A DNA stretch of 64,000 nucleotides from Streptomyces phyllanthi (GTDB lineage: Bacteria > Actinomycetota > Actinomycetes > Streptomycetales > Streptomycetaceae), in the NCBI RefSeq assembly GCF_009377205.1, contig NZ_VJZE01000005.1, positions 1-64,000 on the forward strand, given 5' to 3'. The notes under the pieces were generated by a model. It saw nothing but the letters and a program-made list of their open reading frames with translations, was not told where the DNA came from and searched no databases. Positions within the stretch are counted from its first letter, which is position 1. Each line of letters opens with the position of its first letter. The position numbers were made by a program, and so were the translations under genes. Shown in pieces: positions 1 through 64,000 of this stretch.

Positions 1-65
1 GAACCCCCACCTGGCCCGGACCTGCCCCTGAACGGGTAGGCCCGAGACCGCTCCCGGAGGCCGCA

Positions 66-1433
66 ATGAGCGAAAACGCAGGAAACAGGTTGGACGACGC
101 ACCACTGTCGCCCTTCCACAAGAAACTGGCGCTGTACTCCTCAGGAGGCCCGTTCCTCGACGGCTACGTCCTGAGCATCATCGGCGTCGCCATGGTGCAG
201 ATCTCGCCGCAGCTGAACCTCTCCGACTCCGCCGAGGGCCTGATCGGCGCGTCCGCGCTCATCGGGATCTTCCTCGGCGCGTTCGTGGGCGGCTGGCTGA
301 CCGACAAGTTCGGCCGGCAGCTCCTGTACACCATCGACCTGATCGCCATCATCGTCTGCTCCGTCGCACAGTTCTGGGCCTCCGACCCGGTGTGGCTGTT
401 CATTCTGCGGCTGCTGATCGGCATGGCGGTCGGCGCGGACTACCCCATCGCCACCTCGCTGCTCGCCGAGTTCACTCCGCGCCGCTACCGGGGACCGCTG
501 CTGGGCGCCCTGGTGGTCATGTGGTTCGTCGGCGCCGCAGTGGCGTACATCGTCGGCGAGATCCTGCTGCAGGTCGGCGACGACGGGTGGCGGTGGATGC
601 TCGCCAGCGCCACGCTGCCCGCCACGATCATCGTGCTGCTGCGCCACGGCACGCCCGAGTCCCCGCGCTGGCTGGCCAACAAGGGCCGCGTCGAAGAGGC
701 CGAGGCCGTCCTCAAGCAGGTCTACGGCCCCGACGTGACGATCGCCGACCTGCCGGACGAGACGGGGGAGCGGGAGAACCTCGACGTCAAGGCGATCCTG
801 CGCTCCGGCTACGGCGGACGGATGCTCTACATCACGGTCTTCTGGACCTGTTCCATCGTGCCGCTCTTCGCCATCTACGCCTTCGGCCCGAAGATCCTGG
901 ACGCGCTCCAGCTCGAAGGCGGGCTCGCCAACATCGGCGAAGCCATGATCACCGTCATGTTCCTCATCGGCTGTGTGATCGCCCTGCTCTGTGTGAACCG
1001 CATGGGCCGGCGCCCCCTGGTCATCCACAGCTTCGTCTGGTCGGGCCTGGCACTGCTGCTGCTCGGCATCTTCCCGGACGCCCCCTCGGGCGTGATCATG
1101 ACCCTGTTCGCCCTGTACGCGGTCATCATCGGCGGCACCCAGATCCTCCAGTGGATCTACCCGAACGAGCTGTTCCCGACCGAGGTACGCGGCTCCGCCG
1201 TGGGCCTCGCCTCCTCCGCCAGCCGTATCGGTGCCGCCGTCGGCACCTACCTCGTCCCCATGGCCCTGACCGGCTGGGGCGTCGGCGGCACCATGCTCGC
1301 GGCCGCGGCCATCAGCCTCCTCGGCGCCGTCGTCTCCGTCGTGTGGGCGCCCGAGACACGCGGCATGGCTCTGCACGAGGCCGCCTCGCTGTCATCCAAG
1401 CCGGAGCCCGTCGGCCGCCCCGCCGCCGTCTGA
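66..1433 (+). CDS. MFS transporter, sugar/metabolite porter type
   Basis: A 455-residue integral membrane permease expected to carry a small organic solute by proton symport. Hydrophobic segments run through the whole length. The cytoplasmic loop after the second segment carries the family motif GGWLTDKFGRQ, and the loop after segment six carries PESPRWL, both typical of the sugar-porter/metabolite symporter branch of the major facilitator superfamily. The ATG is preceded by CGGAGG at a normal distance. It lies 142 bases upstream of a co-directional flavin enzyme, so the two may share a transcript. The substrate cannot be read from the sequence; the neighbours suggest an amine, imino acid or betaine. 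Confidence 0.85.
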   Translation: MSENAGNRLDDAPLSPFHKKLALYSSGGPFLDGYVLSIIGVAMVQISPQLNLSDSAEGLIGASALIGIFLGAFVGGWLTDKFGRQLLYTIDLIAIIVCSVAQFWASDPVWLFILRLLIGMAVGADYPIATSLLAEFTPRRYRGPLLGALVVMWFVGAAVAYIVGEILLQVGDDGWRWMLASATLPATIIVLLRHGTPESPRWLANKGRVEEAEAVLKQVYGPDVTIADLPDETGERENLDVKAILRSGYGGRMLYITVFWTCSIVPLFAIYAFGPKILDALQLEGGLANIGEAMITVMFLIGCVIALLCVNRMGRRPLVIHSFVWSGLALLLLGIFPDAPSGVIMTLFALYAVIIGGTQILQWIYPNELFPTEVRGSAVGLASSASRIGAAVGTYLVPMALTGWGVGGTMLAAAAISLLGAVVSVVWAPETRGMALHEAASLSSKPEPVGRPAAV

Positions 1434-1575
1434 CCTCACCGTCAGGACGGGCCATCACCTGGCGGGGCCCTGGCCGCCTCGGTCGCCGTACGGACGTCAC
1501 GCCCGCGGAGCGTTGCACGTCATGCACCACCACGGGCGCCGATCCCGTACACCCGTTCGCCCCCGGAGGTCTGGT

Positions 1576-3237
1576 GTGACTGTCGACGACCCCTTGATGA
1601 GTCCGTTCGTCCTGAAGAACCTGACTCTTCGCAACCGCATCGTCAGCACGTCCCACGAACCGGCGTACAGCGAGGACGGCCTGCCCAAGGACCGCTACCG
1701 CGCCTACCACGTCGAGAAGGCCCGCGGCGGGGTCGGGCTGACCATGATCGGCGGCAGTGCCCTGGTCAGCCGGGACAGCGCACCGGCCTTCGGCAACCTG
1801 CAGCTCTGGAAGGACGAGGCGGAGCCCTGGCTGCGCCGCCTCGCCGACGAGGTCCACGAGCAGGGCGCCGCCGTGATGACCCAGCTCACGCATCTCGGAC
1901 ACCGCACCAGCAACTACACCGACAACTGGCTCCCGGCGATCTCGGCGAGCAGCGTCCGCGAACCCGCGCACCGCGCGTTCACCAAGGCGGCCGAGCAGTG
2001 GGACCTCGACCGGGTGCTGCGGGACTTCGTCGCCGCCGCACAGCGCTGCCGGTCGGCGGGCCTCGACGGCATCGAACTCATGACGTGGGGCCACTTCCTG
2101 GACTCGTTCTGGACGCCCTTCTGGAATCACCGCGACGACGAGTACGGCGGCTCCTACGAGAACCGGATGCGCTACCCGCTCCAGGTGATCCGTGCCGTGC
2201 GGGAAGCAGTCGGACCGGAATTCGTCATCGGCGTGCGCATGACCTTCGACGAGGAGCGCGAGGGCGGTCTGGAGACGCCCGAGGCCCTGCGCATCGCCGA
2301 GGACGTCACCGAGGCCGGCATCGACTTCATCAGCCTGATCAAGGGCTCGATCGGCACCGACGCCGACCTGGCCCGCACGATCCCGCCGATGTCCACGCCC
2401 GCCTCTCCCCATCTGGAGTTCGCCGGGCGGATCAAGCAGAAGCTCTCCGTCCCGGTCATGCACGCCGCCCGGATCAGCGACGTCGCCACCGCGCGGTACG
2501 CCGTCGCCGAGGGTCTGCTCGATCTGGTCGGCATGACCAGGGCGCTGATGGCCGACCCCGAACTGCCCGACAAGGTCCGCGACGGCCGCACGGACCGGAT
2601 CCGTCCGTGCGTCGGCGCCAACATGTGCATCGACGGCATCTACGCCTCCGGCGCGGCGTTCTGCATGCACAACCCGTCCACCGGCCGCGAACTGGAGGTA
2701 CCCCAGCGCGTCGACCGTGCGCGCACACCACGGCGCGTGGCGGTGGTCGGGGCCGGGCCCGCCGGCCTGGAAGCAGCCCGGGTCCTCGCGGAGCGCGGTC
2801 ACGACGTCCATCCCTTCGAGGCCTCCGACAAGGCGGGCGGCCAGCTGCTACTGGCCTCGCTCGCCCCTCGCCGCCGCGACCTGCGCGGCATCATCGACTG
2901 GCGCACCGACGAACTCGCCCGCCTGGGCGTACCGATCTCGTGGAACACCTACGTCGAAGCCCGGACACTCCTCGCGCAGTCATGGGACGTCGTGATCGTC
3001 GCGACCGGCGGCACTCCCGCGGCACCCTCCGTTCCCGGGGCCGGCCTGGTGATCGACACCTGGGACGTCCTCGCCGGGGCGCGACGGCCGCGGGGGCGCG
3101 TGCTGGTCTACGACGACCACGGCGGCAACCAGGCACTCGACGCGGTGGAGGCCCTCGTCCGAGGAGGCGCGACAAAGCTGCTCTTCGGCGCCGCGGCCGC
3201 CGACCTGCAGCCGCGCCCCGGGGCTCAGGCCACCTGA
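1576..3237 (+). CDS. Old Yellow Enzyme/trimethylamine-dehydrogenase-like flavoprotein, C-terminus missing
   Basis: The GTG start at 1576 is chosen because CCCGGAGG lies seven bases upstream. The first ~350 residues are an FMN TIM barrel that opens with LMSPFVLKNLTLRNR. A cysteine cluster near residues 335-362 (CVGANMC, then C about 14 residues on) fits the 4Fe-4S site of the trimethylamine dehydrogenase/2,4-dienoyl-CoA reductase class. A dinucleotide-binding domain with VAVVGAGPAGLEAARVL follows. Family members usually have about 650-690 residues; this one stops at 553, just after a YDDHGG motif, so roughly the last 110-130 residues are absent. Close relatives include N-methylproline/dimethylglycine-type demethylases. 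The product is probably impaired. The demethylase role is inference from family and neighbours. Confidence 0.7.
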   Translation: MTVDDPLMSPFVLKNLTLRNRIVSTSHEPAYSEDGLPKDRYRAYHVEKARGGVGLTMIGGSALVSRDSAPAFGNLQLWKDEAEPWLRRLADEVHEQGAAVMTQLTHLGHRTSNYTDNWLPAISASSVREPAHRAFTKAAEQWDLDRVLRDFVAAAQRCRSAGLDGIELMTWGHFLDSFWTPFWNHRDDEYGGSYENRMRYPLQVIRAVREAVGPEFVIGVRMTFDEEREGGLETPEALRIAEDVTEAGIDFISLIKGSIGTDADLARTIPPMSTPASPHLEFAGRIKQKLSVPVMHAARISDVATARYAVAEGLLDLVGMTRALMADPELPDKVRDGRTDRIRPCVGANMCIDGIYASGAAFCMHNPSTGRELEVPQRVDRARTPRRVAVVGAGPAGLEAARVLAERGHDVHPFEASDKAGGQLLLASLAPRRRDLRGIIDWRTDELARLGVPISWNTYVEARTLLAQSWDVVIVATGGTPAAPSVPGAGLVIDTWDVLAGARRPRGRVLVYDDHGGNQALDAVEALVRGGATKLLFGAAAADLQPRPGAQAT

Positions 3238-3303
3238 ACCCAACCGCCGAAGGCGACAGCGGCGCGCCGATGGCTGGTGCGGGACCGCTCTCGGCGGCCG
3301 TGG

Positions 3304-4794
3304 TCAGCGGCCGTGGTTGTGCATCACGTGCTTGGTCCGTGAGTAGTCGTCGAGGGCGTACAGAGACAGGTCGCGGCCGTAGCCGGAGCCCTTGAAGCCG
3401 CCCCAGGGGACCTCGTTGGCGATGACGAGGTGGGAGTTCACCCAGACGGTGCCGGAGTCCAGGCGCGCGGCGACGGAGTGGCTGCGGCGGGCGCTCTCGG
3501 TCCACACGGAGGCGGCGAGGCCGACGGGGACGTCGTTGGCCCGGCGGACCGCTTCGTCCTCGCTGGTGAACGTCTCGACGGTGACTACGGGTCCGAAGAC
3601 CTCCTCACGGGTGACCTCCGAGCCCTCGGCCACGTCGACCAGCACGGTCGGGGCCACGAAGTAGCCCGGCCCGTCCAGGGCGCCCCCTCCGATCGCGGCC
3701 CGTGCTCCGCCGCTCAGTGCCCGGTCGAGACAGCCGAGGACGCGGTCGAAGTGCGCCTTGGAGACGAGTGGGCCGACCTCGATGTCCTCACCGGCCCGCG
3801 GGTCGCCGACGGCCAGTTCGCTGACCTCGCGGACGAGTTCCTTGACGAGCCGGTCGGCGACGGACTCGTGGACGAGGACGCGGCAGGCGGCTCCGCACTC
3901 CTGGCCGGAGTTCCAGTAGCTCGCGACGCGCAGGGCGGCGGCCGCAGCCTTGAGATCGGCGTCCTCGAAGATGACGACCGGGGCCTTGCCGCCCAGCTCC
4001 AGGTGGACGCGCTTGAGCGACTCGGCGGCTGTCCGGGCGACGGCGCGACCGCTGCGTACCGATCCGGTCAGCGCGATCATGGCCACGTCGGGGTGCTCCG
4101 CGAGCCGGGCGCCGACCACGGGGCCCGTGCCCGTCACCACGTTCACGACGCCGGGCGGCAGCAGGTCGGCCGTGAGTTCGGCGAACTTCAGGGTGGTCAG
4201 CGGGGTCTGCTCGGACGGCTTGATCACCAGGGTGTTGCCGGCGGCGAGGATCGGGGCGATCTTCCAGGCGGCCATCAGCAGGGGGTAGTTCCACGGCGTC
4301 ACGACGCCGATGACGCCGAGGGGCTCGCGCAGGATGACCGAGAGGTGGTTCTCGGCGTAGTCCCCGGCGGCCATGGTGGTGGTCGCGCGCAGGGCGCCCG
4401 CCATGAAGCGGAACGTGTCGATCGCGCTGGCCACGTCGTCGCGTGCCACCGAGAAGGGTTTGCCGGTGTTGGCGGCCTCCAGGCGCACCAGGACGTCGGT
4501 GTGCTCGGCGAGCCGGTCGGCGATCGCGTGCAGCACCTCGGACCGCTCCTTGGGCACCCGCCGCGCCCAGTCCTCCTGGGCGGCGAGTGCGGCGGCGACC
4601 GCGGTGTCGACGTCCTCGGTGGTGCCGTCGGGGATGCGGGCGATCAGCTCCTCGGTGCACGGGTCGATCACCTCGGTGAAGCTCTCGGCGGAAGCGTCGG
4701 AGAACGCGCCGTCGACGAAGAAGCGGGCCGGAGGCAGGTCGCCCTCGGCGATCAGAGGCGCGGCGTCGGCAGCGCGGTTCACGTTCGTGGTCAT
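3304..4794 (-). CDS. NAD-dependent aldehyde dehydrogenase, aminobutyraldehyde (PatD)-like
   Basis: A 496-residue soluble aldehyde dehydrogenase oxidising an aldehyde to its acid. It shows the NAD-binding region with PWNYPLLMAAWKIAP, the general-base block LELGGKAP, and the catalytic cysteine in NSGQECGAACRVLV. The GQ-C-xAACR context and the ending with VWVNSH, GSGYGRDLSLYALDDY and HVMHNH resemble gamma-aminobutyraldehyde dehydrogenases more than betaine-aldehyde enzymes. Its ATG overlaps by four bases (ATGA) the stop of a decayed upstream frame, a relic of translational coupling. It would act after an amine- or imino-acid-oxidising step. The exact substrate is uncertain. Confidence 0.85.
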   Translation of the reverse strand: MTTNVNRAADAAPLIAEGDLPPARFFVDGAFSDASAESFTEVIDPCTEELIARIPDGTTEDVDTAVAAALAAQEDWARRVPKERSEVLHAIADRLAEHTDVLVRLEAANTGKPFSVARDDVASAIDTFRFMAGALRATTTMAAGDYAENHLSVILREPLGVIGVVTPWNYPLLMAAWKIAPILAAGNTLVIKPSEQTPLTTLKFAELTADLLPPGVVNVVTGTGPVVGARLAEHPDVAMIALTGSVRSGRAVARTAAESLKRVHLELGGKAPVVIFEDADLKAAAAALRVASYWNSGQECGAACRVLVHESVADRLVKELVREVSELAVGDPRAGEDIEVGPLVSKAHFDRVLGCLDRALSGGARAAIGGGALDGPGYFVAPTVLVDVAEGSEVTREEVFGPVVTVETFTSEDEAVRRANDVPVGLAASVWTESARRSHSVAARLDSGTVWVNSHLVIANEVPWGGFKGSGYGRDLSLYALDDYSRTKHVMHNHGR

Positions 4795-5096
4795 GCCAGC
4801 TGACTCCCTTGTGTCGGGTAGCGGTCGAAGGTGTGGTCGATGTCCGGCTCCGGGGCGGGCTGGTGGCCGGTCCGGGCTGCCGCCGTGTCCTGGACGCCGG
4901 GGCCGGAGCTGGAGTAGGTGATGTCGTCGCCGTCGCGACCCGCAGCCCTGCCGGTGAGGACGTGGCCGCAGTCGCCGGCGTCCGGTCCGCCGGTGGCGAT
5001 CAGCGGGCGGCAGTGTGCGGAGCCGTCGCCGTGCCCGGGGCGTGCACGGTACGTACGACGGCGTCGTCCAGGGTTCTCAGCGCGGCTGCCCGGAAG
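4791..5096 (-). pseudogene. Remnant of an ornithine cyclodeaminase/mu-crystallin-family gene (C-terminal part)
   Basis: Reading the minus strand in the frame that ends at 4791, the stretch around 4980-4860 encodes GHVLTGRAAGRDGDDIT followed by SSSGPGVQDTAAA. This is the conserved C-terminal signature of ornithine cyclodeaminase-family enzymes (family pattern D-I-T-x5-G-x2-x-Q-D-x-A-A-A). There is no room for the remaining ~230 residues because the DapA-like gene ends at 5097. A second fragment, RTLDDAVVR, lies in another frame upstream. The family includes delta1-pyrroline-2-carboxylate reductases, which would suit the surrounding imino-acid genes. The frame's TGA overlaps the aldehyde dehydrogenase start. 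The call rests on short motifs. Confidence 0.55.
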
Positions 5097-5996
5097 TCAC
5101 CGCGCGACCGAGAGGTGAGGGAGCGCGGCGACGGCGGCGGCGATGCGCGCGCGGGTCGCGTCGTCCACCGCGAGCAGGGGCTCGCGCGGGGCGCCGACCG
5201 GCAGGCCGATCTCCTCCAGCGCGGCCTTGATCGCGGGAATGAACGGGGCGGACATCAGTGTGTCCATGAGCGGGTAGATCCGCAGCCACTGCTCGCGGGC
5301 CCGGGTCAGGTCGCCGTCGCGCAGCGCGCGGTGGACCGAGACCAGTTCGGCGGGCATGACGTTCGCGGTGCCGGCCATGACACCGGCGGCGCCCTCGGAG
5401 GTCGCCTGCAGGAGGAGGCTGTCCCAGCCGATGAAGGTGGAGATGACGTCGCCGTGGTGGTGGATGAGCTGCCCGGCCTGGGCCATGTCGGCGCTGGTGT
5501 CCTTGATGTAGCGGATGTTCTGGTGGCGGCGGGCCAGCATGCCGACGGTCTCGGGAGTGAGGTTCACGCCGGTGGCGCCCGGCAGGTTGTAGAGCATGAT
5601 CGGGATCTGCACGGCGTCGGCGACGGTGCGCAGGTAGTGCAGGGTCTCGTCGAGGGTGAGCGGCTCGTAGTACGGGGCGACGACCATGAGGACGGAGGCG
5701 CCGGCGGCTTCGGCGTGCCGGGAGAGGGCGACGGCCTCGCGCGTGCTGACGGCGCCGGTCTGGGCGACGACGGGGGCGCGGCCGGCGGTCTGGTCGATGA
5801 CGGTCTCGACGAGCAGGCGCCGCTCGTCGCCGGTCATCGCCGCGAACTCGCCGGTGGAGCCGCAGGCGACGACTCCGTCGACGCCGCCGTCGATGCTGCG
5901 GTCGACCAGGCGGCGCAGCAGCTTCTCGTCGATGGCGTCGTCGGGCGTGAACGGGGTGGCGAGCGCGGTGAGGATGCCGCTCAGGCGTGATGTCAT
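5097..5996 (-). CDS. Dihydrodipicolinate synthase (DapA)/N-acetylneuraminate lyase family protein
   Basis: A 299-residue class I aldolase-type TIM barrel. It has the pyruvate-binding GSTGE motif near residue 45, the YY-P region (APYYEPLT) and the Schiff-base lysine in RYIKDTSAD. The start MTSRLSG at 5996 is preferred because it begins exactly at the usual family N-terminus; upstream in-frame sequence is low-complexity. True lysine-biosynthesis DapA is unlikely in this catabolic setting. Members of this family deaminate delta1-pyrroline-4-hydroxy-2-carboxylate in hydroxyproline breakdown, which would fit the proline-racemase and reductase neighbours, but other keto-acid lyase activities remain possible. 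Confidence 0.8.
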   Translation of the reverse strand: MTSRLSGILTALATPFTPDDAIDEKLLRRLVDRSIDGGVDGVVACGSTGEFAAMTGDERRLLVETVIDQTAGRAPVVAQTGAVSTREAVALSRHAEAAGASVLMVVAPYYEPLTLDETLHYLRTVADAVQIPIMLYNLPGATGVNLTPETVGMLARRHQNIRYIKDTSADMAQAGQLIHHHGDVISTFIGWDSLLLQATSEGAAGVMAGTANVMPAELVSVHRALRDGDLTRAREQWLRIYPLMDTLMSAPFIPAIKAALEEIGLPVGAPREPLLAVDDATRARIAAAVAALPHLSVAR

Positions 5997-6033
5997 GGCA
6001 GGTCTCCGGGGGGTTCGCGGGAATCGGGCGGGC

Positions 6034-7416
6034 TCAGGCGCTGCGGGCGAGGCCGAGGGGAGCGGCGGTCTGTCGGTCGGTGGCGAGCAGGCTGCGGGCT
6101 TCCTGGGCGGCGGCCAGGCCGGTCTGGATGGCGGTCTCGGTGTAGAGGGTGCCGAGGTAGTCGCCGGCCAGGAGGACCCGGCCGGTACGGCGGGTGAGGA
6201 TGGGCTGGAGCTTGCCGCGGCCGGGGAAGCAGTACGGGGCACCGGTGGGCCAGCGCTGGATCCCGGCCTCGACGACGTTGCCGGCGAAGCCGGGCAGGAC
6301 CTGGTCGAGGTCGTCGAGATAGATGCGCCGGATGGTGTCGTCGTCGTGTTCGAGCAGTTCGCGTGCGAGGCTGCCCGGGGAGAAGGTCATGATGCTGCTG
6401 CCGGGGCGGCGCTCGCGCTCGTAACAGTGGACGACGTTGGACATGTTGAGCGCGATGTTGAAGGAGCGTTTCGGGGTGGCGATGCCGTAGGCGTCGTCCC
6501 AGATCTGGCGGCCGGTCTCGTCGGAGAGGAACGCGGCGCTGACGTAGGGGCCGTAGACGATCTTCGACAGGGCCTCGCGGACGTCACGGTCGAGGTCGAC
6601 GGCGATGCGGTGGCTGACGGTCGCCGGGGTGGCCAGGACCACGCAGCGGGCCTCGACCTCCTGCTCGACACCGTCCTGCCGGTAGCGGACGACGACCGAG
6701 TCCTTCTTGTGGACGATCTCGTCGACGGGCGCGCTCAGCCGGACCCGGTCCCCCAGGGCCGCGGCGATGCTCTCGGTGAGGGTGGAGGGGCCGCCGAGGA
6801 TGCTCTGGGAGAGCCCCGCGCCGATGTTCCACACCAGGCTGAAGTAGCCGACGCCCGCGCCTGCGGAGAGCTGGTCGATGTCGGCGGCGGAGCGGGTGAC
6901 CGTGGGCTTGAACAGGGCCTCGGCGTCCTCGGGCAGGTCGCCGATGAAGTCCTTGAAGGAGCGGTCGTTCATGAAGTCGTAGATCCGCTGCTGGCGCTGG
7001 GCCTCGCTCTCGCCCGGCCTGCGTCCCACGATCCGGGCGTAGCGGGCCACCTGCACCGCGACCTTCGCACCCGCCCTGACCATGCCCACCCGCGACCGCA
7101 TCGACATCGGAATGCGGAACGGGTAGCTCTCCACCCGGCCCCGAAGCAGCAGCTTGCCGTTCATCGACAGCCCGGCCAGCGAACCGGGCACCGCCACCGA
7201 GTCCACACCGGTGCTGTTCAGCAGCCACGACGTCGCCGAGTCCCCGCCGGCATAGACGTGCCCGCCCCAGTTCAGCCAGTACGGCCCCCGCCTCTCCGAC
7301 CGGATACGGCCACCCACCCGGCCCTCCGACTCCAGCACAAGCGTGTCCCAGTGCCGCAGCCGCCACCCGGCGGAGAGACCGGCGATGCCACCGCCGACGA
7401 TGACCACGTCCTTCAT
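6034..7416 (-). CDS. FAD-dependent amine-oxidase-superfamily oxidoreductase
   Basis: A 460-residue protein opening with the FAD dinucleotide fold (VVIVGGGIAGLSAGWRL). It closes with the typical FAD-contact block LLAGDYLGTLYTETAIQTG, as in protoporphyrinogen oxidase/monoamine oxidase relatives. The start MKDVVIV at 7416 has AGAGGAA just upstream; longer in-frame extensions are low-complexity. It is 37 bases upstream of the DapA-like gene on the same strand and diverges from the GntR gene, with a perfect palindromic operator in the shared promoter. It likely oxidises an amine or cyclic imino acid to feed the DapA-like enzyme and aldehyde dehydrogenase. The substrate is not deducible. Confidence 0.8.
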   Translation of the reverse strand: MKDVVIVGGGIAGLSAGWRLRHWDTLVLESEGRVGGRIRSERRGPYWLNWGGHVYAGGDSATSWLLNSTGVDSVAVPGSLAGLSMNGKLLLRGRVESYPFRIPMSMRSRVGMVRAGAKVAVQVARYARIVGRRPGESEAQRQQRIYDFMNDRSFKDFIGDLPEDAEALFKPTVTRSAADIDQLSAGAGVGYFSLVWNIGAGLSQSILGGPSTLTESIAAALGDRVRLSAPVDEIVHKKDSVVVRYRQDGVEQEVEARCVVLATPATVSHRIAVDLDRDVREALSKIVYGPYVSAAFLSDETGRQIWDDAYGIATPKRSFNIALNMSNVVHCYERERRPGSSIMTFSPGSLARELLEHDDDTIRRIYLDDLDQVLPGFAGNVVEAGIQRWPTGAPYCFPGRGKLQPILTRRTGRVLLAGDYLGTLYTETAIQTGLAAAQEARSLLATDRQTAAPLGLARSA

Positions 7417-7566
7417 GACCGTTCCTCTTCTCGATGGCGTGGGCGGGTTCCACGGATGCGGCAGGGATGCGTGACGTGCGGGGACACGCGGGCGCATCGG
7501 GGGAGTGCGGGAAGCCGCGCGGGCCCGGGGAACTACGTCCCGTATGAGTTGCCCGCCACCATAGAA

Positions 7567-7583
7567 TGTGATCACAGATCACA
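7567..7583. promoter_or_regulatory. GntR-family operator in the divergent oxidase/gntR promoter
   Basis: The sequence TGTGATCACAGATCACA is a perfect inverted repeat (TGTGATC, three-base spacer, GATCACA). It ends 20 bases before the GntR start and lies about 150 bases before the oxidase start. Its 14-base core recurs at 8974-8987 before the ABC transporter. Its size and TGT...ACA ends fit FadR/GntR-type operators, so autoregulation is likely. Confidence 0.75.
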
Positions 7584-7603
7584 CAATGGGGTGAGGGGAT
7601 CTC

Positions 7604-8383
7604 ATGGATCAGCCGGATGGAACCATCGCGGGGCCCCGTAGTCAGGGGCATGGCGGAGGCGGGTACCCGAACCCCTCCACCGACCAGGTTATTTATGATT
7701 CAGTCGTGCGTATGTCCAAACGTGTCGAGCCGTCGCCCTCCCTGACCGACAAGGTGTACGCGGTTTTGCACGAGGCGATCACGAGCGGTGAGTATCCGGC
7801 CGGATACCGTCTGCGCATCCGCGATATCGCCGCCGAAGTCGGAACCAGCGTGATGCCGGTACGCGAAGCGATCCGACGCCTCGAGGAGTCCGGCTTCGCC
7901 GAACGCGTTCCGCACAAGGGCTCGGTGGTCAAGGGCCTGAACCTCGCCGAACTGCTGCACGTCTACGACACGCGACGTCTCCTCGAGGTGGAGGCCGCGC
8001 GCCGTGGTGCCGCGCAGATCGGCTCTGTGGACGTCGCCCGTATGCGCCAGGAGTTCGAGCTGATGCAGCGCGCGATCACCGAGGGCGCCGTGGTCCCCTA
8101 CCTCGACCACGACGAGGCATTGCTGGCCATCCTCTACGAGGCGGGCGGCAACCCCGTACTGCTCAACACCATCCGCACGATGTGGCAGCACTGCCGCGCC
8201 TACAAGATCGTCGGCGCCCGGGCCGCCCTCGACGAGTCGGGCGACAACACGCTCTGGCGCTACCAGGAACGCCTGGTCGAAGCCGCGGACGCGTCTGATG
8301 CCGAGGCGGCGGCCGCCATCTCCAACGAGTCTCTCGTCGATGCCACCGACCGGATCAAAGCGCAACTCGAGTCTTACGGCTGA
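7604..8383 (+). CDS. GntR family transcriptional regulator (FadR/FCD type)
   Basis: A 259-residue DNA-binding regulator. The N-terminal winged helix spans about residues 45-110 and includes LRIRDIAAEVG and the recognition helix MPVREAIRRLEESG. An all-helical FCD-type ligand domain follows, with the metal-site pattern D-x3-R (YDTRRLLEVEAARR) and later H residues. ATG 7604 has AGGGGAT at good spacing, whereas the internal GTG 7706 and ATG 7712 lack a ribosome site, so the longer form is kept. It probably represses the divergent oxidase operon, itself and the downstream ABC transporter through the shared palindrome, released by the pathway substrate or intermediate. Confidence 0.85.
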   Translation: MDQPDGTIAGPRSQGHGGGGYPNPSTDQVIYDSVVRMSKRVEPSPSLTDKVYAVLHEAITSGEYPAGYRLRIRDIAAEVGTSVMPVREAIRRLEESGFAERVPHKGSVVKGLNLAELLHVYDTRRLLEVEAARRGAAQIGSVDVARMRQEFELMQRAITEGAVVPYLDHDEALLAILYEAGGNPVLLNTIRTMWQHCRAYKIVGARAALDESGDNTLWRYQERLVEAADASDAEAAAAISNESLVDATDRIKAQLESYG

Positions 8384-8479
8384 AGCCTGTCCCAGCAGTC
8401 CGGTGAGCCTGTTCCAGCAGCGCGGGGGCGGGCGGTGCAGTGTGTCTGCGTGTGCCTGTGGGTCATGTGGCGTGTGGTG

Positions 8480-8660
8480 AGGGTCGGGTCGCGCGTGCGG
8501 GCGACGGCCCGGACCACGTGGTGAAGGCCGTCACCGAGCTGTCGACGGTCCCGCGGGGGAGCCCTGCGCCGTTGCGGGACAACGGGGCGGGACCCGAGTG
8601 GACTCCGTCTGTGATCGCCAGACGCGTGTCGGCGTCGATGACGACCTGCGGGCCTGGATG
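8480..8660 (-). mobile_element. Decayed transposase fragment (IS5-like)
   Basis: On the minus strand two transposase-like pieces lie in different frames. VVIDADTRLAITDG at about 8645-8603 recalls the DDE-domain block around a catalytic aspartate. LGDGLHHVVRAVARTRD at about 8540-8490 recalls the C-terminal block before the end of IS5-type enzymes. The connecting ~100 residues are missing. It separates the GntR gene from the ABC transporter that carries the same operator, so an insertion and later deletion may have split a once compact locus. The match is by eye and modest. Confidence 0.45.
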
Positions 8661-8973
8661 CTGGACGATCCGGCACGCATCAGATCTTCTCCGGCCCCGG
8701 CCCCGGCCCCGGCCTCGGCTCGGTCGCCGTCGTCAGCGAAGTGAAGGTGACCGGAATCCATCCGGATGGTCACAACTGTCATGAATCCCGCGCGCCCCGG
8801 ACCTGCCTGCCGCGAGCCGGAGGGGTGGCCCTGCGACGGGTGTTGATGGCCGCGCCTCTGCTCGCCCGGCGTGATCGCGACTCTCGCGATCGGCCCCCGC
8901 AGTCGCCCATCGAATATTTCGGAGCCGCGTTTTCCCAGCTCACGAGCGGTTTCACAGATAACGAAGCAAAAAA

Positions 8974-8987
8974 GATCTGTGATCACA
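8974..8987. promoter_or_regulatory. Second GntR-type operator, upstream of the amino-acid ABC transporter
   Basis: GATCTGTGATCACA here is identical to 14 consecutive bases of the reverse complement of the site at 7567-7583, including the ten-base palindrome TGTGATCACA (8978-8987). It lies 120 bases before the substrate-binding protein start, in an unusually A-rich stretch (8960-8975) likely to hold the promoter. It places the transporter in the same predicted regulon as the oxidase operon. Confidence 0.7.
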
Positions 8988-9106
8988 TCTTGTCAGGCCT
9001 TGGTGGAGGTGCGAAGTTACCAGCCACCACCGAGCCCTGCGCCAGTGCGAACGGGGTCCGAGTCGGGATCAATCCGCCCTGGCATTTTCCGCCGAAGGAG
9101 CGCGTC

Positions 9107-10066
9107 ATGAAGCGTCTGTGTCGTCCATGTCTGGTTCACTTCGCGGCGATCGTCGGATCCGTCGCCCTGATCGGGTCGACGGCCGCGTGCGGTGGTTCGT
9201 CCGCTTCCGGGTCTTCCGGGTCTTCGCCTGCCGGGTCGGACAAGGTGTCGAAGAAGGTCGACTCGATCGCCGCCATGGTCCCCAAGTCGATCGCCCAGAA
9301 GGGGACCTTGACGATCGCCGCCGCCACCTACCCGCCCGCGGTGATCGAGCCGGCCGACGGCGCGGCTCCCACCGGCTGGGACATCGAGAACGTGCGTCAG
9401 ATCGCCGCAGTCCTCGGCTTGAAGGTCAACATCAAGATCGCCCCGTTCGACGGCATCATCGCCGGACTGCAGGCAGGCCGTTACGACGCCGCGACCGGAG
9501 AGATCTACGCGACGCCCGAGCGCACGAAGACCGTCACGTTCGTGACCAACCACGCATCGGCCGACGCCCTCATGGTCCCGGTCGGCAGCAAGATCACGAG
9601 CGCCGACACGGAAACGGACCTCTGCGGTCACACGCTGGCCGCGTCGCTCGGTTCTGCCGAGGCGGCGCTGGCCCAGAAGCTCGCGGGCAAGTGCAAGAGC
9701 GCGGGCAAGGGCGCGATCACGGTCAAGACCTTCAAGTCGCAGGCCGAGGTCAACCTCGCTCTGAAGGGCAGCCGGGTCGACGCAGCCGTGAGCAGCGCGA
9801 GCCAGGTGGCCTATGTGATGAGCCAGGCCAAGAACCAGTTCGAGCTGGTCGAGTTGCCATGGGCTCCCAAGTACAAGACCGGCTTCGTACTGGCCCGCAA
9901 CGCTGACACCGAGAAGTTCGCCAAGGCGGTTCAGGCGGCCACCGACCACCTGATCGAGAGCGGTGAGCTGCAGAAGATCCTCGACAAGTTCAACGCCGGC
10001 CAGGGGCTGATCGAGAAGGCCGAAATCCTTTCGACCGCCGCCGACGGATCGACGGGGAGCAACTGA
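9107..10066 (+). CDS. Polar amino-acid ABC transporter substrate-binding lipoprotein
   Basis: A 319-residue extracellular solute receptor. A basic, hydrophobic signal segment ends at a candidate lipidated cysteine, Cys28 (GSTAACGG; the lipobox is weak), followed by a Ser/Gly linker. The mature part is a family-3 periplasmic-binding fold: LTIAAATYPPAVI, then the hallmark GWDIENVRQIAAVLG and the later GRYDAATGEIYATPER. The ATG at 9107 follows GAAGGAG by six bases; in-frame codons further upstream run through non-coding DNA. Its stop overlaps the permease start by one base. It likely binds an amino or imino acid imported for the neighbouring catabolic enzymes. Confidence 0.88.
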   Translation: MKRLCRPCLVHFAAIVGSVALIGSTAACGGSSASGSSGSSPAGSDKVSKKVDSIAAMVPKSIAQKGTLTIAAATYPPAVIEPADGAAPTGWDIENVRQIAAVLGLKVNIKIAPFDGIIAGLQAGRYDAATGEIYATPERTKTVTFVTNHASADALMVPVGSKITSADTETDLCGHTLAASLGSAEAALAQKLAGKCKSAGKGAITVKTFKSQAEVNLALKGSRVDAAVSSASQVAYVMSQAKNQFELVELPWAPKYKTGFVLARNADTEKFAKAVQAATDHLIESGELQKILDKFNAGQGLIEKAEILSTAADGSTGSN

Positions 10067-11037
10067 TGAAAGCAGTCACCGTCACGGAGTCCACACGCCT
10101 GGACCCGTCAGCCACCCCGCCCTCGGAACTCGTGCCGATGCGGCATTCCGGTCGGGCCCTCGCCGCCCTGGTCATTCTCGTCGCCGCGGCGAGTCTGGGC
10201 TACTCCGCGATGACCAACGACAACTTCGAGTGGCCGGTCGTCTGGGAGTACCTGTTCCACCCCGAGATCATGCAGGGCCTTGGCACCACACTGATCCTCA
10301 CCGGTGTGTCCATGACTCTGGGCATCATCCTCGGCATCGTGCTGGCCGCCTGCCGGATGTCGGAGAACCGGGTGCTCTCCACGCTGTCCGGCGCGTATCT
10401 GTGGTTCTTCCGAGGTACACCGCTCCTGGTCCAGCTGATCTTCTGGTTCAACCTTTCGGCGCTCTACCCCCGGTTGTCGCTCAGTGTGCCGTTCGGCGGC
10501 CCTGAAATCGCCGGCGCGGCAACCAACGGAGTGCTGAACCTGTGGGCCGTCGCCATCATCGGCCTGACCCTCAACGAATCGGCCTACATGGCCGAGATCG
10601 TCCGTGGTGGCCTTCTCTCGGTGCCCAGACACCAGAGCGAGGCGGCCACCGCGCTCGGGATGAACCGGTGGCTGACCTTCCACAGGGTGATCCTGCCCCA
10701 GGCCCTGCGAGTGATTGTTCCCCCCACCGGCAACCAGGTCATCGGCATGCTGAAGCACTCCTCGCTCGTCAGCATCATCGCTCTCTCCGACCTGCTGTAC
10801 TCGGCGCAACTGATCTACTCGCAGAACTTCCGCACCATCCCGCTGCTCGTCGTGATCTCGATCTGGTACCTGGTGTGCACCACGGTGCTGTCCTACGCCC
10901 AGAGCCACATCGAGCGTCACTACGGGCGCGGCGTCCACGTCGGCGTGCAGCGACCCGGCGGACTCGCGAAGCTCCGCTCACTCGGCTCCCGGCTCTCGCA
11001 GCGGTCTCAGTCGAACGACAACCCGAATCCGGCGTGA
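10066..11037 (+). CDS. Amino-acid ABC transporter permease (HisM/GlnP family)
   Basis: A 323-residue membrane subunit. After one predicted N-terminal membrane segment comes the core domain, with the family start GLGTTLILTGVSMTLGIILG and the EAA cytoplasmic loop, EAATALGMNRWLTFHRVILP, which docks on the ATPase. Only one permease is present, so the transporter would be a homodimer. The start overlaps the binding-protein stop (TGATG), and the ATPase follows after 22 bases, giving a three-gene operon. The extended N-terminus (~40 residues before the first segment) is slightly longer than usual. Confidence 0.88.
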   Translation: MKAVTVTESTRLDPSATPPSELVPMRHSGRALAALVILVAAASLGYSAMTNDNFEWPVVWEYLFHPEIMQGLGTTLILTGVSMTLGIILGIVLAACRMSENRVLSTLSGAYLWFFRGTPLLVQLIFWFNLSALYPRLSLSVPFGGPEIAGAATNGVLNLWAVAIIGLTLNESAYMAEIVRGGLLSVPRHQSEAATALGMNRWLTFHRVILPQALRVIVPPTGNQVIGMLKHSSLVSIIALSDLLYSAQLIYSQNFRTIPLLVVISIWYLVCTTVLSYAQSHIERHYGRGVHVGVQRPGGLAKLRSLGSRLSQRSQSNDNPNPA

Positions 11038-11059
11038 CGAAAGGACCGGTGAAGAACCG

Positions 11060-11866
<807 letters not shown>

Positions 11867-11900
11867 CAGAAGGCGGCTTTGGACTTCGAGCGAAGCACGC

Positions 11901-12375
11901 ATGGCTTTCCAGCAAATGATCCACGCCGTCGAGACGCACCCGGGCGAGCCGATGCGTGTCATCACCGGTGGTGTCCCGAACATCCCGACGCCGCGGCCTC
12001 CTCGAGACCGGCATGATCCCGATGCAGGAGCCGGTCACCGAGTGCAGACTCGAGGCTCCGGCAGGGCTCATCGGGATCCGGGCCGAGTGCCGGGGCGGCG
12101 TGCTCCACGTGATCGCGGACGTACGGCACTTCCAAGTGTTGCAGTTGATCCCGTCGCACGGCCGGGAGATCACGTGGGTCTCCTCGCGCATCCTCCGCGC
12201 CGCGCACGACCAGTCGCCGGTCGAGCGCTCGGACCATCCGGGGGTCGGCACGACTATCACCCAGCTCTCCGGTCCTACCAGCGATCCGGCCGCCGACCGG
12301 AGGAACGCGGTGACCGTGGCGAGCGGCCCGGTCGACTTCGCCGATCCTGCGACACGCGGATACCTCCGAGCCTGA
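11901..12375 (+). pseudogene. Decayed proline racemase/hydroxyproline 2-epimerase
   Basis: Three blocks match the proline racemase family in order. From ATG 11901, HAVETHPGEPMRVITGG leads to VPNIP (family: H-T-E-GEP-R-V-x-x-GG-P-IP). After an internal deletion and frameshift near 11990 come LLETGMIPMQEPVTECRLEA and PAGL, then RRNAVTVASGPVDF. Both catalytic cysteine regions are lost: the first lies in the deleted segment, and the second, normally D-R-S-P-C-GTGT, reads FADPATRG here. The C-terminal ~80 residues are also gone. The enzyme would racemise proline or epimerise hydroxyproline, which explains the adjacent transporter and LDH2-type reductase. The family assignment is fairly secure and inactivity clear. 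Confidence 0.75.
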
Positions 12376-12533
12376 CACGTGCTCACTGATGAAGCCGTCA
12401 GTACCACTCGCAGGCTCCCGCCCGGTTCACACGCCATGGCCCGGGCGGGACCGATCCGCGGCGGTACGCATACGCTCCTCAGCTGCGCGTCCCGCGGACC
12501 GGGTCCGTACCTGTTGAAGTCGAAAGGACACCA

Positions 12534-13541
12534 ATGGCACAGCAGGTCTACGAGACCGGGACGGTCACCTTCGGCCACGATCGGCTGGTCGAGCTCTGCG
12601 CGCAGGCCGCGGAAGTCGCGGGCGCCGACCAGCGCGCCGCGCAGGCGCTCGCTCGGGCCACCGTCGCGGCAGAGAGCGCGGGCAACACCGCCGTCGGTGT
12701 CGCCCACCTGTTTGATTACCTCCGGTCCTACGAGTCCGGTCGGATCGCCGTCGGCGTGGAAGCGGAGATACTGCGACCCGCACCGGCCTGCCTCGTGGCC
12801 GACGCCCGAAACGGTCTTGCCCAGGTCGCTTTCGATGACGCCTTCACGGCTCTGCTGGAGACGACGGCACGTATCGGGACGGCGACTCTGTGGATTCGGA
12901 ACTCCTACACCTGTGGAGAGCTCGGCAACTACCCGCGCCGGCTGGCCGAAGCCGGGTTGATCGCTGTGGCGTGCGCCAACAGCCCGGCCTTGATGTCACT
13001 CGGGGGTTCCGCCACCAGGGTGCTCGGGACCAACCCGTTCGCCTATGCCGTGCCGCGCGCCGGCGCCCGGCCGTTCGTCATCGACCAGGCGTCCTCCCAG
13101 ACGGCTTATGTCAACGTGCGTCAGGCCGCACAGGCCGGAACCCCGCTTCCCGAAGGCTGGGCCGTCGGACCGGACGGAGCGGCGACCACGGACCCGAACG
13201 AGGCACTCCAGGGCGCGCTGCTCCCGTTCGGCGGTCACCGAGGAGGCAACATCGCCCTGCTCGGCGAGCTGCTGGCCACCTTGGCAGGGGCCGCCTTCTC
13301 GATCGACGCGGCCCCCTTCGACCAGGGGTTCGAGCCCCCCGGTATCGGTGTGTTCGTCCTGTGCCTGTCCCCGGACACGTTCCCCGGATCCGTGAACCGC
13401 GTGGAACACCACCTTCAACGCCTGCACGACCAGCACTCCGTACGGCTGCCCGCGTGGACCACGACCCCACAGCCCCCGAAGACCATCCAGCTCGACCGCG
13501 GCCTGGCCGACCGGCTTCTCGCAGCGACGCGTCAACGATGA
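12534..13541 (+). CDS. LDH2-family NAD(P)-dependent oxidoreductase (possible imino-acid reductase)
   Basis: A 335-residue member of the malate/L-lactate dehydrogenase 2 family. It opens with VTFGHDRLVELC and contains the AESAGNTAVGVAHLFDYL region, TLWIRNSYTCGELGNYPRRLAEAGL and GTNPFAYAVPR, typical of this fold, which lacks a Rossmann domain. Family members reduce ureidoglycolate, sulfolactate or delta1-piperideine/pyrroline-2-carboxylate. The last activity would suit the adjacent proline-racemase remnant and amino-acid transporter. AAAGGA precedes the ATG. The C-terminal ~20 residues look low-similarity. It appears intact, in contrast with its upstream neighbour. Confidence 0.75.
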   Translation: MAQQVYETGTVTFGHDRLVELCAQAAEVAGADQRAAQALARATVAAESAGNTAVGVAHLFDYLRSYESGRIAVGVEAEILRPAPACLVADARNGLAQVAFDDAFTALLETTARIGTATLWIRNSYTCGELGNYPRRLAEAGLIAVACANSPALMSLGGSATRVLGTNPFAYAVPRAGARPFVIDQASSQTAYVNVRQAAQAGTPLPEGWAVGPDGAATTDPNEALQGALLPFGGHRGGNIALLGELLATLAGAAFSIDAAPFDQGFEPPGIGVFVLCLSPDTFPGSVNRVEHHLQRLHDQHSVRLPAWTTTPQPPKTIQLDRGLADRLLAATRQR

Positions 13542-13587
13542 AGGAGCGCACCACCACGCACGACGTCGTCATCGGTCTCATGTCCGA

Positions 13588-13629
13588 CCAGGCCAGAAGT
13601 CGCAGTAACCAGGCCAGAAGTCGCAGTAA
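13588..13629. repeat. Two perfect 21-bp tandem copies
   Basis: Positions 13588-13608 and 13609-13629 are identical 21-base units beginning CCAGGCCAGAAG and ending CGCAGTAA. They sit in the intergenic space after the LDH2 gene. A frame starting at ATG 13539 would encode a seven-residue repeat here, but it has no supporting homology and is not called as a gene. Confidence 0.85.
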
Positions 13630-13820
13630 AGAGATCTTCGAAGGGCCGAAGGCGTACCGTAACGCGGGCGGCAGCATCTCGCTGTTCCGGCCGGAGGCCA
13701 ACGCGCGCCGGTTCGCACGGTCCACAGGACTGAACTCGCGGGGCACGGTGAGCTGTAGGCCGCAGCACCGGCGGTCGGGCACAGGCACGGGCAATCGCGG
13801 GTGCCTGGTGGGACAGCCGT

Positions 13821-13850
13821 GGCCCCGCGCCCAGGTTCGGTTGCGGGGCC
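13821..13850. terminator. Hairpin between convergent genes
   Basis: GGCCCCGC (13821-13828) pairs with GCGGGGCC (13843-13850) across a 14-base loop. It lies 16 bases after the end of the leftward inositol operon and beyond the rightward LDH2 gene, so it probably terminates transcription from both sides. There is no T-run, as is common in high-GC actinobacteria. Confidence 0.6.
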
Positions 13851-13866
13851 GTACAACGAGGGTGGG

Positions 13867-14865
13867 CTACAGGGCGGCTGCGGCGCTGTGCAGGTTCTTG
13901 GCGGCCAGGGCGAGGCCCTCGGTCTGGGAGTAGGCGGCGTCCTCGTGTTCGATGTTCACGGCCATGTCCGGGTCGACCTCGGCGAGCGCGCGCAGAAACT
14001 CGGTCCAGAAGGAGACGTCGTTCCCGAGGCCGACCGCGACGAACTTCCACGCCGGGTTCTCCGGCCAGGCGTTGCACCAGAAGCCGTAGCCGGTGGGCAC
14101 CTTGCCGGGGGCGTCGGCGGGTACGCGGGTGAACGACGTGTCCAGTACGCCGCGGATGTCGGCGCCGGGGCAGAGCGTCGCGTCCTTGGCGGCGGCGTGG
14201 AACACCAGCGGGCCCAGCCACTTGATGGAGGCGATGACGTCCATGCCCTGCCACATCAGGTGGGAGGGGTCCATCTCGGCGCCCACGTTCGTCAGGCCGC
14301 CCTCGTCCACGAGCCGCTTCAGGGTGACGGGGGAGAACACCACGTTGTGCGGGTGCATCTCGATGGCGACCCGGACGTCGTTCTCCCGGGCCAGCGCGTC
14401 GATCTCCTGCCAGAACTCGACGGCCACGCCCCACTGGTAGTCCAGGACGTCCATATAGACGCCGTCCCACGGGTTGACGACCCAGGAGGGGTACTTGGCG
14501 TCGGGGTCGGAGCCGGGGGTGCCGGACATGGTCACCACGTGCTTCACCCCGAGCAGGCCCGCGAGGCGGATGGTGCGGCGCAGGTCGTCGGCGTGCTTCG
14601 GGCCGACTCCGGGGAGGGGGTTGAGCGGGTTGCCGTTGCAGTTGAGGCCGGTCAGCTCCATCCCGCGGTCGGCGAACGCCGCCAGATACTCCTCGCGCGC
14701 GGTGGCCGAGGACAGCAGCAGGTCGACCGGGCAGTGCGGGGACGGAATGAAGCCACCGGTGTTGACCTCCACCGAGGTCAGACCGTTCTCCTTGAGGATG
14801 TCGAGGGCTTCGGTGAGGGTCCGGTCGTGCAGACAGGCGGTGTAGGCGCCGAGCTTGAGGGCCAT
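13867..14865 (-). CDS. Sugar phosphate isomerase/epimerase-like TIM barrel of the inositol operon
   Basis: A 332-residue AP-endonuclease-2-fold protein. It begins ALKLGAYTACLHDRTLTEAL and has metal-site-like positions in VAIEMHPHNVVF, GAEMDPSHLMWQG and VFHAAAKD, and near the end NIEHED. AAGGAG lies eight bases before ATG 14865. It is the last gene of the leftward inositol operon, 28 bases after a Gfo/Idh dehydrogenase. The fold is shared by IolE (inosose dehydratase), IolI (isomerase) and IolH. No canonical IolE is visible elsewhere in the cluster, so this gene is one candidate for that step, but sequence alone does not settle it. Confidence 0.75.
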   Translation of the reverse strand: MALKLGAYTACLHDRTLTEALDILKENGLTSVEVNTGGFIPSPHCPVDLLLSSATAREEYLAAFADRGMELTGLNCNGNPLNPLPGVGPKHADDLRRTIRLAGLLGVKHVVTMSGTPGSDPDAKYPSWVVNPWDGVYMDVLDYQWGVAVEFWQEIDALARENDVRVAIEMHPHNVVFSPVTLKRLVDEGGLTNVGAEMDPSHLMWQGMDVIASIKWLGPLVFHAAAKDATLCPGADIRGVLDTSFTRVPADAPGKVPTGYGFWCNAWPENPAWKFVAVGLGNDVSFWTEFLRALAEVDPDMAVNIEHEDAAYSQTEGLALAAKNLHSAAAAL

Positions 14866-14893
14866 CGAGGCTGCTCCTTGGGTACGGGGGTGG

Positions 14894-16090
14894 TCAGGCG
14901 ACGGGCGGAACGGTGACGGCGGCGCCGTTGGTGCGGGAGGAGGCGACGACGGCCTGGATGATCTCCATGGTCCGCAGCGCGTCGGCGAACGTGGCACAGA
15001 CCGGCAGCGGCTCGGCGACGCCCGCGACCTGGTCGAGGAAGGCACGGGCCTGGTAGGTGAAGTTGTCGGCGTTGCTGGCACCCACACCCGGCGCCTCCAT
15101 CGGGACACCGCCCGCGAAGTACGGCAGGTTCGGGCCGGCGATGATCTGCCGGGCACCGCGCGTACGGGCGTCCGGCTGGGCGTCGTCGAAGAGGTACTCG
15201 GCCGGCCGGTGCTGGTCGAACGCGGCCCGGCCGCCCAGGCCCGCGACGTCGAAGAAGAGCCCGTTGGGCAGGCCGAAGGCGGTGCGCGACACGGAGAAGG
15301 TGCCGACCAGACCGGACTCGAAGCGGGCGGTGAAGGACGCGGTGTCCTCGTTCTCGACCTCGCCGAGCTCGTCGGAGACGGGAGCGGCGTTGTGCCCGAC
15401 GACCGCGCCCAGCGGCAGGGGACGCTTCGGGATCTGCGTCGACAGCGAGGCACCGGAGACGGAGGCGATGGGCCCGGCGACGTACTCGGCGGCGTCGATG
15501 ATGTGCGAGCCGATGTCGCCGAGGGCGCCGGAGCCGGGGCCGCCCTTGAACCGCCAGCTCAGCGGCCCCTTCGGGTCGGTCGCGTAGTCGCACCAGTACC
15601 GGCCGCTGAACAGCGAGAGATCGCCCAGCTCGCCGCGCTGCACATGGTCCCGGATCGCGCTGATACCGGGGGAACGCCGGAAGGTGTACCCGACGGCCGT
15701 CACGACATCGGCGCCCCGCTCCAACTCGGCCATGGCGCGGGCATCTTCGAGCGAGCCGGCCAGCGGCTTCTCGCACAGCACGTGCTTGCCCGCGGCGACC
15801 AGCGCCTCCGCGATCGGGCGGTGCAGACTGTTGCCCACGACGATGCTGACGGCGTCGATCGTCGGGTCCTCGACAACGGCCTCCCAGCTCGGGAGCGCCT
15901 TCTCGTACCCGTAGCGGCGGGCGGCGTCCTCGCCCAGTGCGACGTTGGCGTCGGCGATCGCTGCCAGACGGACCGGCGGCAGACCGGCGCCGAAGACCGT
16001 GTTGACGTTGCGGTATCCGGCGGCGTGGCTACGGCCGGCCATGCCGGCGCCGATCACCGCTACGGAGATGGGTTTGGCGGACGTGGTCAT
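14894..16090 (-). CDS. Gfo/Idh/MocA-family dehydrogenase (inositol-type)
   Basis: A 398-residue NAD(P)-dependent dehydrogenase. The Rossmann start is VAVIGAGMAGRSHAAGYRNV. The catalytic lysine lies in HVLCEKPLAG, and the substrate lobe has GDIGSHIIDAAEYVAG with the expected D...H pair. MTTSAKP at 16090 is taken as the start, with AAAGG upstream. It lies within the inositol operon between mmsA and the terminal isomerase. It probably oxidises an inositol isomer or related ring polyol, perhaps scyllo- or chiro-inositol, while the separate gene at 29414 is the better iolG candidate. The 128-base gap to mmsA is the largest in the operon. Confidence 0.8.
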   Translation of the reverse strand: MTTSAKPISVAVIGAGMAGRSHAAGYRNVNTVFGAGLPPVRLAAIADANVALGEDAARRYGYEKALPSWEAVVEDPTIDAVSIVVGNSLHRPIAEALVAAGKHVLCEKPLAGSLEDARAMAELERGADVVTAVGYTFRRSPGISAIRDHVQRGELGDLSLFSGRYWCDYATDPKGPLSWRFKGGPGSGALGDIGSHIIDAAEYVAGPIASVSGASLSTQIPKRPLPLGAVVGHNAAPVSDELGEVENEDTASFTARFESGLVGTFSVSRTAFGLPNGLFFDVAGLGGRAAFDQHRPAEYLFDDAQPDARTRGARQIIAGPNLPYFAGGVPMEAPGVGASNADNFTYQARAFLDQVAGVAEPLPVCATFADALRTMEIIQAVVASSRTNGAAVTVPPVA

Positions 16091-16218
16091 GCGGGTGCCT
16101 TTCGGAGAAGGTGCTTCCATCGAGCTGGCCCCGATGGGCCCGGGGAACGGTGCGGAGGAAGAAGACAGGCGCTCGTCGCGGCGTTGGGAGCCCAGAGAGG
16201 GTTTGTCGCGGTGACCGG

Positions 16219-17712
16219 TCAGTTGGAGGTGGGGAAGTTGAATTCGGCGGTGGTCTGCTGGGTGGGTTGGGGCCAGCGGGTGGTGACGACCTTGGGGCGG
16301 GTGTAGAAGCGGATGCCTTCGGGGCCGTGGATGGGGGAGTCGCCGATGAGGGAGTCCTTCCAGCCGCCGAAGGAGTAGTAGGACATCGGCACGGGGACGG
16401 GGACGTTGATGCCGATCATGCCGATGTTGATCTTGCGCTGGAATCGGCGGGCGGCTTCGCCGGAGGCGGTGAACAGGGCGGTGCCGTTGCCGTAGGGGTT
16501 GGCGTTGATCAGCTCGATGGCGTCGTCGAGGGTGTCGGTGCGGATGATGGCGAGGACGGGGCCGAAGAGTTCTTCCTTGTAGGCGTCCATGTGGGTGGTG
16601 ACGTGGTCGAGGAGGGAGGGGCCGGTGAAGAAGCCGTTCTCGTGGCCTTCGACTTTGAGTCCGCGGCCGTCGACGACGATCGTGGCGCCTTGTCCCGCAG
16701 CGGTGGTGACGGCGTTCTCGATGCGTTCTTGGGCGGCTTTGGTGACCAGGGGGCCCATGTCGGTGCCGGGGGTGTCGCCGGGGCCGACCTTGATCTCGCG
16801 GGCCTTGCGTTGCAGTACTTCGACGAGGTTGTCGGCTGCGGTCCCGACGGCGATGGTGACGGAGAGGGCCATGCAGCGTTCGCCGGCGGAGCCGTAGGCG
16901 CCGGCGGTGATGTGGTTGGCGGCGAAGTCGAGGTCGGCGTCGGGCAGGACGACGGCGTGGTTCTTGGCGCCGCCGAGGGCCTGGACGCGTTTGCCGTGGG
17001 CGGTGGCCGTCTCGTGGACGTATCGGGCGATCGGCGTCGATCCGACGAAGGAGACGGCCTGGATGCCGGGGTGGGTGAGGAGGGCGTCGACCGCGTCCTT
17101 GCCGCCGTGCACCACGTTGAACACACCGTCGGGCAGACCGGCCTTCTTGTACAGGTCGGCGATGTAGTTGGCGGCGGAGGGGTCGCGCTCGGACGGCTTG
17201 AGGATGAAGGTGTTGCCGGTGGCGATGGCGATGGGGTGCATCCACAGGGGCACCATGGCGGGGAAGTTGAACGGGGTGATGCCCGCGACGACGCCGAGGG
17301 GTTGGCGGAAGTTGTGCACGTCGATGCCGCGGGAGACCTGGTCGGAGAAGGATCCTTTGAGGATGTCGCCGAGTCCGCAGGTGAATTCGACGACTTCGCG
17401 GCCGCGGGTGATTTCGCCGCGGGCGTCGTCGATGGTCTTGCCGTGTTCGGCGGAGATGATCCGGGCGAGTTCTTCTTCGTGGTCGAGGAGGAGTTGGCGG
17501 AAGGCGAACATGACCTGGGTGCGCTGGGTCAGCGAGGACTCCGACCAGGTCTCGAACGCGGCCGCAGCGGCCTGCACGGCGGCGTTCACGTCGGCGGCGC
17601 CGCCCAGGACGACCTGGGCCTGCTCGGTGCCGGTGGCGGGGTTGAACACCGGCTGGGTGGCGGCGGAGCCCTGGGTGGGGGCGCCGTTGATCCAGTGCGG
17701 GATGGTGGTCAC
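16219..17712 (-). CDS. mmsA: Methylmalonate-semialdehyde dehydrogenase (CoA-acylating)
   Basis: A 497-residue aldehyde dehydrogenase of the MmsA/IolA class, which converts malonate semialdehyde plus CoA to acetyl-CoA and CO2 at the end of inositol breakdown. The diagnostic features are the N-terminus with FNPATG, GITPFNFPAMVPLWM, LKPSERDPSA, and the catalytic cysteine in GSAGERCMALS, with VQALGGAKNH replacing the usual glutamate block. The end contains GINVPVPVPMSYYSFGGWK, also typical. It follows iolD by 30 bases. Valine catabolism is the alternative role for this family, but the operon context favours inositol. Confidence 0.93.
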   Translation of the reverse strand: MTTIPHWINGAPTQGSAATQPVFNPATGTEQAQVVLGGAADVNAAVQAAAAAFETWSESSLTQRTQVMFAFRQLLLDHEEELARIISAEHGKTIDDARGEITRGREVVEFTCGLGDILKGSFSDQVSRGIDVHNFRQPLGVVAGITPFNFPAMVPLWMHPIAIATGNTFILKPSERDPSAANYIADLYKKAGLPDGVFNVVHGGKDAVDALLTHPGIQAVSFVGSTPIARYVHETATAHGKRVQALGGAKNHAVVLPDADLDFAANHITAGAYGSAGERCMALSVTIAVGTAADNLVEVLQRKAREIKVGPGDTPGTDMGPLVTKAAQERIENAVTTAAGQGATIVVDGRGLKVEGHENGFFTGPSLLDHVTTHMDAYKEELFGPVLAIIRTDTLDDAIELINANPYGNGTALFTASGEAARRFQRKINIGMIGINVPVPVPMSYYSFGGWKDSLIGDSPIHGPEGIRFYTRPKVVTTRWPQPTQQTTAEFNFPTSN

Positions 17713-17742
17713 GGTGCGGGTTTCCTTTGCGGGGGCGGGGCC

Positions 17743-19626
17743 TTACAGGTAGTGGCGCTGGGCCTGTTTGTGGGCGGCGTATGTCTGGTAGGCGGTGCGG
17801 GTGGTGTCCAGGGCGGAGGTCTGGCTGACGGGGACGTCCCACCAGCCGTGGCCGGGCGGGTTCGGCCCATAGAGGTCGGTCTCCACATGTACGACGGTGG
17901 TGCGGGAGGCGGCTTTGGCCTTCTGCATCGCTGTACGGAACTCGCCGAGGGTGGTGGCGTGCAGGACGTCGGCGCCCAGGGAGGAGGCGTTGGCGGCGAG
18001 GTCGACGGGCAGGACGTCGCCGTCGAGGAGGCCCGAGTCGGTGTCGCGGTAGCGGTATCGGGTGCCGAAGCGCTGGGAGCCGAGTGACTCCGACAAGGCA
18101 CCGATGGAGGCGAAGCCGTGGTTCTGGACGAGGACGATGATGACCTTCAGTCCTTCGGAGACCATGGTCACGATCTCCTGGGCCATCATCAGATAGGAGC
18201 CGTCGCCGACGAGGACGACGACCTCGCGGGTGGGGTCGGCCATTTTGGCGCCGACGCCGGCGGCGACTTCGTAGCCCATGCAGGAGTAGGCGTATTCGAC
18301 GTGGTAGGCCTTCGGATCGCGGGCCCGCCAGAGTTGTTGCAGGTCGCCGGGCATGGAGCCGGCGGCGTTGATGACCACGGCGCGGTCGTCGAGGACGTCG
18401 TTGAGGGCGCCGAGGATCTGTGTCTGGGCGGGCAGCCGGCCGGTGTTGCGGTCGGGCGCGAAGCACTCCTCCTCGATCTCCCGCGTGCGGGCGATCAGAT
18501 GGCGCGTGTGGGCACGGTAGGACGGATCGACTTCCCAGCCGTCCAGCACCCCGGCCAGGGCTTGGATGCCGAGGCGGGCGTCGGCCACCAGCGGCTCCGC
18601 GGAGTGCTTGACGGCATCGAGGCGGGCGACGTTGAGGTTGACGAAGGTGACGTCCGGATTGCCGAAGACGGTGTGGCTGGCGGTGGTGAAGTCGGAGTAC
18701 CGGGTGCCGATACCGAGCACGACATCGGCCTCACGGGCGAGTTCGTTGGCCGCGTAGGAGCCGGTGGATCCGATGCCGCCGACGGCGCGGGGGTGGTCCC
18801 AGGGCACGGCGCCCTTGCCGGCGTGGGTGTCGGCGACCGGGATGCCGGTGGCTTCGGCGAAGGCCCGCAGCTGGGTCTCGGCGCCGGAGTACACCGCCCC
18901 GCCACCGGCCACGATCAGCGGCTTTCGCGCGTTCCGGAGCAGGCGCGCGCCGCGCTCGATGGCGGCTGGCTCCGGCACGGGGCGGCCCACATGCCAGACC
19001 CGGCGCCGGAAGAAGGAGACCGGCCAGTCGTAGGCTTCGGCCTGCACGTCCTGCGGCAGCGCCAGCGTCACCGCACCGGTCTCCACTGGATCGGTCAGCA
19101 CCCTCATCGCCGCCAGCGCGGCCGGGATCAGCTGCTCGGGACGCTGGACGCGGTCGAAGTACTTCGAGACCGTGCGGAAGGCGTCGTTGACGGTGACGTC
19201 GCCGCCGCGGGTGTCCTCCAGCTGCTGCAACACGGGGTCGGCAGCGCGGGTGGCGAACATGTCGCTGGGCAGCAACAAGACCGGGAGACGGTTGGTGGTG
19301 GCGAGGGCGGCGCCGGTGATCATGTTGGTGGAGCCGGGGCCGGTGGAGGCGGTGCAGGCGAAGGTCGCCAGCCGGTCGCGCATCTTGGCGTAGGCCACGG
19401 ATGCGTGGACCATGCCCTGCTCGTTGCGCGCCAGGTAGTAGGGGAGATCGGCCTCGCCGGTGGTGGCGGCCTGGAGGAGTGCCTGGCCGAGGCCGGCGAC
19501 GTTGCCGTGGCCGAAGATGCCCCACACGCCGGGGATCAGCCGCTGTTCCTGGCCGTCGCGCTCGCTGTACTGGCCGGTCAGGAAGCGCACCAGGGCCTGG
19601 GCGGTGGTGAGCCTGATCGTTTCCAT
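17743..19626 (-). CDS. iolD: 3D-(3,5/4)-trihydroxycyclohexane-1,2-dione hydrolase
   Basis: A 627-residue thiamin-diphosphate enzyme that opens the inosose-derived ring to 5-deoxyglucuronate. It starts ETIRLTTAQALVRFL and has the ThDP-enzyme N-terminal glutamate region (GIFGHGNVAGLGQAL). A central nucleotide-fold domain includes PLIVAGGGAVYSGA, and the ThDP motif begins GDGSYLMMAQEI and ends in VQNHGFASIG. Length and motifs match IolD. Its ATG overlaps the iolB stop by one base (TAATG), indicating translational coupling. Confidence 0.95.
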   Translation of the reverse strand: METIRLTTAQALVRFLTGQYSERDGQEQRLIPGVWGIFGHGNVAGLGQALLQAATTGEADLPYYLARNEQGMVHASVAYAKMRDRLATFACTASTGPGSTNMITGAALATTNRLPVLLLPSDMFATRAADPVLQQLEDTRGGDVTVNDAFRTVSKYFDRVQRPEQLIPAALAAMRVLTDPVETGAVTLALPQDVQAEAYDWPVSFFRRRVWHVGRPVPEPAAIERGARLLRNARKPLIVAGGGAVYSGAETQLRAFAEATGIPVADTHAGKGAVPWDHPRAVGGIGSTGSYAANELAREADVVLGIGTRYSDFTTASHTVFGNPDVTFVNLNVARLDAVKHSAEPLVADARLGIQALAGVLDGWEVDPSYRAHTRHLIARTREIEEECFAPDRNTGRLPAQTQILGALNDVLDDRAVVINAAGSMPGDLQQLWRARDPKAYHVEYAYSCMGYEVAAGVGAKMADPTREVVVLVGDGSYLMMAQEIVTMVSEGLKVIIVLVQNHGFASIGALSESLGSQRFGTRYRYRDTDSGLLDGDVLPVDLAANASSLGADVLHATTLGEFRTAMQKAKAASRTTVVHVETDLYGPNPPGHGWWDVPVSQTSALDTTRTAYQTYAAHKQAQRHYL

Positions 19627-20525
19627 TACTCGTTCTCCTCGGCGCCGAACGGCAGCCGGTCATCGATGTCCTGCGCGTCCCAGGTGGAGCGGACCCAGCC
19701 GTGGGCGGGGTCGTCGCAGATCAGCCAGGCGCGGTCCTGTCCGGGGCCGGCCATGACGTTGAGGTAGTACAGGTCGTAGCCGGGCGCGGCGATGGAGGGG
19801 CCGTGCCAGCCGTGCGGGATGAGGACGGTGTCGCCGGAGCGGACCTCGGCCAGTACGTCGATCGGCCGCTCGGGCGTGCCGTAGACCCGCTGGTAGCCGA
19901 AGCCGAACCCGTCCTTGCCGGAGACCTGGAAGTAGTAGATCTCCTCCAGCTCGCTCTCCACCGGGTTGCCCGCGGTGTCGGTGCGTGCCTGGTCGTGCTT
20001 GTGCGGCGGATACGACGACCAGTTGCCCCCCGGGGTGAGTACCTCGCACACCAGCAACTGCTCCGCGTCGAACGTGCCGGGCAGGCAGTAGTTGTTGACC
20101 TGCCGGGAGCAGGCCCCAGCGCCGCGCAGTTCCACGGGCACGTTCTCCTTGGGCCCGTACCGGGCGGGTAGTGAGCCCCGCTCGGTACGGGCGGAGGGCA
20201 GCGCGAACGCTCCACCGTGCGCGCTGCTGATGACGGCCTCCGACGCGCGGGGGAGGTACGCGAAGTCGGTGACCGAGGCGAACACACCGGCCCGGCCGCT
20301 GAGTTCAAAGGTCTGTCCGTCGACGGCGACGGTGCAACCGCCGCTCAGCGGAAGGACCAGGAACTCCGAATCCCCGGTGGACAGCGTGTGCGCCTCACCC
20401 GGTTTCAGGGTCAGGATCCTGAGGCCGGAGTAACCCCAGCCCGCCGACTCGGGCGTGACCAGAAGGTCGTAGGAGCCGTCGGCCGAGGTTCCCTTGGGCA
20501 GGTGGTACTTGCTCGCGGATGTCAC
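19626..20525 (-). CDS. iolB: 5-deoxy-glucuronate isomerase
   Basis: A 299-residue cupin enzyme converting 5-deoxyglucuronate to 5-dehydro-2-deoxygluconate. It has YHLPKGTSADG at the start and the C-terminal cupin with YPPHKHD, the ELEEIYYFQVSG block, FGFGYQRVYGTPERPID and PHGWHGPSIAAPGYDLYYLN, all characteristic of IolB. The GTG at 20525 is used because it gives the family's standard N-terminus and overlaps the aldolase stop by four bases (GTGA). It is coupled on both sides within the operon. Confidence 0.94.
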   Translation of the reverse strand: MTSASKYHLPKGTSADGSYDLLVTPESAGWGYSGLRILTLKPGEAHTLSTGDSEFLVLPLSGGCTVAVDGQTFELSGRAGVFASVTDFAYLPRASEAVISSAHGGAFALPSARTERGSLPARYGPKENVPVELRGAGACSRQVNNYCLPGTFDAEQLLVCEVLTPGGNWSSYPPHKHDQARTDTAGNPVESELEEIYYFQVSGKDGFGFGYQRVYGTPERPIDVLAEVRSGDTVLIPHGWHGPSIAAPGYDLYYLNVMAGPGQDRAWLICDDPAHGWVRSTWDAQDIDDRLPFGAEENE

Positions 20526-21394
20526 AGCAGGCTCACCGCCCGGTCCACCGCGCCCGCGACGTCGCCGCCTGCGGGGTAGAGCAGGGAGCGGCCCACGACC
20601 AGGCCCTGAACGGTGGGCTGCTTGAGGGCCTTGCCCCAGGACGCGAAGGCCGCATCCGGGTCGGTGACCTCCCCGCCCAGCAGCAGGGCGGGAAGAGTGG
20701 AGGAGGCCAGGACGCGTTCCATGTCCTCCACCACCGGCAGCTTCAGCCAGGTGTAGGCCGTACGCCGGCCCAGCCCGGAGGCGATGGTGATCGACTTGAT
20801 GACGGCATCGGTGGAGAGGTCGTTGCGGATCTTCCCGTCCTGCCACACCGACAGGAACGGCTCCACCATGGCGATGAGATGACGGTCGTTCAGCTCGTCG
20901 ACGGCGCGGGCGGTGTTCTCCAGAACGGACGGCGTGGCCGGGTCGGCGAGGGCGATGCGGGTGAGCATCTTGCCGCCGTCGAAACCCATCGCCGCGATCG
21001 TCTCGGCGTCGTAGCCGGTGAACCGGTCATCGATCTCGAAGACCGAGCCCGCGAGCCCGCCCCGGTTCATCGAGCCGAAGACGGACTTGCCGTCCAGGAC
21101 GCCGAGCAGCAGCAGGTCCTCCAGGATGTCGGCGGTGCCCAGCACCCCCGTCACACCCGGCCGCTCCAGCGCCACGCACAGCCGGTCCAGCAACTCGAAG
21201 CGGTCCGCCATGGCGTTCGGGTCGCCGCCCACGCCATTGGCGCCACGCGCCGGATGGTCCGCGGCAATGATCATCGCCTTGCCGTGCTCGCCGAGCAGCG
21301 AGGTGGCCTTCACGCGCCGCGCGGCCGCCGCCGCGATGGAACCGGGGTCGTTGACCCGGGCCCCCACGACCCTGCTCACATTGTCGTATGACAC
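20522..21394 (-). CDS. Class I aldolase-fold protein of inositol operons (Cgl0159-type)
   Basis: A 290-residue (beta/alpha)8 protein often encoded between iolC and iolB in actinobacteria. Recognisable blocks are MIIAADHPARGANG, GVLDGKSVFGSMNRGGL, the GFDGGKMLTRI lysine region and YTWLKLPVVEDMERVL. By position it is the best candidate for cleaving 2-deoxy-5-keto-gluconate-6-phosphate to malonate semialdehyde and dihydroxyacetone phosphate, the IolJ step, since no IolJ-type aldolase is present. GTG 21394 starts four bases after the iolC stop. The catalytic assignment is inference from gene order. Confidence 0.82.
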   Translation of the reverse strand: MSYDNVSRVVGARVNDPGSIAAAAARRVKATSLLGEHGKAMIIAADHPARGANGVGGDPNAMADRFELLDRLCVALERPGVTGVLGTADILEDLLLLGVLDGKSVFGSMNRGGLAGSVFEIDDRFTGYDAETIAAMGFDGGKMLTRIALADPATPSVLENTARAVDELNDRHLIAMVEPFLSVWQDGKIRNDLSTDAVIKSITIASGLGRRTAYTWLKLPVVEDMERVLASSTLPALLLGGEVTDPDAAFASWGKALKQPTVQGLVVGRSLLYPAGGDVAGAVDRAVSLL

Positions 21395-21398
21395 CTCG

Positions 21399-22379
21399 TC
21401 ACACCTCTCGCTGGGACTTGTCGGGGGCATCAGGGCCTGCCGCGCGCAGCTTCTCCTCCACCTCGGCCTCGGTCGGCATGGCGTCGGAGCAGGCCAGCCG
21501 GCCCGCGACGATGGCGCCGGCCGCATTGGCGAAGGACACCGTGCGGTGGGTGTCCCAGCCGGAGAGCAGGCCGTGACACAGCGCCCCGCCGAAGGCGTCA
21601 CCGGCGCCCAGGCCGTTGACGACGTCCACCGCGACCGGCGCGACCTCGGCGGCCGAACCATCGCGGCCGACGGCCAGCACGCCCCTGGGGCCCTGCTTCA
21701 CCACCGCCAGCTCCACACCGGCCGCCAGCAACGCCTTCGCGGCGGCATACGGCTCACGCTCACCGGTGGCCACCTCGCACTCGTCGAGGTTGCCCACCGC
21801 CACAGTGGTGTGGCGCAGGGCCTGGGCGTAGTACGCACGGGCCTGCGACGGATCGGCCCAGAACATCGGCCGCCAGTCCAGGTCGAAGACCGTCGTGTCC
21901 GCCTTCGCCCGGTGCGCCAGGGCCGCCAGCGTGGCCGAACGGCTCGGCTCCTCACTCAGACCCGTACCCGTGACCCAGAAGATCCGGGCATCACGCACCG
22001 CTCCCAGGTCCAGCTCATCACGCTGGATGTCCAGGTCGGGGGCCTTCGGCAACCGGTAGAAGTACAGCGGGAAGTCGTCCGGCGGAAAGATCTCGCAGAA
22101 CGTCACCGGCGTCGGCGCGATGTCCGACGTACCCACGAAACGACTGTCCACGCCATAGCCGTCCAGCGCCTGCCGCACGAACTTGCCGAACGGATCGGCC
22201 CCGGTCTTCGTGATCACCGCCGCAGAGCGCCCGTAACGAGCCGCGGCCACCGCCACATTGGTCGGACTGCCACCCAGGTACTTGCCGAACGAAGTGACCT
22301 CCGCCAGCCCCACACCGGTCTGCAACGGATACACATCCACTCCCACACGGCCCATGGTCAGCACTTGGAACGGCATCAC
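21399..22379 (-). CDS. iolC: 5-dehydro-2-deoxygluconokinase
   Basis: A PfkB-family sugar kinase of about 326 residues, first gene of the leftward inositol operon. It shows the N-terminal GGSPTNVAVAAARYG substrate block and the C-terminal PfkB signature VNGLGAGDAFGGALCHGL, with the catalytic aspartate in GAGDAF. It phosphorylates 5-dehydro-2-deoxygluconate. Either GTG 22379 or ATG 22376 could start translation; GAAGGG is eight bases from the GTG, so the longer form is listed. Its promoter and LacI-type operator lie at 22435-22497. Confidence 0.93.
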   Translation of the reverse strand: MMPFQVLTMGRVGVDVYPLQTGVGLAEVTSFGKYLGGSPTNVAVAAARYGRSAAVITKTGADPFGKFVRQALDGYGVDSRFVGTSDIAPTPVTFCEIFPPDDFPLYFYRLPKAPDLDIQRDELDLGAVRDARIFWVTGTGLSEEPSRSATLAALAHRAKADTTVFDLDWRPMFWADPSQARAYYAQALRHTTVAVGNLDECEVATGEREPYAAAKALLAAGVELAVVKQGPRGVLAVGRDGSAAEVAPVAVDVVNGLGAGDAFGGALCHGLLSGWDTHRTVSFANAAGAIVAGRLACSDAMPTEAEVEEKLRAAGPDAPDKSQREV

Positions 22380-22434
22380 GCTGGTTTCCCTTCGCCCGGA
22401 GGACCCCGGGATGGAGGTGGTGGAGAGACAGTGA

Positions 22435-22450
22435 TTTAGAGCGCTTTAAA
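22435..22450. promoter_or_regulatory. LacI-type operator of the inositol operon
   Basis: TTTAGAGCGCTTTAAA is a near-palindrome centred on CG (minus strand TTTAAAGCGCTCTAAA). It lies just downstream of the predicted start of transcription of iolC and 56 bases before its start codon. It matches three other sites in the window (24001, 25347 and 30666). Confidence 0.82.
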
Positions 22451-22467
22451 GAACCGCTCCAGCGCGT

Positions 22468-22497
22468 ACAATGATCCCTGTCCGAATGTCCTGTCAA
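22468..22497 (-). promoter_or_regulatory. Predicted iolC operon promoter
   Basis: On the minus strand TTGACA (22497-22492) is followed after 18 bases by CATTGT (22473-22468). The wider block CCATTGACAGGACATT (22500-22485) differs by one base from the corresponding block of the iolG promoter at 30733-30718. The operator starts 17 bases past the -10, the expected place for repression. Confidence 0.65.
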
Positions 22498-22500
22498 TGG

Positions 22501-22805
22501 CTTGGTGTCGTGAGATTCACGGGTCACCGGGCAAGAACCTGCCGGTCCGGGTCAGAGCAGCCGACGATGACGCAGGCCGGCGTGAACCCGCTCGGGCATC
22601 AGAGCTCGCGGTGACGCCCAGGCGATGGAGCATCGTCGTGAACCATCCAGCCTTGACGCTTGACGGCGCCAGTACCCGCGACTTTCCCGTGGTCGGCCGG
22701 CCAGGTCCGAGCCCGTAGCTCCGGAGCTGCGCCGACGAAGTGCAGGGGCGTGGCGGAGTGCGGCCGGCGCCGACCGAGGCGCGTGGTGGCGTGGCCGCAG
22801 CCTGT
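22501..22805. other. Non-coding gap between the iolC promoter and an iolH-like gene
   Basis: No gene with recognisable similarity was found on either strand in these ~300 bases. Open frames here are short and of low complexity. No clear terminator hairpin was seen after the leftward iolH-like gene. Confidence 0.5.
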
Positions 22806-23663
22806 CTATGACCAGGTGGCCGTGTACTCCTTGATCCTCTCTCGCATGAACACCGACGATTCCCTGGCTCGTTCCTCCCAGGCGAAGACGCATGCCGTGA
22901 GAGTGCCGTCGAAGCCGTTCGCGTTCAGTTCACGGAAGAGCTCGTCGAAGTCGACCTCACCCTCGCCCATGTTCAGGTGCTGGTGGATGCGCGCGGGGGT
23001 GCCGGGCGGGTTGAGAATGTATCGGTTGCCGGAGGACGCGGTGTGGTCGAAGGCGTCGGCCAGGTGGACGTGGGTGAGCAGGTCTCCTGCGTGCTTGATG
23101 ATGCCGGGGGCGTCGTTGCCGATGTGGAAGGTGTGCGGGGCGCAGTACAGGAACGACACGTGGGGGTGGTTGATGCCGCGGATGAAGTTGATCGCGTCGT
23201 AGCCGTTCTCGATGAAGTCGTCGGGGTGCGGCTCCAGTGCGAGGTGGACGCCCTCGCGTTCGAACAGCGGCAGCAGGTCGTCCATCGACCGCCAGAACTG
23301 GGCCTCGCTCTTGTCGGGCTCCTCGGGGCGGCCGTTGAACTCGGAGATCATGCTGGTGACGCCGAGGTCGGCGGTGATCTGGATGGCCCGCTTCCAGTAC
23401 CGTACGGCAGCCTGCCGGGCGTCCTCGTCCGGTCCCGACCAGCGGAACAGCGGCAGCACGGAGGAGATGCCGACGCCCGCGGACTCCAGGGCCTTGCGGA
23501 ACTTGGCCACCGTGGCGTCGTCGACGCGCGGGTGCCGGAAGAACGGGATGAAGTCCTCCCGCGGGGAGAGTTCGATCCACTCGTAGCCCAGCTCGGCCAC
23601 GACGGCGGGTAGTTCGAGCAGCGGTACGTCGCGGATCATGTAGGGATCGAGTGCGATCTTCAT
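22806..23663 (-). CDS. IolH-like sugar phosphate isomerase/epimerase
   Basis: A 285-residue TIM-barrel protein. It begins [18 protein letters not shown] and includes ELSPREDFIPFFRHPRVDD, SVLPLFRWSGPDEDARQAAV, and acidic/histidine positions in LEPHPDDFIENG and THVHLADAFDH that would bind a divalent metal. These blocks resemble the IolH proteins of actinobacterial inositol clusters. GGGAG lies upstream of ATG 23663. It is divergent from the LacI gene, with the operator at 24001 in between. It shares a start and an end region with the broken gene at 29124-29417. IolE or IolI activity is also possible. Confidence 0.8.
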   Translation of the reverse strand: MKIALDPYMIRDVPLLELPAVVAELGYEWIELSPREDFIPFFRHPRVDDATVAKFRKALESAGVGISSVLPLFRWSGPDEDARQAAVRYWKRAIQITADLGVTSMISEFNGRPEEPDKSEAQFWRSMDDLLPLFEREGVHLALEPHPDDFIENGYDAINFIRGINHPHVSFLYCAPHTFHIGNDAPGIIKHAGDLLTHVHLADAFDHTASSGNRYILNPPGTPARIHQHLNMGEGEVDFDELFRELNANGFDGTLTACVFAWEERARESSVFMRERIKEYTATWS

Positions 23664-24000
23664 CTGGATCTCCCGGTGGGGTGGCGAGGGGCGGTCGGTA
23701 CGGTGCCCACGGCCGGGTCCGGCCATGGGCACCGACCACTTGTGAGGCTGGGTCCCTGCCGGTCGGCGGGTACCCTTCGCGGCGGACTCGGCGACCTGCC
23801 CGATGATGGACTTGTCGACGTAGGCGGCCAGGTCGGTACCGGCTGCTTGCCGCCGCCCAAGGAGTTGCCGTTGTTCTTGTGGGGCCACAGGGTGTGGAGG
23901 CCCCGTTGGGCCCGGGCTGGGCGGTGAGCCGGTGCCGACCCGGTGGGACGGGCAGGCCGAGCCTGCCGTCTCGGTGCCGGCCTGCTTGGCCAGTGAGCGG
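23664..24000. other. Intergenic region between the iolH-like gene and lacI
   Basis: A 420-base divergent spacer (to 24082), of which this is the part before the operator. No recognisable coding sequence was found. A minus-strand promoter for the iolH-like gene must lie here, but no convincing -35/-10 pair stands out. Confidence 0.4.
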
Positions 24001-24014
24001 TTAAAGCGTTTTAA
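24001..24014. promoter_or_regulatory. LacI-type operator of the regulator's own promoter
   Basis: TTAAAGCGTTTTAA is a near-perfect palindrome centred on CG, matching the sites at 22435, 25347 and 30666. A candidate -10, TACTAT, lies at 24022-24027, so the operator overlaps the -35/spacer region of lacI. Autorepression is expected. Confidence 0.82.
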
Positions 24015-24082
24015 GTGCTGGTACTATCGGCCGCCTTACGGACGCATGTCAAGGGTGTTGCCGCAATCGAACGGGAGATCAT

Positions 24083-25120
24083 ATGGACGAGCTCGGCTCC
24101 GCTCCCCCCGGGGGTGGCAACGGCGCGACTCCACGCCCGCGACTGGAGGACGTTGCCGCACGCGTCGGCCTGTCCACGGCGTCGGTGTCGCTGGTGCTGC
24201 GCAACATTCCCGGGCCCAGCGAGCGCACCCGGCAGCGCGTCCTGAAGGCGGCCGCCGAACTCGGCTACCGCCCCGACCGCACTGCCAGCGCCCTGGCCAG
24301 CAGGCGCAGCCGGCTGCTCGGCGTCATGGTCGACGTCCACAGCGCCTTCCAGGCCGAGCTGGTCGAGCATCTCCACACGGCTGCCGAGGGGGTCGGCTAC
24401 GACCTCGTCCTGAGTACCCAGACCCGGACCCGCGACGAGAACACGGCGGTCGAGACGCTGCTGGCCTTCCGCTGCGAGGCGCTGATCCTCCTCGGCCCGG
24501 TGGCCCCCGCCTCCGTCCTCGCCGACCTCGACCGCAGGGCGCCCGTCGTCTGCGTGGGGCGTCGGATCACCGGCGCCGATCTCGACGTCGTCCGCAGCGC
24601 CGACGACAACGGAGTCGGTCAGATCGTCGACCACCTGGTGAGTCTCGGTCACCGCGCGATCGCCTACGTCGACGGCGGCAAGGGTGTCATCGCCACCGAC
24701 CGGCGCCGTGGCTACCGGGGCGCCATGCGCCGCCACGGTCTCGACGGGCAGATCAGGGTCCTCCACGGGGACCTCACCGAGGAGGCCGGGGAGAAGGCCG
24801 CCCGGCACCTCCTCGACAGCGGCGACCTGCCGACCGCCGTCGTGGCGTACAACGACCGGAGTGCCATCGGCCTGCTCACCGCCTTCCGGGGGGCCGGCGT
24901 CGACGTTCCCGGCGTCGTGTCCATCGCCGGATACGACGACGACACCCTGTCCCGGCTGAGCTGCTTCCGCCTCACCACCGTCAGCCAGGAAGCCGAGGAG
25001 CAGGCCCGGCAGGCGGTGACGGCCGTCGTCGAGCGCCTCGACGGGAGTCGTACCGCGCCCCGCGAGATCGTCCTTACCCCGTCCCTGGTCGTGCGGGAGA
25101 CCACGACGAAGCCGCGCTGA
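24083..25120 (+). CDS. LacI family transcriptional regulator of the inositol regulon
   Basis: A 345-residue repressor. The helix-turn-helix spans about residues 21-45 (LEDVAARVGLSTASVS), with the hinge helix ALASRRSRLLGVMVD. A periplasmic-binding-like effector domain follows, including AYVDGGKGVIATDRRRGYRG and VVAYNDRSAIGLLTAFRGAG. CGGGAG precedes ATG 24083. It sits in the middle of the inositol genes, and its own promoter carries the operator found at three catabolic or transport promoters, so it is the functional counterpart of IolR although from the LacI family. The inducer is probably an inositol intermediate. Confidence 0.88.
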   Translation: MDELGSAPPGGGNGATPRPRLEDVAARVGLSTASVSLVLRNIPGPSERTRQRVLKAAAELGYRPDRTASALASRRSRLLGVMVDVHSAFQAELVEHLHTAAEGVGYDLVLSTQTRTRDENTAVETLLAFRCEALILLGPVAPASVLADLDRRAPVVCVGRRITGADLDVVRSADDNGVGQIVDHLVSLGHRAIAYVDGGKGVIATDRRRGYRGAMRRHGLDGQIRVLHGDLTEEAGEKAARHLLDSGDLPTAVVAYNDRSAIGLLTAFRGAGVDVPGVVSIAGYDDDTLSRLSCFRLTTVSQEAEEQARQAVTAVVERLDGSRTAPREIVLTPSLVVRETTTKPR

Positions 25121-25306
25121 TCGCCTCGAACCACTCCGTGTCGGGCGGTCCTCGCGCGCTCCTGGTCGCCCTGGCCGAGCGGGCGCGACGGGCATCGGGT
25201 CGAGGCGGCTTGTGAACCGCGAGGCGTAGTCGCTCGACGGCGAACGTGTGGTCCATGCATCTTTCATGGATGGATCCCGGCAGGGCGTGCATTCGTGAGC
25301 AGACTC

Positions 25307-25335
25307 TTGACACTCGCGTGAAACACAAGCATGCT
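25307..25335 (+). promoter_or_regulatory. Predicted promoter of the inositol ABC transporter
   Basis: TTGACA at 25307-25312 is followed after 17 bases by CATGCT at 25330-25335. The LacI-type operator begins 11 bases after the -10, over the expected start of transcription. The leader to the first gene would be about 305 bases. Confidence 0.6.
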
Positions 25336-25346
25336 CTGCGCACCGC

Positions 25347-25361
25347 TTAAAGCGATTTAAA
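25347..25361. promoter_or_regulatory. LacI-type operator of the ABC transporter operon
   Basis: TTAAAGCGATTTAAA, a CG-centred near-palindrome, matches the other three operators of the window and directly follows the predicted promoter. Confidence 0.82.
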
Positions 25362-25524
25362 CAAGTAACGGAGCGTACGAGTCCCCGTTGTCGTGAGCGG
25401 CGTCGGGGACCCCACGGCAAGCCGCCCCGGCGTAACGGTTCAGGTCGCACTGCAGCCCTGCCGAATGCACGGCCGGCGGCATGGCCGACCACGACACACC
25501 CGTCACCGAGGATCCTCCATGCCC

Positions 25525-25559
25525 GGGGCGCAGCCCCCTCCCCTGCTCGGCTGCGCCCC
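25525..25559 (+). promoter_or_regulatory. Stable hairpin in the long leader of the ABC operon
   Basis: GGGGCGCAGCC (25525-25535) pairs perfectly with GGCTGCGCCCC (25549-25559) across a 13-base loop, about 90 bases before the binding-protein start. No T-run follows. It could be an attenuator, an mRNA stability element or a terminator of the upstream lacI transcript; the sequence does not decide. Confidence 0.5.
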
Positions 25560-25649
25560 GTCATCCCCGATGACGCACCGCAGCACCACGGCAGACAGTT
25601 CATCCGCCATGCCCCCCGCCCTGGCATCGCACGAAGGAGTAACCAGCAC

Positions 25650-26741
25650 ATGGAACGCAAGCAGTCCCGGCGACCGCTCGGTCGCCGTCTTTCCAGAAGA
25701 GCTCTGACCGCAGTGAGCCTGCTTGCCGTGACTGCGGCCGCGGTGACCGGATGCGCCAGCGGCAAAGCCTCGAGCGGCGACGGGGGGCAGTCGACGGCGC
25801 CGGCCGGCGACGGATCGAACTCCGGCACGAAGAGCAACGGCAAGAACTCCATCTACGTCATCGGCGGCAAGTCCGACGACCCGTTCTGGTCCACGGTCAA
25901 GCGTGGTGTCGAGGACGCGACGAAGCTGGTGAAGGCGGGTGGCGGCAAGGTCACCTACCTCGGCCCGCAGAACTACGACAACCTCGGCCCGGACGTCGCC
26001 AAGCTGACGCAGACCGCCATATCGCAGAACCCGTCGGCGATCCTCGTACCGGACTGGGTGCCCGAGAACCAGGACTCCGCGATCAAGGCGGCCGTGGCCA
26101 AGGGCATCCAGGTGTTCATCTACAACTCGGGTGGCATCGACGCGGCCAAGCGGGTCGGCGCCGTGAAGTACATCGGGTCGGACGACTACGAGGCGGGCAA
26201 GGCCGGCGGCGCCAAGTTCGCCGAGGCGGGCGCCAAGAAGGTCCTGTGCGTCAACACCGTGCCCGGCTCCGCCAACCAGGAGGCCCGCTGCAAGGGCATC
26301 AAGGACGGCGCCGAGAGCAAGGGCGCCAACTCCAAGCAGCTCCCGCTGCCCTCGTCCAACTTCGGCAACCCGTCCGCCGTCACGCAGGCGATCAAGGGCG
26401 CGTTGCTGAAGGACACCAGCATCGACGCCGTGGTGACGATCGGTGTCGGGGACGCCGACAGCGCCGCCGCCGCGATCAAGCAGGCCGGCGTCGGCGACAA
26501 GGTCAAGCTGGGGACCTTCGACCTCTCGCAGAGCCAGCTCGACCGGATCAAGGCCGGCAACCAGCTGTTCGCCATCGACCAGCAGCCGTATCTGCAGGGC
26601 TTCTACGTCGTGTCGATCGCCAACCAGTACCTGTCCTACGGCGTGCTCCCGCCGCAGAACCCGATCCTGACCGGCCCGCTCCTGGTCACCGAGGACAACG
26701 TCGACGCGGCGATCTCCGGTACCAAGGCCGGCGTTCGCTGA
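25650..26741 (+). CDS. Sugar/inositol ABC transporter substrate-binding lipoprotein
   Basis: A 363-residue extracellular receptor of the ribose/inositol class. A basic N-terminus and hydrophobic stretch end at the lipobox VTGC (lipidated Cys35), followed by a Gly/Ser/Asn linker. The mature fold begins SIYVIGGKSDDPFWSTVKRG and contains DNLGPDVAKLTQTA, YIGSDDYEAGKAGGAKFAEA and AIDQQPYLQGFYVVS, typical of family-1 periplasmic binding proteins. It is the first gene of a three-gene importer operon under a LacI-type operator, so myo-inositol is the likely ligand. The sequence itself does not exclude a pentose. Confidence 0.88.
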   Translation: MERKQSRRPLGRRLSRRALTAVSLLAVTAAAVTGCASGKASSGDGGQSTAPAGDGSNSGTKSNGKNSIYVIGGKSDDPFWSTVKRGVEDATKLVKAGGGKVTYLGPQNYDNLGPDVAKLTQTAISQNPSAILVPDWVPENQDSAIKAAVAKGIQVFIYNSGGIDAAKRVGAVKYIGSDDYEAGKAGGAKFAEAGAKKVLCVNTVPGSANQEARCKGIKDGAESKGANSKQLPLPSSNFGNPSAVTQAIKGALLKDTSIDAVVTIGVGDADSAAAAIKQAGVGDKVKLGTFDLSQSQLDRIKAGNQLFAIDQQPYLQGFYVVSIANQYLSYGVLPPQNPILTGPLLVTEDNVDAAISGTKAGVR

Positions 26742-26839
26742 CCCATCCCAAGGTGCCGGGTCCTGCCCGGGCCCGGCACCTCTCCGTGAACCTCCCCGCC
26801 TCGCACCACATCCAGATCCACGAAGGTGACAGCATTCCG

Positions 26840-27904
26840 ATGACAACCTCACTTCCCGACAGAACGGCTGAGAAAGAGACCGCCGTCGTCGCTCCGAAGC
26901 AGTCCGAGAGCCCGCTGGGGCAACTGCGACATCGCCCCGAGGTCGGCGCGCTCATCGGAACGATCAGCGTCTTCGTCTTCTTCGCGATCTTCGGCGGTGA
27001 TAAGTTCCTCGCCCCGGCGGGAGCGGCGAGCTGGCTGAACATCGCCGCGGAGCTCGGCATCATCGCCATCCCCGTCGGGCTGCTGATGATCGCCGGTGAG
27101 CTCGATGTATCCGTGGGTTCGGTACTGGCCGGCAGCTCGATGACGCTGGCCATCGTCTCCGGCCACTGGGGCGCTCCGATGATCGTCGGCATCCTCTGCG
27201 CGCTCGGGCTCGGGCTGCTGACCGGCCTGCTCAACGGGATCCTCGTCACGCGCACCAACGTTCACTCACTCGTCGTCACGCTGGCCACGCTGTCCGGCCT
27301 GGCCGGTCTCACCCTCGGCCTGTCCCGCGTCGCGACCGGCACCACGAGCGTCCCAGTCAGCCCCGACCCGCTGTCGAAGTCGCTGTTCGGCCAGCTCATC
27401 GGCGGCCAGTTCGAGGTCGCGATCTTCTGGTGGCTCGGCATCGCGGTCCTGGTCACGGTGATGCTGCAGATGATGAAGTACGGCAACTGGATCTTCGCCA
27501 TCGGCGGTGACAAGGAGAGCGCCCGCGCCACCGGCATCCCGGTCGACAGGGTGAAGATCGCCCTCTACATGGCCAGCGGGTTCGGCGCCGCCCTGGTCGG
27601 CGTCATCCAGACCATCCTCTACAACGGCGCGCAGGTCGCCAACGGCCAGTCCTTCGTCTTCAACTCCATCATCGCCGTGGTCATCGGCGGCGTCCTGCTC
27701 ACCGGTGGATACGGCTCCGTCGTCGGTGTCGTGCTGGGAACGCTGACGTTCGCCATCGTCAACCAGGGCATCTACTACACCGGTTGGAACTCCGACTGGG
27801 CCAGCCTGATCCTCGGCATCCTCATCCTCGCGGCGGTGCTGATGAACAACACCTTCCGCCGGCTCGCCCTGTCCTACAAGCCCCGCACCGCGAAGAAGGC
27901 ATGA
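26840..27904 (+). CDS. Sugar/inositol ABC transporter permease (RbsC family)
   Basis: A 354-residue membrane protein with multiple hydrophobic segments. It has the RbsC-type signature MIAGELDVSVGSVLAG, the GLLTGLLNGILVTRTNVHS segment and ESARATGIPVDRVKIALYM, the cytoplasmic coupling region. Start ATG 26840 is used; AGGTGA lies 11 bases upstream. Its TGA overlaps the ATPase start (ATGA). It works with the binding protein and the ATPase as an inositol/ribose-type importer. Confidence 0.88.
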   Translation: MTTSLPDRTAEKETAVVAPKQSESPLGQLRHRPEVGALIGTISVFVFFAIFGGDKFLAPAGAASWLNIAAELGIIAIPVGLLMIAGELDVSVGSVLAGSSMTLAIVSGHWGAPMIVGILCALGLGLLTGLLNGILVTRTNVHSLVVTLATLSGLAGLTLGLSRVATGTTSVPVSPDPLSKSLFGQLIGGQFEVAIFWWLGIAVLVTVMLQMMKYGNWIFAIGGDKESARATGIPVDRVKIALYMASGFGAALVGVIQTILYNGAQVANGQSFVFNSIIAVVIGGVLLTGGYGSVVGVVLGTLTFAIVNQGIYYTGWNSDWASLILGILILAAVLMNNTFRRLALSYKPRTAKKA

Positions 27905-28698
27905 CCATGACCGCACCCGTGCTCCGCCTGGACGGCGTCAGCAAGTCCTTCCTCGGCACCAACGCGCTGCAGGACATCTCCCTCGAGGTGGACGCCGGAA
28001 AGGTGCTCTGCCTGCTCGGCGACAACGGCGCCGGCAAGTCGACCCTCATCAAGATCCTCTCCGGGTTCCACAAGCCCACCACCGGCGCCATCGAGGTGGG
28101 CGGCGAACCGGTCGTCTTCGACAGCCCCCGCGACGCCAGCGCCAGGGGCATCGCCACCGTGCACCAGTTCGGCGGCACCTTTCCGCTGATGGGCGTCGGG
28201 CGCTGCTTCTTCGTCGGCGCCGAACCCACCAAGGGCTTCGGCCCGTTCAAGTTGTTCGACAAGAAGCTCGCCGGGGAGATCGCCGTACGGGAGATGCAGT
28301 CCCTGGGCATCACCCGCGTCACCGACGGCAACCGGCTCGTGGGCAGCCTGTCCGGCGGTGAGCGCCAGGCCTTGGCCATCGCGCGCGCCGTCTACTTCGG
28401 CGCCAACGTCCTCATCCTCGACGAGCCCACCGCGGCCCTCGGCGTCAAGGAGGCGGCCCACGTCCTGCGGATCGTCATGCAGGCCCGTGCCAAGGGTGTC
28501 GCGGTCATCCTCGTCACCCACAACGTCCGCCACGCCATGATGGTCGGCGACCACTTCGCCGTCCTCATCCGCGGGCAGAAGGCCGACGACTTCCGCAAGG
28601 GCGAACGCACCCGTGAGGAGATCACCGACCTGATGGCCGGTGGCGAGGCCATGGCCGACCTGGAAGCCGAGCTGGCACAGTTGCAGGCCCACGCCTGA
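27901..28698 (+). CDS. Sugar/inositol ABC transporter ATP-binding protein (single domain)
   Basis: A 265-residue ATPase with Walker A GDNGAGKSTLIK, signature LSGGERQALAIARAV, Walker B VLILDEPTAALGVKE and the switch histidine in ILVTHNVRHAM. Classical RbsA proteins are fused tandem ATPases of ~500 residues; this is a single half, as usual for the Streptomyces and Rhizobium FrcA-like branch, so a homodimer is expected. ATG 27901 overlaps the permease stop by four bases. Confidence 0.88.
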   Translation: MTMTAPVLRLDGVSKSFLGTNALQDISLEVDAGKVLCLLGDNGAGKSTLIKILSGFHKPTTGAIEVGGEPVVFDSPRDASARGIATVHQFGGTFPLMGVGRCFFVGAEPTKGFGPFKLFDKKLAGEIAVREMQSLGITRVTDGNRLVGSLSGGERQALAIARAVYFGANVLILDEPTAALGVKEAAHVLRIVMQARAKGVAVILVTHNVRHAMMVGDHFAVLIRGQKADDFRKGERTREEITDLMAGGEAMADLEAELAQLQAHA

Positions 28699-28917
28699 TC
28701 GCTTGTCCCACGTCTCGTTGTGTGCGCCCGCGCTGTACTGGCGGGCGCACACAAGCCGTGAGACCAGTGCCGTGAGAAGCAGGCGAGAGTTCACTCGCAC
28801 AGCGCGCTGCTCCGTCATGCGCTGGGCGTCATGCATGGCGGGAAGTACGCCCGGGTGTGCAGTTGCAGCCGAGGCGGTCCAGCGCGACGGCACGTCTTGG
28901 GATGGGACAGGGGAAAA

Positions 28918-28950
28918 GGCCATCCCCGTTCCACTGGAACGGGGATGGCC
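28918..28950 (-). terminator. Strong 15-bp hairpin terminator with T-run on the minus strand
   Basis: GGCCATCCCCGTTCC (28918-28932) and GGAACGGGGATGGCC (28936-28950) form a perfect 15-base-pair stem with a three-base loop. Read leftward it is followed by TTTT (28917-28914), so it best terminates the minus-strand iolG transcript. It may also stop the rightward ABC operon, which ends at 28698. The rest of 28699-29123 shows no gene. Confidence 0.8.
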
Positions 28951-29123
28951 CGCCGGCTCCCAAGCCCTGTGGGCGAACTCTCCTTGGCCGGGAGACTTTC
29001 AGGGTGAGGCAGGGGCGGCTGTCGAGGATCCGGCGCCGATCGCGCGGAGCCATGTGTCGACCCCGCGCGACGGCCTTGTGGCAGAGGCCGGTCAGGCCGG
29101 CCCGCTGGGCGCTCTGCCGGGCA

Positions 29124-29417
29124 TCATGCGTCGAGTTCTCTGGTGATGCGGTCGAGCATGAACGCGGAGGATTCGCGGGCGCGTTCCTCCCAGGCGAAGA
29201 CGCAGGGGGAGTACGGAGGACAGCTGGACGCCGTGGGTGCGCAGGGACTTCTTCAGCGCGGCGACGCGTTCGTCGTCCGCCCGCGGTGCGGGAAGAACGG
29301 CATGAAGTCATCGCGCGGGGACAACTCGATGTACTCGTAGCCGAGTTCCGCGACCGTACGCACCATGTCGTCCATCGGCAGGGTGCGGAGCATGTACGGG
29401 TCGAGGGCGATCTTCAC
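29124..29417 (-). pseudogene. Internally deleted iolH-like isomerase
   Basis: The GTG at 29417 (GGAGG six bases upstream, GTGA overlap with the iolG stop) begins [18 protein letters not shown], close to the intact gene at 22806-23663. After FMPFFPHR the frame shifts, and [12 protein letters not shown]...SSVLPL continues in another frame. About 180 residues are then absent, and a third frame gives CVFAWEERARESSAFML to a TGA at 29124, matching the C-terminus of the intact copy. This is a duplicated isomerase with a frameshift and a large in-gene deletion. Confidence 0.85.
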
Positions 29418-30430
29418 GCGGTGCCTCCGTAGAAAGCGGGGCGGGGCTTCATGTCGGTGGCGACGATGCGGCCCGACTGCCGGGCTTCGACGGTGGCGTT
29501 GGAGATGACGGTCGCGGCGTAGCCGTCCCAGGCAGAGGGGCCGGTGGGCTCGACGCCCGCCGCCAGGTTTGCGATCCACTCACGGAACTCGGTGTCGAAG
29601 GCGTCCACGAAGCGGCCCACCCAGTCCGTGAGGACCACCGTGCTGTGCTGCCCGGCGGTGCGGACGCCGACGGCGGCCGGGTCGGGCAGCCGTACGAGGC
29701 CCTCCTCACCGACGGTCTCGCACTGGATGTCGTAGCCGTACTGGCAGTTGACGAACATCTCCAGGTCGATACGGACACCCTTCGCGGTCTCGAAGAGCAT
29801 GATCTGCGGGTCCTTGAGGTGGGCGAACCGCTTGCTCGTGGAGCGCGGGGTGACCACCTGGGCAGAGACGATCTCGTCGTCGAGCAGCCAGCGCAGTACA
29901 TCGATCTCGTGGACCGCTGAGTCGAGCGCGGCCATGTCGCTGTGGTACGACTCCGGCACGGTCGGGTTGCGGTGAGCACAGTGCACCACGAGCGGTTCAC
30001 CGATACGGCCGGAGTCGATGACCTGCTTCATCTGCCGGTAGCCCTGGTCGTAGCGGCGCATGAAGCCCACCTGGACGAGACGCCTGCCGTGCGTCATCTC
30101 GGCCTCCACGATCCTGAGGCAGTCCTCGGCGGTCGTGGCGAGCGGCTTCTCGCAGAAGACCGGCTTGCCCGCCGCGATCGCGGTCAGCACGTGCTCCGCG
30201 TGGGTGGGGCCCCAGGAGGTGACGACCACCGCGTCGACGTCGTTCGCCGCGATCAGTTCGCCGCCGTCCGCGCACACCCGGGCACCGACCCGGGCCGCTG
30301 CCACCTCGGCGCGCGCTGCGTCGATGTCGGTGACCGCGGTGACCTGGGCGCCGGTGACGATTTCGGTGAGGCGGCGGATGTGGTCCCGGCCGATCCAGCC
30401 GGCTCCGATCACTCCTACGCGCACAGTCAT
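29414..30430 (-). CDS. iolG: Gfo/Idh/MocA dehydrogenase, probable myo-inositol 2-dehydrogenase
   Basis: A 338-residue NAD-dependent dehydrogenase. The Rossmann start is [19 protein letters not shown]. The catalytic lysine is in [11 protein letters not shown], and the substrate lobe has [15 protein letters not shown] and [17 protein letters not shown] with the catalytic D...H pair, matching inositol 2-dehydrogenases. It would oxidise myo-inositol to 2-keto-myo-inositol. ATG 30430 follows AAAGGA. It has its own promoter and LacI-type operator (30666-30730), and its stop overlaps the start of the broken isomerase. The symbol is assigned by family and regulon, with other Gfo/Idh substrates possible. 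Confidence 0.82.
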
Positions 30431-30665
30431 GGGGGTTCCTTTCTGGGCCTTCGGGAGCATGGGTCCCGGGACGCGGAGCGTTTCACGCTGAGCTCGGCCT
30501 CGGCCCGCTGCTCGGGCGGACCTGCTTGAGGACAGTCAGCGCATCCCTGGGTTGTTCAGGCAACGTGGGGTCGGGGGAAGGCGGCAGGCGGTCGTGTGTG
30601 CATTCCGCTGGTTTCCCTTCGCCTCGTGCTGACCCCGGGGATGTGAGGGGGCGGTGACAATCTCG

Positions 30666-30681
30666 TTTAGAACGCTTTAAT
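30666..30681. promoter_or_regulatory. LacI-type operator of the iolG operon
   Basis: TTTAGAACGCTTTAAT (minus strand ATTAAAGCGTTCTAAA) matches the three other operators in the window. It lies about 19 bases downstream of the predicted -10 of the leftward iolG promoter and 236 bases before the gene. Confidence 0.82.
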
Positions 30682-30700
30682 AGTGCGCTCTAGAGTGAGT

Positions 30701-30730
30701 ACGATGGCCGCCAGGTAAATGTCATGTCAA
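30701..30730 (-). promoter_or_regulatory. Predicted iolG promoter
   Basis: On the minus strand TTGACA (30730-30725), an 18-base spacer and CATCGT (30706-30701). The block CCATTGACATGACATT (30733-30718) differs by one base from the iolC promoter block, and the spacer length is the same, so the two promoters appear to be duplicates. Confidence 0.65.
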
Positions 30731-30733
30731 TGG

Positions 30734-31406
30734 CTTGTCGCTACGAGATTTTCGCCAGGCGCGTGCCGAGGCCCTGCGTGGCCATGGTCGCGGAAGGAGG
30801 GTGCGCCGCATGGATGCGTCGAGCGGGGCGCCCCGACGGCGGGCGTTGTTCCGGAAGCAGGAGTGTCGCACGCTGTCATCTCGGTCGCCCTCCGTGACCG
30901 GCGGGGAGTCGGCCGGGAGGTCGGGGGGCGAGCGCTGTCGTTTCGTGGCGCGAACAGGTCGATATGGTCGACGGCCTGCGTGGACGCCGTTGTGGAGCTG
31001 TGATCCTTCCGGGCTGATCCCCGTTGTCCGTCGGCTCCGGCGGACTGGATTCCCGCCCAGTCGCCGTCTCGGTCGGCCGACGGGTGCGCGGTCTGCTGAG
31101 GGCGTCCGGTCGGGTGTGCGGCACGGACCGGGGGCTCGCGCCTCTCCCGTACGACTTGGCGGTGTGGTGGAACACGCCTCGACGTTCGACCTTTTTTGTC
31201 TGTATTTTCGCAATTCCGTCAGTCGCTGGCGCCCCGTAGGGCACTGATGCCCGGGGCAGCTGATCTTGGTGCCCGGATGTACCGGACTTTGTTGCGCCCT
31301 GTCAGCTGATGAGCGCCTCGTTGGCCGGCGAGCTCCCAGAAACCCCGATGATTCAGAAACCCCGATGACGCCTGCCGGATACGGCAACGATTGTGGAGGC
31401 ATGCCC
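30734..31406. other. Long intergenic region upstream of the IolT-like permease
   Basis: No recognisable gene or remnant was found in this ~670-base stretch. It is GC-rich apart from a T-rich patch near 31188-31205 that could hold the permease promoter. No copy of the LacI-type operator was seen here. Confidence 0.45.
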
Positions 31407-32828
31407 ATGCTCGAAGACGGCGTACGAACTTCGCCCCTCGTGGCGGTGCCGCCGGACATCGCGGGACCTCACAGGAAGCGGCTCGGCCTGATCGCCGTCG
31501 TCGCCACCTTCGGCGGACTTCTGTTCGGCTACGACACGGGCGTCATCAACGGCGCGCTGGCACCGATGAAGGAGGATCTCGGACTGACCGCCTTCACGGA
31601 GGGCTTTGTGGTCAGCATTCTGATCTTCGGTGCCGCGTTCGGCGCCCTGATCGGCGGTCGGCTCGCCGACGCCTACGGTCGTCGGCACAACATCCTGATG
31701 CTCGCGGGTATCTTCACGGTCGGTACGCTGGGCTGCGTCGTCGCTCCCGACTGGGAAGTGCTGGCGCTCTTCCGGTTCGTCCTGGGCCTCGCGGTGGGTG
31801 GCGCCTCGGCCACCGTTCCGGTCTACCTCGCTGAGGTCTCTCCCGCCGAGCGGCGCGGCAGCCTGGTGACGCGCAACGAGGTCATGATCGTCTGGGGCCA
31901 GTTCGCTGCGTTCGTCGTCAACGCCCTCATCTTCAACATCTGGGGAGAACACGACAGCGTCTGGCGCTACATGCTCGTGGTCGCCGTACTCCCCGCCTTC
32001 GCCCTGTTCTTCGGCATGCTGCGGATGCCGGAGAGCCCGCGGTGGCTGATCTCCCAGGGGCGGGAGGCAGAGGCCCTCAAGGTTCTCAAGCAGATCCGCA
32101 GCCCCGAACGCGCCGTCGCGGAGATGGCCGAGGTGCATGCACTCGCCGAGGAAGAGAAGGAAGCCCAGACGGGCGGTTGGGCGGACCTGTCCGTGCCGTG
32201 GATCCGCAGGCTGCTCCTGATCGGTATCGGGCTGGGCGTGTTCCAGCAGTTCACCGGCATCAACTCGATCATGTACTACGGCAGTCAGCTGCTCGAGGAC
32301 GCCGGGTTCTCCGCCAAGGCCGCCATCATCGCCAACACGGCCAACGGCCTGTTCAGTGTCCTCGGCGTCACCGTCGGCATTCTGATCATGAACAAGATCG
32401 ACCGCCGCAAGATGCTGCTCGGCGGATTCGTCCTGACGACGTCTTTCCACATCCTCGTCGGTCTGTCGGCGACGCTCCTGCCGGACAGCACCGTCAAGCC
32501 GTACATCATCCTGCTGTTCGTGATCTGCTTCGTGTTCTCCATGCAGGGCACGATCGGGCCTCTGGTCTGGCTGCTGCTGGCGGAGATCTTCCCGCTCAAG
32601 ATCCGCAGTTTCGCCATGGGCATGTGTGTGTTCATGCTCTGGATCGCCAACGCCGGCGTTGCATTCGGCTTCCCGCCCGTCGTCAGCGCACTGGGCATCG
32701 CCCCCACGTTCTTCATCTTCGCCGGACTCGGTGTAGCCGCCCTGCTGTTCATCCACACGATGGTGCCCGAGACCCGGGGCAGGTCCCTGGAAGAGTTCGA
32801 AGACGAGTTCCGGGCCCAGCACGCCTGA
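31407..32828 (+). CDS. MFS sugar porter, probable inositol/proton symporter (IolT-like)
   Basis: A 473-residue permease with twelve likely membrane segments. The sugar-porter signatures are GGLLFGYDTGVINGAL, GGRLADAYGRR, PESPRWLI and, in the second half, QQFTGINSIMYYG and ETRGRSLEEFE. The LAEVSPAERRGSLVTRNE loop is also typical. GGAGG lies seven bases before ATG 31407 but only one before ATG 31401, so 31407 is used. The sequence resembles actinobacterial IolT inositol permeases, and it lies beside the inositol genes. It lacks an evident LacI-type operator, so its regulation may differ. Confidence 0.85.
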   Translation: MLEDGVRTSPLVAVPPDIAGPHRKRLGLIAVVATFGGLLFGYDTGVINGALAPMKEDLGLTAFTEGFVVSILIFGAAFGALIGGRLADAYGRRHNILMLAGIFTVGTLGCVVAPDWEVLALFRFVLGLAVGGASATVPVYLAEVSPAERRGSLVTRNEVMIVWGQFAAFVVNALIFNIWGEHDSVWRYMLVVAVLPAFALFFGMLRMPESPRWLISQGREAEALKVLKQIRSPERAVAEMAEVHALAEEEKEAQTGGWADLSVPWIRRLLLIGIGLGVFQQFTGINSIMYYGSQLLEDAGFSAKAAIIANTANGLFSVLGVTVGILIMNKIDRRKMLLGGFVLTTSFHILVGLSATLLPDSTVKPYIILLFVICFVFSMQGTIGPLVWLLLAEIFPLKIRSFAMGMCVFMLWIANAGVAFGFPPVVSALGIAPTFFIFAGLGVAALLFIHTMVPETRGRSLEEFEDEFRAQHA

Positions 32829-32861
32829 CCACCATCAGCCAACTCGCCGATTGGTCACCCC

Positions 32862-33227
32862 ATGTCAGTCATGGTCGCTGTTTCAGACAGTCCAGAGGGC
32901 GCGGTCGCCCTGGCCGCCGGTGTCGCCGAGGCCGACCAGCTCGACACCGACCTGATCATCGTCAATCTGTCCCTCACGGAAGTGGACACCTCGTTGGTCC
33001 CGGCCACGCTCAACTTCAAGATCGTCGACCGTAAGGGCAGGGACGACCGGGACCCGGCCGACGCCGTCCTCGATGAAATCCGGGACCACGCCGTCGACCG
33101 CCTCGTGATCGGTATCAAGCGCCGCTCACCGGTCGGCAAGGCGTTTCTGGGCAGCATCAGCCAGCGGCTGCTGCTGGACTCCCCGGTCCCGGTCGTGGCG
33201 GTGAAGCTGGGCATGCGGGACGCCTGA
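32862..33227 (+). CDS. Universal stress protein (UspA family)
   Basis: A 121-residue single-domain Usp protein, shorter than the usual ~140-150. It starts SVMVAVSDSPEGAVAL, has the variable strand-helix region and ends with the nucleotide-binding loop GIKRRSPVGKAFLGSISQ leading to VPVVAV. The G-x-G-S/T arrangement suggests ATP binding is retained. It begins 33 bases after the permease stop and is probably co-transcribed. Small Usp domains near transporters are common, but no specific role can be read. Confidence 0.82.
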   Translation: MSVMVAVSDSPEGAVALAAGVAEADQLDTDLIIVNLSLTEVDTSLVPATLNFKIVDRKGRDDRDPADAVLDEIRDHAVDRLVIGIKRRSPVGKAFLGSISQRLLLDSPVPVVAVKLGMRDA

Positions 33228-33394
33228 CCCCGCAGCCACCGCCTGTCCCGCCCCTGGCAGGCATCGGCTTCCCTGCCCGTCGTGGCCACCAACAGCACCG
33301 GACAGCGTCTTCGCCGCCGGCACAGAACAGCCCTGGGTCGCGAGAGCGCGCCGGTGGCCGGCGGGCTGCTGCCTGCGGGAGGGATGGGGCGCGG

Positions 33395-33570
33395 TCAGCG
33401 GTACCGCATCCGGGCCTGGCGCGGGATGGTGCCGAACTCGCCGGTCTGGAAGTCGCGGAGGGCCTGCTGGATCTCGGCCTGGGTGTTCATGACCATGGGT
33501 CCGCCCATGGCGACGGGCTGCCGGATGGGCGGGCCGCTGAAGGTCAGGCCCGCCCCCACTCGTCGTGCCA
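33395..33570 (-). pseudogene. C-terminal fragment of a pirin-family gene
   Basis: The minus strand encodes SGPPIRQPVAMGGPMVMNT, then about 30 residues to a stop at 33395, including QALRDFQTGEFGTIP. This is the conserved C-terminus of bacterial pirins (family: EPIxEPVxxxGPFVMNT). Nothing upstream encodes the cupin domain, and no start is present, so only the last ~55 residues survive. Confidence 0.75.
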
Positions 33571-33689
33571 GGCGCTTCGCAGCTGGCGTGCCGGCTTGCC
33601 GCTCCGGGGCGGTGAGTGGAGGGGTGTCGGCGCTGGAGGCGGCCGGGAACCGGCACCGTGCGGGTCATCGTGACCTAGGGCCACCTCAT

Positions 33690-33761
33690 ACGGCGTACGG
33701 ACCTACGGCGTACGGACCTACGGCGTACGGACCTACGGCGTACGGACCTACGGCGTACGGA
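33690..33761. repeat. 15-bp tandem repeat (4.8 copies) at the end of a GNAT gene
   Basis: The unit ACGGCGTACGGACCT occurs at 33690, 33705, 33720 and 33735 with no mismatch, and a partial fifth copy runs to 33761. The last units include the minus-strand stop codon of the GNAT gene (CTA at 33748-33750), so each unit repeats its terminal codons CGT ACG CCG TAG. Confidence 0.92.
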
Positions 33762-34440
33762 ACCCGCGGAAAGTCACATGCCTGCGGCTCTCGAAGCCGA
33801 GTCGTTCGTACAGGGCGATCGCGGCGGTGTTCGTCTCCGCCACATGCAGGAAGGGGCGTTCGTTCCGGGCCAGGACGCGTGCGGCGACCGCGCTCACCAG
33901 GCGGACGGCATGGCCCTGCCCGCGTGCCTCGGGTGCTGTGCAGACGGCGCTGATCTCGCTCCACCCCGGAGGCCGGAGCCGTTCGCCCGCCATGGCCACC
34001 AGTCGCCCGTCGGCGCGGATGCCGAGATAGGTGCCGAGTTCGTGGGTGCGCGGCCAGAACGGTCCCGGCCGGGTCCGCGCGACGAGGTCGAGCATCTCGG
34101 GCACATCGGCCGGACCCAGTTCGACCACGCTGTCGGTATCCGCATGGACGGGTCGGTCGCTGGGCCGGATCATCTGCCGGCCTTCCAGGACGAAGGCCGG
34201 CTCCCAGTCCGACGGCGGGGTCGCTGGGCAGCTGAACATGTCGGCGAACGCGCCTCGACCGAGCAGTTGGGCGAGATCGTCCCAGTCCGCCGAGTCCGCA
34301 GCGGGGGACACCGCCGAGAAGGTCGCGACGTTCGGCAAGTACGTGGCAGCGCAGCCGAGTCGACGGGCGACGCCTGAGTGGTGCCCGCGCAGCGACTCGC
34401 CCACCGGGTCGTCGAGTACGGCGGTGTCCGCGCTCGTCAT
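33748..34440 (-). CDS. GNAT family N-acetyltransferase
   Basis: A 230-residue acetyltransferase. The acetyl-CoA binding region is CTAPEARGQGHAVRLVSAV (R-x2-G-x-G/A pattern), followed by LHVAETNTAAIALYERLGFE, the classical GNAT C-terminal block of the FR47-like type. Residues 1-95 are less conserved and probably shape substrate binding. AAAGG precedes ATG 34440. The stop codon lies inside a 15-base tandem array. The substrate is unknown. Confidence 0.82.
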   Translation of the reverse strand: MTSADTAVLDDPVGESLRGHHSGVARRLGCAATYLPNVATFSAVSPAADSADWDDLAQLLGRGAFADMFSCPATPPSDWEPAFVLEGRQMIRPSDRPVHADTDSVVELGPADVPEMLDLVARTRPGPFWPRTHELGTYLGIRADGRLVAMAGERLRPPGWSEISAVCTAPEARGQGHAVRLVSAVAARVLARNERPFLHVAETNTAAIALYERLGFESRRHVTFRGFRTP

Positions 34441-34554
34441 TGTGCTGTGCCTTTCTCGGACCGTCTCGTGGACCCGGATATGCCTTGGCGGCGACGTGAA
34501 TTCCTGAGAATGAATCCGCTTGGCGGCGTCAGAGTAATGGAGGGATAACCTCCG

Positions 34555-35445
34555 TCAATCGCCGGTGCCCTCGTCGGAAAGCTGGGTGAGAGCCGTGACG
34601 AAGTCCTCCAGATCAGCTGCGAGAGCGGTGCCATTGTCCCAGACGGCCTCATAGGCGATCTCCACGGGGTCTCCGGCCCGGACGAGGGGACGGGAGCCGC
34701 CGTGGTCCCGGGTGATTTTGGACTGGGGCAGCAGCGCGGCGCCCACGCCCATCCGCGCCCACTCGTCCAGCACGCGGTAGTTGGAGGCCTCGCCGGGGTA
34801 GGTGCGCAGCGCCAGATCGTGGCTGCGGAACAGTTCGGTCGTGAAGGTGGTCAGTCCGCAGCTGTCCGGTACGAGGATGTAGGCGGCGTCGGCCGCTGCC
34901 CGCAACTCGACCGGGCCCTCGGTCCGCGAGTCGGCCGGGTCGATCACGACGACCGGTTCGCGGGCGATGACGCGATGCCGGAACGTGGGCATGGCCTGCA
35001 CGGCCGGCACTAGGAGGACATCCAGGAGTCCTGCCCGGAGGTCCTCACGCAGGTGTGTGAGATCCGCCTCACGCAGGACCAGGTCGCGCGGGCGGTCCAG
35101 GTTGCGGGCGGCGTCGAAGGCCCGGGCGACGAGGTCGGCCCCGATCAGCGGGGAGACGCCCATGCGGATCGTGTCGGGCGTCGGCAGCGCCAGCCGCCGG
35201 GCCTCGGCGACGACCGCGTCCAGGGCGTCGAGGGCCTGGACGATCATGGGCAGGATCTGTGTGCCGTCCGCGGTCGGCCTCACCCCGCGCGGCGAGCGCT
35301 CGAACAGCGTCACGCCGAGCTCCTGCTCCAGTCGCGCGATGCCGTTGGACAGAGCGGGCTGGGTGACGCCGTAGGCCCGGGCGGCCGCACTGAACGACTT
35401 CGTCGTGGAGACGGCCCGGGCGTAGCGCAGCCCCTCGATGTTCAT
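34555..35445 (-). CDS. LysR family transcriptional regulator
   Basis: A 296-residue regulator with the N-terminal winged helix (FSAAARAYGVTQPALSNGI, then LEQELGVTLFERSPRG) and a periplasmic-binding-like effector domain. ATG 35445 has GGAGAG upstream and gives the standard LysR length; the upstream in-frame codons are disregarded. It is transcribed divergently from the alcohol dehydrogenase/amine oxidase pair, the usual arrangement for a LysR protein controlling its neighbour. Confidence 0.88.
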   Translation of the reverse strand: MNIEGLRYARAVSTTKSFSAAARAYGVTQPALSNGIARLEQELGVTLFERSPRGVRPTADGTQILPMIVQALDALDAVVAEARRLALPTPDTIRMGVSPLIGADLVARAFDAARNLDRPRDLVLREADLTHLREDLRAGLLDVLLVPAVQAMPTFRHRVIAREPVVVIDPADSRTEGPVELRAAADAAYILVPDSCGLTTFTTELFRSHDLALRTYPGEASNYRVLDEWARMGVGAALLPQSKITRDHGGSRPLVRAGDPVEIAYEAVWDNGTALAADLEDFVTALTQLSDEGTGD

Positions 35446-35556
35446 GCTGCTCTCCTCGTTGCTATAGCCGCTCTTTATACCCCCATTCCCCATGATCCTC
35501 TACCGGGGGCGTCCGGGACGCCCTACGGTGCGGACGGAGCCACGCGCGAGGTATTT

Positions 35557-35590
35557 CCGTGAATATCCGCGTCCTTTTTCTATTTCACGG
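35557..35590. promoter_or_regulatory. Inverted repeat covering the leader of the alcohol dehydrogenase
   Basis: CCGTGAA (35557-35563) and TTCACGG (35584-35590) are perfect inverted arms separated by 20 bases. The second arm runs into the GGAGGG ribosome site of the gene starting at 35601. It could be a LysR binding site or an RNA structure affecting translation. A smaller dyad, TATT-N6-AATA, overlaps at 35552-35565. Confidence 0.45.
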
Positions 35591-35600
35591 AGGGATTTTC

Positions 35601-36671
35601 GTGTCCCAAGACGCTAACCACGTTCACAGGGCCGCACAAGTGGCGGAGCCCGGAGCTGCCGTCCAGGTCGTCCCGGTGCAGGAGAGGGCACCAGGGGTCG
35701 GTGAGGTGCGTATCGACGTGGAGGCGACCGGCATCTGCGGCGCCGACATCGGTACGGTCGGCAATCCCGCTCCGGCGACCGGTTTCCCCATCACTCCGGG
35801 CCACGAGGTCGCCGGTGTGATCGCTGAGCTGGGCCCCCAGGTACAGGGATGGGACGTGGGGGAGCGGGTGACCGTCGGCTGGTTCGGCGGCAGCTGCGGG
35901 CACTGCTCCGCCTGTCGGCTCGGCGATGTCGTGCACTGCCCGGAGCGGAAGGTGCCGGGTCTGTCGTACGCGGGTGGCTGGTCGAGCACCATCACGGTTC
36001 CCGTCTCCACTCTCGCCCGGATCCCCGGGGGGCTGTCGGCGGCGGAGGCCGCGCCGTTCGGATGCGCCGGTGTCACCACCTTCAACGCCCTGCGGACCTC
36101 CGGTGCCGGGCCGGGCGATCTGGTCGCCGTCCTAGGGATCGGCGGTCTGGGGCATCTGGCGGTGCAGTTCGCGGCGGCCATGGGGTTCGAGACGGTGGCG
36201 ATCGGCCGGGGCGAGCAGAAGCGGAAGCTCGCCGAGGAGCTGGGCGCGCGGCACTACATCGACACCGAGCGACAGGAACCCGGAGCGGGGCTGGGGGAGT
36301 TGGGCGGGGCGCGGCTGATCCTGTCCACGGCCTCCAGCAGCAAGCCGCTGGCGGAGCTGGTGGACGGGCTCGCCCCGCACGGTCGGCTCACCGTCGTCGG
36401 CTTCGACGGGGCTCCCCTGCAACTGCCCCTGGCCAAGCTCGTCATGGGGGCGCGCAGCGTCACCGGTCATCTGACCGGAAGCCCCGCCGACACCGAACAG
36501 GCGATGCGCTTCGCGGTCGCGAGCGGTGTCCGCCCCCAGGTGCAGACCGTCCCGCTGGAGGAAGCGCAGCAGGCGCTCGACACCCAGCAGGAGGGCAAGG
36601 CCCGCTTCCGGATGGTCCTCACCACTGGCGCGCAACGGCCGTTGAAGAGGAGAGAACATGGTTCAGCATGA
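35601..36671 (+). CDS. Zinc-dependent alcohol dehydrogenase (MDR family)
   Basis: A 356-residue medium-chain dehydrogenase. Catalytic zinc ligands are in GICGADIG and PGHEVAG. The structural zinc cysteines are in GSCGHCSACRLGDVVHC, and the NAD(P) fold is VAVLGIGGLGHLAVQFA. GTG 35601 is chosen because GGAGGG lies six bases upstream. The last 14 bases overlap the amine oxidase start, so the two are translationally coupled. It would interconvert an alcohol and an aldehyde; with an amine oxidase partner, disposal of the aldehyde formed from an amine is plausible. Confidence 0.86.
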   Translation: MSQDANHVHRAAQVAEPGAAVQVVPVQERAPGVGEVRIDVEATGICGADIGTVGNPAPATGFPITPGHEVAGVIAELGPQVQGWDVGERVTVGWFGGSCGHCSACRLGDVVHCPERKVPGLSYAGGWSSTITVPVSTLARIPGGLSAAEAAPFGCAGVTTFNALRTSGAGPGDLVAVLGIGGLGHLAVQFAAAMGFETVAIGRGEQKRKLAEELGARHYIDTERQEPGAGLGELGGARLILSTASSSKPLAELVDGLAPHGRLTVVGFDGAPLQLPLAKLVMGARSVTGHLTGSPADTEQAMRFAVASGVRPQVQTVPLEEAQQALDTQQEGKARFRMVLTTGAQRPLKRREHGSA

Positions 36672-37797
36672 CGGCCACGACGTCGTCGTGGTCGGTGCCG
36701 GGATCGCCGGACTGGCCGCGACCGCCGCTCTGGTCGCCGCCGGGCGCGACACCGTGTGCCTGGAGGCCCGCGAGCGGGTCGGCGGGCGTCTGCTCAGCAC
36801 GGCAGCCCCGCCGGGGGCCCTCGACCTGGGCGCCACCTGGTACTGGGACGGGGAGCGGCGCGTCGCGGATCTCGTCGCGCGGCTCGGCATCGCCACCTTC
36901 GAGCAGCATCTCGCGGGGGACACACTCGTACAGGACGCCACCGGCGTACGACGGCTGCCCGGCAACCTGCTCGACGCCCCCGCCCGCCGCTTCACACCGG
37001 GGGCCAACGCCCTCGCCCGCGCCCTCGCGGCCGAACTGCCCGCCGACGTCGTACGGCTGGACAGTCCCGTCACCGCGATTCACCCCCGCGTCACCGGTGG
37101 CCTCGAAGTCCGTACGCCGAGCTCGGCGCTGCACGCCGAGCAGGTCGTGGTGGCCGTACCTCCCGCACTGGCCCTCGCGCGCATCGACTTCGACTCGGAG
37201 CTGTCACCTGAGCTGGTCCGCCTGGCCAGGGCGACCCCGGTGTGGATGGGGGCGGTCGCCAAGGTCGTCGCCCGCTACCCTGCCGCCTTCTGGCGGGGCG
37301 AGGGGCTCGCTGGAGCGGCGGTCAGCAGAACCGGCCCGCTGCAGGAACTGCACGACATGTCGGGCCCCGACGGGCGGCCCGCCGCGCTGTTCGGCTTCGC
37401 CGCGGCCCAGGCCGTCGGCCCCGACTTCGAGCAGGCGGTGACCGCCCAGCTGGCCCAGCTCTTCGGTCGTGCCGCCGCCGAGCCCGAGACGCTCCACATA
37501 CAGGACTGGAGCGACGAGCGGTGGACCGTGCCGCCCGCCATGCACCACCTGGCCGACCACTCCCTGTTCGGCCACCACCTCTACCAACGGCCCGCGCTGG
37601 ACGGCAGGCTGCACTGGGCCTCGACCGAGACCGCCACCGAATACGCCGGGCACATGGAGGGCGCCCTCGCCACCGCCGAGCGAGCGGTGACGGCGTCCCT
37701 GACCACAGATGAGGCGAACTCACGCGGGAGGCAGCATTGCCGGGCTGGTGGTCGTACTCGCGGGCCAGACGCCGGTGCAACATCAACGTGCCGTTGA
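36658..37797 (+). CDS. Flavin monoamine oxidase family protein
   Basis: A 379-residue FAD protein. The dinucleotide fold is VVVVGAGIAGLAATAALV, followed by LEARERVGGRLLST and the substrate/FAD blocks LGATWYWDGE and HWASTETATEYAGHMEGAL, the C-terminal FAD contact of monoamine oxidases. GAGGAG precedes the ATG. The natural end is probably near TASLTTDE (about 37710); the last ~30 residues are encoded by DNA matching the edge of a decayed transposase, so the C-terminus appears to have been replaced or extended by an insertion. At 379 residues it is shorter than typical ~430-450-residue members. Confidence 0.8.
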   Translation: MVQHDGHDVVVVGAGIAGLAATAALVAAGRDTVCLEARERVGGRLLSTAAPPGALDLGATWYWDGERRVADLVARLGIATFEQHLAGDTLVQDATGVRRLPGNLLDAPARRFTPGANALARALAAELPADVVRLDSPVTAIHPRVTGGLEVRTPSSALHAEQVVVAVPPALALARIDFDSELSPELVRLARATPVWMGAVAKVVARYPAAFWRGEGLAGAAVSRTGPLQELHDMSGPDGRPAALFGFAAAQAVGPDFEQAVTAQLAQLFGRAAAEPETLHIQDWSDERWTVPPAMHHLADHSLFGHHLYQRPALDGRLHWASTETATEYAGHMEGALATAERAVTASLTTDEANSRGRQHCRAGGRTRGPDAGATSTCR

Positions 37798-38112
37798 CCT
37801 GCTCCACCACCCATCTCTTCGGTTGCGGAACGAAGCCCCCGCCCTGGTCGGCGGGGTCCCGGCGGACGACGTCGACGGTGATGCCGAGCATCGCGCCGTG
37901 GATGACGACCTCGTCCTTGACCCGTGGTCCACCAGGACCTTCTCCAGGCGGTTCCCGCGCCGTTCGGCGGCCTGGTCGAATGGCTCTCGGTTGATCGGGC
38001 GGGCCCAATCCGGGCACCCACGCGCCAGGGCGCGGGCCGGTGCAGCGAGCCGACGAACTCGTAAAGACTCACGAACAAGTCCGGAAGCGAAGCTCACGGG
38101 AGCGAGCGCCAA
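37704..38112 (-). mobile_element. Decayed IS5-family transposase
   Basis: On the minus strand one frame gives KDEVVIHGAMLGITVDVVRR and PQPKRWVVEQVNGTLMLHRR, then LAREYDHQPGNAASRV. This is the conserved C-terminal end of IS5-type transposases (WVVER...LxRHRRLxRDYE). The upstream part (LEKVLVDHG) is in another frame, and no full N-terminal domain or clear terminal repeats were found. It abuts the amine oxidase gene end. Confidence 0.75.
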
Positions 38113-38340
38113 GGCTCGGGCGTTTTCTCTTGCGGGGTGGGAACAGCCGAGTCGGCCAGCACTGTTGCACCAGCCGAGGGACCGGCGCCGCGCGGACGAG
38201 GATCAGAGAAAAGCTGGTCCGCTCCAACGCGGTCCGGCTCCCGGGTCCGTGGTATGCCCGGTCACCCGATACCGGCGACGTCCTCATGTGCGCCTGCCGC
38301 GGACTCGGACCGAGGCCTTTTCACACAGGAGGACTGTTTC

Positions 38341-39174
38341 ATGAACGACCGGCCGTTGACGCTCATGGCGGTGCACGCCCACCCCGATGATGAGGCAACT
38401 GGGACAGGCGGTGTCCTCGCGCGGTACGCGGCGGAGGGCATGCGTACGGTTCTCGTGACGTGTACCGACGGCGGTTGCGGTGACGGGCCGGGGGGTGTCA
38501 AGCCCGGCGATCCCGGGCATGATCCGGCGGCCGTCGCCCTGATGCGGCGTCGAGAACTCGAGGCAAGTTGCGACATCCTGAAGATCAGTCATCTGGAGAT
38601 GCTGGACTACGCCGACTCCGGAATGATGGGCTGGCCGACCAACGACGCCCTCGGATCCTTCTGGCAGGCACCCGTCGAGGAGGGCGCCGCCCGACTCGCG
38701 GAACTTTTTCGGCGCTACCGACCCGATGTGGTCGTCACTTACGACGAGAACGGCTTCTACGGCCACCCCGACCACATTCAGGCCAACCGCATCACGATGG
38801 CGGCACTGGCGATGACCGCGCCGACACCGAAGGTGTACTGGACGACGGCGCCCCGCTCGATGATGCAGCGGTTCGGGGAGACCATGCGCGAGTTCGGTGC
38901 GGACGTACCGGAGCCAGATCCCGCCCAGGCCGCCGCAATGGCCGAGATCGGACTCCCCGACGAGGAGATCACCACCTGGGTGGACACCACCGCGTTCGGC
39001 GGCCAGAAGTTCGATGCACTGGCCGCGCACGCCAGCCAGGGCGAGAACATCTTCTTCCTCAAGATGGGCCAGCAGAGGTTCACCGAGTTGATGGGCGTCG
39101 AGACCTTCGTACGTGTCCAGGACACCACCGGCGCGGCCGTGCCCGAGAACGACCTCTTCGCGGGACTGCGCTGA
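38341..39174 (+). CDS. PIG-L (LmbE-like) deacetylase
   Basis: A 277-residue zinc-dependent N-deacetylase/amidase. The metal site is the AHPDDE motif at residues 13-18, and a second histidine is in FYGHPDHIQANR. Intermediate blocks RTVLVTCTDGGCGD and MLDYADSGMMGWP resemble the mycothiol conjugate amidase/MshB group. AGGAGG lies upstream of ATG 38341. Mycothiol-type substrates are common for this family in actinomycetes, but the exact substrate is not shown. It follows transposase debris and stands alone. Confidence 0.85.
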   Translation: MNDRPLTLMAVHAHPDDEATGTGGVLARYAAEGMRTVLVTCTDGGCGDGPGGVKPGDPGHDPAAVALMRRRELEASCDILKISHLEMLDYADSGMMGWPTNDALGSFWQAPVEEGAARLAELFRRYRPDVVVTYDENGFYGHPDHIQANRITMAALAMTAPTPKVYWTTAPRSMMQRFGETMREFGADVPEPDPAQAAAMAEIGLPDEEITTWVDTTAFGGQKFDALAAHASQGENIFFLKMGQQRFTELMGVETFVRVQDTTGAAVPENDLFAGLR

Positions 39175-39364
39175 TCCGCCCGCCTTCCCGGGGCCTTCGA
39201 AAGATCATGGTCCGTATGGCTCGATCGAGCGTGCTCGCACACCGAAGGCTTGTTCATGTGTGGGGCCATTCCGGTGGCCTTTTGATCACCAGTTGGCCCT
39301 GCTCGGTAGCGTGGCGGTTACGAGCGATGTCGACGTGTGAGGGCTGACGTCGTCGCCTGCCCCG

Positions 39365-39417
39365 GGCGGGCTCGGCCTTCCGCCGAGCCCGCCACGCCGG
39401 CTCCCTACCGGAGCCGG
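39365..39417. terminator. Two tandem hairpins between convergent genes
   Basis: GGCGGGCTCGGC (39365-39376) pairs with GCCGAGCCCGCC (39382-39393), a 12-base-pair stem with a 5-base loop. CCGGCTCC (39397-39404) pairs with GGAGCCGG (39410-39417). They lie 16 bases past the leftward GH62 gene stop and beyond the PIG-L gene, a double bidirectional terminator. Confidence 0.75.
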
Positions 39418-39432
39418 ACCCGTGTCATGCCG

Positions 39433-40899
39433 TCAGCGCTGCCGTGTCAGCAGACCCGGACGGTAGGGCAGGAGGCCGTAGTCGCCGCCTGAGTTGGGGC
39501 TGCGCCCCTGGTAGAGCAACTGCAGATTGCAGGGGTCGACGGTCATGGTCTGATCAGGGCTGGTGCGGATCAGTTCGCCATGGCTGATGTCGTTGGTCCA
39601 GGTGGCGCCGCTGTTGGCCTTGCCGGCGAAGGGATTGCTCTCGGTCGCGGCCTGGGGTGTCCATGAGCCGTTCAGACTGGTGGCTGTGAACGATCGGAAG
39701 TAGCGGCCCTGCGAGCCGATCGCCTCGACGATCATGAGGTAGCGGTTCTGGCCCTGGAGCTTGTAGACCTGCGGGGCTTCGAACAGGTTGTTCGTCGTGT
39801 CGCTCATGATCACTGTCGAGTTCGTGCCGAAGCTGCCTGGGAAGTTCCCGATCGGCATGCTGGCCCGGTAGATCTTGCCGTTGTCGCCGGCGAAGAACAG
39901 GTACATGTTCGTCCCGTCAGCGATGAGCGTCTGGTCGATGGGTCCGGTTCCGGAGCCGGAGATGCTTCCGGAGAAGAGCACCTGCTCGGACGACCAGCCA
40001 TTCGGGTTGGTGGGGTCGCTCGACGTCCGGTAGGAGAAGGCGGTCCTCCCCCATTGGTAGGCGAGCACCCAGATGTTCTTCGGTGCGAAGTAGAAGAGCG
40101 TGGGCGCGACGGTGGAAGTCGACATCGTGTTCTGGCTGGCCGAGGTCATCTCCGACCAGTTGGTGAACAGGCCGAAGTTCATCGAGCCCCACCTCGTCCC
40201 CGTGTCGTGCGTCGTCGCATAGACGAGTTGCCTGCCGTTGTAGGGGACGACGGTGAAGTCCTTGAGCGAGACCCACCCCGGCTTGGGCTGCGCCAGCGCG
40301 CCCGTTGATGTCCAGCGGTATGTCGACGGAAGATCGCATGGGCCGGGGTTGTCGGCGCCGACCTTGACGAGCTGCCACTGCTGGTTGCTGCCGCCCCAGT
40401 CGTCGTACTGGACGATGTTCGCGTTGTCGGCGGTGGAGGCGCCTTGTACTTCGAGGGCCTTGTTGCTGTGGCGCGAGATGAGCCTCACGTAGCCGTCCGA
40501 GCTGTCGGCCAGCCGCCACTGCTGGTTGGTGCCGTTCAGGTCGGCCCACTGGACGATCGAGCCGCCGTTCGAGGTGGACCAGTTGTGGACGTCCAGCACC
40601 TTGCCCGAGTGCCGGGACTTGATGCGGTAGTAGCCGCCCCCGGAATCGACGAACTGCCACTGCTGCTGGCTCTGATCGTTCCTGGTCCACTGGGTGATGC
40701 GGGCGCCGTCGTCGGTCGCCATGTTGTAGACATCCAGGGCTTTGCCACTGTTGCGGTTGACCAGCACATACGAGGCGTTGGGGTCTACGGTCGCCGCGCT
40801 GGCGGGCTGGGCACCGAGGAAGGCAGCCACGAGCAGGAAGGGCGAAAGGACGGCGAGTAAGCGTCTTGGACGAATCGGGGGCGGGTGGCGAAACCACAT
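39433..40899 (-). CDS. Secreted GH62 alpha-L-arabinofuranosidase with N-terminal ricin-type (CBM13-like) domain
   Basis: A 488-residue secreted enzyme removing arabinose side chains from arabinoxylan. A signal peptide with a twin-arginine-like RPRR and hydrophobic core is cleaved near PASAA (about residue 37). Residues ~40-175 form a ricin-B-like beta-trefoil with repeats ending [15 protein letters not shown] and NQQWQL. The GH62 domain starts near [20 protein letters not shown] and includes [37 protein letters not shown] and [17 protein letters not shown] precedes ATG 40899. Codon 14 is TTA (40860-40858), the rare codon read by the bldA tRNA, so expression is probably tied to development. 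Confidence 0.93.
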
Positions 40900-40976
40900 C
40901 AGAGGGCCTCCTTGGGGGCGGGGTGAGGCGACGCCGAGTAACCGCAAAGCGGCCGTACCGGGGGCAGGGATGGTTC

Positions 40977-40987
40977 CGAAACTTTCG
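40977..40987. promoter_or_regulatory. CGAA-N3-TTCG operator-like site upstream of the GH62 gene
   Basis: CGAAACTTTCG lies 78 bases before the GH62 start, and an overlapping one-mismatch copy (CGAAGATTTCC) is at 40986-40996. From memory, LacI-type xylan/xyloside regulators of Streptomyces recognise CGAA-N3-TTCG. The pair suggests control by such a regulator, not encoded in this window. Confidence 0.6.
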
Positions 40988-41278
40988 AAGATTTCCCCGA
41001 ACCTTTGACGCCACAAGCTAGGAATGCGGGGCCCTCTGGTCAAGGTCTGTCGCCGATCTGTCCACAAACAGTTCCTCCCCTGCCGGGCTTGGCAAGCTGT
41101 CGCGCCGACCGGAAGTACTCCCAAAGTTCCTGATACGGCTCGCCCCTCCAAGGGTCCGCGAGGGGTGCGGGGGAGTTGAGCCAGCAGCGTACGCACACTC
41201 GTCCTGGTCCGGCCCGGAGCCCTACGGGGTCCGCCGGCGGCGGCGCCGGAGGGTTCGCGGTCCGGCCCGATGCGGCTC

Positions 41279-41289
41279 CGAATGTTTCG
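41279..41289. promoter_or_regulatory. Second CGAA-N3-TTCG site in the GH62/xylanase spacer
   Basis: CGAATGTTTCG is a full match to the same pattern, followed by the related GGAAACTTTCC at 41300-41310. The sites are about 510-540 bases before the xylanase start, so if they act on it the leader is long. Alternatively, they serve the GH62 side at a distance. Confidence 0.5.
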
Positions 41290-41425
41290 AGCACAGCACG
41301 GAAACTTTCCCTTCGGTGAGTATTGACGATTCACCGTCAATCCCTCAACCTCCCTCACTGGGCGACCGGCCGTGGTTCGAGATTTCGAATCATGCCGGCC
41401 CTGAGCGAGCAAACTGTGCTGCACG

Positions 41426-41471
41426 GCAGATCCACGCACCGAAGCACCGCAGATCCGCGCACCGAAGCACA
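41426..41471. repeat. Two 23-bp near-identical tandem copies
   Basis: 41426-41448 and 41449-41471 share GCAGATCC, one variable base, GCGCACCGAAGCAC-like sequence; they differ at two positions (the ninth and last bases). It is non-coding spacer sequence with no evident role. Confidence 0.7.
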
Positions 41472-43247
<1,776 letters not shown>

Positions 43248-43278
43248 TGGGATCCGCCGCAGAACAAAGGGTGAATCG

Positions 43279-43800
43279 ATGAAGCCCTACGGTGCGTTTT
43301 CCCCCGCCCCTCCACGACTACATCGCTGGTGGTCCCGGGTCGCCGCTATGGTGGCGGCGACCCTCGCGATCGGCATGCTCACCGCGGTGAACCCCGCGCC
43401 CGCCGAGGCGGCGACGGTGGACATCAATGCCTGGTATGTCCTGATCAACCGCACCAGCAGCAAGGCGGTGGAGGTGCAGGGCGCCTCCACCGCCGACGAT
43501 GGCAACGTCGTCCAGTACACCGACTGGGGCGGCGCCAACCAGCAATGGCAGATGATCAAGCTGTCGTCCAGTGGCGGCGGATGCGGCAGCGCCCCGACTC
43601 TGGCGAGCGGTACGCACACGATTCAGAGCGGCGGCAAGAGCCGCGGCTTCATCCTCAGGGTTCCCGCCAACTACGACAACAACCTCCGCTACCGGCTGAT
43701 CTTCGCGTTCCACTGGCGGGGCGGAACCGCCGGCGACGTCGCCTCGGGCGGCACGAGCGGGAACGCCTGGTCCTATTACGGCCAACAGGAGCAAGTGCAG
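43279..43800 (+). pseudogene. Truncated secreted carbohydrate esterase (CE1-like) with ricin-type repeat
   Basis: The ATG at 43279 begins a signal peptide ending near PAEAA, followed by a ricin-type unit (WYVLINRTSSKAVEVQG, NQQWQMIKL). The start of a feruloyl/acetylxylan esterase domain follows: GTHTIQSGGKSRGFILRVP, RYRLIFAFHWRGGTAGDV, GNAWSYYG. Homology ends abruptly near 43795, before the G-x-S-x-G nucleophile region, and beyond this the DNA is a P450 remnant on the other strand. The frame runs on to 43953 as unrelated sequence. It starts 31 bases after the xylanase and was probably its operon partner. Confidence 0.82.
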
Positions 43801-43828
43801 GGTCGTCCCCAATCGTTGCAGGCGTGCC

Positions 43829-44125
43829 TCACAGATCGAGCACAAGCCGTTTCGCACGCGAGCGCGACACACAGAAGACCCTGGCCCCCAGGCAGGTGTG
43901 GCGTCCCTTGGCGAAGGCGTAGTGGTCGTGCTCGTCGAGTCCTGCGCGCCTGATGTCGAAGGCCAGGGGATCGGAGACGGCGGCGCCGGGTCGGTGTTGG
44001 CGGAGGCGAGCGCCAGCCAGACGACTTCGCCCTTGGGAATGGTCACATCGGCGATCACGGTGTCCCTGGTGGCGACGCGTGACACGAACTGCGCGGACGG
44101 GCGCCGACGCACCGTCTCCTCACAT
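43829..44125 (-). pseudogene. C-terminal fragment of a cytochrome P450
   Basis: The minus strand encodes the K-helix E-x-x-R (EETVRRRPSAQF), then RDTVIADVTIPKGEVVWLAL and ASANTDP. After a frameshift near 43990, DPLAFDIRRAGLDEHDHYAF and KGRHTCLGARVF carry the heme-ligand cysteine, ending at a TGA at 43829. The first ~280 residues and the start are missing. The truncated esterase meets it at about 43800-43828, which marks a rearrangement breakpoint. Confidence 0.8.
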
Positions 44126-44258
44126 CACCGCATCGGCGTTGCCCACCACCACTGCCGCCCAAGCGACGACGTACGACGAGGCGCACGGCCTCCGAAGAGC
44201 CGCCTGGGACCGGTACCTGGCAGCTCGGACAGGCGCCTGCCGTGCGGCGCCGGACCGG

Positions 44259-44852
44259 TCAGTGCGACGACTTCCCCGCGCTGTCAGGCGCGCTGGGCGG
44301 GAACACCTCGTCGACGGCGCGACGCAGCGTTTCGCGGACGGCCGTCGCGTCGCCGAGTTCGGCAGCCTGGAAGGCGCCGTCGTGCAGCAGGACGAGTACG
44401 CGGGCAGCGTGGTCGGGGTCGGGGTGGCCCATGTCGGCGGAGAGGTCGCGCAGGACCCCGAACAGCCAGGTGCGCTGGTCGTTGATGACCGCACGCACCG
44501 GGTGGTCGCGGTCGGGGTACTCGGCTGCGGCGTTGAGGAACTGGCAGCCACGGAAGCCGTCCTCCAGGGTCGAATCGCCGAGCACGGCCATCACCGCGCG
44601 GATCGCCTCGCGCGGCTCCTTGCCTTCCCGGGCCCGTGCGACAGCCCCCTGGACGTCCTCGGCGGTCGCTGTGAGGTAGGCGGAGACCAGGTCGTCCTTG
44701 CTGGGGTAGTGCCGGTAGAAGGTGGCGCGCGTGACCTGGGCCTCAGTGACCAGGCGTTCGATGCCCACGGCGTGGATGCCCTCTGCGTAGAAGAGGCGGG
44801 ACGCGGTGCGCAGCAGCCGGTCCTTGGGGTGAAGTTGTGAGGTGGTCGTCAT
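44259..44852 (-). CDS. TetR family transcriptional regulator
   Basis: A 197-residue repressor. The N-terminal helix-turn-helix covers about residues 10-57 (LLRTASRLFYAEGIHAVGIE, then TRATFYRHYPSKDDLVSAYL). The C-terminal ligand domain, with GCQFLNAAAEYPDRDHPV, is typical of TetR proteins paired with small hydrolases or reductases. It is divergent from the alpha/beta hydrolase gene, and the intervening 126 bases contain three related 18-base sites, so it most likely represses both genes and responds to a small lipophilic compound. Confidence 0.88.
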   Translation of the reverse strand: MTTTSQLHPKDRLLRTASRLFYAEGIHAVGIERLVTEAQVTRATFYRHYPSKDDLVSAYLTATAEDVQGAVARAREGKEPREAIRAVMAVLGDSTLEDGFRGCQFLNAAAEYPDRDHPVRAVINDQRTWLFGVLRDLSADMGHPDPDHAARVLVLLHDGAFQAAELGDATAVRETLRRAVDEVFPPSAPDSAGKSSH

Positions 44853-44865
44853 ACACCCATCGTAG

Positions 44866-44956
44866 AGAAAGACCAGTCGTTCTAGAGGTCGGCCTCGTCA
44901 CATTGCGGCTCACGGGAAGAATGACTAGTCTTTCTCGCAGAAAGACCGATCGTTCT
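44866..44956. promoter_or_regulatory. Three 18-bp TetR operator sites
   Basis: AGAAAGACCAGTCGTTCT (44866-44883), AGAATGACTAGTCTTTCT (44918-44935) and AGAAAGACCGATCGTTCT (44939-44956) share the pattern AGAA-N-GAC...TC-N-TTCT, an interrupted palindrome. The last two are spaced 21 bases apart, on the same helix face, and lie immediately before the hydrolase ribosome site; the first lies 14 bases before the TetR start. Confidence 0.85.
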
Positions 44957-44978
44957 TCCCTTAGAGAGGTATGAAGCC

Positions 44979-45686
44979 ATGAGCACGACCCCCACGATCG
45001 TCCTGGTCCACGGCGCGTTCGGCGACTCCGGTATGTGGAAGGGAGTCATCGCCAAGCTCCGGGGGCAGGGCTACACCACGGTGGCCGTGGCGAACCCGCT
45101 GCGTGGCCTGGAGTCCGACGCGCAGTACGCCGCCACCGTCGCCAAGAGCGTGGAGGGCCCGGTTGTCCTGGTCGGTCACTCCTACGCCGGGTCGATCATC
45201 ACCCGCGCGGCCCGCGAGGCGTCGAACGTCGAGGCCCTGGTCTATGTGGCCGCGTTCCAGCCCGACGAGGGTGAGAGCTCTCTGGAGAACGCCTCGCGCT
45301 TCCCCGGCGCGAAGATGGGCCCGGACACCACTGTTGCCTTCGAGCACGAGGGTGAGCCGGAGCTGCGGATCCTGCCGGAGCACTACCAGGACGTCATCGC
45401 CGGCGACCTGCCCGCGGAGGTCACCGACGTCCTCGCGGTCACTCAGCGCTCGGTCCGTGTGCAGGCCCTGACCGCCGAGCTGTCCGGTGCCCCGGCCTGG
45501 CGCACCCTGCCCTCCTGGGCGGTGGTTGCCACCCAGGACAACGCCATTCCCGGCCAGGCCCAGGAGTTCATGGCCGAGCGCGCGGGCTCGACCATCGTGC
45601 GCGTCGACGCGTCCCACGCGGTGTCCATCTCCCAGCCCGACGCGGTCGCCGACGTCATCATCGACGCCGCCAAGTCCACCCGCTGA
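44979..45686 (+). CDS. Alpha/beta hydrolase
   Basis: A 235-residue hydrolase of the esterase/EstC-like group. The oxyanion strand is IVLVHGAFGDSGMW, the nucleophile serine is in VLVGHSYAGSI (about residue 68), an acid residue is likely in the ATQDNAIP region and the catalytic histidine is in VDASHAVSISQP. There is no signal peptide, so it is cytoplasmic. Three TetR-type operators lie directly upstream, suggesting induction by its own substrate or a related xenobiotic. The natural substrate is unknown. Confidence 0.86.
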   Translation: MSTTPTIVLVHGAFGDSGMWKGVIAKLRGQGYTTVAVANPLRGLESDAQYAATVAKSVEGPVVLVGHSYAGSIITRAAREASNVEALVYVAAFQPDEGESSLENASRFPGAKMGPDTTVAFEHEGEPELRILPEHYQDVIAGDLPAEVTDVLAVTQRSVRVQALTAELSGAPAWRTLPSWAVVATQDNAIPGQAQEFMAERAGSTIVRVDASHAVSISQPDAVADVIIDAAKSTR

Positions 45687-45768
45687 CCCCACCGCCTGAA
45701 CCCCACCCCCTACCGCTGCCGCCACCGCGCCCCAACAGCCCGGTGGCGGCAGCACACCGCTCCGCTCG

Positions 45769-46110
45769 TCATGCTGGCGAGGACCGCGCGGCCGTCAAGG
45801 GCCAGGTGCCGACCGCCCGCAGCCCGGTCCGCGCCGCCCCTATCTCGGCGGCGACCGCCTCGACGACCTCGACAGTGAATCGGATGCGGTTCTCGATGCC
45901 GCCGCCGTAGACGTCGGTGCGGTGGTTGGTGTTGGGGGCGAGGAACTGGTGCAGCAGATAGCCGTTGGCGCTGTGCACCTCGACGCCGACGAAGCCCGCC
46001 TCGACAGCTCTGCGCGCGGCGGTGGTGAAGTCCGCGATCGTGGTCCGGACGTCGTCGGCGGTCATCTCGCGAGGGGTGACGGACTCCTGCTTGCCGACGG
46101 CGGTGCATCT
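45769..46110 (-). pseudogene. Fragment of an Old Yellow Enzyme (NADH:flavin oxidoreductase)
   Basis: The minus strand encodes TPREMTADDVRTTIADFTTA, then AGFVGVEVHSANGYLLHQFL, NTNHRTDVYGG and IENRIRFTVEVVEAVAAEIG. This is the central barrel block of OYE enzymes with the HGANGYL substrate-binding region (here HSANGYL). Both ends are lost: upstream it meets an integrase fragment at about 46104, and downstream it ends in unrelated residues. About one third of the normal ~360-residue protein remains. Confidence 0.82.
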
Positions 46111-46791
46111 CGAGGCTTTCTTCGGCTGCATTTATTACGCGGCTATGCGTCCTGCAGAAGTTATCCACCTCCGCATCGAGCAATGTCACTTGCCCAGGAC
46201 CGGGTGTGGGATGCTCAACCTCTCGGGCGGGGTCGTCACGTCTGGCAAGGAGTGGACTGACGACGGGAAGGTGCACGAGGTGCATTCGCTCAAGCGCCGT
46301 GCGGCAACCGCGACGCGTCCTGTCCCGATCCCGCCGCAGTTGGTACGTATGTTGCGGGCCCATCTTGACCGCTTCGGTGTGGCAACTGACGGCCGAGTGC
46401 TCCGGAACGATGCTGGCAACTACGTGGACGCTGCGGCGTACGGTACGACGTGGGCGAGGCGCGGGAACACACCCTGACTCGGACGGAGCGCGCCTCCGGC
46501 CTGGCCAAGCGGCCGTACGACCTCCGGCACGCCGGGATCTCGTTCTGGCTCTACTCCGGTGTGGACCCGGCCGAATGTGCTCGCCGTGGCGGCCAGAGCA
46601 TCGAGGTTCTCTTCCGTCATTACGCCAAGTTCCTCGACGGCGTTCGAGAACAGGCGAACCGCCTCATCGAGCAGTCCATGCAGGAGATGGGGGCGCGTCA
46701 GCCAAGGCGAGGCGTCTGGTGGATGATCCGTGGGTTTTGGTTCGTGACTGGTCCGGAAGCACTGGTCAGGAACGGCACAGCCGTGGGATGA
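46104..46791 (+). pseudogene. Tyrosine recombinase (integrase) catalytic-domain fragment, frameshifted
   Basis: From about 46104 one frame gives HLEAFFGCIYYAAMRPAEVI, with the first catalytic arginine in AMRPAEV, and continues to 46477. The sequence then carries on in another frame from about 46450: YDLRHAGISFWLYSGVDP has the H-x-x-R motif (DLRH), and FRHYAKFLDGV the nucleophilic tyrosine. No N-terminal DNA-binding domains and no start are present. It resembles integrases of actinomycete integrative elements. Its left edge is fused to an OYE fragment and its right edge is followed by a strong terminator. Confidence 0.82.
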
Positions 46792-46841
46792 ATTGGGAGT
46801 TAGTGCGCAAACCGAGCCCAGCCGCGAATCGGACGGGAGAC

Positions 46842-46882
46842 AGGCGCCTGACGGGCAAAAGCCCAGGTCAGGCGCCTTTTTT
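46842..46882 (+). terminator. Strong intrinsic terminator
   Basis: AGGCGCCTGAC (46842-46852) pairs with GTCAGGCGCCT (46867-46877), an 11-base-pair stem followed by TTTTTT. It follows the integrase fragment and lies just beyond the leftward aldehyde dehydrogenase stop at 46890. The T-run gives it a rightward orientation. Confidence 0.88.
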
Positions 46883-46889
46883 CGTGCGT

Positions 46890-48413
46890 CTAGAAGAAGC
46901 CCAGCTTCTTCGGCGAGTAGCTCACCAGCAGATTCTTCGTCTGCTGGTAGTGCTCCAGCATCATCTTGTGAGTCTCGCGGCCGATACCCGAGCCCTTGTA
47001 GCCGCCGAAGGCGGCGTGGGCCGGGTAGGCGTGGTAGCAGTTCGTCCAGACGCGGCCCGCCTGGATCGAACGGCCCGCGCGGTAGGCGGTGTTGATGTCG
47101 CGGGTCCACACACCGGCCCCGAGGCCGTACAGCGTGTCGTTGGCGATCTTCATCGCGTCGTCGAAGTCGTTGAACGACGTCACCGACACGACCGGTCCGA
47201 AGATCTCCTCCTGGAAGATCCGCATACGGTTGTCGCCCTCGAAGATCGTCGGCTGGACGTAGTAACCGCCCTTCAACTCGCCGTCCTGCTCGAGGCGTTC
47301 ACCGCCCGTGAGTACCTTCGCGCCCTCCTGTCGGCCGATGTCCAGGTAGGAGAGGATCTTTTCCAGCTGGTCGTTGGAGGCCTGGGCGCCGATCATCGTG
47401 TTCGTGTCGAGCGGATGCCCGGGAGTGATCCGCTCGGTGCGGGCCACCGCCGCCTCCATGAACTCCGCGTAGTTGCCGCGCTGGATCAGCGCCCGCGACG
47501 GGCAGGTGCACACCTCGCCCTGGTTGAGCGCGAACATCGTGAAGCCCTCGAGCGCCTTGTCCCGGAAGTCGTCGTTCGCCGACCAGACGTCGTCGAAGAA
47601 GATGTTCGGGGACTTGCCGCCGAGTTCCAGCGTGACCGGGGTGATGTTCTCGGAGGCGTACTGCATGATCAACCGCCCCGTCGTGGTCTCGCCGGTGAAC
47701 GCCACCTTCGCCACGCGCGAGCTCGACGCCAGCGGCTTGCCGGCCTCGACGCCGAACCCGTTGACGATGTTGACCACACCCGGTGGAAGCAGATCGGCGA
47801 CCAGGCTCAGCCAGTAGTGGATGGACGCCGGCGTCTGCTCGGCCGGCTTGAGGACGACCGCGTTGCCCGCCGCCAGCGCGGGCGCCAGCTTCCACGTCGC
47901 CATGAGGATGGGGAAGTTCCACGGGATGATCTGTGCGACCACACCGAGCGGTTCGTGGAAGTGGTACGCGATCGTGTCGTCGTCGATCTCGGCGAGCGAG
48001 CCCTCCTGCGCGCGGATCGCTCCCGCGAAGTACCGGAAGTGGTCGATGGCGAGCGGGATGTCGGCGGCCAGCGTCTCCCGTACCGGTTTGCCGTTCTCCC
48101 AGCTCTCCGCGACCGCCAGCTTCTCCAGGTTCGCCTCCATCCGGTCGGCGATCCTCCGCAGAATGTCGGAGCGCTCGGTCACGGACGTGCGGCCCCAGGA
48201 CGGCGCGGCGGCATGCGCCGCGTCCAGCGCCCGTTCCACGTCCTCCGCGGTGCCCCGCACGATCTCCGTGAACGGCTGCCCGTTCACCGGACTCGGATTC
48301 TCGAAGTACCGCCCACTGGCGGGCGGCACGTACTCACCGCCGATGAAGTGGTCGTAGCGCGTCTCGTACGAGACGATCGCGCCGTCGGTACCGGGCGCTG
48401 CGTAACGCGTCAT
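46890..48413 (-). CDS. exaC: Aldehyde dehydrogenase, acetaldehyde dehydrogenase II/ExaC type
   Basis: A 507-residue NAD-dependent aldehyde dehydrogenase. It has [20 protein letters not shown], the glutamate block [14 protein letters not shown] and the catalytic cysteine in [17 protein letters not shown]. The ending with [18 protein letters not shown] and the terminal SPKKLGFF are hallmarks of the ExaC/AcoD group that oxidises acetaldehyde and other short aldehydes. Length matches the group (~506). A GAF-domain regulator lies immediately upstream on the same strand, a pairing seen with AcoR/EraR-like control of such enzymes. The 197-base gap contains seven copies of a 7-base repeat. Confidence 0.9.
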
Positions 48414-48510
48414 GGGTGCCTGCCTCCCGGGAAGCAGCCGCCCGCCGTTGGGCAGCTCTCGCCGCGAGGCTAGGAACGGCAACGTTGCGAGGACGTTGCG
48501 AGACATCGTG

Positions 48511-48566
48511 GTGCCGGGTGCCGGGTGCCGGGTGCCGGGTGCCGGGTGCCGGGTGCCGGGTGCTCG
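48511..48566. repeat. 7-bp tandem repeat between the GAF regulator and exaC
   Basis: GTGCCGG is repeated seven times without error at 48511-48559, followed by a degenerate eighth copy (GTGCTCG). It lies about 100 bases upstream of the leftward exaC start, in the putative promoter region, so copy-number change could affect promoter spacing. Confidence 0.92.
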
Positions 48567-48610
48567 GTGTGGGCGTGATGCGGCCGAACCCGGCGGTGAC
48601 GTGACGCGGG

Positions 48611-49900
48611 TCAGCGGTGTGCGGGGCGCGCCACTGGACGCGGCCATCCTGGTGGCGCCGCCAGCTCGGACTCCAGTTCCTCCCAACGCGTCCGTACCGC
48701 TGCCGTCGGCCGTATCGCCGCCAGGGCACGCCATACGTCGAGGTCGTCCTCGCCCCACGGCGCGTGCGCCCACTCCGCCAGCAGGTCGGGATCGCGGCGG
48801 GCGATGAGCGCGGTCCGCAGCCCGTCGGCGAGCCGGTGCCGCAGCCGTACCACCGCCGGAGCCTGCGAACCGGGCAGCAGCGGACCGCCGTACGCCGCCG
48901 CGGCAGAGGTGACCGCGCCCGTCTCCAGCCTCCGCTCCACCACGGCGACATCGGACTCGACCGGAACCATGAGCCGGTACGGCCGGGAGCCCAGGACACC
49001 GGGGCCGAGCAGCCTGCGCAGCCGGGCCAGTTCGGCCCGCAGGGTCACCGGCGTCACCGTCCCGTCCTCGTACAGCGCGCACAGCAGCTCGTCACCGGTC
49101 AGGCCCTCCGGGTGCCGGGCGAGCAGCACCGCGATCTCGCTGTGCCGTCGGCTGAGCCTGACCTTTCGGCCGCCCGCCGTCAGATGGGCCTCGTCGCGGC
49201 CCAGCGCGGTCAGTTCGAGCACGTCGGCCGGTGTCTCGGGCGGGGTGAACAGGGCGAGCTGGGACTCGGCGGCGCGTGCCACCGCCTGGACGAAACCGAG
49301 GCTGTGCGGATGCGCGAGCCCGTCCCCACCGGTGATGTCCACGGCGCCCAGCACTCGCCCCGTGCGGGGGTCGTGCACCGGTGCCGCCGCGCAGGTCCAC
49401 GGCTGGACCCGCCGTATGAAGTGCTCGGCCGCGAACACCTGCACCGGCCGGTCCACGGCGACCGCCGTACCGGGTGCGTTCGTGCCGACCGCGTTCTCGG
49501 CCCAGCGCGCACCCGGTACGAAGTTCATCCTGTCCGCACGCCGCCGGGTCGCCGGATGCCCCTCGACCCACAGCAGCCTGCCCTGCGCGTCGCACACCGC
49601 CAGCAGATGTTCGCCGTCCGCCGCGAACGTGCCCACGAGCTCCCGGATCACCGGCATCACCCGCGCCAGCGGATGCTCCGCACGATAAGCACCGAGCTCC
49701 CCGTCCATGAGCTCCACGCTCGCGGTGCCGTCCGGGCCTACGCCCGCCCTGGCCGAACGCCGCCACGATTCGGCCACCACGGAACGCACCGGCCGCTCCA
49801 CAGTCCCCGCCTCGGTGAACCTCTCGTGGGCGCGGCGCAGCATCCGCACCCGTTCGGCGGGATCGGTGCCCGGCTCCAGGGCCACCCATGGATCGGTCAA
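48611..49900 (-). CDS. GAF-domain transcriptional regulator
   Basis: A 429-residue regulator. After an N-terminal helix region with [19 protein letters not shown], typical of AcoR-like sensors, a GAF-type domain spans about residues 75-230 ([55 protein letters not shown]). There is no sigma-54 AAA domain; instead the C-terminus has a winged-helix-like region ([35 protein letters not shown]). It lies upstream of exaC on the same strand and probably activates it in response to an aldehyde or alcohol. Confidence 0.8.
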
Positions 49901-50021
49901 CTCGGCCTCCCCGGACAGCGATACTGCTCGGCCCCATCGTCGCCCCCACCGAGAGCCCGGACAAGCTCCTCGACCGTCCCCCTCGGCCCGGATCCGACGA
50001 GTGCGTGACCGTGTCGGGGCT

Positions 50022-50621
50022 TCACACGGCGTGGACCAGTTTCATGTAACGCGTCCAGTCCCAGTTGGCGCCGGGATCGGTGTGGTCGGTGCCCGGTACC
50101 TCGTGGTGGCCGATGATGTGGGCGCGGTCCTTCGGGATGCCGTGTGTGGCACAGATGGCAGCGGTGAGTCTGGCTGACTGTTCGTACATGGCGTCCGTGA
50201 AGTAGGACGGCTCGTCCACCCAGCCCTCGTGCTCGATGCCGATGCTCCGTGTGTTGTGGTCCCAGTTGCCCGCGTGCCAGGCGATGTCGCGTTCCCGCAC
50301 GCACTGCGTGACGGATCCGTCGGCCGACCGTACGAGGTAGTGGGCGGACACCTTCTTCCGAGGGTTCTGGAAGACGGACAGCGCGTTCCTGAACGTCGTC
50401 TGCGTCACATGGATGATCACGGAGTCGATGGGGTGGCTCGTCGGGCGCTCGGCCTCCGTGTAGTTGGACGCGCTCGCCGGCTGCCATTCGGCGGGCGGGT
50501 AGTCGTAACCCTGAGGTTGCGCGCCGGCCCGGGGGTCGGGGAGCAATGAGTAGGGGATGACGGCGAGGGCCGTGCCCTTGAGCAGCCGTCGTCTGCTGGG
50601 GAACGATCTGGCTCGCTCCAC
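50022..50621 (-). CDS. Secreted N-acetylmuramoyl-L-alanine amidase (Amidase_2/PGRP-like)
   Basis: A 199-residue zinc amidase cleaving the peptide from cell-wall glycan. A Tat-type leader (SRRRLLKGTALAVIP) precedes the domain. Zinc ligands are expected at IIHVTQT, and in GHHEVPGTDHTDPGANWDW, with ligand-binding WHAGNWDHNTRSIGIEHEGW between. It has no separate cell-wall-binding domain. ATG 50621 starts the signal peptide; a weak GGCAGATC stretch lies upstream. It could act in cell-wall turnover or lysis of neighbours. Confidence 0.9.
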   Translation of the reverse strand: MERARSFPSRRRLLKGTALAVIPYSLLPDPRAGAQPQGYDYPPAEWQPASASNYTEAERPTSHPIDSVIIHVTQTTFRNALSVFQNPRKKVSAHYLVRSADGSVTQCVRERDIAWHAGNWDHNTRSIGIEHEGWVDEPSYFTDAMYEQSARLTAAICATHGIPKDRAHIIGHHEVPGTDHTDPGANWDWTRYMKLVHAV

Positions 50622-51195
50622 GTGGATCTGCCTTTCGGTAGTGGGGGGTTGGGAGGCGTGCGTGCGAGGTGTCGTGCGTCCGTCGCCGGACCCGCTCAGT
50701 GCGCGGCATCGCCACCGTCTCGCTCCGTCGCGTGTGCGGTCCGCGATGAGTCTCGCGCGAGGGCAGCCACTCCTTGTGGAGCTCGGTCACGCACGGGTGG
50801 CTGGTGTCGCGGGCATCGGCGAGTGACGACTCGACGGTCTTCGTGGCGAACCGGCACGCGTCCAGTTCACTGAACCCGTGGCCACGCACCAGCCACTGCA
50901 CCAGGCCCAGTTGGGATATCAGCGCAGCGATGCTTCGGAACAGGAGTCCGCACAGCACGAACACCGTGCGCAGCAGTCCTGGAACCGTCGTCTCCTCAGC
51001 CATGTGACCCCCGATGTGTGAACCCCGACGCGAGCGGACGCGCAGCCACCCGGACGTGTGGGCTGCGCCTCGCGTGATTCACCGTACGGTTCTTGCGGAT
51101 CACGCAGGAAGGGCGCGCCGCTTTCGGTGGATGACGCCGAAGATGTGGATAACTTCGTCACCCACACGGGGGAGTTGCCCTGGCCGCCACGTGCG
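50622..51195. other. Region with a possible small membrane-protein frame, otherwise unassigned
   Basis: On the minus strand an ATG at 51003 opens a frame whose first ~80 residues include a hydrophobic segment (LLRTVFVLCGLLFRSIAAL). The frame runs without a stop through the amidase gene, the upstream ribosome site is weak, and no family is recognised. It may be a small broken gene or chance. The remainder shows nothing clear. Confidence 0.3.
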
Positions 51196-52404
51196 TCATG
51201 GCCGTCCGGCGACCGCGGCCGGATCGTCGAGCACGCCCCGCACCACCGAATGCGCCGCTCCGAGCAGCGGGCCCTCGGGACCCAGCCGCGACACGGTCAC
51301 GGCACAGGCGGGACCTGCCGTGCGGCGCGCCAACTCCCGTTCCAGCGACGGCAGCAGCCACGGTGCGAGGCCCGCCAGTGCCCCGCCCAGCACGACCGTC
51401 TCCGGGTCCAGCAGGTTGACCGCACCCGTCAGCGCGATGCCGAGCGCGGTTCCGGCGCTGCGCAGGGCACGCCGTACATCCTTGTCGCCCTCGGCGGCAC
51501 GCTCCGCCAGCAGTTCGACGCGGCCCTCGCCCGGCGCCAGCCCGGCCGCCCGCACGACGGCCTCCTCACCGGCGTACTGCTCCAGGCATCCGCGCCCGCC
51601 GCACGCGCAGTCCGGCCCTTCCGGACGTACGGGCACATGCCCCAACTCGCCTGCGAATCCTCGCGTTCCCCGCAGCAGTCTGCCGTCCACGACGACCGCG
51701 CCACCGATGCCGATCTCGGCCGAGACGTGCAGGAAGTCGCGCGGGGTGCCGTCGCCGAGCCAGAGTTCGGCGAGACCGCCGAAGTTGGCCTCGTTGTCCA
51801 CTGTCAGCGGCAGGTCACCGGGCAACAGCGCGCCGAGGTCGGTGTCGTGCCAGTCGAGGTTGGGGGCGCGGACCACCGTACGGGCGTCACGGGCCACCAG
51901 GCCCGGTACGGCGACCGCGAGGCCTGCGGGCCAGAGGCCCTCCCGTTCGGCCTCGGCGACGACCTGCCGCACCAGCGTCGTCAGTTCGCCGATCACCGGT
52001 TCGGGGGAACGGCCGCGGTTCGTGCTGTGCCGCACTGCCCTCGCCCGCACCTCGCCGCGCAGATCGACCGCGCACACCGCGAGATGGTCGACACCGACCT
52101 CCGCGCCGATGCCGGCGGGGCCACGCCCGCTGAGAGCGAGCGCGGAACCGGGCCGACCCACCCTGCCGGGCCGCTCGGGCCCCAGTTCTTCGAGGAGGCC
52201 GGAGCGGATGAGCTCGTCGACCAGTGTGGACACGGCCGCCCGGGTCAGTCCGATGCGCGAGGCGACGGCGGCACGGGACAGCGGTCCCTCGGCGTTGACG
52301 GTGTGCATGACCCGGGAGAGGTTGCGGCGGCGCATGCCCTGCTGGGTGTCGGGCAGCCGACGGCCGGGACTCGTGGGGTGTGCCTCGTGCAGTGGTGCGC
52401 TCAT
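51196..52404 (-). CDS. ROK family transcriptional regulator, probable xylose repressor
   Basis: A 402-residue ROK protein. The N-terminal winged helix is GPLSRAAVASRIGLTRAAVS. The sugar-kinase-like domain carries the zinc-site motif CACGGRGCLEQYAG (C-x-C-G-x2-G-C-x-E) and the ROK block EIGIGGAVVVDGRLLRGTRG with FAGELGHVPV. ATG 52404 is used although GGAGG is only one base upstream, because no other start codon with a ribosome site is in frame; leaky initiation is possible. It follows xylB on the same strand and lies in the xylose locus, so it probably represses xylA and xylB in the absence of xylose. Confidence 0.85.
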   Translation of the reverse strand: MSAPLHEAHPTSPGRRLPDTQQGMRRRNLSRVMHTVNAEGPLSRAAVASRIGLTRAAVSTLVDELIRSGLLEELGPERPGRVGRPGSALALSGRGPAGIGAEVGVDHLAVCAVDLRGEVRARAVRHSTNRGRSPEPVIGELTTLVRQVVAEAEREGLWPAGLAVAVPGLVARDARTVVRAPNLDWHDTDLGALLPGDLPLTVDNEANFGGLAELWLGDGTPRDFLHVSAEIGIGGAVVVDGRLLRGTRGFAGELGHVPVRPEGPDCACGGRGCLEQYAGEEAVVRAAGLAPGEGRVELLAERAAEGDKDVRRALRSAGTALGIALTGAVNLLDPETVVLGGALAGLAPWLLPSLERELARRTAGPACAVTVSRLGPEGPLLGAAHSVVRGVLDDPAAVAGRP

Positions 52405-52519
52405 GCCTCCGTCAGTCCTCGTCCGGCTGTCTCCCCGCGGAAGGGCGGGCCCGGTGAACTGCCCTGCCCCATGGGGTTGTCCTGGTCGGTGCCCGTCCAC
52501 CGTCGTGGGACGGGCCTCG

Positions 52520-53965
52520 TCAGCGCCTGTCCGGCTCCCGCTCCAGCAGCGGCGCCGCGTCGGAGAGTACCCCGGCGATCCTGGTCAGCGTCGCCTCGTC
52601 CCGCTCCACCGGCTCCAGCACGGGACCGCGGGCGGTGTCCCAGCGGCGCGCGACCGCCGCCGGATCCTCTCCGGTCAGCAGTCCGGCGGCCTGGGCGGCG
52701 GCGCCGAGCGCGACCAGTTCCTTGGCCTCGGGCACCTGCACGGGGCGGCCCGACAGCCGCCGTACGGTCTGCTGCCAGGCCGTGCCCCGGGCGCCCCCAC
52801 CGATCAGCAGCAGCGGCGCGGAACGGTCCGCGTCCGTGTCGAGCACCAGGTCCAGGGCGCCGAGCAGTGAGTGAACCGCGCCGTCGTACGCGGCCTGGAG
52901 CAGCTGCCCACCCGTCGTGTCGTGCCGCAGACCGTGCAGCAGGCCCGAGGCGTGCGGCAGGTCCGGGGTGCGCTCGCCGTCCAGGTAGGGGAGCAGGGTC
53001 ACGCTCGTACCCGGTTCGACGGCCTCGCGGTCCAGGCCCAGCAGCTCGGCCACGCGGTCGACGGCGAGCGTGCAGTTCAGGGTGCACGCCAGCGGCAGCC
53101 AGTCACCGCGTGCGTCGGCGAAGCCCGCCACGGTGCCGGTGGGGTCGGCGGGGCGCCGCGTCGAGACGGCGTACACCGTGCCGGACGTACCGAGGCTCAG
53201 CACCGGTGTGCCGGGGCGCAGCCCGAGCCCGAGCGCGGCCGCCGCGTTGTCGCCGGTGCCCGGCGCGACCAGCGTGCCCTTGCTGAACGGCAGATCATGG
53301 GTGTCGCGCACGGTCCCGGCCACCTCGCCCGGCCGGACCACGCGCGGCAGCAGAGCCGGGTCGAGCCCCACGTGGTGGAGGGTCTCCTCGTCGTACGACT
53401 CCGTCCCGGACGCCCACCACCCCGTACCGGACGCGTCACCTCGGTCCGTCGTGCCCTGACCGGTCAGACGCTCCGTGAGGTAGTCGTGCGGCAGGCGTAC
53501 GGCCGCTGTGGCGCGGACCGCCTCGGGCTCGTTCTCGGCGAGCCAGGCCCACTTCGTGACCGTGAAAGAGGCACCGGGCACGCTTCCGGTGCGCTCGGCC
53601 CAGGCCTTCGAGCCACCCAGCTCCTCCACCAGACGGCGGGCCTGCGGTGCCGAGCGCACGTCGTTCCACAGCAGTGCCGGGCGTACGGGGTCGCCCTGGG
53701 CGTCGAGGGTGACGAGGCCGTGCTGCTGTCCGCCGATCGACACCGCCGCGGCCTCGTGCGCCGCCTCACCGCACTGGTGCAGCGCCGCGCACAGCGCGTC
53801 CCACCACTGCCGCGGATCACTCTCCCGGCCCGCCCCGGAGGACACGGTGTGCGGCGCCTGCCCGCTCGCCACCACTCGTCCGGTCGACGCGTCGACGACC
53901 AGGGCCTTGGTGGACTGGGTGGATGTGTCCACACCGACGACGAGCGGACCCTCGGCTGCTGACAT
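52520..53965 (-). CDS. xylB: Xylulokinase
   Basis: A 481-residue FGGY-family kinase phosphorylating D-xylulose. It begins VVGVDTSTQSTKALVVDAST, has SIGGQQHGLVTLD and LLWNDVRSAPQARRL in the substrate domain, PGTGDNAAAALGLGLRPG, and the C-terminal nucleotide block LLIGGGARGTAWQQTVRRLS. The sequence and length are typical of XylB. GGGAGAG precedes ATG 53965. It is divergent from xylA and followed after 115 bases by the ROK regulator gene. Confidence 0.94.
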   Translation of the reverse strand: MSAAEGPLVVGVDTSTQSTKALVVDASTGRVVASGQAPHTVSSGAGRESDPRQWWDALCAALHQCGEAAHEAAAVSIGGQQHGLVTLDAQGDPVRPALLWNDVRSAPQARRLVEELGGSKAWAERTGSVPGASFTVTKWAWLAENEPEAVRATAAVRLPHDYLTERLTGQGTTDRGDASGTGWWASGTESYDEETLHHVGLDPALLPRVVRPGEVAGTVRDTHDLPFSKGTLVAPGTGDNAAAALGLGLRPGTPVLSLGTSGTVYAVSTRRPADPTGTVAGFADARGDWLPLACTLNCTLAVDRVAELLGLDREAVEPGTSVTLLPYLDGERTPDLPHASGLLHGLRHDTTGGQLLQAAYDGAVHSLLGALDLVLDTDADRSAPLLLIGGGARGTAWQQTVRRLSGRPVQVPEAKELVALGAAAQAAGLLTGEDPAAVARRWDTARGPVLEPVERDEATLTRIAGVLSDAAPLLEREPDRR

Positions 53966-54093
53966 CGGGCTCTCCCTCTTCCCCGGCTCGCGGGATCTGG
54001 CCTGGTTACCGGAATGTCCCGGACCGGTACGGCCCGGCTGTCACACACAGTCTCCCGAAGGAGACACGTCGTCTCTTCCCAGAGATGCCTCCG

Positions 54094-54110
54094 CATACTA
54101 ATTTGTTAAG
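54094..54110. promoter_or_regulatory. AT-rich site in the xylB/xylA divergent promoter
   Basis: CATACTAATTTGTTAAG is an AT-rich island in a GC-rich spacer, containing an imperfect dyad (CTAAT...TTAAG) and a -10-like TACTAA. ROK xylose repressors bind AT-rich palindromes of this kind, so it is a candidate operator or promoter for xylA. Confidence 0.4.
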
Positions 54111-54126
54111 CGCCATGACGAAATAG

Positions 54127-55317
<1,191 letters not shown>

Positions 55318-55395
55318 TCACGCGCGCGTGTGTGTGCCGGGGCCGTGCGGTAAGGAGACGTGCGGTCCCGCGGGGAGGGGGGCCGGGAGCGAGAC

Positions 55396-55446
55396 GTGTC
55401 CGGGAGGGAGGCTTGTCCGCGAGGGAGGCGTGTCCAGGAGGGAGAT
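55396..55446. repeat. Three imperfect 17-bp tandem repeats
   Basis: GTGTCCGGGAGGGAGGC (55396-55412), TTGTCCGCGAGGGAGGC (55413-55429) and GTGTCCAGGAGGGAGAT (55430-55446) follow one another in the 314-base gap after xylA. The gap contains no recognisable gene. Confidence 0.8.
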
Positions 55447-55631
55447 GTACGGCCGAACCGGCCGACTGGGGCGGGTCCGGCGGCGTCTCCCTTCGTCTCG
55501 TCCACTGCCGGCGTCTTCCTTCGCCGATCTTTGCGTGGAATGCTCCGGAATCATGCGGTCCATGGCATGAGTCCGTATCAAGTCCTGTAGGCGGCTCGCG
55601 TGTTGACCGGTTCGAGGCGACTCTTGTCGGT

Positions 55632-56492
55632 ATGGCCATGCCACCCGTACCGCCTCAGCCTCCTCGGCCGCCGGGAGGGGCGCCGCCCCCGAACGGCGGT
55701 GGTTTCGGACCGCCTCCAGAGGGCTTCGGCCCGCCACCGGGTGACTCGTCCGGCGGGTTCGGTCCCCCGACACAGGGCGGCTGGCCACCGGGGCAGGGCG
55801 GGAGCTGGCCGCCATCCGGAGGCACACCGTACGGAGGTACGCCCACAGGCGGTACGCCTCCAGGACGGCGCCCGAATCCGCTGTTCATCATCCTCGCGGT
55901 GATCGTCGCCCTGGGGGCCGTCACCGCTGTGGTCCTCGTGGCCACCAGCGGGGGCGGGCCATCCGGCGGGAAGTCGCCCGCCGAGAGCGGCCGGAGTACG
56001 GCGAGCTCGTCCACGCCGTCGCTGAGCGTCCCCTCCCAGCTGCCCGGCGAACTGCCGTCGCTGCCGTCGGACCTGCCCAGTGGGCTGCCGAGCGAGTTCC
56101 CGAGTGATCTCGACTCGTTCCTCCCGACCCCGGCGGGCGACGAGGTGCCGTACTACATGCTCAAGAAGGGCGACTGCTTCAACACGAGCGACAGCCGGCC
56201 CGGGCAGGCGGCCAGGCGTTCGTGCAGTACACCGCACGACGCCGAGGTCGTGAGGATGGCCGAACTGGAGGGCACCTACGCGAGCGACGCCGCCTTGAAG
56301 AAGGCTGCCTCGGCGCTGTGCGAGAAGGCCCTGGAACGCAAGGCCGTCCGACAGCCCGCAGGGACCGTGCGCGGCACGCTTGTCCAGTACCCGGACTCCG
56401 CGGGCTACGAGCTGGGCATCGACAGCGTGGCCTGCAGTCTGTCGGCGGACGTCGGCGGTGGCGACCGGAAACTCACGAAGCCGTTGAAGTGA
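55632..56492 (+). CDS. Membrane protein with septum-formation-type extracellular domain
   Basis: A 286-residue protein. Residues 1-78 are Pro/Gly-rich and cytoplasmic. A single membrane segment, NPLFIILAVIVALGAVTAVV, follows, then a Ser/Pro-rich stalk. The extracellular domain, from about residue 172, has GDCFNTSDSRPGQAARRSCS then TPHDAEVV. The GDCF and C-S-x-PHDAEV pattern matches the septum-formation/DUF4190-associated domain found in many actinobacterial membrane proteins. ATG 55632 is adopted; no strong ribosome site distinguishes it from ATG 55638. The function is unknown, probably cell-envelope related. Confidence 0.78.
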   Translation: MAMPPVPPQPPRPPGGAPPPNGGGFGPPPEGFGPPPGDSSGGFGPPTQGGWPPGQGGSWPPSGGTPYGGTPTGGTPPGRRPNPLFIILAVIVALGAVTAVVLVATSGGGPSGGKSPAESGRSTASSSTPSLSVPSQLPGELPSLPSDLPSGLPSEFPSDLDSFLPTPAGDEVPYYMLKKGDCFNTSDSRPGQAARRSCSTPHDAEVVRMAELEGTYASDAALKKAASALCEKALERKAVRQPAGTVRGTLVQYPDSAGYELGIDSVACSLSADVGGGDRKLTKPLK

Positions 56493-56559
56493 GCGGGACA
56501 TCCGCGCGCGTGGGAGTGCTGAGCCTGCATGCACCAGGTGCCCTGCGGTTCGCCCTGGT

Positions 56560-57834
56560 TCAGATGTCGACCTCCAACGACGCCGATGCCGACGCCAGCG
56601 CGGTCGCCGGATCCGGGGCAGCCGGGCCCGCGGGCACCCAGTGGCCCCTCTCCTTGAGGTACGGCCACCAGCGGCCGTCCGTGCCCAGGCGCAGCTGGGT
56701 CGAGGCGCCGATCACCGTCCAGCGATTGTGCGAAGCGCGCAGTCGGGGCCGCTCGTCGTCGTCCCACGCCGATTCCAGGGCGGCACGCGCGCGTGAGAGC
56801 GTTTCGCCCTCCGGGACCCACTCGTCCTCCAGTACCGCCAGTGCGGCCGTGCCCCCGTACCGCCAGGCACGCACGGCGAGCGCCAGCCCTTCCTGATCGC
56901 GCCCCGACCCCTGGGCCAGGCGAGTGGAAACGGCGGCCCCAGGACTGCCCGCGGCCAGCCGAACGGCATCCTGTGAGAGCGTCAACTCCTCCATGAATGC
57001 CTCGTGTTCGTGTTCGGACACGAGCGCGGCGGCGAGCAACCGGTGCGCCTCCATGGCGGCCCGCGACGCGAGGAACGCGAGAGCGGCCGGGTCGACACCG
57101 GGTGCCGGGCGGGTCCCGGTGTCCGGAGAAGGCGGGGTGCCGGGCTGCGCGGGCAGCTCCGGGAGCGCGGGCAGGGGCGGCAGGATGTCCCCGGTCGCGT
57201 ACGCCTCGGCGGCGTCCACGCCCTCCTGAGCGGCTTCCTCCGTGGCCGTGGTCTCCTCGGCCGGGGTGACGCTGCGCGCCTGAAGGCCGTCGAGTACCTC
57301 GCGTTCTCCACGTCCCCGCATCAGCAGAAGCACGAACGGGTCCTGGTCCAGGAGCCGCGCCGTCTGGTAGCAGAGCGCGGCGGTGTGACCGCAGTGGTCC
57401 CAGGCGCCGCAGTCGCACTCCGGCTCCAGGTCGCCGAGCCCCGGCAGGAGTTCCACACCGGAGGAGGCGGCGTCCTCGACGAGATGAGGTGGCATGTCGC
57501 GGTCGAGCAGGGCCGCGACATGCCCAGCCCGTTCGACGGCCATGTCCAGGAAGCGGTCCCACTGCTCGTCGGACAGTTCCTGCAGCAGGACATCGGCTCG
57601 GTGCGCGGTGCCGTCGCGGCCCTGAACGACCGCTGTGATGCGCCCTGGGCGCACCGATACGGCGCCCAGGGCGCTCGCGCGCGCGAGTCTGCGGCCGGTC
57701 TTCACCTGCTCGGAGTCCAGCGCCGCGTCCTCCAGCGCCTTGAGCCAGGCCTGACCCCACCAGGTCTGGGCGAAGCCCCTCCCGCGCGCGGGAGGCAGCG
57801 CGGAGAACGTGCGCTCGTTGTCGTGGTCCCTCAT
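56560..57834 (-). CDS. SWIM zinc-finger protein
   Basis: A 424-residue protein. The SWIM finger is PECDCGAWDHCGHTAALCYQ (C-x-C...C-x-H) near residues 138-152. The N-terminus, RTFSALPPARGRGFAQTWWG followed by QAWLKALE, is typical of the actinobacterial SWIM proteins that pair with an SNF2 ATPase. The remainder is Ala/Glu-rich with no known catalytic domain. Its ATG overlaps the SNF2 stop by four bases (ATGA), so it is translated from the same mRNA. It probably assists the SNF2 protein in DNA binding or repair. Confidence 0.87.
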   Translation of the reverse strand: MRDHDNERTFSALPPARGRGFAQTWWGQAWLKALEDAALDSEQVKTGRRLARASALGAVSVRPGRITAVVQGRDGTAHRADVLLQELSDEQWDRFLDMAVERAGHVAALLDRDMPPHLVEDAASSGVELLPGLGDLEPECDCGAWDHCGHTAALCYQTARLLDQDPFVLLLMRGRGEREVLDGLQARSVTPAEETTATEEAAQEGVDAAEAYATGDILPPLPALPELPAQPGTPPSPDTGTRPAPGVDPAALAFLASRAAMEAHRLLAAALVSEHEHEAFMEELTLSQDAVRLAAGSPGAAVSTRLAQGSGRDQEGLALAVRAWRYGGTAALAVLEDEWVPEGETLSRARAALESAWDDDERPRLRASHNRWTVIGASTQLRLGTDGRWWPYLKERGHWVPAGPAAPDPATALASASASLEVDI

Positions 57835-60629
57835 CGTGCGCCCCCTCGCAGCTCCACCAGGTCGGCCAGTTCCGCGTCGGACAGTTCGGTGAGCGCCGCC
57901 TCACCGGCGCCGAGCACCGCGTCGGCCAGCTCTCGCTTGCGCAGCAGCATGTCCGTGATGCGGTCCTCGATCGTTCCTTCCGCGATCAAGCGGTGGACCT
58001 GGACGGGCCGGGTCTGGCCGATGCGGTACGCGCGGTCGGTCGCCTGCGCCTCGACGGCCGGATTCCACCAGCGGTCGTAGTGCACGACGTGCTCGGCCCG
58101 TGTCAGGTTCAGTCCCGTTCCGGCGGCCTTCAACGACAGCAGGAAGACGGGGACCCCGCCGTCCTGGAACCGCCGGACCATCTCCTCGCGCTCCTGGACC
58201 GGCGTCGCGCCGTGCAGGAACTGCGACGACACACCACGCGCCGACAGGTGCCGTTCGATGAGCCGTGCCATCTGCACGTACTGGGTGAAGACCAGGACGC
58301 CCGCCTCTTCGGAGAGGATCGTGTCGAGCAACTCGTCCAGCAGCTCCAGCTTCCCCGACCTGCCGGCGATCCTCGGCTGTTCCTCTTTGAGGAACTGCGC
58401 CGGGTGGTTGCAGATCTGCTTCAGCCCGGTCAGCAGTTTCACGATCAGGCCGCGCCGGGCCATGCTGTCGGCGCCGGAGATCTCGGCCAGGCTCTCGCGC
58501 ACCACGGCCTCGTACAGCCCCGCCTGCTCCTCCGTCAGCGACACGGCGCGGTCGGTCTCGGTCTTCGGCGGCAGCTCGGGCGCGATACCGGGATCCGACT
58601 TGCGGCGGCGCAGCAGGAACGGCCGTACGAGCCGGGCGAGCCGCTCCGCCGCGGCGGGATCCCGGCTCCCTTCGACCGCCTGCGCGTACTGGGCGCGGAA
58701 GGCGCCGAGCCTGCCGAGCAGGCCCGGTGTCGTCCAGTCGAGAATCGCCCACAGCTCGGAGAGGTTGTTCTCCACGGGGGTACCGGTGAGCGCCACACGC
58801 GCGCGTGCGCCGATGGTGCGCAGCTGCTTCGCCGTGGCCGAGTACGGGTTCTTCACGTGCTGTGCCTCGTCCGCTACGACCATGCCCCAGGCCACCTCGG
58901 CCAGCTGCGGCGCGTCGAGTCGCATCGTGCCGTAGGTGGTGAGCACGAACTCGCCGTCGGCCAGCGCATCGAGGGAGCGTCCGGAGCCATGGAAACGGCG
59001 CACGGGGACGCCCGGCGCGAACTTCTCGATCTCGCGCTGCCAGTTGCCCATCAGAGAGGTCGGGCAGACGACCAGTGTGGGACCGGCTGCGGACGGGTCG
59101 GTCTGCCGGTGCAGATGCAGGGCGATGAGTGTGATGGTCTTGCCCAGGCCCATGTCGTCGGCCAGACAGCCCCCGAGCCCCAACGACGTCATCCGGGCCA
59201 GCCAGTTGAGGCCGCGCACCTGGTAGTCGCGCAGCGTCGCGGAGAGCGTGGCCGGCTGGCCGACCGGCTCCTGCCCCTCGGGGTCCGCCAGCCGCTCCCG
59301 CAGCGTCGCCGGCCATCCTGTGGACCGTACGTCGACCCGGCGCCCGTCGATCTCCGCGGAGCCCGTCAGGGCGGCGCTGAGGGCGTCGATGGGCGTGACC
59401 TTGCGGTCCTGCTGTGCGCGGGCGCGGCGCACTTCCTCGGGGTCCACGAGGACCCACTGGTCGCGCAGCCGCACCATCGGACGGGTCGACTCGGCGAGCC
59501 GGTCCATCTCCTCGCGGGTGAGCTGTTGGTCGCCCAGCGCGAACCGCCAGTTGAAGGCCAGCAGCGCGTCGGCGGAGAGGAACGACGGTGTGTCCGACGC
59601 GGTGCCGGACGGGCCCTGGCCGTCGTCCGGCGGTCCGATGACCGCACGGGCGGTCAGTCTGCGCGCCAGCCGCTTGGGCCAGTGCACATCGACTCCCGCG
59701 GCGGCCAGGGCCCGGGTGCCCTCCCCGAGGAGCTCGGTGACCTCTTCGTCGGCGAGTTCCAGGGCGCCCGGCACGGCCGCCGACAGTAACGGTGTGAGCG
59801 GCGCCCAGGCACGGGCGGCGCGGCGCAGCGCGAGCAGAGCGTCCATCCGCGCGTGTGGGCCGAACACCTCGGTCCCGGCCCACACCGCGGAGGCGTCCGC
59901 GACGAGCGTGGGATCGCTCACGCTGTGGATCTGCACCACGGCACGGAACGGCAGTCGCGTCCCGTCCGACGCGTCCGACTCCAGACCGGTTACCTCGACC
60001 CGTAGCGAGAGGCGTACGCCCGCGTCGTGGCCGGCGGCGACATCGGCGGCCCAGGCCCGCTGCTCGGGCAGGTGCTGCGGCTCCGGGACGGCGAAGGCCG
60101 GCCCGCCTGCCACGAGTGCGGCTGCGGGGGAGCGGGGCAGGGTGTCGGCCACCGAGTCGAGGAAGTCGCGCAACAGCCGCTCGGGCTCCGGCAGCCGCAA
60201 CGGCTTGACGTGGTCGAGGGGCAGGGCATGGGCCTCGGGAGGCATCGCGGCGGCCAGCTCGCGCACCCGCTCCATATCGTCCGCCCGCAGCGGGCCCGTG
60301 CGCCACGCGTCGTGGTCGGTCGTGGACAGGCCGGGCAGCAGGAGGCCCCGCGCGGTCAGCTGCAGTGCGAGCACTGCGGCCGCACCCCAGAACGCGGCAG
60401 CCCGATGGGCCTGCGCGGCGCCACGCGCACGCGTGAGGACCGGCAACGCCTCCCGCACCGGCAGGAGCACGGCGGGCACGGTCGCCAACGCGACGCCCAC
60501 GTCACCGGGCACGACAACGGTCACCTCATCGGCGGAGCCGGAACCGGAGGCCGGCACGGGCGGCGCCGTACCATCGGGCCGCCAAAAGGCGACGCGACCG
60601 CCGCGGGCCGGATCCGCGGGCACGAACAC
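57831..60629 (-). CDS. SNF2-family DNA-dependent ATPase/helicase
   Basis: A 932-residue protein with a ~450-residue N-terminal region specific to bacterial SNF2 proteins and a C-terminal two-lobed motor: Walker A DDMGLGKTITLIALHLH, Walker B VVADEAQHVKNP, motif III LTGTPVENN, then the helicase lobe with LVFTQYVQMARLIERHL and QATDRAYRIGQTRPVQVHRL. GTG 60629 is the listed start, but no ribosome site is obvious and a start slightly upstream is possible. Codon 281 is TTA (59789-59787), which would place it under bldA control. It likely remodels or translocates on DNA during repair or transcription. Confidence 0.88.
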   Translation of the reverse strand: MFVPADPARGGRVAFWRPDGTAPPVPASGSGSADEVTVVVPGDVGVALATVPAVLLPVREALPVLTRARGAAQAHRAAAFWGAAAVLALQLTARGLLLPGLSTTDHDAWRTGPLRADDMERVRELAAAMPPEAHALPLDHVKPLRLPEPERLLRDFLDSVADTLPRSPAAALVAGGPAFAVPEPQHLPEQRAWAADVAAGHDAGVRLSLRVEVTGLESDASDGTRLPFRAVVQIHSVSDPTLVADASAVWAGTEVFGPHARMDALLALRRAARAWAPLTPLLSAAVPGALELADEEVTELLGEGTRALAAAGVDVHWPKRLARRLTARAVIGPPDDGQGPSGTASDTPSFLSADALLAFNWRFALGDQQLTREEMDRLAESTRPMVRLRDQWVLVDPEEVRRARAQQDRKVTPIDALSAALTGSAEIDGRRVDVRSTGWPATLRERLADPEGQEPVGQPATLSATLRDYQVRGLNWLARMTSLGLGGCLADDMGLGKTITLIALHLHRQTDPSAAGPTLVVCPTSLMGNWQREIEKFAPGVPVRRFHGSGRSLDALADGEFVLTTYGTMRLDAPQLAEVAWGMVVADEAQHVKNPYSATAKQLRTIGARARVALTGTPVENNLSELWAILDWTTPGLLGRLGAFRAQYAQAVEGSRDPAAAERLARLVRPFLLRRRKSDPGIAPELPPKTETDRAVSLTEEQAGLYEAVVRESLAEISGADSMARRGLIVKLLTGLKQICNHPAQFLKEEQPRIAGRSGKLELLDELLDTILSEEAGVLVFTQYVQMARLIERHLSARGVSSQFLHGATPVQEREEMVRRFQDGGVPVFLLSLKAAGTGLNLTRAEHVVHYDRWWNPAVEAQATDRAYRIGQTRPVQVHRLIAEGTIEDRITDMLLRKRELADAVLGAGEAALTELSDAELADLVELRGGAR

Positions 60630-60977
60630 GGCGCAGCAGCGGGTCAGTTCGGTGATCTCGGAGGATGGTGCCGTGGATGTCCTCTGCGCAGCTATGGCTA
60701 TTCCTCAAATTTGACTACCTGCGTTGGAGTCGCCGACTGTACAGCACGCAGGCCCTCTTGGAAGGCGGACGCGGCGGTGGCGTGGGTCACGTTCCGTCGA
60801 CCCCGCCTTTGGCGGGCCCCAGGCGGGCCGGTGCCTGTGCGGAGGCCGGTCTCTCGCTCTCAGGGGCATGTCGGGGTTCGCCTCAGGGGTGCATCAGGGG
60901 TGTGGTCCGGAACTGCCTGAAGTGCGGGCCCGTTCTCAGGACAGAGAGCGGCACCGGCCGCGAAGGAGGCGACGGAG
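60630..60977. other. Divergent spacer between the SNF2 gene and a small membrane-protein gene
   Basis: No gene was recognised. An AT-rich patch at 60700-60716 contains TTGACT (60711-60716) with a weak GACTGT 18 bases later, a possible rightward promoter for the gene at 60978. Confidence 0.4.
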
Positions 60978-61160
60978 ATGTCGAAGAACGCAAAGATCGC
61001 CGCAGGGGGCGCGGCGGCCGGAATTCTCCTGCTGATCTGGCTGCCCTGGTGGGCCGCCCTCCTGATCATCCTGGGAGTCCCGGCAGCCGCGTACCTCACG
61101 CTGGATCCCGCACAGCGGCGCAGGCTGCGCCGTGTGTCACGCAAGGAGCTCGGCCGCTGA
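60978..61160 (+). CDS. Small two-segment hydrophobic membrane protein
   Basis: A 60-residue protein with two close hydrophobic stretches (AAAGILLLIWLPWW and AALLIILGVPAAAYL), probably a membrane hairpin, and a basic C-terminal tail (RRRLRRVSRKELGR) expected to face the cytoplasm. GAAGGAGG lies just upstream of the ATG. Such short proteins are common in Streptomyces and poorly characterised. No function is proposed. Confidence 0.65.
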   Translation: MSKNAKIAAGGAAAGILLLIWLPWWAALLIILGVPAAAYLTLDPAQRRRLRRVSRKELGR

Positions 61161-61204
61161 GGCGTCAGCGGCGCGTCGGCACGGCGCTCGCGTCTGCTCG
61201 GCGC

Positions 61205-62050
61205 TCAGCTGGGACGTACCGCCATCTTGTCGAGGGCCTCCAGGAGACCGGGCAGTTCCGGGCCCCGCCCGACCGGCAGCACCTCGCCGGGCTCCTCGTC
61301 GACGAGGACGAACGCGATGTCGTCGGTCCTGGCCACCAAGGACCAGCCGGGACCGTCGGCCCGGAGGGTCCGGGCGTCGCCCGGAGCGAAGGACGAGCGG
61401 ACACGGCCCGGCGGCGGCGGAGTGTCCACGTACGCGCGCGCCTGGGCGAGTACACGGTGGATGCTGCTGCGGTGTGTGCTCCGGCCGTCGCCCGCCCCGG
61501 TCTCGGGGGCGTCGTCGGCCGCCTCGCCCTCGTCGCGGTCCACGAACGTCTCGTCGTCGATCTGCTCGCGCCAGGCCGCCCACTGCAGCGCGATCTCGTC
61601 GGCGCCGAGGCGCCGCTGGGCCGGGCCCCAGGTCTCGGTGTCCGGCGGGGACAACGGCGCCCGCTCGGCGATCTCGGGCGCGGGATCATGCGGAGCGGGC
61701 ACGCCGGGCGCCGCGACGGCCACCGCGAGGGGCCAGCCGGGGAGCGCGGCCACGACCGAGCGCTCGTCCGGCGACAGGTCGTACTCCATGCCGCAGTCCC
61801 ACGATGCGATGGCCACGGCCACGAGCGACACGTCGTCGACGACGACCGTCCACCGCGCCCCGTCGCCGTCCTGGCCCAGTACAAGGCCGTACCCGTCGGC
61901 GATCGGCGTGAGGCCGAGCGCCGCGCAGGCCTCCGGATAGTCGTCGCCGAGCACGCTGGGGAACTGCGCAGGTGTCAGCAGCACCGCCGTGAGTACATAC
62001 AGCGCGTCGTCGTCCCCGGCGGCGACGGCGTCCTCGCCCGTCCCGGCCAT
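61205..62050 (-). CDS. Conserved hypothetical protein
   Basis: A 281-residue acidic soluble protein with no recognised catalytic motif. It has two more structured regions, about residues 15-120 (ALYVLTAVLLTPAQFP, CGMEYDLSPDERSVVAAL) and 200-275 (VARTDDIAFVLVDEEPGEVL), joined by a Pro/Glu-rich linker. It appears to be a Streptomyces-restricted family. It is transcribed toward the small gene at 60978 and away from the gene at 62184, with no obvious operon partner. Confidence 0.65.
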   Translation of the reverse strand: MAGTGEDAVAAGDDDALYVLTAVLLTPAQFPSVLGDDYPEACAALGLTPIADGYGLVLGQDGDGARWTVVVDDVSLVAVAIASWDCGMEYDLSPDERSVVAALPGWPLAVAVAAPGVPAPHDPAPEIAERAPLSPPDTETWGPAQRRLGADEIALQWAAWREQIDDETFVDRDEGEAADDAPETGAGDGRSTHRSSIHRVLAQARAYVDTPPPPGRVRSSFAPGDARTLRADGPGWSLVARTDDIAFVLVDEEPGEVLPVGRGPELPGLLEALDKMAVRPS

Positions 62051-62183
62051 GCCGGCCTCCCCATTGCTCTGGTCCGTCGGCGCACCCTAATGCGCGGGGA
62101 AGGCGCTTGTCACGAGTCCGAAGCAGGGGCGGAGCCGAGACCGACCGGGCGGACGGGACGAATCGGCGGTAGTCGCCGCCGGG

Positions 62184-62480
62184 TCAGGCAGCGGGCAGCC
62201 CGAGGAGTTCCCGGGCGACCGTCTGCGGAGACTCGTCACGCTCCCGCGCGAGCGCTATGACCGCCCGGCACGCCAGTTCGCTGACCCCGAAGGACAGCGC
62301 CTCGGGGGACACCCACGTCGTGGCCTCGTCGATCCGGTCCTGATCGTCCTCGGCGCACGCCGAGACGTACACCGCGGCGGCCTCGAAGAGGTTGTGCGTG
62401 CGCGTGTCCCCGCCCGTGTTCGTGTCCGCTCGTACGGAGTCGAAGAATCTCCCGAAGGACTTGCGGAGCCTGCCGAACAT
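62184..62480 (-). CDS. Conserved small protein
   Basis: A 98-residue, largely helical protein that begins FGRLRKSFGRFFDSVRADTN, with a basic amphipathic N-terminus that might touch membrane or nucleic acid, followed by NLFEAAAVYVSACAEDDQDR. Similar short proteins are widespread in Streptomyces but have no known function. The start ATG 62480 is followed by a coherent reading frame; a weak GGGGAAGG stretch lies upstream. Confidence 0.65.
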   Translation of the reverse strand: MFGRLRKSFGRFFDSVRADTNTGGDTRTHNLFEAAAVYVSACAEDDQDRIDEATTWVSPEALSFGVSELACRAVIALARERDESPQTVARELLGLPAA

Positions 62481-62605
62481 GTGGACTACCTTCCCCCTGT
62501 ATCGATGTCACTGGTCACTCAAGTCTTCCCACCCTAAGGAGAGTTGGAGCCTCGGTGACGCGGGAGGGTGCGCTGAAGCGCCTCGCACGCGGGAGGTCCG
62601 ACCGC

Positions 62606-63205
62606 TCAGCCCTCCTGTACGGCCAGTGCGAGGAACCGGGTGTCCTCGTCAACGTACGACGTCATCCGCCAGCCCGACCCCGCCAGCAACGGCCCGAGGT
62701 TGGTCTCGGCGCGCATGTCGTCCGGCGTGACCCGCCGTCCCTGGCGCGCCGCCAGCGCCGCCCTGCCGATCGGGTGGAAGAGCGCCAGCGTGCCGCCTGG
62801 GCGGACCACCCGCGCCAGTTCCCGCAGGTTCTCGGCGGGGTCCGGCAGATGGGCGATGAGCCCCGCGGCGAACACCGCGTCCAGCGACTCCGAGCGAAGG
62901 GGCAGCGCGGCCACGTCCGTGAGCAGGAGCAGCCCGGCGCGGTCCCGTCCGGCCCGTACGGCGGTCTCCAGCATGGCCGGAGTCAGATCGGCTCCCAGAA
63001 CCACTCCTGAGGGGCCCACGGCGGCGCGCAGCGGCGGCAGTGCACGTCCGGTGCCGCAGCCCGCGTCGAGTACACGGTCGCCCGCGCGGAGCCCGATCGC
63101 GGCGACCGCGGCCGCGTACGCGGGGCCGTCGTCGGGGAACTTCGTGTCCCAGCCGGCCGCGCGAGCCGTGAAGAACTCCTGGACGTGTGTGTGGTCGTCG
63201 CTCAT
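62606..63205 (-). CDS. Class I SAM-dependent methyltransferase
   Basis: A 199-residue methyltransferase. Motif I is VLDAGCGTGRALPPL, motif II is near GVVLGADLTPAMLETAV, an acidic motif is at LLTDVAALPLRSESLDAV and motif III is LRELARVVRPGGTLALF. This matches the UbiE/Methyltransf_11 fold. ATG 63205 is used; an in-frame GTG upstream is possible. The substrate is unknown, since only the SAM-binding core is present without a recognisable extra domain. Confidence 0.86.
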   Translation of the reverse strand: MSDDHTHVQEFFTARAAGWDTKFPDDGPAYAAAVAAIGLRAGDRVLDAGCGTGRALPPLRAAVGPSGVVLGADLTPAMLETAVRAGRDRAGLLLLTDVAALPLRSESLDAVFAAGLIAHLPDPAENLRELARVVRPGGTLALFHPIGRAALAARQGRRVTPDDMRAETNLGPLLAGSGWRMTSYVDEDTRFLALAVQEG

Positions 63206-63355
63206 GCCCGCATGATCCCTCACCGGCGCGGAGGAGGCACTGTGCACACGTTCGAGCGTGAGGCGGTCGCTCCGATGCATATATGCGTCACATTCCTCCA
63301 GCTTTCGAAACCTGCTCCCATCGCGCGCCCCTGACAGGGCTAGCGTCCCTGAGCC

Positions 63356-64000
63356 ATGGGACACCTGGACCACGCCGCCTTCGGCTGGCTGACACCTGTG
63401 CTGTCGTATGTGATGGCCTGCACGGGCGCCGCCCTCGGGCTGCGCTGCACCGTCCGCGCGCTCGGGGCCACCGCGAGGTCGCGCCGCAACTGGCTCGTCA
63501 CCGCGGCCTCCGCGATCGGCACGGGTATCTGGACCATGCACTTCGTGGCGATGCTGGGATTCGGCGTCGGCGGCACCGAGATCCGCTACGACGTGCCCCT
63601 GACCATCCTCAGCCTTCTCGTCGCCATGGCCGTCGTCTGTGCGGGAGTCTTCGCCGTCGGCTACGGCAGGGACCGCACCCGCTCGCTCCTCATCGGTGGA
63701 CTCACCACCGGGCTGGGCGTCGCGAGCATGCACTACCTGGGCATGGCCGCGGTACGTCTGCACGGTGACGTGAGCTACGACCCGGCGCTCGTCGCGCTCT
63801 CCGTCGTGATCGCCGTGATCGCGGCGACGGCGGCCCTGTGGGCGGCGCTCAACATCAGGTCACCGATCGCGGTCGCCGTCGCCTCCCTCGTCATGGGAGG
63901 TGCGGTGAGCAGCATGCACTACACCGCGATGTTCGCGGTGCACGTGCGTGTCGTTCCCTCCGGAGACGTCCTGCCCGGTGCCACGGCCATGCAGTTCATC
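63356..64000 (+). CDS. MHYT-domain signalling membrane protein, incomplete at window edge
   Basis: The frame from ATG 63356 is open to the end of the window (215 codons so far). It contains three motifs of the MHYT sensor domain: TMHFVAMLG, SMHYLGMAAV and SMHYTAMFAV, each at the end of a hydrophobic segment, as in proteins that may sense oxygen, CO or NO through bound copper. The rest of the protein, which in this family may include a cytoplasmic signalling domain, lies beyond 64000. Confidence 0.85.
   Translation, partial: MGHLDHAAFGWLTPVLSYVMACTGAALGLRCTVRALGATARSRRNWLVTAASAIGTGIWTMHFVAMLGFGVGGTEIRYDVPLTILSLLVAMAVVCAGVFAVGYGRDRTRSLLIGGLTTGLGVASMHYLGMAAVRLHGDVSYDPALVALSVVIAVIAATAALWAALNIRSPIAVAVASLVMGGAVSSMHYTAMFAVHVRVVPSGDVLPGATAMQFI

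What the first reader, a model, noticed from the sequence alone, without database searches (positions are those of the whole stretch)
66..13541. A decaying catabolic island for proline, hydroxyproline or N-methylproline (betaine)
A demethylase-like flavoprotein, aldehyde dehydrogenase, DapA-family enzyme, FAD oxidase, amino-acid importer and LDH2-type reductase lie together with remnants of a proline racemase and an ornithine-cyclodeaminase-family enzyme. These are the enzyme classes used for betaine demethylation, hydroxyproline epimerisation and pyrroline-carboxylate processing. Three members are visibly broken, giving a snapshot of a pathway being lost or remodelled.
Basis: inference. Interest (0 to 1): 0.66.

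Follow-up and report, generated by a model that had tools for sequence, protein, structure and literature searches.

The report
Rebuilt hydroxyproline / proline-betaine catabolic island
A Streptomyces gene cluster, probably for eating hydroxyproline or methylated proline (a plant osmolyte), keeps an intact three-enzyme core while its side genes are in ruins, and the core uses an unexpected type of oxidase that could be tested directly.

Summary
Window 66-13541 carries a transporter, a StcD-like flavoprotein, ALDH, a DapA-family enzyme, a FAD amine oxidase (FADox), GntR, an amino-acid ABC importer and an Ldh2 reductase, with remnants of OCD (4824-5086) and proline racemase (11900-12375). Broken members: OCD, racemase, flavoprotein (533 of 677 aa). 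Most complete relative, Streptomyces sp. TRM68416 (L050): ATPase-Perm-SBP-GntR | MFS-FADox-DapA-OCD-ALDH-OYE-ProR. Of 50 actinobacterial loci found by FADox, 49 hold DapA and 45 ALDH. Neighbours in some loci (Stc2-like Rieske, betaine importers, sarcosine oxidase, racemase) favour proline-betaine/hydroxyproline catabolism. 'Decaying' is half right: the core is whole, with dN/dS typical of purifying selection, and the locus is a composite. A 28-bp ALDH scar before the flavoprotein points to a deleted first core copy; the second lies inverted and looks mosaic. New points: FADox has a monoamine-oxidase fold, not the DAAO family known for hydroxyproline, and follows the racemase in four loci; the Ldh2 belongs to a conserved subfamily lacking SHG. 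All substrates are unproven.

The parts
66..1433 (+). MFS transporter (455 aa), intact
   Evidence: PF00083 9.9e-62; 87-92% identical to the MFS that precedes FADox in many Streptomyces loci
1515..1542 (+). scar: 3' end of an ALDH gene, upstream of the flavoprotein, read as left from a deleted first core copy
   Evidence: blastn of the window against L048/L050: similarity resumes at 1515 inside the 3' end of their ALDH gene; the letters read like the ALDH C-terminus, stop codon changed
1576..3237 (+). OYE/FMN-TIM-barrel plus NAD(P)-domain flavoprotein, StcD-like; C-terminally truncated (533 of 677 aa homologous)
   Evidence: 91-92% to L048/L050; the full-length L050 relative is ~50% identical to the only place in an S. 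meliloti pSymB record at E<=1e-40
3304..4794 (-). aldehyde dehydrogenase, intact
   Evidence: PF00171 1.5e-161; PRK13473 616.1 bits, cut-off 615
4824..5086 (-). remnant of an ornithine-cyclodeaminase/mu-crystallin family gene (large internal deletion)
   Evidence: tblastn 3e-8 against L050 OCD; blastn two pieces against L058 OCD
5097..5990 (-). DapA/DHDPS-family enzyme, intact; Pyr4H2C deaminase type by inference
   Evidence: PF00701 8.5e-74 in the longer frame; its clade includes a copy beside a proline racemase on a Pseudonocardia plasmid
6034..7419 (-). FADox: amine-oxidase-family (PF01593) flavoenzyme, intact
   Evidence: AF2 model pLDDT 85.8, MAO/putrescine-oxidase/LAAO-type fold
7604..8383 (+). 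GntR-FCD regulator, intact
   Evidence: PF07729/PF00392; 79-83% in L050, L051, L056, L060
8384..8929 (+). unaligned spacer, longer than in L050, L051, L056, L060; no protein family found
   Evidence: no Pfam match at E<=5 for the 114-aa frame
9107..10066 (+). amino-acid ABC importer, substrate-binding protein
   Evidence: PF00497 in the longer frame; 76-84% in L050, L051, L056, L060
10066..11037 (+). ABC importer permease
   Evidence: PF00528
11060..11866 (+). ABC importer ATPase
   Evidence: PF00005
11900..12375 (+). proline-racemase-family pseudogene: frame change, internal deletions, both catalytic positions gone
12534..13541 (+). Ldh2/MLD2-family reductase, intact, subfamily without the SHG motif
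   Evidence: PF02615 1.4e-70; best PDB hit delta1-piperideine-2-carboxylate reductase 5.3e-37; motif

Best explanation
A catabolic island for 4-hydroxyproline-type imino acids and their N-methylated (betaine) forms. Inferred route: uptake by MFS and ABC importer; in complete versions the StcD-like flavoprotein removes an N-methyl group and the racemase-family enzyme (Ser/Cys pair, as in one 4-hydroxyproline epimerase family) sets the alpha carbon. FADox oxidises the ring to a pyrroline-carboxylate, the DapA-family enzyme deaminates it to alpha-ketoglutarate semialdehyde, and ALDH gives alpha-ketoglutarate. OCD or Ldh2 reduces pyrroline-2-carboxylate to proline (side branch). In this strain flavoprotein, epimerase and OCD are broken, Ldh2 may stand in for OCD, and the core is whole; a separate hydroxyproline-type operon on contig C332 could cover the epimerase. 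The locus was rebuilt from two island copies. Shown: gene content, remnants, synteny, scar and rearranged order. Inferred: every reaction and the history.
For: Complete layout L050 and related loci. DapA in 49 of 50 and ALDH in 45 of 50 FADox loci. Racemase just upstream of FADox (within ~235 bp) in L067, its near-copy L068, L070 and L078: the epimerase-oxidase-DapA-ALDH set with FADox in the oxidase place. Pseudonocardia plasmid L105: FADox-DapA and, about 4.5 kb on, racemase-DapA; the two DapA are sisters (100/97). Agrobacterium plasmid L103: a 37% FADox relative with two DHDPS genes, a racemase and an amino-acid ABC importer. Stc2-like Rieske of L072 (5e-110 to 3vca) with OpuA and FdhA beside FADox; same gene types in L037 by Pfam. 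Against 40 control windows: sarcosine oxidase 15 of 49 vs 0, SHMT 14 vs 2, OYE 7 vs 0, racemase 8 vs 0, OpuA 7 vs 0. Enzyme classes match PMC4113996 (passages).
Against: No enzyme here has been assayed. FADox is not of the DAAO family used for c4DHyp, and L080 and L069 carry other DapA-racemase sets (with DAO and ALDH in L080) about 5-6 kb from FADox, so FADox may serve another substrate. ALDH is labelled aminobutyraldehyde-type. Racemase, OCD and OYE are absent from most of 21 Streptomyces loci. Rieske (3 of 49), FdhA (2), OCD (6 vs 1), Ldh2 (2) and SdaA (4) are not significantly enriched over all loci. In L036 FADox itself is broken. Pantoea L104's 36% FADox relative has no DapA or racemase annotated nearby. 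No full-length Stc2-like Rieske was seen in the own genome (best 42% over residues 14-209), so the first betaine step is unassigned. The C332 operon makes a second hydroxyproline locus redundant.
Confidence: 0.58

Rival explanations
1. Polyamine/amine catabolism: FADox is a putrescine-oxidase-like enzyme, ALDH oxidises the aminoaldehyde, DapA is incidental.
For: ALDH passes the PRK13473 aminobutyraldehyde cut-off (616.1 vs 615) and its best PDB hit is gamma-aminobutyraldehyde dehydrogenase; FADox fold matches MAO and putrescine oxidase.
Against: DapA accompanies FADox in 49 of 50 loci and a racemase lies just upstream of FADox in four; the ALDH of the DAO-DapA-racemase set in L080 scores even higher on the same family (723.5 bits), so the label does not point to putrescine; FADox is only 20-25% identical to putrescine and bacterial monoamine oxidases in the fold alignments.
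Confidence: 0.1
2. Retro-aldol route: FADox makes 4-hydroxy-2-oxo-5-(methyl)aminopentanoate, DapA acts as an aldolase giving pyruvate and (N-methyl)aminoacetaldehyde, ALDH gives glycine or sarcosine, which neighbouring sarcosine oxidase, SHMT and serine dehydratase consume.
For: Sarcosine oxidase in 14 of 19 and SHMT in 13 of 19 Streptomyces core loci vs 0 and 2 of 40 control windows; SdaA in 4 of 49 vs 0 (not significant); aminoaldehyde-type ALDH; the DHDPS family contains aldolases (YagE, NanA among PDB hits).
Against: The DapA-family enzyme of known hydroxyproline pathways is a deaminase (PMC4113996, PMC6608401, passages); the linkage to sarcosine oxidase is nearly confined to Streptomyces (1 of 30 other loci).
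Confidence: 0.1
3. The whole island is dead in this strain and only a fossil.
For: Three broken members, rearranged order.
Against: MFS, ALDH, DapA, FADox, GntR, SBP, permease, ATPase and Ldh2 are open frames of full length with pairwise dN/dS mostly 0.12-0.36; such averages cannot exclude a very recent loss.
Confidence: 0.12
4. Unrelated catabolic genes that happen to lie together.
For: Ldh2 and the racemase remnant lie at the far end; the layout differs from L050.
Against: The same gene families cluster in other Actinobacteria with enrichment over control windows.
Confidence: 0.03

Closest known systems
trans-4-hydroxy-L-proline pathway cluster of Streptomyces coelicolor (SCO6289-SCO6293 with HypR; PMC6608401, passages seen)
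   Same: DapA-family deaminase class, racemase family, GntR-FCD regulator class, imino-acid catabolism in Streptomyces
   Different: There the oxidase is a three-subunit D-hydroxyproline dehydrogenase; here a single PF01593 flavoenzyme. The window DapA is only 33% identical to the DapA of the own genome's C332 operon, used as stand-in for SCO6292. That operon is separate from this island.
Proline-racemase-superfamily neighbourhoods of 4HypE and t3HypD (eLife 2014 e03275, PMC4113996, passages seen)
   Same: Racemase + DHDPS + ALDH + OCD or MLD2; a Ser/Cys racemase like one 4HypE family; whole relatives of the broken racemase keep SGGN
   Different: DAAO is replaced by an amine-oxidase-family FADox; the Ldh2 lacks the SHG motif; racemase and OCD are remnants here
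Stachydrine (proline betaine) catabolism of Sinorhizobium meliloti (stcD, Stc2)
   Same: OYE-type flavoprotein whose full-length relative is ~50% identical to the only place in a pSymB record at E<=1e-40; stcD is on pSymB; Rieske genes at 56-63% to the L068 one beside FADox in L058 and L072, the L072 one best matching PDB 3vca/4qup, which I recall as Stc2
   Different: No hit record labels the gene stcD: the match is by elimination. The window copy is truncated and the own genome showed no full-length Stc2-like Rieske
Delta1-piperideine-2-carboxylate/pyrroline-2-carboxylate reductase (DpkA, PDB 1wtj)
   Same: Best PDB hit of the Ldh2 (5.3e-37)
   Different: SHG and a second motif of classical members are replaced by [VLM]G..H and [SC][YF][TS].GEL in nine aligned members, window included

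Membership tests
4-hydroxyproline (4HypE-type) catabolic cluster | racemase-family epimerase | tested here: not met
   only a remnant, both catalytic positions deleted; whole in L050, L057, L061, L078
4-hydroxyproline (4HypE-type) catabolic cluster | DAAO-family oxidase or heteromeric D-hydroxyproline dehydrogenase | tested here: not met
   FADox is PF01593 over its length; PF01266 matches only the dinucleotide-binding start; MAO-type fold
4-hydroxyproline (4HypE-type) catabolic cluster | DHDPS-family Pyr4H2C deaminase | tested here: inconclusive
   family met; its clade holds a racemase-linked copy; activity unknown
4-hydroxyproline (4HypE-type) catabolic cluster | alpha-ketoglutarate semialdehyde dehydrogenase | tested here: inconclusive
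   ALDH superfamily met; NCBIfam label is aminobutyraldehyde DH, AlphKGSA model below cut-off; the same label falls on the L080 DAO-DapA-racemase cluster's ALDH
N-methylproline demethylase StcD | full-length OYE plus NAD(P)-domain protein of ~677 aa | tested here: not met
   533 residues homologous, then a short tail without similarity
N-methylproline demethylase StcD | demethylase activity | not testable with these tools
   needs assay
t3-hydroxyproline pathway (t3HypD + Pyr2C reductase) | racemase-family dehydratase with Thr at the second catalytic position | tested here: not met
   whole orthologues L050, L057, L061 carry Ser/Cys; the window remnant has lost both positions
t3-hydroxyproline pathway (t3HypD + Pyr2C reductase) | OCD or MLD2 reductase | tested here: inconclusive
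   OCD broken; Ldh2 whole but divergent
classical Ldh_2 / DpkA enzymes | SHG motif (its catalytic role is recalled, not from a call) | tested here: not met
   AVG in the window copy; the eight other members aligned also lack it, the classical Streptomyces enzymes keep it

The most novel reading that the evidence does not exclude
FADox-DapA-ALDH is an undescribed route, spread over many actinobacterial genera, in which a monoamine-oxidase-fold flavoenzyme oxidises the hydroxyproline ring directly, as the L-isomer or the N-methyl form, so that epimerase (and perhaps demethylase) become dispensable. That would explain why racemase, flavoprotein and OCD are missing or broken so often while DapA and ALDH stay with FADox, and possibly why sarcosine oxidase and SHMT sit beside it in Streptomyces, if an N-methylated fragment is released.
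Probability: 0.22. Interest if true: 0.6.

Novelty: new variant of a known kind. Interest (0 to 1): 0.45.

Why it matters
If FADox is a hydroxyproline or N-methylhydroxyproline oxidase, it is a different-family solution to a known step, held by diverse Actinobacteria, and would help explain their use of plant betaines. The divergent Ldh2 subfamily, beside OYE flavoproteins or betaine importers in several loci, is a second enzyme whose substrate can be guessed and tested. The locus also shows a catabolic island pruned and re-spliced around a kept core.

Tried and rejected
The PF02423 search of the own genome did not see the OCD remnant; targeted comparisons did. Pfam found nothing at E<=5 in the frames 8440-8781 and 13541-13897, so an IS origin of the spacer, which I first read by eye, is not claimed. 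Residues in the DapA alignment gave me no way to tell deaminase from aldolase, so the retro-aldol rival stays open. The DapA tree has long branches and a midpoint root; only the L105 pair and the Streptomyces grouping are used. A class-level search for the Ldh2 found none but the own copy in 296 genomes at E<=1e-60; the genus search found 47-48% relatives in 2 of 199 and weaker ones in others (35 of 199 at E<=1e-20, own included). No formal recombination test was run for the mosaic pattern. The 50 loci were found with FADox (two peptide patterns), so they are no census, and FADox retention in them is by construction; 5 further hits (L096-L100) were weak and dropped. Neighbours were sought only in the stretch fetched, and some stretches end at contig ends. 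L068 dropped as a near-copy of L067; the 40 control windows (20 kb) lie at round coordinates I chose, all in Streptomyces genomes listed with one contig, whereas 30 of 49 core loci are from other genera. rows not used: L062 GntR (2.02, mispaired) and L061 MFS at 45% (paralogue); SBP and permease against L060 reach 0.54 and 0.41. Ldh2 neighbours: an OYE-type gene lies next to it in L061, L161, L163, L164 and within 5 kb in L108, OpuA genes ~5 kb off in L066; none was seen in L107, L160, L162, L038, L039. Papers: listings 39, 40, 49, 59, 60, 86, 87, 109 showed no title or abstract describing a PF01593 hydroxyproline oxidase; PMC11337228 held none of the enzyme words sought. This is no proof of absence from print.
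Full report
Check of the observation. The window is the start of contig C555 of a 10.27-Mb draft genome in 939 contigs, Streptomyces by its relatives. Family scans identify an MFS transporter (66-1433 +), an OYE/FMN flavoprotein with an NAD(P) domain (1576-3237 +), an ALDH (3304-4794 -), a DapA-family enzyme (5097-5990 -), a PF01593 flavoenzyme, here FADox (6034-7419 -), a GntR-FCD regulator (7604-8383 +), an amino-acid ABC importer (9107-11866 +) and an Ldh2-family reductase (12534-13541 +). The proline-racemase remnant is at 11900-12375. The OCD remnant is at 4824-5086, between DapA and ALDH: blastn against L058 joins the first ~60 bp to the last ~210 bp of that gene. The flavoprotein follows its 677-aa relatives for 533 residues and then stops.

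Relatives. A FADox alignment found 50 loci in actinobacterial genomes (L046-L095). DapA lies with FADox in 49 of 50; an ALDH of at least 60% identity is present in 45 of 50 (missing in L051 and L077, where the contig ends, and in L065, L071, L091). The most complete island, L050 (Streptomyces sp. TRM68416), reads ATPase-, Perm-, SBP-, GntR-, MFS+, FADox+, DapA+, OCD+, ALDH+, OYE+, ProR+. Among 21 Streptomyces loci FADox is whole in 20 (broken in L036) and DapA in 21; OYE is whole in 3, fragmentary in 4, not found in 14; OCD whole in 5, broken in 1, not found in 15; racemase whole in 3, not found in 18; Ldh2 whole in 1, a trace in 1. Some loci are cut by contig ends (L051, L057). The flavoprotein fragments of L054, L055, L057, L036 and the window cover different parts, so its loss happened more than once. 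FADox retention is partly by construction, since FADox was the query. In an even sample of the genus, 4 of 198 other genomes held a DapA of 67% identity or more, so the island is uncommon.

A composite, not a simple ruin. Window 2-1481 matches the MFS region of L048 up to just before FADox; from 1515 similarity resumes inside the 3' end of an ALDH gene and runs into the flavoprotein. The letters at 1515-1542 read as the ALDH C-terminus with the stop codon changed, while the intact ALDH at 3304-4794 has its own C-terminus. The simplest reading is that a first FADox-to-ALDH block was deleted from between MFS and flavoprotein, and that a second, inverted block now abuts the flavoprotein's 3' end. 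That block resembles L060, where GntR faces FADox without an MFS. It also looks mosaic: of eight loci compared in 200-bp steps, the first 1200 bp of FADox are closest to L046, L048, L049 or L050 (6 of 6 steps), and further down L058 is closest in 9 of 14 steps (no formal recombination test). Pairwise dN/dS of the whole genes, and of the retained part of the flavoprotein (0.14-0.16), is mostly 0.12-0.36 (SBP and permease reach 0.54 and 0.41 against L060). This fits purifying selection and a recent truncation of the flavoprotein, but averages of this kind cannot prove present function.

What it likely does. eLife 2014 e03275 (PMC4113996; passages seen) ties racemase-family enzymes to DAAO, DHDPS and ALDH for 4-hydroxyproline and to OCD or MLD2 (the Ldh2 superfamily) for 3-hydroxyproline, and describes a Ser/Cys 4-hydroxyproline epimerase. 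The whole orthologues of the window's racemase (L050, L057, L061) carry Ser/Cys with SGGN. OCD of L050 is closest in the PDB to a pyrroline-2-carboxylate reductase (1.9e-37), the Ldh2 to a piperideine-2-carboxylate reductase. The flavoprotein's full-length relative is about 50% identical to the only place in an S. meliloti pSymB record at E<=1e-40, and stcD, an N-methylproline demethylase gene, is on pSymB (PMC12239276, passages); no record labels it stcD, so this is by elimination. L072's Rieske enzyme near FADox matches PDB 3vca and 4qup (5e-110 and 6.2e-110), which I recall as the stachydrine demethylase Stc2; with it come OpuA genes, and in L037 (G108) also a zinc alcohol-dehydrogenase-family protein that I take for FdhA. 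Against 40 control windows, core loci are enriched for sarcosine oxidase (15 of 49 vs 0), SHMT (14 vs 2), OYE (7 vs 0), racemase (8 vs 0) and OpuA (7 vs 0); Rieske (3 vs 0), FdhA (2 vs 0), OCD (6 vs 1), Ldh2 (2 vs 0) and SdaA (4 vs 0) are not significant over all loci.

The odd oxidase. FADox is a PF01593 protein; an AlphaFold2 model from 34 sequences (mean pLDDT 85.8, pTM 0.85) matches monoamine, cyclohexylamine, putrescine, L-amino-acid, protoporphyrinogen and nicotine oxidases (Z 32.5 to about 29, rmsd 3.1-4.2 A over 360-419 residues). Fold does not give the substrate. Yet in L067, its near-copy L068, L070 and L078 the racemase lies just upstream of FADox-DapA, where a DAAO-type oxidase stands in known clusters; the racemases of L067 and L070 have Gly at the second catalytic position, so their function is less clear. 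A Pseudonocardia plasmid (L105) has FADox-DapA and, about 4.5 kb on, a racemase-DapA pair, the two DapA copies being sisters. An Agrobacterium plasmid (L103) has a 37% FADox relative with two DHDPS genes and a racemase. Against this, L080 and L069 keep DapA-racemase genes of other types (with DAO and ALDH in L080) some 5-6 kb away, so FADox may act on a different isomer or on an N-methylated substrate; and the FADox relative of Pantoea L104 (36%) has no such neighbours annotated. A Staphylococcus equorum plasmid carries ALDH-DapA-FADox, FADox 55% identical but ALDH 37% and DapA 30%.

The odd reductase. The Ldh2 lacks the SHG motif of classical members; nine aligned members from Streptomyces, Nocardioides and Alphaproteobacteria, window included, share [VLM]G..H and [SC][YF][TS].GEL instead, while classical Streptomyces enzymes in the alignments keep SHG. 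An OYE-type gene stands right before it in L061, L161, L163 and L164 (in the last three a distant one, 33-34%) and within 5 kb in Rhizobium L108 (49%); proline/glycine-betaine ABC genes are annotated in L108 and L161. In L107, L160, L162, L038 and L039 no OYE was seen near it. In the window the Ldh2 may have taken over from the broken OCD; this is inference.

Own genome context. Contig C332 carries frames that read, by eye and order, as oxidoreductase (DAO-like), oxidoreductase, DapA and proline racemase, the order of the S. coelicolor operon SCO6289-6293 (racemase by PF05544; DapA by tblastn; frames; PMC6608401 passages). The island is thus probably not the strain's only hydroxyproline locus, which may be why its racemase could be lost. 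No second FADox at E<=1e-10 and no full-length Stc2-like Rieske were found in the genome.

Verdict. A real, partly broken and rebuilt hydroxyproline/proline-betaine type catabolic island with a whole core: a new variant of a known kind, whose central oxidase and reductase are the points worth testing.

Noticed in passing
13541-13760 (+): A fragment resembling branched-chain aminotransferase IlvE: 56% identical over 41 residues to an ilvE-like frame on contig C20, though Pfam saw nothing; next to a directly repeated ~21-bp stretch (by eye).
   Followed up: partly
L040 (G000 contig C332) 3673-8432: The same genome has a separate set of frames in the order of the S. coelicolor hydroxyproline operon.
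   Followed up: partly
L061, L070, L075, L079, L080, L082, L084, L092: A second PF01593-type flavoenzyme lies near FADox (Pfam confirmed for L061 and L075).
   Followed up: no
L102 (Staphylococcus equorum plasmid) 5584-9380: ALDH-DapA-FADox on a firmicute plasmid: FADox 55% identical, but ALDH 37% and DapA 30%.
   Followed up: no
L109 (S. meliloti pSymB) 5995-8677: The StcD-like flavoprotein gene is followed by a gene annotated as DMSP lyase.
   Followed up: no
45877-46053 (-): Another OYE-family stretch in the window (44% over 59 residues to the flavoprotein).
   Followed up: no
L067, L070 racemase genes: Proline-racemase-family proteins with Ser and Gly at the two catalytic positions, just upstream of FADox.
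   Followed up: no
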